Part shown: positions 1 to 22,674 of the stretch, piece after piece
Position numbering within the stretch: position 1 is the first letter of the stretch
How the letters are laid out: each line of letters starts with the position of its first letter
From: a virus
DNA length: 22,674 nucleotides
Direction: 5' to 3' (one strand)
IMG/VR virus record: IMGVR_UViG_3300021405_000367
Span: 1-22,674 of that record
Position numbers and translations under genes: made by a program
Notes under the pieces: generated by a model
Seen by the model: the letters and a program-made list of their open reading frames with translations, nothing else
The model's database searches: none
Told to the model about the DNA's origin: nothing

Positions 1-427
1 TGAGGAACTTCTTGGTGTCGCCGTGGGCTCCTGCAACGATCCGTTCGACTGTATCGAGTCGGATGTGGTAAGGCTCGTTGGGAGTCCCGACGAAGTCGAA
101 GACATGGTAGGTGAAGTCAGGAGTGCCATCGCGCGCCATGATGCACCGAGTCTGATCGAACACGTCCTTCGCTGAGCTAGGGCCCACACAGACTTCTCCG
201 TCGAGCCCCTCAAAGATGGCGTACTGCATCCTGTCTCGCAGGAACCGATTCGGCACGGGTTTCAGGCTCCGAGTGCAGGGACCCAAGTTGCCATGGCAGA
301 TCACGCGGATCCCGTCGACCTTCGGGGAGGCAATCATGGGATATTCGAGGGTCCGAAGCTGGCTGTCATCATCGATGGTGGCTGCCAGCAGCGGTCTAAA
401 CTTGGTGTTGCGTACGCCGTCGGTCAT
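1..427 (-). CDS. ATP-dependent DNA ligase, partial (C-terminus beyond window)
   Basis: Reading leftward from ATG 427 the frame stays open for 142 codons to the window edge. It encodes the adenylation domain of a phage-type ATP-dependent DNA ligase, which seals nicks during replication. Seen: KVDGIR at residues 36-41 (motif I, K36 the expected AMP-accepting lysine), SLKPVPNR at 54-61, LDGE at 75-78 (motif III) and VFDFVG at 109-114 (motif IIIa). The spacing fits short T7-like and related phage ligases. A good Shine-Dalgarno (AGGAAAGAG) lies about 9 bases upstream. The upstream gene overlaps its start by 32 bases. The OB-fold domain and motifs IV-V are outside the window, so intactness cannot be judged. 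Confidence 0.88.
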   Translation of the reverse strand, partial: MTDGVRNTKFRPLLAATIDDDSQLRTLEYPMIASPKVDGIRVICHGNLGPCTRSLKPVPNRFLRDRMQYAIFEGLDGEVCVGPSSAKDVFDQTRCIMARDGTPDFTYHVFDFVGTPNEPYHIRLDTVERIVAGAHGDTKKFL

Positions 428-731
428 TGGTCGCTCTTTCCTGTATCATGATTCGCCGCATAAGTCTAAGAGCCTCGGTTTTGTATGTGCCAAGGTTCCA
501 AGCACGCATGTCATCCTTCGACATGCCGAAAGCTTCACAGCAAGCCTCTCTGACATCGGTGTGCTTACCGTGTGCCCATCGGTATTCTGGTCTTGAGCCC
601 CAAGCAATGTAGAAGTACGAAGGCCTCTTGGGTTCTGCTGATCCGAGCTCCATCTTCGGGAACTCTCTCCTAAAGTAGTTAGTCCTACGATTAGGATCGA
701 CGAGACGCGATGTTGTGGGTCTGTATGCCAT
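396..731 (-). CDS. Hypothetical protein, 111 aa, upstream of ligase
   Basis: A 111-residue basic, aromatic-rich protein with no motif that I recognise. It starts at ATG 731, with GGAAAG about 10 bases upstream, and its stop lies 32 bases inside the ligase gene, which suggests cotranscription and translational coupling. The middle (roughly residues 38-75) has regularly spaced Trp/Tyr/Arg residues and looks like a folded small domain; the C-terminal end is arginine-rich. An alternative longer frame on the same strand (446-886) covers the same DNA but has a low-complexity composition and is probably a shadow. Function unknown. Confidence 0.65.
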   Translation of the reverse strand: MAYRPTTSRLVDPNRRTNYFRREFPKMELGSAEPKRPSYFYIAWGSRPEYRWAHGKHTDVREACCEAFGMSKDDMRAWNLGTYKTEALRLMRRIMIQERATNDRRRTQHQV

Positions 732-792
732 GGAGTTTGCTTTCCGTTAGTTGGTTGTGACACCCCATACCCACTGGGGCTCGTGGATTCGA

Positions 793-963
793 TCAGGAGT
801 ACCCAAGGCGGCGAGTCCTTGGGGAGGAATGGGAAAACGACAAAACCCACCTCCCTCGAACTGCAGGAGTTACTTCGAGACGCCACCGATCCTGCTGGGC
901 GATCGGGAGACTCACCAGGAGACTCACCGGGAGTCCTACAGATTGGGTCTCACAGGAGAGCAC
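793..963 (-). CDS. Possible 56-aa ORF with GTG start (weak)
   Basis: Between the SWIM-finger gene and the 111-aa gene an uninterrupted frame runs from GTG 963 to TGA 793. It starts 7 bases after the preceding stop, with a GAGGAG sequence 12 bases upstream. The N-terminal part (PVSLLVSLP) is encoded by the tandem 12-bp repeats at 906-940, so the apparent hydrophobic stretch may be only a by-product of the repeat. A second frame is also open here but has no start codon. Either this is a small gene or the 238-bp gap is non-coding. Confidence 0.25.
   Translation of the reverse strand: MLSCETQSVGLPVSLLVSLPIAQQDRWRLEVTPAVRGRWVLSFSHSSPRTRRLGYS
906..940. repeat. Iteron-like tandem repeat, 12-bp period
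   Basis: GGAGACTCACC occurs at 906-916 and 918-928, followed by a degenerate third copy (GGAGTCCTACA) at 930-940. A 6-bp inverted repeat CCGATC/GATCGG (886-906) abuts it. The period is close to one helical turn, as in protein-binding iterons, but the stretch may instead be part of a small coding frame. Confidence 0.5.
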
Positions 964-969
964 GCTAAG

Positions 970-1311
970 CTAAATCTCCTCTTCAGGTTCTCTATCGTCT
1001 TCGAGGGCTGGCTCTTGTTTGCCGAGGGTTCTGGGTTCCCACTTCTTCTTGTCGTAGGAGTACAAGCAACCCAGGTTGAAGACGGGCTTCTGTTGCCCTG
1101 GGAAGCCGTCCTGGAAGACGTCGATCATCTCTCGATGTCTGCACGTATGCAGCCCTCGTTCGCCAGCCATGCAGTTGCATGTGAAACGTCCTCGCACTCT
1201 TTCCACCGAGTACGCTGTCTCGAGCGACAAGGTACTCGAATACTTGGATACGGTGTAGCGCAAGGGCTCGTCACTCACCCTGTCTACTGTATACAGATCT
1301 TTCTTTGCCAT
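970..1311 (-). CDS. SWIM-type zinc-finger protein, 113 aa
   Basis: A 113-residue protein with CNC at residues 45-47 followed by CRH at 57-59, giving the CxC-x(9)-CxH arrangement of SWIM zinc fingers. In other proteins SWIM fingers mediate DNA or protein contacts. The C-terminus is strongly acidic (residues about 103-113). It starts at ATG 1311, 6 bases after the preceding gene stops; that gene's last codons supply a GGAG sequence 12 bases upstream. As a free-standing small protein rather than part of a helicase or transposase it may be a nucleic-acid-binding accessory factor. The zinc ligands are seen; the role is inferred. Confidence 0.75.
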   Translation of the reverse strand: MAKKDLYTVDRVSDEPLRYTVSKYSSTLSLETAYSVERVRGRFTCNCMAGERGLHTCRHREMIDVFQDGFPGQQKPVFNLGCLYSYDKKKWEPRTLGKQEPALEDDREPEEEI

Positions 1312-1317
1312 AGCGTC

Positions 1318-1518
1318 TTAGTTCTCCTGAGCCTTCATCTCTTGGTCGATGAACTTGTCGATCCGCTGGAAGTCGGCCTCGACATACAGCCATTGGTCGT
1401 AGATCTGGTTCCAGTCAGGCTTTTCTTGCTGCAGCAGCGTAGCGATCTGCACAGAGAACATGCACATCGATCGTAAGTAGGAGTCGCACTGCTCCTTAGT
1501 GATCTTGCTCGCCGCCAT
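1318..1518 (-). CDS. Hypothetical protein, 66 aa
   Basis: Small, probably helical protein without recognised motifs. The ATG at 1518 overlaps the TAA of the upstream gene (TAATG), with AAGGAAAAGGG just before it. This start is preferred to the in-frame ATG at 1557, which lies well inside the upstream gene. Coupled translation with 1518-1718 is likely. Function unknown. Confidence 0.72.
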   Translation of the reverse strand: MAASKITKEQCDSYLRSMCMFSVQIATLLQQEKPDWNQIYDQWLYVEADFQRIDKFIDQEMKAQEN

Positions 1519-1718
1519 TAGCCCTTTTCCTTGTTTGCTTCCGAATCGATTCGGCATACCCTTACTCTAGCACCTGCTGGGATCATTCCTAGCTGGTGCA
1601 TCTCCAGCAAGGCATATCGAAACTCTTCGTAGTTTCTGTATCTCGTTCCTCGCTTTCGTCCATTGATCGTGATGTACCACGGACGTAATTTCTTGGGTTC
1701 AAGGAGGGTACGAAGCAA
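1518..1718 (-). CDS. Hypothetical protein, about 66 aa; start uncertain
   Basis: The C-terminal part looks genuine: WYITINGRKRG followed by YEEFRYALLEM, then a basic tail, resembling a small beta-alpha domain. The open frame extends upstream to ATG 1934, but that extension overlaps the preceding gene (1783-1977) in another frame and is a low-complexity arginine-rich shadow. No ATG or GTG lies between that gene's stop and the conserved part. TTG 1718 is the first usable start codon, though with a poor ribosome site. A frameshift linking it to 1783-1977 is possible but has no direct support. Function unknown. Confidence 0.5.
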   Translation of the reverse strand: MLRTLLEPKKLRPWYITINGRKRGTRYRNYEEFRYALLEMHQLGMIPAGARVRVCRIDSEANKEKG

Positions 1719-1782
1719 CTGAAAGAACCCAGGTTTCGGTTGCTGGTACGGGTTGTATCTTTGACTTGGACTCTCTTTAGTC

Positions 1783-1977
1783 CTACTGTAGCGACGGGTC
1801 GTCGCTGTCTTCCTTCGTCTGCGTCTGATGTTTAGTCTCCATGGCTTTGATCGTCTTCTCGGCTTCCGTAGCCCAGTCAAGCATGAGATCGATGAATCTG
1901 TCTTGTGTCCCAGCCTCTTTGGATCTCGCAGCAAGCGCTTTGAGATCGTCTAGGCTGAGATTAACCTTCGTTCCCAC
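1783..1977 (-). CDS. Hypothetical protein, 64 aa (GTG start)
   Basis: Small charged, mostly helical protein. The start is fixed by a strong Shine-Dalgarno (GGAGGAGG) placed 5 bases before GTG 1977. A TTG further upstream overlaps the previous stop codon and has no such site. The N-terminus (MGTKVNLSLDDLKALAARS) reads like a small dimeric DNA-binding or antitoxin-like beginning, but no domain is recognisable. It shares the operon of 2007-2288, with promoter at 2317-2346. Confidence 0.72.
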   Translation of the reverse strand: MGTKVNLSLDDLKALAARSKEAGTQDRFIDLMLDWATEAEKTIKAMETKHQTQTKEDSDDPSLQ

Positions 1978-2006
1978 TGTTCCTCCTCCTTCTCCCTTGA
2001 CCTTGA

Positions 2007-2288
2007 TTAGCAATCGTTGACGGTGTAAGTGACGAATTGTGCCCAGCGTTTGAAGTTGTCCTCGTAGTGCTCAGCGAGTGGTCCCCAGCTGAAGCCGTCA
2101 ACAATCTCGTGGTTGCAGCCCTCGCACTTGTAAAGGTCCGCTCGCCAGATCTTGTATGGTTCCCAGTTCTCTTCATCTTCAAGACCAGGCTTGGCACCGT
2201 TGGCTTTCGGCATTTGCTCAAGCGCGAATATACCGTTCTTCTTCGGCTTGTAGAAACGTTTGCACTTCACACAGATCGGCTTCGGCAT
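2007..2288 (-). CDS. Zinc-ribbon hypothetical protein, 93 aa
   Basis: First gene of a leftward operon, directly downstream of the promoter at 2317-2346; AAGG lies about 9 bases before ATG 2288. It has two CxxC knuckles (C6/C9 and C55/C58), consistent with one zinc ribbon formed across an insertion, and a Trp/Tyr-rich C-terminal half (GFSWGPLAEHYEDNF region). The fold is inferred from the cysteine pairs. Substrate and partner are unknown; small zinc-ribbon proteins like this are common in phage early regions. Confidence 0.8.
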   Translation of the reverse strand: MPKPICVKCKRFYKPKKNGIFALEQMPKANGAKPGLEDEENWEPYKIWRADLYKCEGCNHEIVDGFSWGPLAEHYEDNFKRWAQFVTYTVNDC

Positions 2289-2316
2289 TTCATTGACCTT
2301 ATCTTTCTATTGTTCT

Positions 2317-2346
2317 ATTATATTATAGAACCATATAGTCACTCAA
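2317..2346 (-). promoter_or_regulatory. Leftward sigma70-type promoter PL1
   Basis: On the minus strand TTGAGT (2346-2341), an 18-bp spacer and TATAAT (2322-2317). The upstream block TCATTTGGACTC resembles that of the other operon promoters. The -10 lies inside an inverted repeat GTTCTAT/ATAGAAC. It drives 2288 leftward to the ligase. Confidence 0.7.
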
Positions 2347-2384
2347 GAGTCCAAATGATAGTCGGTCTCTTTAATTTTTGGGTA

Positions 2385-2795
2385 CTAGTCGATGCGCGCG
2401 ACTTCGAATGTGCCATCCTTCTGTACTATGCAAACATATGCTGACCTGTAAAAGAGGATCGTCTCGTCGCGTAGCTGGGCTTTCGCGAGCGGACTAAACT
2501 TTTGCGGATCCCCAGGGTAATAGAGTGTGTACTTGCCATCTATAGACATCCTGAACCCTTTGAATGGGTGCCAACCTCCTCCGTGTGTGTAGTTGTCATG
2601 GATCTGTTCCTTGGCTGGCTTGGGGTTGTCGACGCTCAGCCAGTGGGGAATGTAACCAAGGTGATCCACGGTCATGCGTGGGTGTAGTAGTTGGAAATCG
2701 ATCATGTGTCTTTCTTTCTCCAGGAGGTTGACTCGGGATTCCATGCCAGCAGCTTTCTGTTTGCGGCTGACGTAACGTTTATAGTATGTTGCCAT
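2385..2795 (-). CDS. Hypothetical protein, 136 aa
   Basis: Last gene of the operon that begins at 4938. It has a basic, helical N-terminus (residues 1-30) followed by a mixed beta-rich domain with GGGWHPFKGFRMSIDGK and a C-terminal strand pair (YVCIVQKDGTFEVARID). It starts at ATG 2795, 7 bases after the stop of the HTH gene, with GGAG within the end of that gene. The stop is followed after 35 bases by PL1. No family is recognised. Confidence 0.75.
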   Translation of the reverse strand: MATYYKRYVSRKQKAAGMESRVNLLEKERHMIDFQLLHPRMTVDHLGYIPHWLSVDNPKPAKEQIHDNYTHGGGWHPFKGFRMSIDGKYTLYYPGDPQKFSPLAKAQLRDETILFYRSAYVCIVQKDGTFEVARID

Positions 2796-2801
2796 CGTGT
2801 G

Positions 2802-3251
2802 TTAAGGCTCCGGATCCTTGGGGTGTACGTGCCAATCCTCGTTGGGGCCCCGCTTGAGGGTACTCGTAGCCACGTTTCGTACGTGTTGGTAGCGGAGATT
2901 CAAGTGCTTAGCAATCCGCTTGATCTCGAATTGTTCCGATACCAGATAGCGGATGCAAGCACTCTTAGTACGAAAGTTCTCCTTTAGCCACGAGAGTTGC
3001 GGCAAAGGCTTCAGAGGCATACCATCCTTGTCGAGCAACGGTGGCGTAGGCTCCTCGGGTGCCTCAGCGTCCTGAAAGGCTATGGCTTCGTGGAGCAAGG
3101 CTTGTTCGCCGCTGACAATTTCCGGCTTGATATCCTCACCGAATAGTTCTTTTAGAAATGGCTTGAAAGCCTTGGAGAGCTCTTGCTGCTCCTCAGCTCT
3201 CTGCGTCTCGAGCTCTAAGGCTCGAGGCTTACCTGTTTTACGTGCTAACAT
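2802..3251 (-). CDS. Helix-turn-helix protein, paralogue A (YQHVRNV family), 149 aa
   Basis: Two-part protein. Residues 1-90 are charged and probably disordered or helical (TPPLLDKDGMPLKPLPQ linker); residues 95-135 form a compact helix-turn-helix (IRYLVSEQFEIKRIAKHLNL, then YQHVRNV and TLKR). The same C-terminal module occurs in three other genes of this window. GAGG stands 5 bases before ATG 3251. A DNA-binding regulator role is inferred from the HTH pattern and the location in an early operon. Paralogue A has a longer tail after the LKR signature and has lost the proline of PLKR. Confidence 0.78.
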   Translation of the reverse strand: MLARKTGKPRALELETQRAEEQQELSKAFKPFLKELFGEDIKPEIVSGEQALLHEAIAFQDAEAPEEPTPPLLDKDGMPLKPLPQLSWLKENFRTKSACIRYLVSEQFEIKRIAKHLNLRYQHVRNVATSTLKRGPNEDWHVHPKDPEP

Positions 3252-3257
3252 GATGCC

Positions 3258-3512
3258 TCAGAATGGTATGTCGTCCGCGTTCTTGGGTGAATGTGCTTTG
3301 AGTACTGCGTTAAAGGCGTCGACTGCTCTCTTGTAGCGGAGCATATCCTTGGATTCGATGAAGATAGATAACTCGAAGGTGCTGTAGTCTTCGCCCGTGA
3401 TGTGACTCTCGCAGCGTAGCGACAACCAGTTGGTCGTGGTGCCCACACTTCCGAGGCTGAGGCTGACGTTTTTCACGTCGTGGATGTTAAAGTTACCGAT
3501 TCGTAGTCCCAT
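3258..3512 (-). CDS. Hypothetical protein, 84 aa
   Basis: Small beta-rich protein: the first 35 residues alternate polar and hydrophobic (MGLRIGNFNIHDVKNVSLSL), followed by one helix near the C-terminus. A strong AGGAAGGAA ribosome site precedes ATG 3512. It ends 6 bases before the HTH paralogue A, so the two are probably translated together. No motif or family is recognised. Confidence 0.75.
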   Translation of the reverse strand: MGLRIGNFNIHDVKNVSLSLGSVGTTTNWLSLRCESHITGEDYSTFELSIFIESKDMLRYKRAVDAFNAVLKAHSPKNADDIPF

Positions 3513-3542
3513 GGTTACGTTTCCTTCCTATTGCTGGTGTTG

Positions 3543-3791
3543 CTACAGTTTGTTGCTGAGGTCTATTTTCCATCCCTCCTTTATCAGGATGTCGCATATC
3601 TCGTTCGTCGCAGTTGTCACAACTTGTTGAACGTCTCCGAGTACCCAAGGTTTGTGGTCTCGTGTGTAGACAAGCCCTGGGCTAAGTATGTCGGAGACCT
3701 CCTCCCAGACATCTGCGTAGGTTAAAGGTTCGAACTCTTCGCGCTTACGAAGGCAGGCCTTGAGGTGAGTTTCTCCGAATCCTCCGCTCAT
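3543..3791 (-). CDS. Hypothetical protein, 82 aa
   Basis: Small acidic protein, predicted mostly helical, with TYADVWEEVSDIL in the middle and a hydrophobic-lysine C-terminus. ATG 3791 lies 3 bases after the TAA of the 49-aa gene and has only a weak GAAG ribosome site, so translational coupling is likely. Function unknown. Confidence 0.72.
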   Translation of the reverse strand: MSGGFGETHLKACLRKREEFEPLTYADVWEEVSDILSPGLVYTRDHKPWVLGDVQQVVTTATNEICDILIKEGWKIDLSNKL

Positions 3792-3794
3792 GAG

Positions 3795-3944
3795 TTAGCG
3801 CTTCACAGGTTCGAGTTCGCGTTCTTTCTCCCTCTTGGCTGGAGCGTGACGCCGTGGCTGAAACTCGGGCTCCGGAGTTTCCCTGGGGATCACCAGAGGT
3901 TCCGGAGGCCGATCTCCTACTTCTTTTACTGGTCCGATGTTCAT
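3795..3944 (-). CDS. Proline/charge-rich small protein, 49 aa
   Basis: Starts at ATG 3944, which overlaps the TGA of the upstream gene (ATGA), with a GGAAGAAGAGGAGAG ribosome site. Composition is dominated by Pro, Glu, Arg and Lys (for example RPPEPLVIPRETPEPEFQPR), so it is probably disordered. Tight packing between two genes, the ATGA overlap and the strong ribosome site support it as a real gene despite its size. It could be an interaction peptide or inhibitor; no direct evidence. Confidence 0.7.
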   Translation of the reverse strand: MNIGPVKEVGDRPPEPLVIPRETPEPEFQPRRHAPAKREKERELEPVKR

Positions 3945-4159
3945 GATGTACTCTCCTCTTCTTCCAGATGTTCCTCTATGACTAGGTGTTCGCTTAGTTG
4001 GATGTCGATGGTACCGTTATCGATAAGGTCATCGAACGCGGCGCCTAGGATTGCTACCGCTCGAGAACCTAGAGCAGCAGGCACTTCGTGCTCCTTAGCA
4101 ACATAGTAGTTAACGCTTATTCTGATCTCCTTAAGGAGGTCGCCGTTGCCGTTGCTCAT
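3941..4159 (-). CDS. Hypothetical protein, 72 aa
   Basis: Small acidic protein: an N-terminal strand (LLKEIRISVNYYVAK), a helix (ALGSRAVAILGAAFDDLI) and an acidic C-terminus (EEHLEEEESTS). ATG 4159 follows the previous stop by two bases, with TATGGAG upstream. It is in the operon started by PL2. No family recognised. Confidence 0.73.
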   Translation of the reverse strand: MSNGNGDLLKEIRISVNYYVAKEHEVPAALGSRAVAILGAAFDDLIDNGTIDIQLSEHLVIEEHLEEEESTS

Positions 4160-4161
4160 GG

Positions 4162-4938
4162 TTAGTATGCTCCATACTGTTTAGTGTCGAAGTAACATAC
4201 TTCCACATCAGGGTATGCTCTCTCGAGCTCGAACCCCAATTCTTGTGTGGGAGCGAGCAGTTTGCGGATGATCACCCATTCCGCTCGCCATCCCAAAGTT
4301 CCCAAGACGAAGCGACCAAACCTTTCGACGATTCCCGTCACGGGGAGGAGGCCGAGATCGGGACAGTCATCTCCGCCCCATATTGCGACCTTCCAATCGT
4401 GGGGAACGAGCTTAGCGTGGATACCTTTGTGGCTTCGGAGAGCTTCGGAGGTATCCCAGTCTGTTACGCGGAGTTCTGGGCCTTCCCAGAAGGCTTGGTA
4501 AGCAGGCGAAACAAGAACCTTTATCTCTGGATCCCACTTCCAGCCTCTCCAGCCTAAAGTGTTGGGTGCTTTTGGATCCGGTATAGACGCCCACGAGCGT
4601 TTACCTAAGATCATTGCTCTGATCTGGCGGAAAGCTATCTCTTGCTCGGCTATTAACTTAGCAGTGTCGTAGGCTAGAGTCACCTTCTTCGCAAGATCAG
4701 TGTCTCGAAGTACGAGAGCAATAGCTTCCTTCTCTAGATCCTGCGGGAACGGATACAACGAGCGAACGAATGCCTCTAGCGAATCTACATTCACTAGCCC
4801 AGTCGCACTCGATATGCACTTGGCCGAGGAGTTGGCTAGGATGTACTGAAGCGAAGCGAGCTGTGACCGCACCCTCGCTTTGCGTATCCTCTCCACTACG
4901 TATGCTGGCCGAGGCTCTTCTGTCACTAGGCACCCCAT
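4162..4938 (-). CDS. Hypothetical protein, 258 aa, first gene of PL2 operon
   Basis: Largest gene of the early-type region. Residues 1-110 are helical; the middle contains WGWRGWKWDPE-like tryptophan repeats (about residues 125-140); the C-terminal 90 residues form a mixed domain ending in LGFELERAYPDVEVCYFDTK, which resembles small Rossmann-like or nuclease-type cores only in general pattern. It is directly downstream of PL2. ATG 4938 has a poor ribosome site; GTG 4926 is an alternative. The leader contains TTTGACCAAAT (4955-4965) and two copies of GACGTTGTTT (4944-4953, 4971-4980), possibly operator sites. Function unknown. Confidence 0.72.
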   Translation of the reverse strand: MGCLVTEEPRPAYVVERIRKARVRSQLASLQYILANSSAKCISSATGLVNVDSLEAFVRSLYPFPQDLEKEAIALVLRDTDLAKKVTLAYDTAKLIAEQEIAFRQIRAMILGKRSWASIPDPKAPNTLGWRGWKWDPEIKVLVSPAYQAFWEGPELRVTDWDTSEALRSHKGIHAKLVPHDWKVAIWGGDDCPDLGLLPVTGIVERFGRFVLGTLGWRAEWVIIRKLLAPTQELGFELERAYPDVEVCYFDTKQYGAY

Positions 4939-4994
4939 CGATGGACGTTGTTTCTTTGACCAAATGAAGTGACGTTGTTTTTTGGCACAATTAT

Positions 4995-5023
4995 ATTATA
5001 CATCATTTTTTGTGGTCAATCAA
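4995..5023 (-). promoter_or_regulatory. Leftward sigma70-type promoter PL2
   Basis: Minus strand TTGATT (5023-5018), 17-bp spacer, TATAAT (5000-4995). The upstream block reads CATCATTTTGGACG, then TTGATTGACC, nearly the same as PL3-PL5. It lies 27 bases downstream of the stop of 5050-5307. Confidence 0.78.
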
Positions 5024-5049
5024 CGTCCAAAATGATGGGCGACCTAGAT

Positions 5050-5307
5050 TTATTTTTTGGTCCGCGTGGCTTCCCGGTTTGGTTTGGGTTTCGCGGCTGC
5101 TTCGCGGGCGACATCGTCAGACGTTCGAACTTCGCGCCTCTCGACGCGAACGATTCGCCACCGTACGCGAAGCTTAAGGTTATGCAGAGCGAAGTATTCT
5201 GCCCCTGCTTGCTTTGCACACGAGAAGATAGGGCGGCGGCCGATGATCTCTGTGTTCACAGTGTTGCTACCTCGGTCGACGAACACTTCGTATCTAACAT
5301 CCGACAT
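5050..5307 (-). CDS. Hypothetical basic protein, 85 aa
   Basis: Short protein with a beta-rich N-terminal half (VRYEVFVDRGSNTVNTEI) and a basic C-terminus rich in Arg, Lys, Ala and Pro, probably nucleic-acid contacting. ATG 5307 has GAGG 8 bases upstream; a TATAAT-like sequence overlaps the start codon itself, so it is unlikely to be the working -10 for this start. It stands alone between two intergenic control regions. Function unknown. Confidence 0.66.
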   Translation of the reverse strand: MSDVRYEVFVDRGSNTVNTEIIGRRPIFSCAKQAGAEYFALHNLKLRVRWRIVRVERREVRTSDDVAREAAAKPKPNREATRTKK

Positions 5308-5328
5308 TATAGTACCTCATGACACACA

Positions 5329-5341
5329 TTTTTGGTCAAAA
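5329..5341 (-). promoter_or_regulatory. Single TTTTGACCAAAA box upstream of 5050-5307
   Basis: Minus strand TTTTGACCAAAAA, the same box that occurs in tandem at the structural-gene promoters (13546-13567, 20129-20150, 20242-20263). It lies 22 bases before ATG 5307. No well-spaced -35/-10 pair is visible around it, so its role as operator or -35 region is unclear. Confidence 0.4.
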
Positions 5342-5421
5342 GATGGTCCCCTCTTGGGGTGGGGAGGGGGAAACAACACAGAGTTTCAAGAGGCTCAATT
5401 GTGCCCCCTCCGACTCATTGC

Positions 5422-5682
5422 TCAGTTCCTGTAGTTGGCCTTCTTGCCTAGAAAGTAGAGGTCACCCTGCTTCTCTAGGCGACCAGCCATCACGAGCGCT
5501 CTCATGATAGCTTCGAACTGTGGAAGGTCAATCCCCAGCTTCTCCTGCATTACCGTATACAGGACTGAGCCCGGAGCGCCTCCGGTGCTACCTACCGCAA
5601 CGGCTTCCACGAGCGCATCGAGGATCTCCTCGATCAGCCGGCGTTTCTCGTCAAGATTCAGATGACTCGTCTTTATCTTCAT
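5422..5682 (-). CDS. Hypothetical protein, winged-helix-like, 86 aa
   Basis: Residues 8-35 form an acidic-basic helix (LDEKRRLIEEILDALVEAV); residues 44-78 (VLYTVMQEKLGIDLPQFEAI, then MRALVMAGRLEKQGDLYFL) fit a small winged helix: helix, recognition helix, then a beta wing. The domain call is by pattern only. GGAG lies 9 bases before ATG 5682, and the start overlaps the end of 5651-5956 by 32 bases. Possible DNA-binding regulator. Confidence 0.7.
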   Translation of the reverse strand: MKIKTSHLNLDEKRRLIEEILDALVEAVAVGSTGGAPGSVLYTVMQEKLGIDLPQFEAIMRALVMAGRLEKQGDLYFLGKKANYRN

Positions 5683-5956
5683 TGTCTAAGCTCCCACTCA
5701 TGTTCTCGTAGGTGTTGCGGGTTGCGAAGCGGACTCCGTCGGAGAAGATTGGGGAATCTTGCCCCTTCATAGCGTTGAGACACAACGCGAAGTCCTCGAA
5801 GAGCCGGCGATAGGCAGGAAGATCCTTACGATCGTGTCCGTCCCATCCTTGGTGTTCAGACTCCAAAGCCCAATGGACGAAGGAAGCTCCTACCTCCTCG
5901 GTGGATCTCTGGCGCATCGCTTCGGGCAGTGTGCTTAGTACTGGTTTTGTACTCAT
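5651..5956 (-). CDS. Hypothetical protein, 101 aa
   Basis: Acidic helical protein with ASFVHWALESEHQGWDGHDR and FEDFALCLNAMKGQDSP, and an acidic serine-rich C-terminus. AGGAGT is 12 bases before ATG 5956. It lies downstream of the hairpin at 5999-6020. No recognised family. Confidence 0.72.
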   Translation of the reverse strand: MSTKPVLSTLPEAMRQRSTEEVGASFVHWALESEHQGWDGHDRKDLPAYRRLFEDFALCLNAMKGQDSPIFSDGVRFATRNTYENMSGSLDNEDKDESSES

Positions 5957-5998
5957 GTGTGCGTATACTCCTGATCGTTCCTTGTATCCTACGGGAAT

Positions 5999-6020
5999 AG
6001 GGGAAGCCTTCGCTTCCCCT
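5999..6020 (-). terminator. Perfect 9-bp intergenic hairpin
   Basis: AGGGGAAGC and GCTTCCCCT flank a 4-base loop, just after the stop of HTH paralogue B. No good U-run follows on the minus strand, so it may be an attenuating or processing hairpin rather than a full terminator. Confidence 0.6.
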
Positions 6021-6040
6021 AAGTGCTTTTGGTTGGGTTG

Positions 6041-6493
6041 TTAGGAGGCCTTGCGCTTCAGCGGCTGGTTGAGCACGTTGCGCACGTGCTGGTAGCGGAA
6101 GGGGAACTTCCTTCCTGCCCCGAAGCGAGCTTCCATGATCTTCGCGATCGCCGAGACTTTAAACCCCTGACGCGACAATTCCCGCATCCGCTCGGAGGTG
6201 TTCGAAGCCTTACTGAAGGCCTCCTCGTCGACGCGATGCTCCTGCGGCAGTGTAGGCTGAGGTGCAGGCGCCGCAACCGCTAAGTTGCCTTCGACTTCCG
6301 TCTGTAGTGGCGCTGGCGCCTCAACGATCTCGCCGTCGGGGGTGAGAACGTGATCCGTCGTCACGAGATCTTCGACGGTGAGCGTAGGCGGCAAAGGCAG
6401 TGTAAAGTTCTCCGCCTGCTCGGCATTCAACTGAGCGAGGTTCTCGATCACTTCGCTGCTGCCGCTCTCGTTTGTCCTGTTGTGCTTACCCAT
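6041..6493 (-). CDS. Helix-turn-helix protein, paralogue B (YQHVRNV family), 150 aa
   Basis: The N-terminal 95 residues are Pro/Ala/Glu-rich and probably disordered; the C-terminal module at 98-148 carries MRELSRQGFKVSAIAKIM, then YQHVRNV and PLKR. Compared with the other three copies it has an 8-residue insertion (EARFGAGRKF region, about residues 121-131) between the two HTH helices. ATG 6493 is chosen over ATG 6523 because GGAG lies 10 bases upstream of it. It probably binds DNA; target unknown. A 6-bp hairpin (6537-6553) precedes it. Confidence 0.78.
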   Translation of the reverse strand: MGKHNRTNESGSSEVIENLAQLNAEQAENFTLPLPPTLTVEDLVTTDHVLTPDGEIVEAPAPLQTEVEGNLAVAAPAPQPTLPQEHRVDEEAFSKASNTSERMRELSRQGFKVSAIAKIMEARFGAGRKFPFRYQHVRNVLNQPLKRKAS

Positions 6494-6591
6494 AGTGTTT
6501 GTACTCCAGTTCAGGGATCTCAATCGATCTCATCAGCACACGCTTCACGTGTGGAGGGGACGCTTCACAGCGCGCCCTTTCGATCTGTTAA

Positions 6592-6819
6592 CTACTCCTG
6601 GATGAGCTTGGATAGCTCTTCCCAAAGCCGTTCGATCTTCATGTTCCTTTCGTATTCTGCCCGCGGAATATCCGTAGGATCGGTAGGGAAGTTGTTCTCG
6701 ATCATGTTTGCGAACAACTCCCTTGGGTTAACGCTGATTCGGAGGCTGGAAACGACGAGTTCTGTCGTTCCTGGATCGCGATTATCCAGTTCGCACTGAG
6801 CAGTAACCGTCCAAGCCAT
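6592..6819 (-). CDS. Hypothetical protein, 75 aa
   Basis: Beta-rich N-terminus (MAWTVTAQCELDNRD, then TELVVSSLRISVNP) and a charged helix at the C-terminus. ATG 6819 overlaps the TGA of the upstream gene, so translation is coupled. It is part of the three-gene PL3 operon. Together with its neighbours it looks like one of several small beta-strand proteins of similar design; function unknown. Confidence 0.72.
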   Translation of the reverse strand: MAWTVTAQCELDNRDPGTTELVVSSLRISVNPRELFANMIENNFPTDPTDIPRAEYERNMKIERLWEELSKLIQE

Positions 6820-7040
6820 CAATTGCTTCCGCTTCCACTGTCCTTGAGCACCGTCCTGGAATATGTAACCTTCCAGAACGGATCGTAGTCGGAGATCTCG
6901 AACTGTAAGGCCATCCGAACCTGATCAAGCAGGAGCATTACCCTCGCGACGTTCGCCTCCTCGCATTCGACCTGAAACCGAACTCGGTTACGTTGAGCCT
7001 TCTTAGGCTTCAACGTCTGCACTTCCTGCAACTGTGTCAT
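6819..7040 (-). CDS. Hypothetical protein, 73 aa
   Basis: Start ATG 7040 is selected because GGAGAAGGA lies 6-7 bases upstream and the preceding TAA is adjacent; the longer frame to 7172 only overlaps the neighbouring gene. The protein has a basic start (LKPKKAQRNRVRFQVEC), a helix (VARVMLLLDQVRMAL) and a C-terminal strand pair. Function unknown. Confidence 0.72.
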   Translation of the reverse strand: MTQLQEVQTLKPKKAQRNRVRFQVECEEANVARVMLLLDQVRMALQFEISDYDPFWKVTYSRTVLKDSGSGSN

Positions 7041-7041
7041 G

Positions 7042-7248
7042 TTATTCCTTCTCCGTGTATGCGATCGTAACCGTGAGCTGATCAGGGGTCTTACCCTTGA
7101 TGGCGCTCTTCCGAATGTAGAGAACGCCGATCGCCGCTCCAAGCGTGTTGGGGTACTCGGCCAACAAACCACCTCCGAGCTCTTCGTGGTAACGAAGTGC
7201 TCCCGAGGTTTCGCGTACGAATCGGAACTTCTTTGTAATCTCGAGCAT
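7042..7248 (-). CDS. Conserved-looking small beta protein, 68 aa
   Basis: The pattern KFRFVRETSGALRYHEE, then IGVLYIRKSAIKGKTPDQLTVTI, is one I associate with a small protein family common in phages and in bacterial accessory regions; the function is unknown there too. First gene after PL3, with GGAAAC upstream of ATG 7248. Predicted all-beta, about six strands. Confidence 0.75.
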   Translation of the reverse strand: MLEITKKFRFVRETSGALRYHEELGGGLLAEYPNTLGAAIGVLYIRKSAIKGKTPDQLTVTIAYTEKE

Positions 7249-7301
7249 GATGTTTGTTTCCGGTTGGTAGGTTTAAGTAGGTATTTTTGTTATTATGTTC
7301 T

Positions 7302-7331
7302 ATTATATATTAGTCCTTGATGTTCAATCTA
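7302..7331 (-). promoter_or_regulatory. Leftward promoter PL3
   Basis: Minus strand TAGATT (7331-7326), 18-bp spacer, TATAAT (7307-7302). The upstream block CATCATTTTGGCCG and the downstream AGAACATAATAACAAAA are shared with PL4. Confidence 0.75.
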
Positions 7332-7344
7332 CGGCCAAAATGAT

Positions 7345-7373
7345 GGGTGACCGAGGATATTTGATGGTCACCC
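7345..7373 (-). terminator. Hairpin ending the 8.9-7.4 kb operon
   Basis: GGGTGACC and GGTCACCC form a perfect 8-bp stem with a 13-base loop. The stop codon of gene 7368-7589 is inside the upstream arm. It is followed on the minus strand by ATCATTTT, which doubles as the upstream block of PL3. Confidence 0.6.
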
Positions 7374-7589
7374 GTAACGAGTGGTGACTTTACCGACGCT
7401 CCAGCCGAACGATTCCCAGCGGCCGACTGTGGGCTTCTGGACAGAGGTGAGCCCGAAGGTTGTCGACTTCTCTAGGTGCTCCGCTAGGTACGTCACATCC
7501 TCCTGTCTCGTAGGCCAACACTGATCGTACCTCAGCATGTCGGCGGGAAAGTAGTAATTCCCAGTGACTTCGTAGGAATACAGTCTCAT
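7368..7589 (-). CDS. Hypothetical protein, 73 aa
   Basis: Small aromatic-rich protein (MRLYSYEVTGNYYFPADML start; GRWESFGWSVGKVTTRYG end). GAGGAG lies 8 bases before ATG 7589. It is the last gene of the PL4 operon; its stop codon lies within the terminator-like hairpin. The 84-bp gap upstream holds two hairpins (7606-7654). Function unknown. Confidence 0.73.
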   Translation of the reverse strand: MRLYSYEVTGNYYFPADMLRYDQCWPTRQEDVTYLAEHLEKSTTFGLTSVQKPTVGRWESFGWSVGKVTTRYG

Positions 7590-7605
7590 CGTTTGGTCTC
7601 CTCAG

Positions 7606-7654
7606 CAGAGGCTTTACCTCTGGACGCTACAAGGTACTTACCTCCCTGTAGCGT
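7606..7654 (-). other. Structured intergenic RNA element (two hairpins)
   Basis: Perfect inverted repeat ACGCTACA/TGTAGCGT (7624-7654), whose interior contains a second near-palindrome AGGTACTTACCT, followed by CAGAGG/CCTCTG (7606-7622). Both fit in the gap between two cotranscribed genes. It may be an mRNA processing or stability element; no known riboswitch class is recognised. Confidence 0.5.
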
Positions 7655-7673
7655 TTCGACCTGCCTGTTCTTA

Positions 7674-8009
7674 TTACTTGGACGTGTTGTCTTGGTATTG
7701 GGCGCAACCTTTCAGGTGCTGATGCAGGTGCCCTGCGCAGACATTCAGACCACACCCGTTACAGTACGCCTGCACTCGACGCTTCACGCCAGTCTGTTTC
7801 ACGTCATCCCTCCTCAGGATGCGAACCATCGTGTCTCCGATGCATATCGTCGCTTCGAAGTCCCGAGGAATTGCCGAGTTAGGCTCGAGGCCGAACATAG
7901 GGAGGATTTCGTAGCTGCGTAGCTGCCATCCTTTACCATCGAGTCCTCGGAGGTTCTTCCAAGGCCCCTTCGTATGTGGGCACTCGTATGCTGCATTAGA
8001 TGCTCTCAT
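7674..8009 (-). CDS. Cys/His-rich hypothetical protein, 111 aa
   Basis: ATG 8009 is chosen because GGAGGAGAG lies 8-9 bases upstream. The C-terminal 35 residues hold CNGCGLNVC (C83, C86, C91) with H94, H97 and C102, consistent with one zinc-binding knuckle. The N-terminal part is mixed alpha/beta (GWQLRSYEILPMFGLEP). It resembles zinc-containing phage accessory proteins in general; function unknown. Confidence 0.73.
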   Translation of the reverse strand: MRASNAAYECPHTKGPWKNLRGLDGKGWQLRSYEILPMFGLEPNSAIPRDFEATICIGDTMVRILRRDDVKQTGVKRRVQAYCNGCGLNVCAGHLHQHLKGCAQYQDNTSK

Positions 8010-8010
8010 G

Positions 8011-8232
8011 TCAGTACTCTCCTCCGCGTTCGGCTCTGTCTGCACACGCGTTGCAGTATGCGTAGTCAGGTCGCAGCCTTACCATCTGGCCGCACCCCTG
8101 ACACTTCTTGCGTCGGCTCTCCTTCTGCACTTGATGATAGAACTCGACGTCGGACTCGTCGTTGATCTCGTAGTGCCCGAAGTTGTCGTCGTAGTACGTA
8201 GCGTTCAGGCTTCTGCCTCGTCGCCATGCCAT
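8011..8232 (-). CDS. Zinc-ribbon protein, 73 aa
   Basis: CQGC (44-47) and CNAC (60-63) form a short two-knuckle zinc ribbon after a charged, aromatic N-terminus. AGGAAGG precedes ATG 8232. It is followed two bases later by the next zinc-knuckle gene, so the two neighbouring Cys-rich proteins may work together. Nucleic-acid or protein binding is inferred. Confidence 0.75.
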   Translation of the reverse strand: MAWRRGRSLNATYYDDNFGHYEINDESDVEFYHQVQKESRRKKCQGCGQMVRLRPDYAYCNACADRAERGGEY

Positions 8233-8247
8233 CGTTTCTTTTCCTTC

Positions 8248-8469
8248 CTAGTCGTTTGGATACTTACGCTCGAAGGCAACTACCTTCTTCTCGATCTCGC
8301 TGGCTGCACGCTTGATCGCGTCACGTGCAGCCTCCTCGAACGTCTTGTAGCCGATATGCTTCAGCTCGTAAGTACCTCGCTCGATGTGGCGCAGGTATTC
8401 GAAGGCTTGCACCTTACGCTCCTTTACCCACTGGCGAAGTTCTTCCGCCGCTTCGGCTTCCTGCGTCAT
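8248..8469 (-). CDS. Hypothetical helical protein, 73 aa
   Basis: Almost entirely alpha-helical and highly charged (ELRQWVKERKVQAFEYLRHI; AARDAIKRAASEIEKKVVAF). GTAGGAAG is the ribosome site before ATG 8469. It could be a coiled-coil or helical-bundle adaptor. No family recognised. Confidence 0.73.
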   Translation of the reverse strand: MTQEAEAAEELRQWVKERKVQAFEYLRHIERGTYELKHIGYKTFEEAARDAIKRAASEIEKKVVAFERKYPND

Positions 8470-8479
8470 AGCTTACTTC

Positions 8480-8674
8480 CTACTTGATGTCTACGATGTC
8501 TTTCCCGAGCTGAATAAGATCGCTGGGATCTCCCTCGTGGATCGCTTTGCACAGCGCTTCATGTAGCTGCTCGTGCGTTATCGTGAACGCCTTGTGGACT
8601 TCGAAGGCCATAACGATTACGCGCTCCAATACCGATCCTTCGTCGTCTTCACGGTTGGTTACCTGGTTTGCCAT
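8480..8674 (-). CDS. Hypothetical helical protein, 64 aa
   Basis: Small acidic helical protein (VLERVIVMAFEVHKAFTITH; LHEALCKAIHEGDPSDLIQL). The ribosome site is a GGAAGGAAGGAAG run before ATG 8674. Member of the PL4 operon; function unknown. Confidence 0.73.
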   Translation of the reverse strand: MANQVTNREDDEGSVLERVIVMAFEVHKAFTITHEQLHEALCKAIHEGDPSDLIQLGKDIVDIK

Positions 8675-8694
8675 GTTATATGCTTCCTTCCTTC

Positions 8695-8904
8695 CTACTT
8701 CCGATGCTTAACGATGCGGATCCAAGCGTCCTGATTCAGAACGATTGGGAACGAATGCTGGGGAAGATGCGCGCAGATGTCGTCTTCCGCAGCTTCGTGG
8801 TCGATTTCGTCTGGCAGCGTAAGCTCCAGCGTGATCTCGTCGCCATCCGCGTTCTGTAGGTATACGCTGAACTTGCTCTGCGTTACGATTGTTCTTTTCT
8901 TCAT
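8695..8904 (-). CDS. Hypothetical protein, 69 aa, first gene of PL4 operon
   Basis: Beta-rich, acidic: KFSVYLQNADGDEITLELTL then LPDEIDHEAAEDDICAHL. ATG 8904 is preceded by AGGAAAGG and promoter PL4. It may be a small ubiquitin-like or DNA-mimic protein in charge pattern, but that is speculative. No family recognised. Confidence 0.73.
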   Translation of the reverse strand: MKKRTIVTQSKFSVYLQNADGDEITLELTLPDEIDHEAAEDDICAHLPQHSFPIVLNQDAWIRIVKHRK

Positions 8905-8942
8905 GATCGCGCCTTTCCTAGGTACTTTTGTTATTATGTTCT

Positions 8943-8972
8943 ATTATATATTAGGTATCGATGGTCAATCAA
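8943..8972 (-). promoter_or_regulatory. Leftward promoter PL4
   Basis: Minus strand TTGATT (8972-8967), 18-bp spacer, TATAAT (8948-8943), followed by AGAACATAATAACAAAA as in PL3; upstream TATTTTGGCAC. Confidence 0.78.
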
Positions 8973-8986
8973 GTGCCAAAATAGAT

Positions 8987-9021
8987 GGCGCCCGTTAGAA
9001 TTTTTTGGTCCAACGGGCACC
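8987..9021 (-). terminator. Terminator-like hairpin before PL4
   Basis: GGTGCCCGTT pairs with AACGGGCGCC (10 bp, one G-U pair) around a 15-base A-rich loop, followed by ATCTATTTT. It sits 13 bases after the stop of 9034-9312 and directly upstream of the PL4 block. Confidence 0.65.
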
Positions 9022-9033
9022 ACGTTTAATCTA

Positions 9034-9312
9034 CTACGATCCAGCCCATTGCTTCTTGAGCTTCTCTACTTCCGTCGCTACTCGAGCACTTTCCCATCCT
9101 GGAACTTTCTTCCAGTACGCAAGCTTACGTTCGCAGATCGTAAGCTCCTTCCTCGCCTGATGGAGTTCGCTTCGGTCTTGGCTCCTCTTGGTTATGAATT
9201 CCAGGAAGAGGTAGTTGGAGTAGTGCTTAAGGTAAGCCTTAGTAGGATTGATGTTGAGAGCGCTTCGACCGTGGAACGGAGGTTTGTTAAGATCGTCGTA
9301 GATGATGAACAT
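9034..9312 (-). CDS. Hypothetical protein, 92 aa
   Basis: The N-terminus looks structured (MFIIYDDLNKPPFHGRSALN); residues 45-90 form a long charged helix (ITKRSQDRSELHQARKELTI; CERKLAYWKKVPGW), a probable coiled coil. AGGAAC is about 9 bases before ATG 9312. Second gene of the PL5 operon. Function unknown. Confidence 0.73.
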   Translation of the reverse strand: MFIIYDDLNKPPFHGRSALNINPTKAYLKHYSNYLFLEFITKRSQDRSELHQARKELTICERKLAYWKKVPGWESARVATEVEKLKKQWAGS

Positions 9313-9330
9313 GAGCGTTTGTTCCTAGTG

Positions 9331-9356
9331 CTGGAGAGGCTTGATTGCCTCTCCAG
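9331..9356 (-). terminator. Perfect 10-bp hairpin between two genes
   Basis: CTGGAGAGGC and GCCTCTCCAG flank a 6-base loop between 9370-9582 and 9312. On the plus strand it is followed by TTTT; on the minus strand no U-run follows. It may be a leaky terminator or a processing hairpin lowering expression of 9034-9312. Confidence 0.55.
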
Positions 9357-9369
9357 TTTTGGAGGCGGC

Positions 9370-9582
9370 TTACTTCACGAGGTAGTGGGTGAATGCTAGG
9401 TTGCGATTGTAGAGACCCTCACGCTTCCAATACTCGCTCAACGCCCAGATCGAGTTGGCGTAGAGCAGTGCGTTTGTCAAGGGGTGAACGAATCCAATCT
9501 CGCTCCAAGCGTTATCACGGGCGAGTTGGTTGATCGTTTCTGCATGAGGGGCGTCTTGAGCTGTTATCGTGTTCGTGTTCAT
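9370..9582 (-). CDS. Hypothetical protein, 70 aa
   Basis: Helical protein with several Trp/Tyr (LLYANSIWALSEYWKREGLY). AAGGGAAC is 7 bases before ATG 9582. First gene after promoter PL5. No membrane segment is obvious; no family recognised. Confidence 0.73.
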   Translation of the reverse strand: MNTNTITAQDAPHAETINQLARDNAWSEIGFVHPLTNALLYANSIWALSEYWKREGLYNRNLAFTHYLVK

Positions 9583-9623
9583 GAACTGTTCCCTTACTAG
9601 GTTGTTTTTGGTTCTACAATTCT

Positions 9624-9653
9624 ATTATATATTAGGTTCTAATAGTCAATCAA
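9624..9653 (-). promoter_or_regulatory. Leftward promoter PL5
   Basis: Minus strand TTGATT (9653-9648), 18-bp spacer, TATAAT (9629-9624); upstream TTATTTTGGCCG block as in PL2-PL4. It lies about 40 bases before ATG 9582. Confidence 0.78.
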
Positions 9654-9659
9654 CGGCCA

Positions 9660-10270
9660 AAATAAAGGTCACCCGGTAGAATTTTGAGGGCGTCAGGGGC
9701 GGGAATTCTGAAAAAACGAAGATTGAGAAGGGTGTGGCGTGGGGGTATTTGTTTAACTTATTGAAATCATTCAGAAAAAGTGGTATGATTAGTTTCCTTT
9801 TGTCGATTTTCAGAAGATCCCGATGAGGTAGGAATTCTCCACGGGAATTCCGTGCTGTCCGACATAGCAAAGACCCTTCTCGATTTTGGTTTTTCATAAA
9901 AGGTTGCCTTAGTATTCTTTATAAGGATGTCTTTATAACTCTTTGATTTCATTAAGGAATATTAGTATGATTAGTATTAGTAGAGTAAAAGAGAGAGAGT
10001 TTCAAAACAGCAGTAGGCCAGGAACAGGCACAGTGTTCCTACAAAAAGCGATTTATAATAGTTTGAAGCGAAAATACTAATAATACTAGGGGAAGTACTT
10101 TTTCTTAATGATTTCAACGAGTTAAAAAGATAGCCTCCCGATTTTTATCAGATTTTATCAAGTACTCCCGATTGGGAACAACTATTTTTGTCCTTCTTAT
10201 GTTTCGCGGCGGTACGAATGTATGTACGGCGGAGCTTGTTGCCCTCTATGCCCTCTAGGACCTCCTGGAG
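9660..10270. other. AT-rich intergenic stretch with inverted repeats
   Basis: About 600 bases without a convincing gene. It holds GGAATTC/GAATTCC (9831-9851) with a further GGGAATTC at 9701, AGGAACA/TGTTCCT (10020-10040), and two CCCGATT copies around 10136-10180 separated by AT-rich sequence. Minus-strand frames here (9646-9897, 9767-9952) run into promoter PL5 or lack ribosome sites. Candidate regulatory or replication-origin region; no DnaA-box cluster was identified. Confidence 0.45.
9967..10080 (+). CDS. Possible small rightward ORF, 37 aa (weak)
   Basis: ATG 9967 has AAGGAA 7 bases upstream and encodes a 37-residue basic peptide (MISISRVKEREFQNSSRPGT start). It is the only plus-strand candidate in the left 13.6 kb. 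No well-spaced promoter was found, and the frame contains the inverted repeat 10020-10040. It could equally be chance in AT-rich sequence. Confidence 0.22.
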   Translation: MISISRVKEREFQNSSRPGTGTVFLQKAIYNSLKRKY

Positions 10271-10272
10271 GT

Positions 10273-10299
10273 AAAAAGAAAGGAGCCGAAGCTCCTTTC
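10273..10299 (-). terminator. Strong leftward intrinsic terminator
   Basis: Minus strand GAAAGGAGC, loop TTCG, GCTCCTTTC, then TTTTT. A 9-bp stem with the very stable UUCG loop and a U-run, 18 bases after the stop of 10317-10418. Confidence 0.9.
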
Positions 10300-10315
10300 C
10301 TTCCTTCCTTCCTTC
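10295..10315. repeat. (TTCC)n tetranucleotide repeat
   Basis: About five TTCC units between the stop of 10317-10418 and the terminator. On the transcript it reads GGAA repeats, resembling reiterated ribosome sites, but no start codon follows. It is prone to slippage. Confidence 0.7.
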
Positions 10316-10316
10316 C

Positions 10317-10418
10317 CTAGCACCAGACGATGTTGGACCAAGGCGCGATCCCAGCCCACGCTAGGCGGTAGTCACACTCGTACTTCCACGGTACGAAGCG
10401 CGTCCATGTTATGGTCAT
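10317..10418 (-). CDS. Trp-rich mini-protein, 33 aa
   Basis: ATG 10418 follows the TAA of the upstream gene, with GGAAAG 11 bases upstream, and ends just before a strong terminator. Five Trp in 33 residues (WTRFVPWKYECDYRLAW, then APWSNIVWC). The frame extends further upstream to 10502 but overlaps the neighbouring gene. Possibly a small membrane-active or inhibitor peptide; no evidence beyond composition. Confidence 0.55.
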   Translation of the reverse strand: MTITWTRFVPWKYECDYRLAWAGIAPWSNIVWC

Positions 10419-10434
10419 TAGCTCTGTCTTTCCG

Positions 10435-10608
10435 TTAGTGCTGGTGGTGACGCTGCCGCAGGTGTTGGATTTCCTTGCGTTGTTCCTGGAGCATAAGAGC
10501 AAACTGACGTTGGCGCATCGCGCGGATGAGTTCGAGCGTGTGGTACTCAGGCTCGGGCTGAGTGAGCTCCAAGTACCATCTACTGACCTTCTTCAGAAGC
10601 TTGGTCAT
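10435..10608 (-). CDS. Hypothetical protein, 57 aa
   Basis: Basic helical protein with a long Gln/Arg-rich helix and a His-rich C-terminus (RQRHHQH). ATG 10608 is selected by GAGGAAG 6 bases upstream; the frame's ATG at 10662 falls in the intergenic hairpin and is unlikely. It may bind nucleic acid by charge. Function unknown. Confidence 0.65.
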   Translation of the reverse strand: MTKLLKKVSRWYLELTQPEPEYHTLELIRAMRQRQFALMLQEQRKEIQHLRQRHHQH

Positions 10609-10652
10609 GACTAGTTCTTCCTCGCTTGGATATGATCGAAACGCTCTACGTA

Positions 10653-10682
10653 GGGGGAGCAAGGTTTGCCCTGCTCCTCCCC
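10653..10682 (-). terminator. Intergenic hairpin after HTH paralogue C
   Basis: GGGGGAGCA pairs with TGCTCCTCCCC (one bulged base) around a 10-base loop. It sits between 10701-10919 and 10435-10608 and has no U-run on the minus strand, so it is probably an attenuating or processing structure. Confidence 0.5.
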
Positions 10683-10700
10683 TGTTGTTATGGCGCCGAA

Positions 10701-10919
10701 CTAGCCGCGCTTCAAGGGTCGGTTGATCACGTTATTAGCGTGCTGGTACTTGATGTCGAGCACCTTCGCGATCTGCCCAGTCGTGAACGAGAGACTGTGG
10801 AGAAACCGGATCTGATCGGAAATGGTCGTGCACTGCATCAGGTGCTCCTCCATCTCGTCCGTCAGGGTTACCTGGAAGGTGGGGTTGTTCTTCTTCAGAC
10901 TGTTCGAATAGTTTGACAT
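10701..10919 (-). CDS. Helix-turn-helix protein, paralogue C (YQHVRNV family), 72 aa
   Basis: Short form of the family: N-terminus MSNYSNSLKKNN (shared with paralogue D), a helix SDQIRFLHSLSF, then IAKVLDIKYQHANNV and PLKR at the end. The arginine of the core YQHVRNV is replaced here (YQHANNV). AGGAAG is 8 bases before ATG 10919. A perfect hairpin occupies the predicted 5' end of its mRNA (10948-10969). Probably a DNA-binding regulator, inferred from the HTH. Confidence 0.8.
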   Translation of the reverse strand: MSNYSNSLKKNNPTFQVTLTDEMEEHLMQCTTISDQIRFLHSLSFTTGQIAKVLDIKYQHANNVINRPLKRG

Positions 10920-10947
10920 GTCGTTACTTCCTATCGGTTGGACTAAT

Positions 10948-10969
10948 GAACCTAGGTTATTCTAGGTTC
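10948..10969 (-). promoter_or_regulatory. Hairpin at 5' end of paralogue C transcript
   Basis: GAACCTAG and CTAGGTTC form a perfect 8-bp stem with a 6-base loop, starting about 9 bases downstream of the -10 of PL6. It could be an operator for the encoded regulator or a 5' stabilising hairpin. Confidence 0.55.
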
Positions 10970-10977
10970 ATAATAAT

Positions 10978-11006
10978 ATAATACATCATTTTCCTGTGTT
11001 CCACTA
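10978..11006 (-). promoter_or_regulatory. Leftward promoter PL6 (weak -35)
   Basis: Minus strand TATTAT (10983-10978) with TAGTGG 17 bp upstream. The spacer end AAAATGATG is identical to that of PL2. The -35 is poor, so an activator or an extended -10 may be needed. Confidence 0.5.
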
Positions 11007-11019
11007 GAGGTTATTTGGC

Positions 11020-11234
11020 GGTTCTTAGGGCAAATATTAGGGGCGACAGCTTGTAGCTTAGCGAGACGCTTCTCAGCGGTCTCACGGTCGCGCGTGCGTA
11101 CGCGATAAAAAACTGGGAATTGGTATTGCCGGCGATCACAGAGCCGCGCGGTCGCAGCGCGCAAAACGCGGAAAGCGGTAGAAAATTTTGCCGGCGGCGC
11201 CCGGTTTGCGCGGGCCTGCGAAGCAAAATAAGAA
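11020..11234. other. GC-rich island without convincing gene
   Basis: About 200 bases rich in CG dinucleotides (GCGCG, CGCGC, GCCGGCGG), unlike the AT-rich flanks. A minus-strand frame (10952-11164) is open, but it has no ribosome site and runs through promoter PL6 and its hairpin. Another frame continues as a C-terminal-like relic. It could be a decayed gene or host-derived insert. Confidence 0.4.
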
Positions 11235-11256
11235 GGAGGGAGCTTTCACTCCCTCC
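11225..11256 (-). terminator. Leftward intrinsic terminator
   Basis: Minus strand GGAGGGAG, loop TGAAAG, CTCCCTCC, then TTCTTATTTT. It stands 9 bases after the stop of 11265-11405. Confidence 0.85.
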
Positions 11257-11264
11257 CGTTCGAC

Positions 11265-11405
11265 CTAGAGGATCGCGCCTTCGAAGTACAACCGCTCGGA
11301 CGAGGCGTAACTCTCGAGCTCGCGCCAACGGCGGAGCGCGGCGAGGTATGTAGGGAAGCTCTCAACGCTTTCGAAGGCTCCTAGTACGAACCTGACTTTG
11401 TACAT
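11265..11405 (-). CDS. Hypothetical small protein, 46 aa
   Basis: ATG 11405 preceded by AAGGA 10 bases upstream; stop TAG directly followed by an intrinsic terminator. The sequence starts MYKVRFVLGAFESVESFPTY and continues with a basic helix (LAALRRWRELESYA), compatible with a small alpha/beta fold. It is GC-rich compared with the next gene upstream. Function unknown. Confidence 0.68.
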   Translation of the reverse strand: MYKVRFVLGAFESVESFPTYLAALRRWRELESYASSERLYFEGAIL

Positions 11406-11425
11406 TTTTCTTTGTCCTTCTATCT

Positions 11426-11462
11426 AATTAAAGAAAGACTCTATAGATTTCTCTATAGAGTC
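11426..11462 (-). terminator. Leftward intrinsic terminator after paralogue D
   Basis: Perfect 11-bp stem GACTCTATAGA/TCTATAGAGTC with GAAA loop on the minus strand, then TTTCTTTAATT. It lies 14 bases after the stop of 11476-11694. Confidence 0.85.
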
Positions 11463-11475
11463 TCTATATTAAATT

Positions 11476-11694
11476 CTACTTACGCTTCAAAGGCCTTTCT
11501 AATATACCTCTAACGTGTTGATATGAAATACCTAAGATATTTTTAATCTGAGTTCTTTGATATCCTTCTCTATCTAGAAATCTAACTTGATCACTTACTG
11601 TAGTCATTCTACGTAAACTATCTTCTTCCATAGAAGTGATAGACTTTTGAGTTACTGTTTGATTCTTCTTGAGATTCTCTGAATAATTAGACAT
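11476..11694 (-). CDS. Helix-turn-helix protein, paralogue D (YQHVRNV family), 72 aa, AT-rich
   Basis: MSNYSENLKKN N-terminus, SDQVRFLDREGY, IKNILGISYQHVRGI and PLKRK, aligned without gaps to paralogue C over the whole length. AGAGGAAA is 6 bases before ATG 11694. It is a single-gene transcription unit with its own promoter (PL7) and terminator. Codon use is conspicuously AT-rich (TCT, AGA, ATA, ATT) compared with the rest of the window although the protein is so close to C, suggesting a separate origin. It probably binds DNA and may regulate itself. Confidence 0.82.
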   Translation of the reverse strand: MSNYSENLKKNQTVTQKSITSMEEDSLRRMTTVSDQVRFLDREGYQRTQIKNILGISYQHVRGILERPLKRK

Positions 11695-11715
11695 TTGATT
11701 TCCTCTTTTTATATT

Positions 11716-11737
11716 ATAGAAAGACTATTCTTTCTAT
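11716..11737 (-). promoter_or_regulatory. Hairpin at 5' end of paralogue D transcript
   Basis: ATAGAAAGA and TCTTTCTAT, a perfect 9-bp stem with a 4-base loop, just downstream of the -10 of PL7. It occupies the same position relative to the promoter as the hairpin of paralogue C but has an unrelated sequence. Confidence 0.55.
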
Positions 11738-11744
11738 GAATATA

Positions 11745-11773
11745 ATACTATAATGATTTTAGGTAAAAATCAA
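11745..11773 (-). promoter_or_regulatory. Leftward promoter PL7
   Basis: Minus strand TTGATT (11773-11768), 17-bp spacer, TAGTAT (11750-11745). The flanks are very AT-rich. It drives paralogue D. Confidence 0.6.
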
Positions 11774-11873
11774 GCATTATTTTGCTATTTGTCATATAAT
11801 ATTTATATAGTGAATTGAAAAATTTTAGGAAATACTTTTTGTTTTTCGCAAAAAAGCGGGGTGTGGGTATCGT

Positions 11874-11969
11874 CCCAAAATTTTGCCAGTTAACCGTTTG
11901 AACCAAGGCACACTGTGACGTGCGGAGTTCCGCCCAAAATTTTGGTATCTGACCGTTGTACCATAGGCC
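11874..11969. repeat. Two direct repeats with CCCAAAATTTTG core
   Basis: Copies at 11874-11909 and 11933-11969 share CCCAAAATTTTG, then an ACCGTT segment at equal distance and a final AGGC. Copy 2 contains the perfect palindrome CCAAAATTTTGG. They lie in the 3' flank of 11993-13447 and 100-220 bases upstream of PL7. Either a protein-binding site pair or a duplicated fragment; the core resembles the CCAAAAT of the operator boxes. Confidence 0.6.
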
Positions 11970-11992
11970 ATGTCCTAGCATAGCATAGGCAG

Positions 11993-13447
11993 TTAGGCTA
12001 GACAGTAGGCTTTGGATGAGCCTGAACCGATCTCCACGAGCCCTAGCAACCCCTTATTGGCCTTAAGTAAGTGTGCCAGCTTCTTAGGCGAATCGAAAGT
12101 GGTAGGCCATATTGAGTCTGGCCCAAAACCAGTAACCTCGTGCGGGTAGCGACTCTTCCAATACACTCCTGCCCACTTACAGACATCCGCGGCCTGAAAC
12201 ACAGCCCTGGGGTTGGCACTCCGCACCGCCGAAACAAAGACCCGACACAACCGTAAGACCTCCTCCTCGTCGTCAACCGACCCTGAGCTACCATCGAACG
12301 CAGCCGTCGTGGTGAGCCCTAAGCCCGCAAGTGCCTCGACCGCGCCGGAATCCTGCAAAGTTGCATCCTCCCCCACAACTGGTGCAACAACCAACTCCTC
12401 GCGAAGCTTCCGAAGCAGCCCTCTAAAGTGTAACCGACCACCAATAACGCCGAGCTCGCGCCGCGACAGTATAAATGCTTGCTCCCAGGGCAACCCGAGA
12501 TATTGCGGCCTCTCACGCAGAAACGCCTCGAGATCCACCTTGGTACGCCCATATGGCACGTGTTCATCGTGCGAATGCATATCCCCTACCAATCTTGGCA
12601 CATTGATAAAAACCCCTCTCTGCTGAGAGACGGTTTGCCGTGCAAACTCAGGGTTGTGCGTCATCATCTCGAGATACTGATAGGCTGCTCGATGGTTGCC
12701 ATCGCTCCGATTGCCGGGCAGGTGCGATATAAAGGAACGTTCGAAGGGAAGCATCATGGGGCGAAGCTGTGCTGGTACTGAGCCCTGATTCGAAGCTGCG
12801 AGCAATATCCTAACCTTATCACGCAACTTATAGGGTATCGAGAGTATATCCTCAGCGATGTACTTGAGCCCAGCTTTCGAACATGCAATCACCACATAGT
12901 CCGAGGTCGTCCCTTCAACCATCTCGCGAACGGGAGAAGTAGTCGGTGGACTACGACGAGCAGCGTTGAGCATCCGCCACCAAACAGTTGTCACGAAAGG
13001 TTCGGCTGTCACGGAGAGCAGAATGTTTTCGGGCATGTTAGTTGTCGCCGAGAAATCGTATGGCACGACCCAGTCATCTATGTCCACGAACCCCATCGCT
13101 CCTGAGACGATCACCACTCTCTGAGGCCGAAAGGCCTCGATTGTCTTCATCAGGGTCTGGAAACCCATACCGCGATAGAGCTCTCGCGCCGTAATTCTAG
13201 GCTCCCGATGTGCGTCTATCAACTTCAGCCACTCGTTAAGAGCTTGCTCCATAGTGAGATGCTTCGGCAAGTCCGAGCAGCGAATGCGGGGACTCTCAGT
13301 CAACGAGCTCGCACACGACGTAATCAAGTCGAACGTCAAGTGTCTAGCCTCGAGCGGTGGCGAGAGCAATTCACCAGTCGCGTGGGCTCGCTCGATAGCT
13401 ACTTGCGCTGCTGCGTCCGACATAGGCATAGGCATCAAACCGTTCAT
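11993..13447 (-). CDS. Uncharacterised 484-aa protein, possible DUF6884/YaaA-like domain
   Basis: Start ATG 13447 is used because GGAGG lies 6 bases upstream; the ATG at 13453 touches the ribosome site. About residues 80-230 contain ARELYRG, then RVVIVSGAMGFVDIDD, a VVPYDFS segment, VWWRMLN and DYVVIACSK. These are pattern-wise like DUF6884/YaaA-related proteins, which carry a small-molecule or nucleobase-related fold. This is recognition by motif order only. A low-complexity linker (about 380-395) leads to a C-terminal, possibly winged-helix domain (VFQAADVCKWAGVYWKS onward). It is a monocistronic unit diverging from the terminase operon and sharing operator-like repeats with it. It could be a base-modification, host-takeover or regulatory protein. 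Confidence 0.8.
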   Translation of the reverse strand: MNGLMPMPMSDAAAQVAIERAHATGELLSPPLEARHLTFDLITSCASSLTESPRIRCSDLPKHLTMEQALNEWLKLIDAHREPRITARELYRGMGFQTLMKTIEAFRPQRVVIVSGAMGFVDIDDWVVPYDFSATTNMPENILLSVTAEPFVTTVWWRMLNAARRSPPTTSPVREMVEGTTSDYVVIACSKAGLKYIAEDILSIPYKLRDKVRILLAASNQGSVPAQLRPMMLPFERSFISHLPGNRSDGNHRAAYQYLEMMTHNPEFARQTVSQQRGVFINVPRLVGDMHSHDEHVPYGRTKVDLEAFLRERPQYLGLPWEQAFILSRRELGVIGGRLHFRGLLRKLREELVVAPVVGEDATLQDSGAVEALAGLGLTTTAAFDGSSGSVDDEEEVLRLCRVFVSAVRSANPRAVFQAADVCKWAGVYWKSRYPHEVTGFGPDSIWPTTFDSPKKLAHLLKANKGLLGLVEIGSGSSKAYCLA

Positions 13448-13474
13448 AATCATCCTCCAACGATCGTATTTCTG

Positions 13475-13503
13475 ATTTTACATCAAACATTATGATAAAT
13501 CAA
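13475..13503 (-). promoter_or_regulatory. Leftward promoter PL8 for the 484-aa gene
   Basis: Minus strand TTGATT (13503-13498), 17-bp spacer, TAAAAT (13480-13475). TTTGACCAGAA (13523-13513) followed by a degenerate second box TTTAACATATT lies directly upstream, mirroring the boxes of PR. Confidence 0.6.
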
Positions 13504-13545
13504 TATGTTAAATTCTGGTCAAATGAAGGGCGCCAGTTCATGCTC

Positions 13546-13567
13546 TTTGACCAAAATTTGACCAAAA
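13546..13567 (+). repeat. Tandem operator boxes upstream of PR
   Basis: Two exact copies of TTTGACCAAAA at 13546-13556 and 13557-13567, 8 bases before the -35 of PR. The same pair, slightly varied, precedes PL9 and PL10. The 11-bp period places both boxes on one helix face. Confidence 0.75.
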
Positions 13568-13575
13568 TAATTGTG

Positions 13576-13604
13576 TTGACATGCCACAAACAACATACTA
13601 TAAT
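13576..13604 (+). promoter_or_regulatory. Rightward consensus sigma70 promoter PR for packaging genes
   Basis: TTGACA (13576-13581), 17-bp spacer, TATAAT (13599-13604): full consensus. It starts the terminase/portal operon 37 bases before ATG 13641. Such a strong promoter for structural genes probably needs repression; the tandem boxes are the obvious candidate site. Confidence 0.88.
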
Positions 13605-13640
13605 TGGGGGATACAATTCGAATAGGCTAAGCGGACAACC

Positions 13641-14975
13641 ATGAAGCTCCAACCTGCTGACATTGACAAGCTCATAGCCCAAAACCGTCCGAAGCCGACG
13701 AACATCCGGAGCGCGGAAGACTACGTCAGTGAAAACGCCCAAGCGCGTGACGACTTCGTGACGAGTCTCACCTCATTCGAGAGCGCGGCTACGGCCCGCT
13801 ATGGCGAGACCCTCCCCAGAGCCCCACGTAGCTTGGGCACAATCATCCCACCCAGCGGCGCGACACTCCCGCTCTCAGGCGAAACCGAAACTCACCACGA
13901 GACCACAACTGACCCTAGCACGGAAGTCCCTGCTACTGCTGCTGGGTCGCGGGAACTAGGGGTGCCGGCCACCAGCCATGGCAGCCCACCCCCACTAGAA
14001 CTCGAAAGCCTCCTGGACGAAGACTTCGACCCGAATCTGCCTAGGGCCCTCCGCAACATCAAGCTCAACGAGATCGAATCGAGAGCCGATCTCGTCCGCA
14101 ACCTCACGAAAAACCTTCCCCTCAACGAATTCCAACTCCCCCGCTTCATCTACCGAAGCGATCTCCTCGACTGGACGATCTTCGCGCAAACTCCCCCCGA
14201 CTACAAGCTGATGGAGGAGTATCTCGACAACAGCCAGCTCACCCTCAACTACTCCGAAGGGTACCCAACGCTACCCGATGGATCCCCTTTGTGGGGCAAG
14301 TTCGGCTGGGAGACTCAGGATGAATACTCGGCCTTCACCGAATACTGCACCCTTCCGGGGATGCGCTCGTTGGCCAAGCTGACCCAAACCCAAACCCAAG
14401 CTCCTATGACGTTGCTCACGGAGTGGTTCCACGAGCGCTACTGGGGGCTCCGCTCTAAGTGTTTCGACATGATGAGGGCTATTCACGCAGCCAAACAGCG
14501 TGAACAGCGCATTATGGCCTGCGAGGACAACCACTACCTCGTGGCAGAAGGCCTTCTCGCGAAGCTCAAGGGCATCGAGGACGGTGTCGAGTGGGAACAG
14601 CTCAAAGCAGAGCCCGAGAAGTACGTGAAGGTGCTCGAAACCATCATGAAGCTGCAACGCATGGCGCTTGGTCTCACCACCATGGGCCAGCAAGGCGGGA
14701 GCTCGCGCGAACTTAGAGCCGAAACCATCGAGATGTCGATGCGTCGCATCACGAATCCAGAGACATACCAGCTGGAAAGCCCCGACAGAATCAAAGCCAT
14801 TACTCTTCAACAAGGCGTATCGCTCACCAATCCCAACGTGCCTACCGACGGCATCAATGTGCGGAAGCTGCTTAAAGACCCTGCAGCGCTAGCATCCGCG
14901 CAAGAACTCGTCATCCGTATGACGAGAGCCACGGAGATCAGCCATGCAAACCCCAACGATAGCGACGATAGTTGA
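13641..14975 (+). CDS. Putative small terminase subunit-like protein, 444 aa
   Basis: First gene of the packaging operon. Residues 55-130 are Pro/Ser/Thr-rich and probably disordered; about residues 225-315 carry DEYSAFTEYCTLPGMRSLAK, then WFHERYWGLRSKCFDMMRAI and a long basic-acidic helix. This order (W/F..Y..LPG.RS, a weak HTH, W..R...YD-like segment, helix) is seen in small terminase-like DNA-recognition proteins. At 444 aa it is longer than typical small terminases (150-250). Small-terminase identity rests on this pattern and on being upstream of the large terminase. A scaffold-like or regulatory role remains possible. Ribosome site weak (AGCGGA). Confidence 0.6.
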   Translation: MKLQPADIDKLIAQNRPKPTNIRSAEDYVSENAQARDDFVTSLTSFESAATARYGETLPRAPRSLGTIIPPSGATLPLSGETETHHETTTDPSTEVPATAAGSRELGVPATSHGSPPPLELESLLDEDFDPNLPRALRNIKLNEIESRADLVRNLTKNLPLNEFQLPRFIYRSDLLDWTIFAQTPPDYKLMEEYLDNSQLTLNYSEGYPTLPDGSPLWGKFGWETQDEYSAFTEYCTLPGMRSLAKLTQTQTQAPMTLLTEWFHERYWGLRSKCFDMMRAIHAAKQREQRIMACEDNHYLVAEGLLAKLKGIEDGVEWEQLKAEPEKYVKVLETIMKLQRMALGLTTMGQQGGSSRELRAETIEMSMRRITNPETYQLESPDRIKAITLQQGVSLTNPNVPTDGINVRKLLKDPAALASAQELVIRMTRATEISHANPNDSDDS

Positions 14976-15069
14976 CGACATCAACACGGTCCAGGACTTG
15001 TTCTGGCGTGCACTTGGCGCTTTCATGGTCGGCTACATGTTCGTTTGGGTATATCTGCACGTAGGGTAA
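14944..15069 (+). CDS. Small membrane protein, 41 aa, single helix
   Basis: ATG 14944 lies inside the end of the previous gene (32-base overlap), with GGAG 7 bases upstream. Residues 19-40 (LFWRALGAFMVGYMFVWVYL) form one hydrophobic membrane helix after a polar N-terminus with two Asp. First of three consecutive mini membrane proteins between the terminase genes. Possible holin-like, lysis-regulating or superinfection-exclusion role; none can be assigned. Confidence 0.62.
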   Translation: MQTPTIATIVDDINTVQDLFWRALGAFMVGYMFVWVYLHVG

Positions 15070-15098
15070 TAGTGCCCGTGGAGATGGAGAGTGGCAAA

Positions 15099-15278
15099 GT
15101 GAGTACAATCCTTATCGTAGTCTTGATCATCCTCATATTCGGGGGAGGTGGTGGCTACTATGCTAACGGTCGGTGGGGAGGTGCTGGCCTTGGTGGCGTT
15201 CTAGGGCTTGTGCTCGTCGTAGTACTGATAATCTGGCTCCTCGGCGGGGTCGGAGTCGGCCACAGTCTTCGCTACTAG
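15099..15278 (+). CDS. DUF3309-like small membrane protein, 59 aa
   Basis: GTG 15099 is favoured by GGAG 9 bases upstream and because DUF3309 proteins typically start with MSTIL. Alternatives are ATG 15084 and GTG 15072. Two hydrophobic segments (residues about 2-15 and 33-50) surround a Gly-rich loop with GGGGGYYANGRWGG, the usual layout of the DUF3309 family (short proteins, frequent in alphaproteobacteria and their phages, function unknown). Second of the three mini membrane proteins. Confidence 0.7.
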   Translation: MSTILIVVLIILIFGGGGGYYANGRWGGAGLGGVLGLVLVVVLIIWLLGGVGVGHSLRY

Positions 15279-15293
15279 GAGCAGGGGAACGCT

Positions 15294-15467
15294 ATGCCTA
15301 AGGGTTTGCTGTTCTGGATCATCTACGTTGTCTGCCTCGTGCTCTGGTTAGTGGCTGACTTCGGCGGTGTGTTTGGCGGATATGGCCACCTCGCTGGAGG
15401 CGGTATCGTCGACTTCATCCTGATCGGTCTGCTTGGTTGGGGTATCTTTGGGGCTCCTATTCAGTGA
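15294..15467 (+). CDS. Small membrane protein, 57 aa, two helices; holin-like candidate
   Basis: ATG 15294 has AGGGGAA 5-6 bases upstream. Two hydrophobic segments (about residues 4-20 and 38-52) are joined by a Gly-rich loop (FGGVFGGYGHLAGGG). The end WGIFGAPIQ resembles other phage mini membrane proteins found near packaging and lysis genes. Two membrane segments and a short length are compatible with a class II holin, but no endolysin is in the window. Its TGA overlaps the GTG start of the large terminase. Confidence 0.68.
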   Translation: MPKGLLFWIIYVVCLVLWLVADFGGVFGGYGHLAGGGIVDFILIGLLGWGIFGAPIQ

Positions 15468-16987
15468 ACGAAGTCTCAACCCTACCAATCAGCGAACATA
15501 ACGAGGAAGCATTACAGCAGCTTGCGCAGAATTGGCGGCTAACCCCTGCTACTCTGGCGTACAAACTGGCCCAAGGCCGGTGGATCCCAGCAGCTTGGCT
15601 GCTTTATGTCTCCCAGATCATAGCTGCCGCGATTGCCAAGGGTAGCGGGCGCATAATCATCTCGGCACCGCCTCGGCACGGGAAATCCCAGCTGGTTGAC
15701 GTGTATACGCCCATCTGGGTGCTCGAAAACTTCCCTAGACACCAGGTGATTCTCACATCTTACGGCGCGGAGCTCTCGGAAGGCTTCGGGCGTGAGACTC
15801 GAGACACCATCATTGCGAACCAACACATCCTCAATTGCCGTGTCAAGTCCGATGCACGGCAGGTTAACAACTTCCTTATGGAAGGCGGAGGTGGAATGCT
15901 GTCGACAGGCGTCGGTGGTTCCATCACAGGTAGGGGAGCGAACGTCTTACTGGTCGACGATTATGTCAAGGAAATCAAGGAAGCTCTGTCACAAGTCTAC
16001 CGAGACTACATATGGAATTGGTTTACTACCACTGCCTACACCAGACTTGAGCCCGGTGGTACCGTTATCATCATCGCTACTCGTTGGCATAGCGACGATC
16101 TCATCGGACGGATCACTAAAGCTTTTCCTGGCCAATGGACAAATATCATCCTTCCAGCTCTGGCCGAGCAAAACGACCTGCTTGGACGACTCCCAGGCCA
16201 ACCCCTCTTCCCAGAACGGTACCCGCTTTCCGTTCTACTAGAGCGTTTTGAAGTCCTAGGACCCGCATTCTTCCAGGCTCTATACCAACAGCGCCCGCTT
16301 GACGAAGCTCGCAAGATCAGTGACGGCAACTGGCTCAAAATCGTCCAGATTGTGCCTGCTGACCTCAAGCTAATCAGGATGTGGGACCTCGCGACCACGG
16401 AGGACGGTGGTGACTACACTGTTGGAAGCCTGTGTGGCTATCAACCTGTTACTGGCTTTTTCTTCGTCCTTAACATTATCCGAAAGCAGTGCTCTCCGGG
16501 TCAAGCGGAGTCTCTGGTTCTGGATACAGCTATTCAGGATGGCCCTGGTATTCCTATTGGCATTGGTGCTGGTGGCCCTATGGGCAAAGCCCTCGTAGAA
16601 CACTACCAGAGGACTATCCTACCCGAGTTCAAGGTCGAGCCCTTCCCAGAAACCCTGAAGAAGGTGCTACGAGCACAACCCCTTCTGGCGGGAGCCCAAG
16701 CGGGGAAGGTGTTCCTGCTAGAGGCAGCATGGGTCCCAGCGTTCGTGCACGAGTTTGATACCTTCCCTGGCATGTATGACGACCAAGTCGATACAGTAGC
16801 GGCAGCTTACACGAAGCTTACAGGTAAAAAACTCTACTCAGCTACTTGGGGGAGAGAGCCAGCCAACATCACAGGCAAAACCGATGCCATTCGTAAAGGT
16901 AAGCTCCAGCGAGCAGCTCAATTTCAACTTTCCAGACCCGCGGGTGCCACCTGGGGAAGCCGTAACCTCACCCCAACCAACCGATGA
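15464..16987 (+). CDS. terL: Terminase large subunit
   Basis: ATP-driven DNA-packaging motor with headful or site-specific nuclease. Residues numbered from GTG 15464: Walker A SAPPRHGKS (67-75), Walker B VLLVDD (161-166), coupling motif IIATRW (203-208), FQALYQQRP (270-278), then the RNase H-like nuclease domain with MWDLATTEDGGDYT (306-319, acidic D308) and D440/D443 in YDDQVDTVAAA (438-448). Length of 507 aa is normal. The GTG overlaps the preceding TGA (GTGA), so translational coupling is likely; an upstream TTG at 15437 is less plausible. The family call is firm; which packaging mechanism it uses cannot be told. Confidence 0.95.
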   Translation: MNEVSTLPISEHNEEALQQLAQNWRLTPATLAYKLAQGRWIPAAWLLYVSQIIAAAIAKGSGRIIISAPPRHGKSQLVDVYTPIWVLENFPRHQVILTSYGAELSEGFGRETRDTIIANQHILNCRVKSDARQVNNFLMEGGGGMLSTGVGGSITGRGANVLLVDDYVKEIKEALSQVYRDYIWNWFTTTAYTRLEPGGTVIIIATRWHSDDLIGRITKAFPGQWTNIILPALAEQNDLLGRLPGQPLFPERYPLSVLLERFEVLGPAFFQALYQQRPLDEARKISDGNWLKIVQIVPADLKLIRMWDLATTEDGGDYTVGSLCGYQPVTGFFFVLNIIRKQCSPGQAESLVLDTAIQDGPGIPIGIGAGGPMGKALVEHYQRTILPEFKVEPFPETLKKVLRAQPLLAGAQAGKVFLLEAAWVPAFVHEFDTFPGMYDDQVDTVAAAYTKLTGKKLYSATWGREPANITGKTDAIRKGKLQRAAQFQLSRPAGATWGSRNLTPTNR

Positions 16988-17153
16988 CGAGCTAGTCACC
17001 ACAACTGCCACGGCCACCGTTTACAACTTCCGCCCTTGGATCGACTGGCCAAGCTGGAGCAATTCGATCCCTAGAAGAGCATCCGCAGCCAGCTGTACGG
17101 ACGCACACAATCCTAATTGGGGCTACATTCGTAGATCGTACAAGGGGTACTAG
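16884..17153 (+). CDS. Hypothetical small protein, 89 aa or shorter, between terminase and portal
   Basis: The frame overlaps the end of the terminase gene by about 100 bases if started at ATG 16884; a later GTG at 16944 would shorten the overlap. The sequence is Pro/Ser/Thr-rich in its first half and aromatic in its second (VYNFRPWIDWPSWSNSI), ending WGYIRRSYKGY three bases before the portal GTG. Placement between coupled genes supports it; the composition gives no function. It may be a minor head-joining or disordered linker protein. Confidence 0.5.
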   Translation: MPFVKVSSSEQLNFNFPDPRVPPGEAVTSPQPTDDELVTTTATATVYNFRPWIDWPSWSNSIPRRASAASCTDAHNPNWGYIRRSYKGY

Positions 17154-17155
17154 TT

Positions 17156-18709
17156 GTGGGCAACGTAATTAACGCACAAATGCTGTTTAATAGGGTGCGA
17201 ATGTGGATGGCGGGGATCGCGTTTGGCGGTCGCCGCGACCTCTACGAACTCTTCGGTTACGAGCGACTTGTTGACTACCGCAACTTTACTGCGATGTACT
17301 ATCGCAACGGCATCGCGAAAACCGTAGTGGACTTGCCAGTGCGATCGACTTGGGCAGATCCTCCGCAACTTGGGGCCGATAATCCCGAGTTTAACCAGGC
17401 TTGGGCAGATCTGTGCGACACGAGCTCCTTGTGGTCCAACATCATGCGGCTCGACAAGCTTGCTGGGCTTGGACGGTTCGCCGTCATGGTAGTAGGCTTC
17501 GATGACGGTCTTCCGCTGGATCTACCGCTGGAACTGCCAGCAAACTGGACTCAATACCAACCTTTCAACATCCCTGTAGGTTGGCCAGCCTTGGGACCTT
17601 TACAGTCCTGGGAAGCACCAATCAAGCCGAAAGCAGGACGTAAGGTGCTCTACTTGCAGCCCTACCACGAGGCTGCAATCAGCATTTTACAGTGGGAAAC
17701 GGACACGACAAACCCCAGATTCGGACGCCCCCTGATGTACAACATCAATCCAGGGCGCTTCCTCATCGAGGGACTGCAAGCAACCATTGCACCTGGCATG
17801 AATGCGGTGCAGCTCCGTCAACCCTTCAACGTCCACCATTCAAGAGTCGTACACATCGCGGAGAACCTTCTAGAGGATCAGACCTTCGGCTGCTCCAGGA
17901 TGGAGGCTGTATTCAACGACGTCAACGACATGATGAAAGTCTCGGGAGGCTCGGCTGAGCTGTTTTGGACCCTTGCGAACAGGGGGATGCAGGTCAATGT
18001 TGACAAGGAGATGGATCTCTCGCCTGAGGACGCGAAAGAGCTCCAGAGCGAGGTTGAAAACTACCAACACCAGATCCAGAGATTTATCCGAACACGCGGT
18101 GTGGACATTAAGGACCTTGGCTCTGTTGCTAACCATGCTGATCCTATTAATGTGGCTAAAGTTCTGATCATGATGATCTCGGCCGGCACCGGGATTCCAC
18201 AGCAGATGTTCTGGGGTTCCGCTGGCGGCAATGTGGCATCACACCAAGACAGAGCGAACTGGAGCGATCGAGTCTCGGAACGCGTCACTGAGTACGCGGA
18301 GCCCATCGTGCTTAAGCGGTTCCTTGACTGTATGATCAACGCTGGCGTCTGCCCAGCCCCACAGAACTTACAGATCTCGTGGCCAGAGGCTTTCAAGTTG
18401 AGTCCCCTCGAACGCGCTCAGACCTCTGCCCAGATGGCTCGCTCGGCTGTCAATCTCACGAAGGCCAAGATTCAGAGCCTAACAGCTTCGGACGAACAAG
18501 GGAATTCGCTGGATGAGCCTTCGTTGTTCACCGACCACGAGATGCGTAGGATTGTCAGCTTCGGCAAACATCCTCCGGTGTTCGACGATCCAGTACCAAC
18601 AGGTGACACACCACTCACAGGGCAATCACCCGATCCCAAAGTGGATGCCGACACTGGTGGCGTTATTGGCTCCGGCTCCGCTGGGGATGGCTCGCCACCC
18701 AACCAATAA
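17156..18709 (+). CDS. Phage portal protein, DUF1073/Acb1-like N-terminal family
   Basis: GTG 17156 with AAGGGG 8 bases upstream. A 517-residue protein matching the DUF1073 (PF06381) portal family in pattern: YELFGYERLVDYRNFTAMYY and RNGIAKTVVDLPVRSTWADP near the N-terminus, LAGLGRFAVMVVGFDDG (about 101-117), then FWTLANRGMQVNVD, and the conserved GTGIPQQMFWGSAGGNVASH (344-363) with RERV-type helix and SWPEAFKLSPLERAQ. Portals form the dodecameric DNA channel at the head vertex. In databases this family is labelled anti-CBASS Acb1-like N-terminal because of a shared domain; the catalytic Acb1 part is not seen here. A proline/glycine-rich tail follows. Confidence 0.92.
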   Translation: MGNVINAQMLFNRVRMWMAGIAFGGRRDLYELFGYERLVDYRNFTAMYYRNGIAKTVVDLPVRSTWADPPQLGADNPEFNQAWADLCDTSSLWSNIMRLDKLAGLGRFAVMVVGFDDGLPLDLPLELPANWTQYQPFNIPVGWPALGPLQSWEAPIKPKAGRKVLYLQPYHEAAISILQWETDTTNPRFGRPLMYNINPGRFLIEGLQATIAPGMNAVQLRQPFNVHHSRVVHIAENLLEDQTFGCSRMEAVFNDVNDMMKVSGGSAELFWTLANRGMQVNVDKEMDLSPEDAKELQSEVENYQHQIQRFIRTRGVDIKDLGSVANHADPINVAKVLIMMISAGTGIPQQMFWGSAGGNVASHQDRANWSDRVSERVTEYAEPIVLKRFLDCMINAGVCPAPQNLQISWPEAFKLSPLERAQTSAQMARSAVNLTKAKIQSLTASDEQGNSLDEPSLFTDHEMRRIVSFGKHPPVFDDPVPTGDTPLTGQSPDPKVDADTGGVIGSGSAGDGSPPNQ

Positions 18710-18719
18710 AGGGGTTTTG

Positions 18720-19100
18720 ATGCTTATGGCAGAGGAAGAGAAAGTAACACTTCGCGACTACATGGACCGAAGGTTTGAGGACTTCGACAAGGCAGTCCTC
18801 GCTGCGCACAACGCAACAGAACGAGCCCTAGAGAAAGCGGATAAAGCCACTGAGAAGCGCTTCGACGGCGTAAACGAGTTTCGGGCCGTTCTCACAGACC
18901 AGCAGCGGACGTTTCTAACTAGGGCCGAGTTCGAGTCCGAACACGCAAGTCTCATAGCTAGAGTCGACTCTCTAGAGGATTGGCGTGCCTCTGCTTCAGG
19001 GCAAGAGGCTGGCAGCTGGAGGTCGATCGAGCGGCTAATCCTGATTTGTTCCCTCATCGCAGCTGTGGCGATTGTGTTCGTTGAGTGGTTCCGCAAATGA
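18720..19100 (+). CDS. Coiled-coil protein with C-terminal membrane anchor, 126 aa
   Basis: ATG 18720 is chosen by AAAGGGG 6 bases upstream; ATG 18726 is also possible. Residues 1-95 are a highly charged helix (VTLRDYMDRRFEDFDKAVLA; ATERALEKADKATEKRFDGV) and residues about 103-120 form one hydrophobic segment (LILICSLIAAVAIVFVEWF) with a basic end. The layout resembles XhlA-like or holin-accessory phage proteins: soluble coiled coil in the cytoplasm, one anchor. Last gene of the rightward operon; the next gene converges 15 bases away. Confidence 0.75.
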   Translation: MLMAEEEKVTLRDYMDRRFEDFDKAVLAAHNATERALEKADKATEKRFDGVNEFRAVLTDQQRTFLTRAEFESEHASLIARVDSLEDWRASASGQEAGSWRSIERLILICSLIAAVAIVFVEWFRK

Positions 19101-19115
19101 CGTTGCGTCGCCAAA

Positions 19116-19322
19116 CTACCAGATTGTGGTGTCTACACACTGAAACATGCAGGCCTGGGACGCGAGCGGACAAACGTCCCACTGTTTGTCCGACGTCCGC
19201 TGGAACTCGTTAACGTAAGGGAGTACAGCAGCGTCGCATTCGCCACGCGTGAGAGGGCGATCCGGATGAAGGATCACCGGTGGGTCTCCCAGCAACGTCA
19301 TCACCACAAACCAGGTCTTCAC
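19116..19322 (-). CDS. Hypothetical small protein, 68 aa
   Basis: GTG 19322 overlaps the TAG of the upstream gene (TAGTG), so its translation is probably coupled. The N-terminus is MKTWFVVMTLLG, followed by LTRGECDAAVLPYVNEFQ and a Cys-rich C-terminus (four Cys). I recall similar short proteins with a 'VMTLL' start in alphaproteobacterial phages, but this is not verified. The coding sequence contains a 9-bp hairpin CGGACAAAC/GTTTGTCCG (19167-19192), which may end transcription at the convergent border. Confidence 0.66.
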   Translation of the reverse strand: MKTWFVVMTLLGDPPVILHPDRPLTRGECDAAVLPYVNEFQRTSDKQWDVCPLASQACMFQCVDTTIW

Positions 19323-19705
19323 TAAGGTGAAGGTACAGTTTGTGGAATGTTAACGGCGTAAGTTCCAACATCCCCAGCGCCAGTAAGACCATTATCTGGC
19401 GCCATATCAGTAATCATAGTCCCAGGTGCAACACCGTTACCGCTAATAGTTTGACCTATACCAAGAGAGCCAGAATCAGCTTGCGTAACAGTTAATATTG
19501 TACCTTGAATGGTTCCCTGAAACGGAATATTGTTAACACCAGCCTGACTCCAATTCGCATAAGCGTCTGAGTATGGCGGAATTAACCCAGTAGTTGGATC
19601 AGGTGCAGTACTCGCCCACAATGGGATTGTGTACTGCGTCTGTGCCTGTGCCTGGGCTACAGAGCCAATGCCAAGCAAGAGGATTGTAGGGATGGCCCAC
19701 TTCAC
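19322..19705 (-). CDS. Exported beta-rich protein, 127 aa
   Basis: GTG 19705 overlaps the upstream stop (GTGA). Residues 1-21 are a signal peptide (MKWAIPTILLLGIGSVAQAQ), followed by YTIPLWASTAPDPTTG and a beta repeat GTILTVTQADSGSLGIG / GNGVAPGTMITDMAPDNG / GTYAVN. This 'GT-x-LTVT...GVAPGT-x-I' module is common in exported and tail-associated phage proteins. The first part is related to 19702-20061, suggesting duplication. Location outside the cytoplasm is inferred from the signal peptide. Function unknown. Confidence 0.75.
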   Translation of the reverse strand: MKWAIPTILLLGIGSVAQAQAQTQYTIPLWASTAPDPTTGLIPPYSDAYANWSQAGVNNIPFQGTIQGTILTVTQADSGSLGIGQTISGNGVAPGTMITDMAPDNGLTGAGDVGTYAVNIPQTVPSP

Positions 19706-20061
19706 GGCAGGATAACCCCAGTGTTTGCGGCAAACGTCTGGATGGTCGTCACCGGGGCGACCGTAACGAGAGTGAACGTTGAGGCCGCAGTACCGGCGCC
19801 GCTAGTATAGCCGCCGATCGCTAGGTTCGACTCGTTGGATGATGCGGTACCAGGCACCCAGGTAATCGGTGCTACGGAGCAGACAAAGATAACCGTACCC
19901 GCTGGAATTGGAATACCTAAGCTACTCCCAGAAGGGACACAGTTTGCCCCGGTTGATGTCGGGCTAGTGGATTGCCACTGCGGAATAGTGTAGTTGCCGG
20001 CAAAAGCACTATTCAAACCAAGACAAAGCAGCGCGGCCGAAGCTAGAAGCAGTTTTTTCAT
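19702..20061 (-). CDS. Exported hypothetical protein, 119 aa
   Basis: Signal peptide MKKLLLASAALLCLGLNSAF-A, then GNYTIPQWQSTSPTSTGANC and a Thr/Ser/Val-rich beta domain to VILP. Two Cys may form a disulphide outside the cytoplasm. GAGG precedes ATG 20061 and promoter PL9 lies directly upstream. It shares the YTIP-x-W-x-ST-x-P motif right after the signal peptide with the next gene. It may be displayed on the host surface or be virion-associated; unknown. Confidence 0.75.
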   Translation of the reverse strand: MKKLLLASAALLCLGLNSAFAGNYTIPQWQSTSPTSTGANCVPSGSSLGIPIPAGTVIFVCSVAPITWVPGTASSNESNLAIGGYTSGAGTAASTFTLVTVAPVTTIQTFAANTGVILP

Positions 20062-20090
20062 GGCATCCTCATCAAAACCCGGAAAGAAGT

Positions 20091-20119
20091 ATTGTATTAT
20101 AAAAGACTAAGGAAGTCAA
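20091..20119 (-). promoter_or_regulatory. Leftward promoter PL9 with tandem boxes 20129-20150
   Basis: Minus strand TTGACT (20119-20114), 17-bp spacer, TACAAT (20096-20091). Upstream boxes CCTGACCAAAA and TTTGACCGAAA occupy 20150-20129. It drives 20061-19116. Confidence 0.75.
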
Positions 20120-20204
20120 GAGGAATTATTTCGGTCAAATTTTGGTCAGGCAATGGTGGCCTCTTCAAAGCAGTTGTGTGGTTCTTGAAAAACCGGAAAG
20201 AAGT

Positions 20205-20233
20205 ATGATACTATAGAAACCAGTCAAAATCAA
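20205..20233 (-). promoter_or_regulatory. Leftward promoter PL10 with tandem boxes 20242-20263
   Basis: Minus strand TTGATT (20233-20228), 17-bp spacer, TATCAT (20210-20205). Boxes CCTGACCAAAA and TTTGACCCAAA lie at 20263-20242 and overlap the stop codon of 20259-20444. The transcript would read through 90 non-coding bases before PL9. Confidence 0.65.
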
Positions 20234-20258
20234 CAGGAATTTTTGGGTCAAATTTTGG

Positions 20259-20444
20259 TCAGGCTTTACGTGGGCGCGATTTCGAACCGTCGCGGAGTTC
20301 CCACAGCTCGGCAATCAGTGCATCTATCCATTCAGGCTCGCACACCTGAGTTCTGATAAGATAGCGAACCCGCTGGGCTTGCACCTTCTGCTCAATGGCG
20401 AATAGCTGTTCGTCGGTTAAGCGCTGCTCGATCGTTTTAGTCAT
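20259..20444 (-). CDS. Hypothetical protein, 61 aa
   Basis: Helical, charged protein (IEQRLTDEQLFAIEQKVQAQ; EWIDALIAELWELRDG) with a basic end. ATG 20444 lies 10 bases after the stop of the beta-helix gene; the ribosome site AGGCGG is weak. Its TGA is inside the first operator box of PL10. It may be a small chaperone or regulator of the neighbouring exported proteins; no evidence. Confidence 0.65.
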   Translation of the reverse strand: MTKTIEQRLTDEQLFAIEQKVQAQRVRYLIRTQVCEPEWIDALIAELWELRDGSKSRPRKA

Positions 20445-20454
20445 TGCGGACCGC

Positions 20455-22260
20455 CTAGTAAGCCCCTACTGTCCACGGCGCTACACGAGTAGCACCCATG
20501 ATGTTGATTGTTGGAAGGACTCCACCGCTCGTGCCTGCGCCGATAGCCACTGAACCCGGCAGCAGATGCACATCGTATTGCCAAGACGTAGTTGGAGAGG
20601 AAGGCCACGATACGAACTGCGTGGCGTACGGAATATTGGCAGCAGGTGCGATATTCCCGTTAGCATCCTTGCCGGCTGGCCATTGGTAGCTCCAGACGCC
20701 GTTGATGTATCCCTGGAAGCCCTGGTAAAAGTTCAAGGCGACGTTGTGATCGGCAGTGACACCGGTTGTGGCGTTGACAGCGAGCTCGAACGTGTCAGCA
20801 AGGTTGTTGCTTATCCGGGTATTCGAGGTCGCGGTCCCTTGGTGGGAATTATTACCAACGGCGAACGTCGACGTGCAGTTGGGCTCCACTACGAATGTGT
20901 CGCCATCATCGACGACGGTATTGTTAGCGAACAGACCATTGTGAACGCTAGCGAAGCTTATGCCCCAGCATGTTCGACTGATGACGACATTGTTCGTGAC
21001 CGTGATGTTCGTCCAGTCGGCGTCGAAAGCATCGATGCCTTGCAGACCTTGCGGAGACGGGAGTGAGAGGTTCGGATCCGTGCGCCTGATAACCGTATTG
21101 CTATCGATCAGGACATTCATGAACTGATTGTATTTGACGCCTGCATTGAGCGCGGCGATGCTTAATGCTCCAGCCTGCCCCTGCATTCCATCATTGTGAT
21201 TGCCATCACCAGCTGTTACCCCGTCGTGCTCTCGCACGTGCGTGATAATCAGGTTATTCCCTCCGAAGTCGAGCATGTCCTCAGCTGCATGGTCTATTTC
21301 GTTATGGTCGAACAGGATGTTGTTGGCGAACAGGGCTGTGCCGATATAGACATTAGTGATGTGCGAGTCGGTAATCGACACACACGTTGTATAGGGCTCC
21401 CCGTTCGTACCGCTGCCCGCCGATCCGGTAATGCTAAACCCGGTGCGCGCGTTAGCATACCAATTCGCTGCCGTCCAAGTAGCCACAACCGTACTGGGAG
21501 CGGAAGTAGCCAAGATGTTTTTAAAGACGATATCGGTTGCGGGGAACCCAGTCCCGCCATCCTTGACGGTGACGAGCGCCTGACTTCCAGTCGTGGGGGT
21601 CCTGATGCTCTGGAAAGTAACGCCGTCGAACAGCCACTTAGTAGACGCATAAACCAGTATGTTGTCGATGATAGGTGCCTGACCTGGCCCCGGCTCAACC
21701 CTCACAAAATCAGAATTGGTTGTCTCCAGATTAGGAGCTCCGATCTGAATCGGTCCATAGTCTCCCGTCATCAGCAGAAGAGTGTCACCTGGATGGATTG
21801 GAGGGTTTCCAACATTGTCAGCGGCAAAAACTTTCCCGATGGCTTCCCCTGGGACTAGACCGGGCTCACCAGCAGTCGTGAAGTGGAGGTAGGGGATACT
21901 CGACAGCAAGGGGCGCTTGTAGCCAGGATAGGTGGTGCCGGGAGTCACGTTGGCCGTACCCCACAGACCGCTGATCGCGCCGACCAAGCTGTTCCACGGA
22001 TGCTGCTGATCGCCAGCGATGCCGGTAGCCGGAGGATTAGCGGCGTAGTATGCAGGCGTCTGGCCGGCAACTGGATCGAAATACCATTTGTTGCCGGTGC
22101 TAGTCGTTGAGGGCACGGTGCAGTTAGGATAGACTGAGTATGCCGATACTGAGTTTGGGTTGCCATGCAGAGATGGGCGCTCGACTATAGCCGAGTAAGC
22201 TGAGGCTGGCAGGAGGGCTGCCGAAGCGACCCCGAGCAGCAAACGAGTTGGAATCCTCAT
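20455..22260 (-). CDS. Exported right-handed beta-helix protein, 601 aa
   Basis: Signal peptide of about 24 residues (MRIPTRLLLGVASAALLPAS), then a globular start, and from about residue 150 to 520 repeating short beta segments with the N-rich turns of parallel beta-helices (NNLIITHVREHDGVT, NVLIDSNTVIRRTD, NNVVISRTCWGISFASVHNG, GLFANNTVVDDGD). This resembles pectate-lyase-like/Beta_helix families. DTLLLMTGDYGPIQI near residue 160 is the typical entry strand. Catalytic residues cannot be named from sequence alone. A polysaccharide-degrading or surface protein is the likeliest class. A signal peptide is unusual for a virion tailspike. Confidence 0.85.
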   Translation of the reverse strand: MRIPTRLLLGVASAALLPASAYSAIVERPSLHGNPNSVSAYSVYPNCTVPSTTSTGNKWYFDPVAGQTPAYYAANPPATGIAGDQQHPWNSLVGAISGLWGTANVTPGTTYPGYKRPLLSSIPYLHFTTAGEPGLVPGEAIGKVFAADNVGNPPIHPGDTLLLMTGDYGPIQIGAPNLETTNSDFVRVEPGPGQAPIIDNILVYASTKWLFDGVTFQSIRTPTTGSQALVTVKDGGTGFPATDIVFKNILATSAPSTVVATWTAANWYANARTGFSITGSAGSGTNGEPYTTCVSITDSHITNVYIGTALFANNILFDHNEIDHAAEDMLDFGGNNLIITHVREHDGVTAGDGNHNDGMQGQAGALSIAALNAGVKYNQFMNVLIDSNTVIRRTDPNLSLPSPQGLQGIDAFDADWTNITVTNNVVISRTCWGISFASVHNGLFANNTVVDDGDTFVVEPNCTSTFAVGNNSHQGTATSNTRISNNLADTFELAVNATTGVTADHNVALNFYQGFQGYINGVWSYQWPAGKDANGNIAPAANIPYATQFVSWPSSPTTSWQYDVHLLPGSVAIGAGTSGGVLPTINIMGATRVAPWTVGAY

Positions 22261-22261
22261 A

Positions 22262-22674
22262 TCAGTTCGGGCTCACTTGGAGGTTGATCTGAAGGATCGC
22301 GTTGAGCGGTTGCCCCACAACATTGGAGATCACTAACACCAACGCGGGGACTGTAGGAGTGGTTTGCCCCTTCGGAAGCGTATTAGCGCCCATAGCAGGG
22401 GTGGTGGTCGACGTCTGGTTGACGGGGACAGCCGACAAACCAGTCACCGGCGCACCGTTGTTCAAGAGCTCGATGGTGAAGGAGCCTTGCGAACAGAAGC
22501 AGGAGGCTGACACGATCTCAGCGGACATCCATGGGGACTGCAAGAGTAAGATGGACGAGCCCGCAACCACAGGTGTATTGGTATCCCACGGCAAAACAAG
22601 CTGCGTAAGCATCGTGGTTACGGATGCACCTGGCGCACCTGGCGCACCTTGTGGCCCTACAACGCCTGGGATGC
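22262..22674 (-). CDS. Collagen-like repeat protein, partial at 5' end
   Basis: The frame is open to the right edge of the window and ends at TGA 22264-22262. Before the internal Met at 22612 it reads Gly-X-Y triplets (GIPGVVGPQGAPGAPGAS), so the true start is outside and the protein is a collagen-like fibre. The C-terminal 116 residues form a beta-rich head domain (LVLPWDTNTPVVAGSSILLL; AILQINLQVSPN). Phage tail-fibre and host-surface proteins often use such a stalk plus globular head. Cotranscribed with the beta-helix gene, whose ATG 22260 overlaps the last base region (TGATATG). Confidence 0.75.
   Translation of the reverse strand, partial: IPGVVGPQGAPGAPGASVTTMLTQLVLPWDTNTPVVAGSSILLLQSPWMSAEIVSASCFCSQGSFTIELLNNGAPVTGLSAVPVNQTSTTTPAMGANTLPKGQTTPTVPALVLVISNVVGQPLNAILQINLQVSPN

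Follow-up and report, generated by a model that had tools for sequence, protein, structure and literature searches.

The window analysed here is a whole IMG/VR virus record of 22,674 bases, which belongs to a tailed phage by its terminase and portal genes. The four open reading frames (ORFs) of the original prediction were confirmed, all on the minus strand. They encode helix-turn-helix (HTH) proteins, called A to D below, and lie to the left of the packaging genes:

2802..3251, minus strand: HTH protein A, of the long type (149 aa), with the HTH at residues ~94-135 followed by the tail GPNEDWHVHPKDPEP
6041..6493, minus strand: HTH protein B, starting at the ATG at 6493 (150 aa); by ORF and profile recovery
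10701..10919, minus strand: HTH protein C, of the short type (72 aa); by ORF, profile recovery and AF2 model
11476..11694, minus strand: HTH protein D, of the short type (72 aa), in an AT-rich island (31.5% GC); by ORF and profile recovery
11993-13453, minus strand: 486-aa gene between D and terS (phrog_5935, 1.4e-5)
13641..14975, plus strand: terminase-small-subunit-like gene, terS (phrog_6299, 7.5e-6)
15437..16987, plus strand: terminase large subunit (phrog_38, 7e-77)

Where the window has the 486-aa gene, its relatives mostly have just a short intergenic region between the HTH gene and terS. The D region (11400-11990, minus strand) has 31.8% GC versus 52.6% for the whole window, which suggests either a recent import or an AT-rich island. 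No near DNA matches to the window were found among sequenced phages; a near twin, 3300050821_015002 (29.7 kb), was found in the IMG/VR profile scan.

That A to D share one C-terminal HTH module, of about 40 residues, is borne out by leave-one-out profiles. When these HMMs were scanned against the 528 stop-to-stop ORFs of the window, every omitted copy was found (E-values of 9e-11 for A, 4e-11 for B, 5e-17 for C, and 1e-14 for D), with the next best ORF at 0.07, so the modules recover one another as had been predicted. With the window rows omitted, an HMM made from relatives only found exactly the same four (A 2e-22, B 3e-19, C 1.5e-19, D 6e-18); none of them came up with an HMM whose columns had been shuffled. 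The recoveries in both directions indicate the family is real. In pairwise local alignment, A to D score 9 to 34 s.d. higher than shuffled sequences, and for no pair did any of 2000 shuffles match the real score. Profiles over the 528 ORFs did not find a fifth copy.

C and D align end to end without gaps and A carries an extra tail after the HTH, both as predicted. The insert in B, put at 8 residues in the original prediction, is actually 10 residues long (IAK-IMEARFGAGRKFPFR-YQH versus IAK-VLDIK-YQH). It precedes the recognition helix, and the long N-terminus of B is proline-rich. YQHVRNV had been given as common to all four; it is intact in A and B, but C has YQHANNV and D has YQHVRGI, the recognition helix having drifted in both. 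Among 31 short members of the family, S, R, Y, and Q are invariant and YQHVRNV is nearly so. The module carries positive charge.

The structure of C was predicted with AF2 from a 40-row alignment. The model is a confident predicted HTH (pLDDT 82.8 overall, about 90 over the module) with helices at residues 21-29, 33-42, 47-54, and 58-66, a fold that a DNA-binding regulator would be expected to have. An initial single-sequence model was poorer (pLDDT 71) and was discarded. Fold matches in the PDB are weak (Z 4.5-5.5 for SIRV1 ORF55, ParB, KorB, the N-terminal HTH of the G20c TerS, and a resolvase, with sigma region 4 also matched weakly) and are at the level expected of any small HTH. Searching solved structures by sequence returned just designed repeat proteins and chance matches, which were rejected.

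No family in Pfam, NCBIfam, or PHROGs covers the module, with nothing above curated cut-offs and no convincing PHROGs match; D matches phrog_7067 'terminase small subunit' weakly, at 1.3e-3. The homeodomain-like families CENP-B_N and HTH_23 of Pfam (5e-4 to 0.07) and Cbp1 of NCBIfam (NF040595; 5e-5 to 3e-3), all scoring below the curated cut-offs, have a three-helix HTH like that of A to D. Cbp1 binds CRISPR repeats. We found no literature naming the motif. We place A to D in a family of small HTH proteins of the homeodomain-like (three-helix) kind, hitherto undescribed. Rhizobium phage RR1-B encodes a protein, RHYG_00019, with a short stretch of HTH similarity (E 0.03); it lacks YQHVRNV and has a very long tree branch (5.7). 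From its annotation and position we read it as a Mor/C-type late activator as in Mu-like phages.

The module is also carried in 23 bacterial loci, mostly from Alphaproteobacteria and Chloroflexota, where it is mostly N-terminal to an AbrB/MazE-looking domain. In two loci tested by Pfam, that domain matched PF04014 (1.7e-8) and a PIN gene was directly next (PF01850, 1.4e-12). The same ~40-residue module, including RYQHVRNVL, is therefore found in HTH-AbrB/MazE antitoxins beside PIN toxins (VapBC-type). In these antitoxins the module is fused to the AbrB/MazE domain and the toxin gene follows, whereas the phage copies are without both and, unlike the antitoxins, come in ordered sets. A to D have no PF04014 match and no adjacent toxin gene, and were rejected as AbrB/MazE (VapB) antitoxins. 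In Sphingomonas (L066, 5974-6591) and Erythrobacter (L068, 5950-6603) the module precedes another domain, which looks like GIY-YIG; its library match is weak and to UvrC alone. The best evidence that the family binds DNA is that its module is the N-terminal domain of AbrB/MazE antitoxins, and DNA binding by A to D is supported by this homology together with the positive charge of the module. The N-terminal domain of one AbrB-type antitoxin class is a mobile module that phages have as well.

To survey the phages, IMG/VR was scanned with a YQH-motif profile, which gave 48 loci. The TerS-like gene of the window is present in 47 of the 48 records and TerL in 39; scanning of whole records found a family match in 51 of 51 phage records. 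Records over 40 kb mostly have 2-4 copies, usually in a cluster of about 10 kb or less. In nearly all records terS has the first HTH gene as its divergent neighbor, and the HTH array of the window is likewise divergent from its TerS-like gene, with the 486-aa gene intervening. As the HTH scan had used the YQH motif, we repeated the scan from TerS. A TerS alignment across the whole group is too diverse for scanning. Starting from TerS, the module turned up in all contigs whose sequence on the divergent side was long enough (31 of 31 by our own count), and L112 gave copies with altered helices (YQHVRNT and YQFVRNV).

The only cultured close members found are the Brevundimonas phages vB_BpoS-StAshley and MaInes (69 kb), with three copies each. 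As in nearly all records, their first copy is divergent from the TerS-like gene; the later copies are on the opposite strand, and the records label them 'hypothetical proteins'. StAshley protein UTC29982.1 is a typical member of the family. The paper reporting the two phages makes no mention of helix-turn-helix proteins (PMC10070969). The phage group carrying the family is large and almost uncultured. It would gain a recognizable early-control module that has no family in the libraries searched, with several 'hypothetical proteins', including those of the two cultured phages, explained at once.

Constant adjacency to terS could also mean that the A to D family are packaging accessories, small-terminase-like DNA recognition subunits, and not transcription regulators. 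The match of D to phrog_7067 and the presence of the G20c TerS N-terminal HTH among the fold matches are in keeping with such a role. However, the HTH genes are oriented away from the packaging genes in early-type operons, there are several paralogs per phage, the neighboring gene is already TerS-like, and the TerS fold match is no better than that to ParB or a resolvase. We consider a packaging role highly improbable. With the same ordered set beside the packaging genes throughout the group, the HTH proteins are most likely shared early-gene regulators.

The usual order of copies, going away from terS, is at least one short copy (60-80 aa), the insert type where present, and the long type. 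In a tree of 117 modules and 53 columns, many forks of which are unresolved, A groups with the long copies of L007, L008, L009, and L044 (100/99) as one ortholog group, B is nearest to the insert-type copy at L007 3329 (97/86), and C and D group with one L112 copy (99/86). The chromosomal relatives are a group of their own (99/94), three phage rows included. By these groupings with other phages the paralogs are old: A, B, and C/D are separate lineages common to the phage group. As these lineages are spread across the group, a local expansion in the window phage was ruled out.

We also examined the repeated promoters. The box ATTTTGGNC has 8 copies in the window versus 0.77 expected, located at the leftward promoters, in tandem ahead of a consensus terS promoter, in front of D, and at 20.1-20.3 kb. 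In the repeated promoters it takes the form ATTTTGGNC...TTGATTGAC and overlaps the -35:

9645..9663, minus strand: boxed early promoter ATTTTGGCCGTTGATTGAC, TATAAT at 9629
8964..8982, minus strand: boxed early promoter ATTTTGGCACTTGATTGAC, TATAAT at 8948
7323..7341, minus strand: boxed early promoter ATTTTGGCCGTAGATTGAA, TATAAT at 7307, with the unit of B downstream
5015..5033, minus strand: boxed early promoter ATTTTGGACGTTGATTGAC, with the unit of A downstream
2338..2356, minus strand: box-like promoter ATTTGGACTCTTGAGTGAC, -10 at 2322
13549..13568, minus strand: ATTTTGGTC boxes in tandem, 11 bp apart, preceding the rightward promoter of terS (TTGACA-17-TATAAT)

Two more ATTTTGGTC boxes are in the right-hand region of the window, at 20139 and 20252 (plus strand). 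Boxed promoters, ATTTTGnC-nn-TTGATTGACC ... TATAAT, recur in the related phages with near-fixed spacing. C and D are box-less in the window while B and A are downstream of boxed promoters. Given these promoters and the promoter-like leaders that C and D have of their own, it is plausible that A to D are in four transcription units.

Across the group, we counted boxes before HTH genes with a recognizable -10, using a pattern in which the subgroup variant CTCTTGCTACCA is allowed as well. The box is found before 1 of 33 first (terS-adjacent) HTH copies versus 17 of 27 later copies (p 3e-7, which is optimistic because the pattern was defined post hoc on the same data and the phages are related). 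Of other -10-like sites, 74 out of 1520 are preceded by the box. The box, which overlaps the -35, may be a preference of the host sigma factor.

On balance, we favor with moderate confidence that the family is an early transcription-regulatory set of this phage group, probably binding at or beside the repeated promoter elements and ordering transcription. The short terS-adjacent copies, here C and D, would be made first from box-less promoters, and the longer copies, here B and A, from operons under boxed promoters. Family members would bind DNA at or beside the ATTTTGGNC/TTGATTGAC box and in the terS-array intergenic region, with the bound copies deciding in which order immediate-early, delayed-early, and packaging genes are transcribed. 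Most paralogs have nearly identical recognition helices, so that copies differing in their tails would be competitors for shared sites. The box-less C and D with the boxed B and A fit such a relay, in which the first-made HTH proteins act at boxed promoters; counter to it, C and D have the least typical recognition helices. It is doubtful that the paralogs, sharing one recognition helix but differing in their tails, are made one after another and take each other's place at the same boxes with a module that host antitoxins also have.

The original prediction was of a regulatory family acting on the repeated promoters. The related HTH family stands and the rest is partly supported, action on the repeated promoters indirectly so. 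We infer the regulatory mechanism, including the order of expression, DNA binding, the box as target, and activation versus repression. The outcome is a family of HTH proteins not described before, whose genes are ordered and syntenic throughout a phage group and whose role is likely regulatory.

The leaders of C and D both have a dyad:

10946..10971, minus strand: C leader dyad ATGAACCTAG-AATAAC-CTAGGTTCAT, 6 nt after TATTAT
11716..11737, minus strand: D leader dyad ATAGAAAGA-ATAG-TCTTTCTAT, just after the -10

Folded as RNA, the C leader has -15.6 kcal/mol (z -4.65) and the D leader a z of -2.6; no known RNA family was found for the leaders in Rfam. Dyads are about ten times likelier after -10-like sites that precede HTH genes (45 of 166) than after such sites elsewhere (44 of 1277; p 1.5e-21), and first and later HTH copies show no difference in them. 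Their position right after the -10 before many HTH genes, C and D included, is consistent with each short HTH protein being mainly an autorepressor on the dyad that starts its own transcript. TA antitoxins generally autoregulate, and long dyads with GTAACA/TGTTAC half-sites lie upstream of the antitoxin genes in L058 and L077, two of the chromosomal relatives. Across the phage group, however, the dyads vary widely in sequence, arm length (about 6-15), and center (3-14 nt) although the recognition helix is nearly invariant, and other early genes of the relatives are preceded by similar dyads. Mismatches are G.T more than A.C, 7 to 2, a small count but the pattern expected of an RNA hairpin. We find autorepression possible but unlikely, and rejected the leader dyads as operators, their sequence, arms, and spacers being too variable and non-HTH genes being preceded by them as well. 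The C and D dyads look like 5'-terminal hairpins of early mRNAs. Such dyads before non-HTH early genes are at L016 5363, L036 5571, L043 3918, L046 5370, and L047 5485.

The GTAACA seen in the dyads of L058 and L077 is part of a motif, [GT]TAACA, that is enriched in the terS-array intergenic regions (30 versus 15.8 in shuffles, 0 of 200), though as a shared hexamer it is a weak, post hoc motif. Alphaproteobacteria and Chloroflexota also have antitoxins with the same module and recognition helix, and together the two would suit phage HTH proteins acting on host functions, for example by binding chromosomal VapBC-type operators. Few of these phages have identified hosts, though, and the chromosomal copies form their own group in the tree. 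Action on the host is very unlikely in our estimate.

Two further candidates for control of the loci were discarded: CtrA, as TTAA-N7-TTAA does not occur in the loci, and a CCATC half-site, which occurs between terS and the first HTH gene about as often as expected (27 versus 26.3). In L021, L037, L043, L046, and L047, a conserved CCATCCTATTAGGATGG palindrome is located between the -35 and -10 upstream of the first HTH gene and is a candidate operator in this one subgroup. L037 and L047 have the variant CCATCCTATCAGGATGG.

Follow-up and report, generated by a model that had tools for sequence, protein, structure and literature searches.

Tandem GACC boxes form a conserved promoter element at the structural operons of a phage lineage

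The structural-gene promoters of the soil phage analyzed here carry 11-bp GACC-type boxes, in one or two copies, directly upstream of the -35 element. These boxes are a true, conserved promoter element, and the promoter class to which they belong has the consensus [GACCnnnAAAT]-[GACCnnnAAAT]-TCCTS-TTGAnn-17/18-TATnAT. Because the element is kept by diverged relatives at the same two operons, the paired box very probably serves as the site where a regulator of virion production docks. The preferred reading, with a probability of roughly 0.55, is that the boxes make up the upstream half of late promoters of a sigma70-type class, at which a pair of regulator molecules would help the host polymerase, and that the regulator may be a small helix-turn-helix (HTH) protein of the YQHVRN family.

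The DNA studied (the window) is virus record IMGVR_UViG_3300021405_000367, of 22,674 bp. IMG/VR also holds an identical but longer copy (L001, 29,749 bp), with approximately 7 kb extra on the right. A DNA search of phage records with the window returned no nucleotide relatives, and tRNA and Rfam searches gave no match.

Paired 11-bp boxes had been reported in the initial annotation at the promoters PR, PL9 and PL10, and all three pairs are present, ending 8–9 nt before the -35 element. At PR, the pair TTTGACCAAAA-TTTGACCAAAA (13546-13556 and 13557-13567, + strand) ends 8 nt before TTGACA (13576)-17-TATAAT (13599), a core promoter that matches the consensus at 12/12 positions (13576-13604, +). 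Behind it lies the rightward late operon, with the small terminase subunit as its first gene (13641-14975, +; phrog_6299, E 7.5e-6), the large terminase subunit (15437-16987, +; phrog_38, E 7e-77) and the portal protein (17156-18709, +; phrog_146, E 3e-53; PF06381, E 1e-26). The PL9 boxes (20140-20150 and 20129-20139, -) end 9 nt before TTGACT (20119) of the core TTGACT-17-TACAAT (20091-20119, -), and the PL10 boxes (20253-20263 and 20242-20252, -), the distal one overlapping the stop codon of an ORF at 20259-20444, end 8 nt before TTGATT (20233) of the core TTGATT-17-TATCAT (20205-20233, -). Behind both promoters is a gene for a small protein with a signal-peptide-like start and no database match (19702-20061, -). 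The PL9 and PL10 regions are a tandem duplication (repeats D4/D10, 113-114 bp apart), so these two promoters are not independent. At PL8, where a degenerate pair had been proposed, only the proximal box stands: TTTGACCAGAA (13513-13523, -) ends 9 nt before TTGATT (13503) of the core TTGATT-17-TAAAAT (13475-13503, -), while the supposed second box (13502-13512) overlaps the -35 element and does not match.

The longer copy L001 has two more box promoters, at approximately 15819-15876 (+) and 15812-15765 (-). Both lie in the gap that separates a collagen-like tail-fibre gene, transcribed leftward, from a rightward operon encoding DUF2213 protease, decoration and major capsid proteins. The protease/capsid promoter has a tandem TCTGACCAAAA-TTTGACCAAAA 8 nt before TTGAGG-17-TATTAT, and the tail-fibre promoter has a single GACCGAAA-GATTCCTG before TTGATT-17-TATTAT. 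A position-specific scoring matrix trained on 19 box-bearing small-terminase promoters of other phages, with this phage excluded, found exactly six sites on the 29,749-bp contig (scores 17.9-39.9; next best 3.1; best of 12 shuffles 9.6). These are PR (39.9, the top score), PL9 (36.0), PL10 (35.4), PL8 (17.9) and the two promoters outside the window.

The initial annotation had suggested scanning for the box with up to two mismatches as a check. TTTGACCAAAA has 16 such matches in the window against 5.2 expected, a number reached in 0/100 shuffles, and all eight exact or one-mismatch copies are noncoding, the noncoding share of the window being 14.7%. GACC-N7-GACC occurs five times in the full contig, with 0-2 occurrences for each of the other spacings from 2 to 20; as shuffles also reach five (mean 1.07, maximum 5, 200 shuffles), this pair count alone is modest evidence. 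The fifth pair is at 5330-5351 (-), upstream of the gene at 5050-5307, with its distal GACC starting at 5348, and no clear promoter follows it at the late spacing. The supposedly single copy at 5341-5329 is in fact half of this pair (5330-5340, -). For the copy at 4955-4965, no -35 element was found at the late offset.

An HTH-based search of IMG/VR identified phages that share this gene order and have diverged in sequence, and their small-terminase promoters show the same box architecture. In 40 non-redundant small-terminase promoters from this source, GACC starts 16 nt before the -35 element in 15/40, 17 nt before it in 5/40 and 27 nt before it in 10/40, with 0.14 expected per offset. It ranks first among 256 tetramers x 59 offsets, and no other GC-bearing tetramer-offset pair outside the GACC register comes close. 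In the box class, AAA at -9 to -7 and CC at -4/-3 before the -35 element are also conserved. As this class was selected for the proximal GACC, its information content is circular at that position, and reliance is therefore placed on the unselected 40-promoter histogram, the distal GACC and the scan of a phage outside the training set. GACC-N7-GACC totals in the HTH loci are not enriched; only pairs in the promoter register are. It is quite improbable that the polymerase alone reads the region as an extended strong promoter, through an UP-like element or A-tract bending. The A-tracts are indeed phased by 11 bp, and the conserved AAA and CC before the -35 element would fit such a reading, but the most position-specific tetramer bears GC and sits at two exact registers, a pattern not accounted for by AT-rich UP elements. 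An UP element in the strict sense, with AT-only recognition at about -40 to -60, does not describe these promoters, with GACC as their top tetramer.

A second set of relatives was found through portal and large terminase (TerL) proteins alone, independently of both HTH and box. Tandem boxes are kept at the small-terminase promoter in four of these (L215, L216, L245 and L251) and a single box in three (L065, L249 and L281); in L215 (TerL 70%) the boxes can be read directly as GACCAAAATTTGACCAAAAATAATGTG-TTGATG. The second structural operon is also boxed in L065, L216, L245 and L281. The element is present at both the small-terminase and protease operons in G002, G003, G017 and Brevundimonas phages, and at the small-terminase operon only in G014. 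In isolated Brevundimonas phages, GACC is found 17 nt before the -35 element of both the small-terminase and the protease gene. The phage analyzed here fits this late-promoter class of the lineage, with GACC 16-17 nt before the -35 element at these two operons. A DNA-pattern search of 2.9 million contigs returned mostly small-terminase or protease/capsid promoters of this lineage, the exceptions being L077, where the match precedes a nuclease-like gene, and L070 and L081, which look like chance. The claim that box, spacing and place are shared by structural promoters of both directions holds for all that could be identified, including the two outside the window and those of the relatives' small-terminase and protease/capsid operons. 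Some other lineage members have TTAA-N6-TTAA in this position of the small-terminase promoter, a pattern with few further matches in a whole-contig search.

Direct repeats of this pitch are known from host regulators. CtrA recognizes TTAA-N7-TTAA, reported in Brevundimonas phages (PMC9437464), the alpha-proteobacterial LexA box is GAAC-N7-GAAC or GTTC-N7-GTTC (PMC3091678), and PhoP binds direct repeats at 11-bp pitch (PMC4832192). A host factor might accordingly read the box, either an OmpR/PhoB-type response regulator or LexA or CtrA, and the shared pitch favors this; however, it is unlikely, as every late promoter here has the half-site GACC, not GAAC or TTAA, and the box is conserved inside a single phage lineage. 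The CtrA sites (PMC9437464) resemble the boxes in being tandem 4-bp half-sites separated by N7 in phage intergenic DNA, Brevundimonas phages included, but they are TTAA sites of a host regulator concentrated in gap regions, whereas GACC here keeps a fixed 16/27-nt register before the -35 element of structural operons. None of the late promoters fits CtrA regulation, all having GACC-N7-GACC or a single GACC. The LexA box (PMC3091678) shares the direct repeat and the N7 spacer; here, by contrast, GACC lies upstream of the -35 element and no link to SOS genes was seen. The third half-site base is C at all late promoters, and they are not LexA boxes. The closest layout is that of the OmpR/PhoB family (PhoP, PMC4832192), with head-to-tail subsites, 11-bp pitch and strict spacing: the boxes are likewise direct repeats at 11-bp pitch beside the -35 element, with GACC at 16 and 27 nt. 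The candidate here is nevertheless a 72-aa single HTH protein, and no response-regulator gene was recognized in the window.

In the preferred reading, two monomers of a sequence-specific regulator would bind head-to-tail, with one helical turn between them. Given a transcription start 7 nt downstream of the -10 element, the GACC centers would be at about -49.5 and -60.5, which would place the regulator beside the polymerase, on the same helix face and clear of the core sites, an activator-like position. Made from the early leftward block, it would most likely help host RNA polymerase to fire the virion operons. P2 Ogr and Mu C (for Mu C, PMC4461284) are late activators that likewise have an upstream site at phage late promoters, but both site sequence and protein family differ. 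Counting against activation, the PR core is a perfect consensus and should not need an activator. This speaks against strict activator dependence and leaves room for a host factor, or for a repressor or timing role, in which the box would silence the structural promoters until the regulator is lost or titrated. Silencing would account for the near-consensus cores of PR, the relatives' small-terminase promoters and several others, which would fire unaided. Repressor sites usually overlap core promoter elements, however, and the boxes end 8-9 nt upstream of the -35 element with no such overlap, so a role of this kind appears improbable.

The box is not confined to late or structural genes, as the initial annotation had supposed. 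PL8 drives a DUF6884-like gene (11993-13453, -; PF21818, E 1.2e-5, below cut-off) that is no known structural gene, and relatives carry GACCATCA, at an unchanged offset, in front of many non-structural genes. Among all TTGnnn-16/18-TATAAT promoters in the relatives, good matches to GACCATCA are at offset 16 in 27/49 promoters (group A) and at offset 17 in 20/41 (group B), the median at other offsets being 0, and most promoters boxed in this way precede genes that are not recognizably structural. Judging from this recurrence before non-structural genes, the core box GACCATCA is a lineage-wide promoter element and not late-specific. By the same sequence comparisons, three features mark the virion class: two boxes in tandem one turn apart, the AAATTCCTG segment, and a spacer that is mostly 17 nt long (17 or 18 nt in relatives). 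The structural-gene reading is thus largely right for this phage and too narrow for the lineage.

Five repeated leftward promoters of the window, assigned as early by position and strand, belong to a matching early class, CCATCATTTTGGmCnTTGATTGACnAT: P2288 (2325-2385, -), P4938 (4990-5062, -; ...GGTCGCCCATCATTTTGGACG-TTGATT-GACC...TATAAT), P7248 (7303-7369, -), P8904 (8943-9013, -) and P9582 (9624-9690, -). Related boxes are thus seen at both promoter classes, early and late. One regulator might then serve both programs, repressing early promoters via GACC-type sites beside or across the -35 element and activating late ones via the upstream pair. The model for such a switch is phi29 p4 (PMC3100819), likewise an early phage protein with a proposed action at both early and late blocks that diverge from each other. 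The five early promoters share GGTCG[AC]CCATCATTTTGGmCnTTGATTGACnAT, a GACC-like site is located just inside the spacer in P4938 and P8904, there is another approximately 38 nt upstream, and GACCATCA is the box consensus in relatives, all of which would suit a dual role. Nonetheless, the spacer site is degenerate in 3/5 promoters (GAAC, GACT and GACT), and the early repeats, being copies of a single element, count as one observation. The p4 sites are moreover inverted repeats at a late promoter with a poor -35 element (PMC3100819), whereas direct repeats and a good -35 element are found here; PR, with its 12/12 core, is not a late promoter of the p4 type. A dual switch therefore seems doubtful. 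Tentatively, this soil phage lineage may build its whole transcription program from GACC/GACCATCA half-sites at differing registers around sigma70 cores, read by tiny HTH paralogues, where a lone box together with a spacer site would serve the early genes and the one-turn tandem the virion genes.

The most likely reader of the boxes, and the leading candidate on genomic position, is the small YQHVRN-family HTH protein. Four paralogues are encoded in the window, at 11476-11694 (-), 10701-10919 (-), 6041-6523 (-; long N-terminal extension) and 2802-3251 (-; N-terminal extension). The candidate regulator is the first of these, the paralogue nearest the small-terminase gene; it lies 1.9 kb from that gene because the DUF6884-like gene sits between them. 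Every small-terminase-bearing contig of the first set, which was itself selected by HTH, has 1-4 such proteins, one usually divergent from and adjacent to the small-terminase gene. In 15/17 contigs of the HTH-independent set with at least 2.5 kb of upstream sequence, a divergent HTH gene with the YQHVRN segment lies upstream of the small-terminase gene, at no more than 2.5 kb from it; none was found beside that gene in L262 and L281. HTH genes also occur in phages with no box at the small-terminase promoter, some of which carry GACCATCA at other promoters, and word enrichment between the HTH and terminase genes did not yield one regulator site common to all.

The predicted HTH structure is compact and confident (pLDDT >90 over the core). 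A PDB fold search returned generic HTH folds only (best 2x48, E 0.28), the similarity to LuxR and sigma region 4 being generic, and neither Pfam nor PHROGs offers the family a convincing match, while its match to NCBIfam Cbp1 is weak. In bacteria, the family's relatives are antitoxin-like proteins, found in Alphaproteobacteria and Chloroflexi. Chromosomal AbrB/VapB-like antitoxins with a YQHVRN HTH domain have the same HTH core, KRYQHVRNVL, but the phage versions are without the AbrB-like C-terminal part and the chromosomal upstream regions show other motifs; no GACC pairs were evident by eye upstream of the HTH relatives in bacterial chromosomes.

The boxes can serve as a signature by which virion-gene promoters are predicted throughout a phage lineage that is almost uncultured. 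As the same architecture is found in isolated Brevundimonas phages, both timing and regulator are directly testable. If YQHVRN proteins do read the boxes, an uncharacterized HTH family, which also supplies many antitoxin-like proteins with their DNA-binding part, would gain a function and a binding site.

A DUF6884-like gene (11993-13453) lies between the gene for the small YQHVRN-family helix-turn-helix (HTH) protein and the small-terminase gene in the window, and the same arrangement is found in the closest relative of this phage, L215 (2243-3526). In the other phages compared, the HTH gene usually adjoins the small-terminase gene directly. The promoter region 5' of the HTH gene carries the palindrome CCATCCTnnnAGGATGG in five related loci (L028, L044, L050, L053 and L054), possibly as an autoregulatory operator. 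Among chromosomal loci of Alphaproteobacteria and Chloroflexi (L104-L159), the YQHVRN HTH forms the N-terminal domain of AbrB/VapB-like proteins and of some GIY-YIG-like proteins, and CTACCTAACTA-like words are repeated in several upstream regions.

In seven relatives (L029, L038, L044, L047, L050, L054 and L066), the small-terminase start codon follows the -10 box by 6 nt (TATAATnnnnnnATG/GTG), and thus the mRNA is probably leaderless. Small-terminase promoters of L021, L037 and L055 carry TTAA-N6-TTAA 11-12 nt 5' of the -35 element, and that of L020 carries it further upstream; these resemble half-sites of the host regulator CtrA.

A gene-poor, AT-rich part of the window holds an inverted repeat (9738-9781 / 10097-10140) whose 44-nt arms show 82% complementarity and are separated by 315 nt; it may represent a mobile element or have a role in replication. 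Brevundimonas relatives encode 7-deazaguanine synthesis genes (ON529866, L177, 36851-39169), suggesting that their phage DNA is modified.
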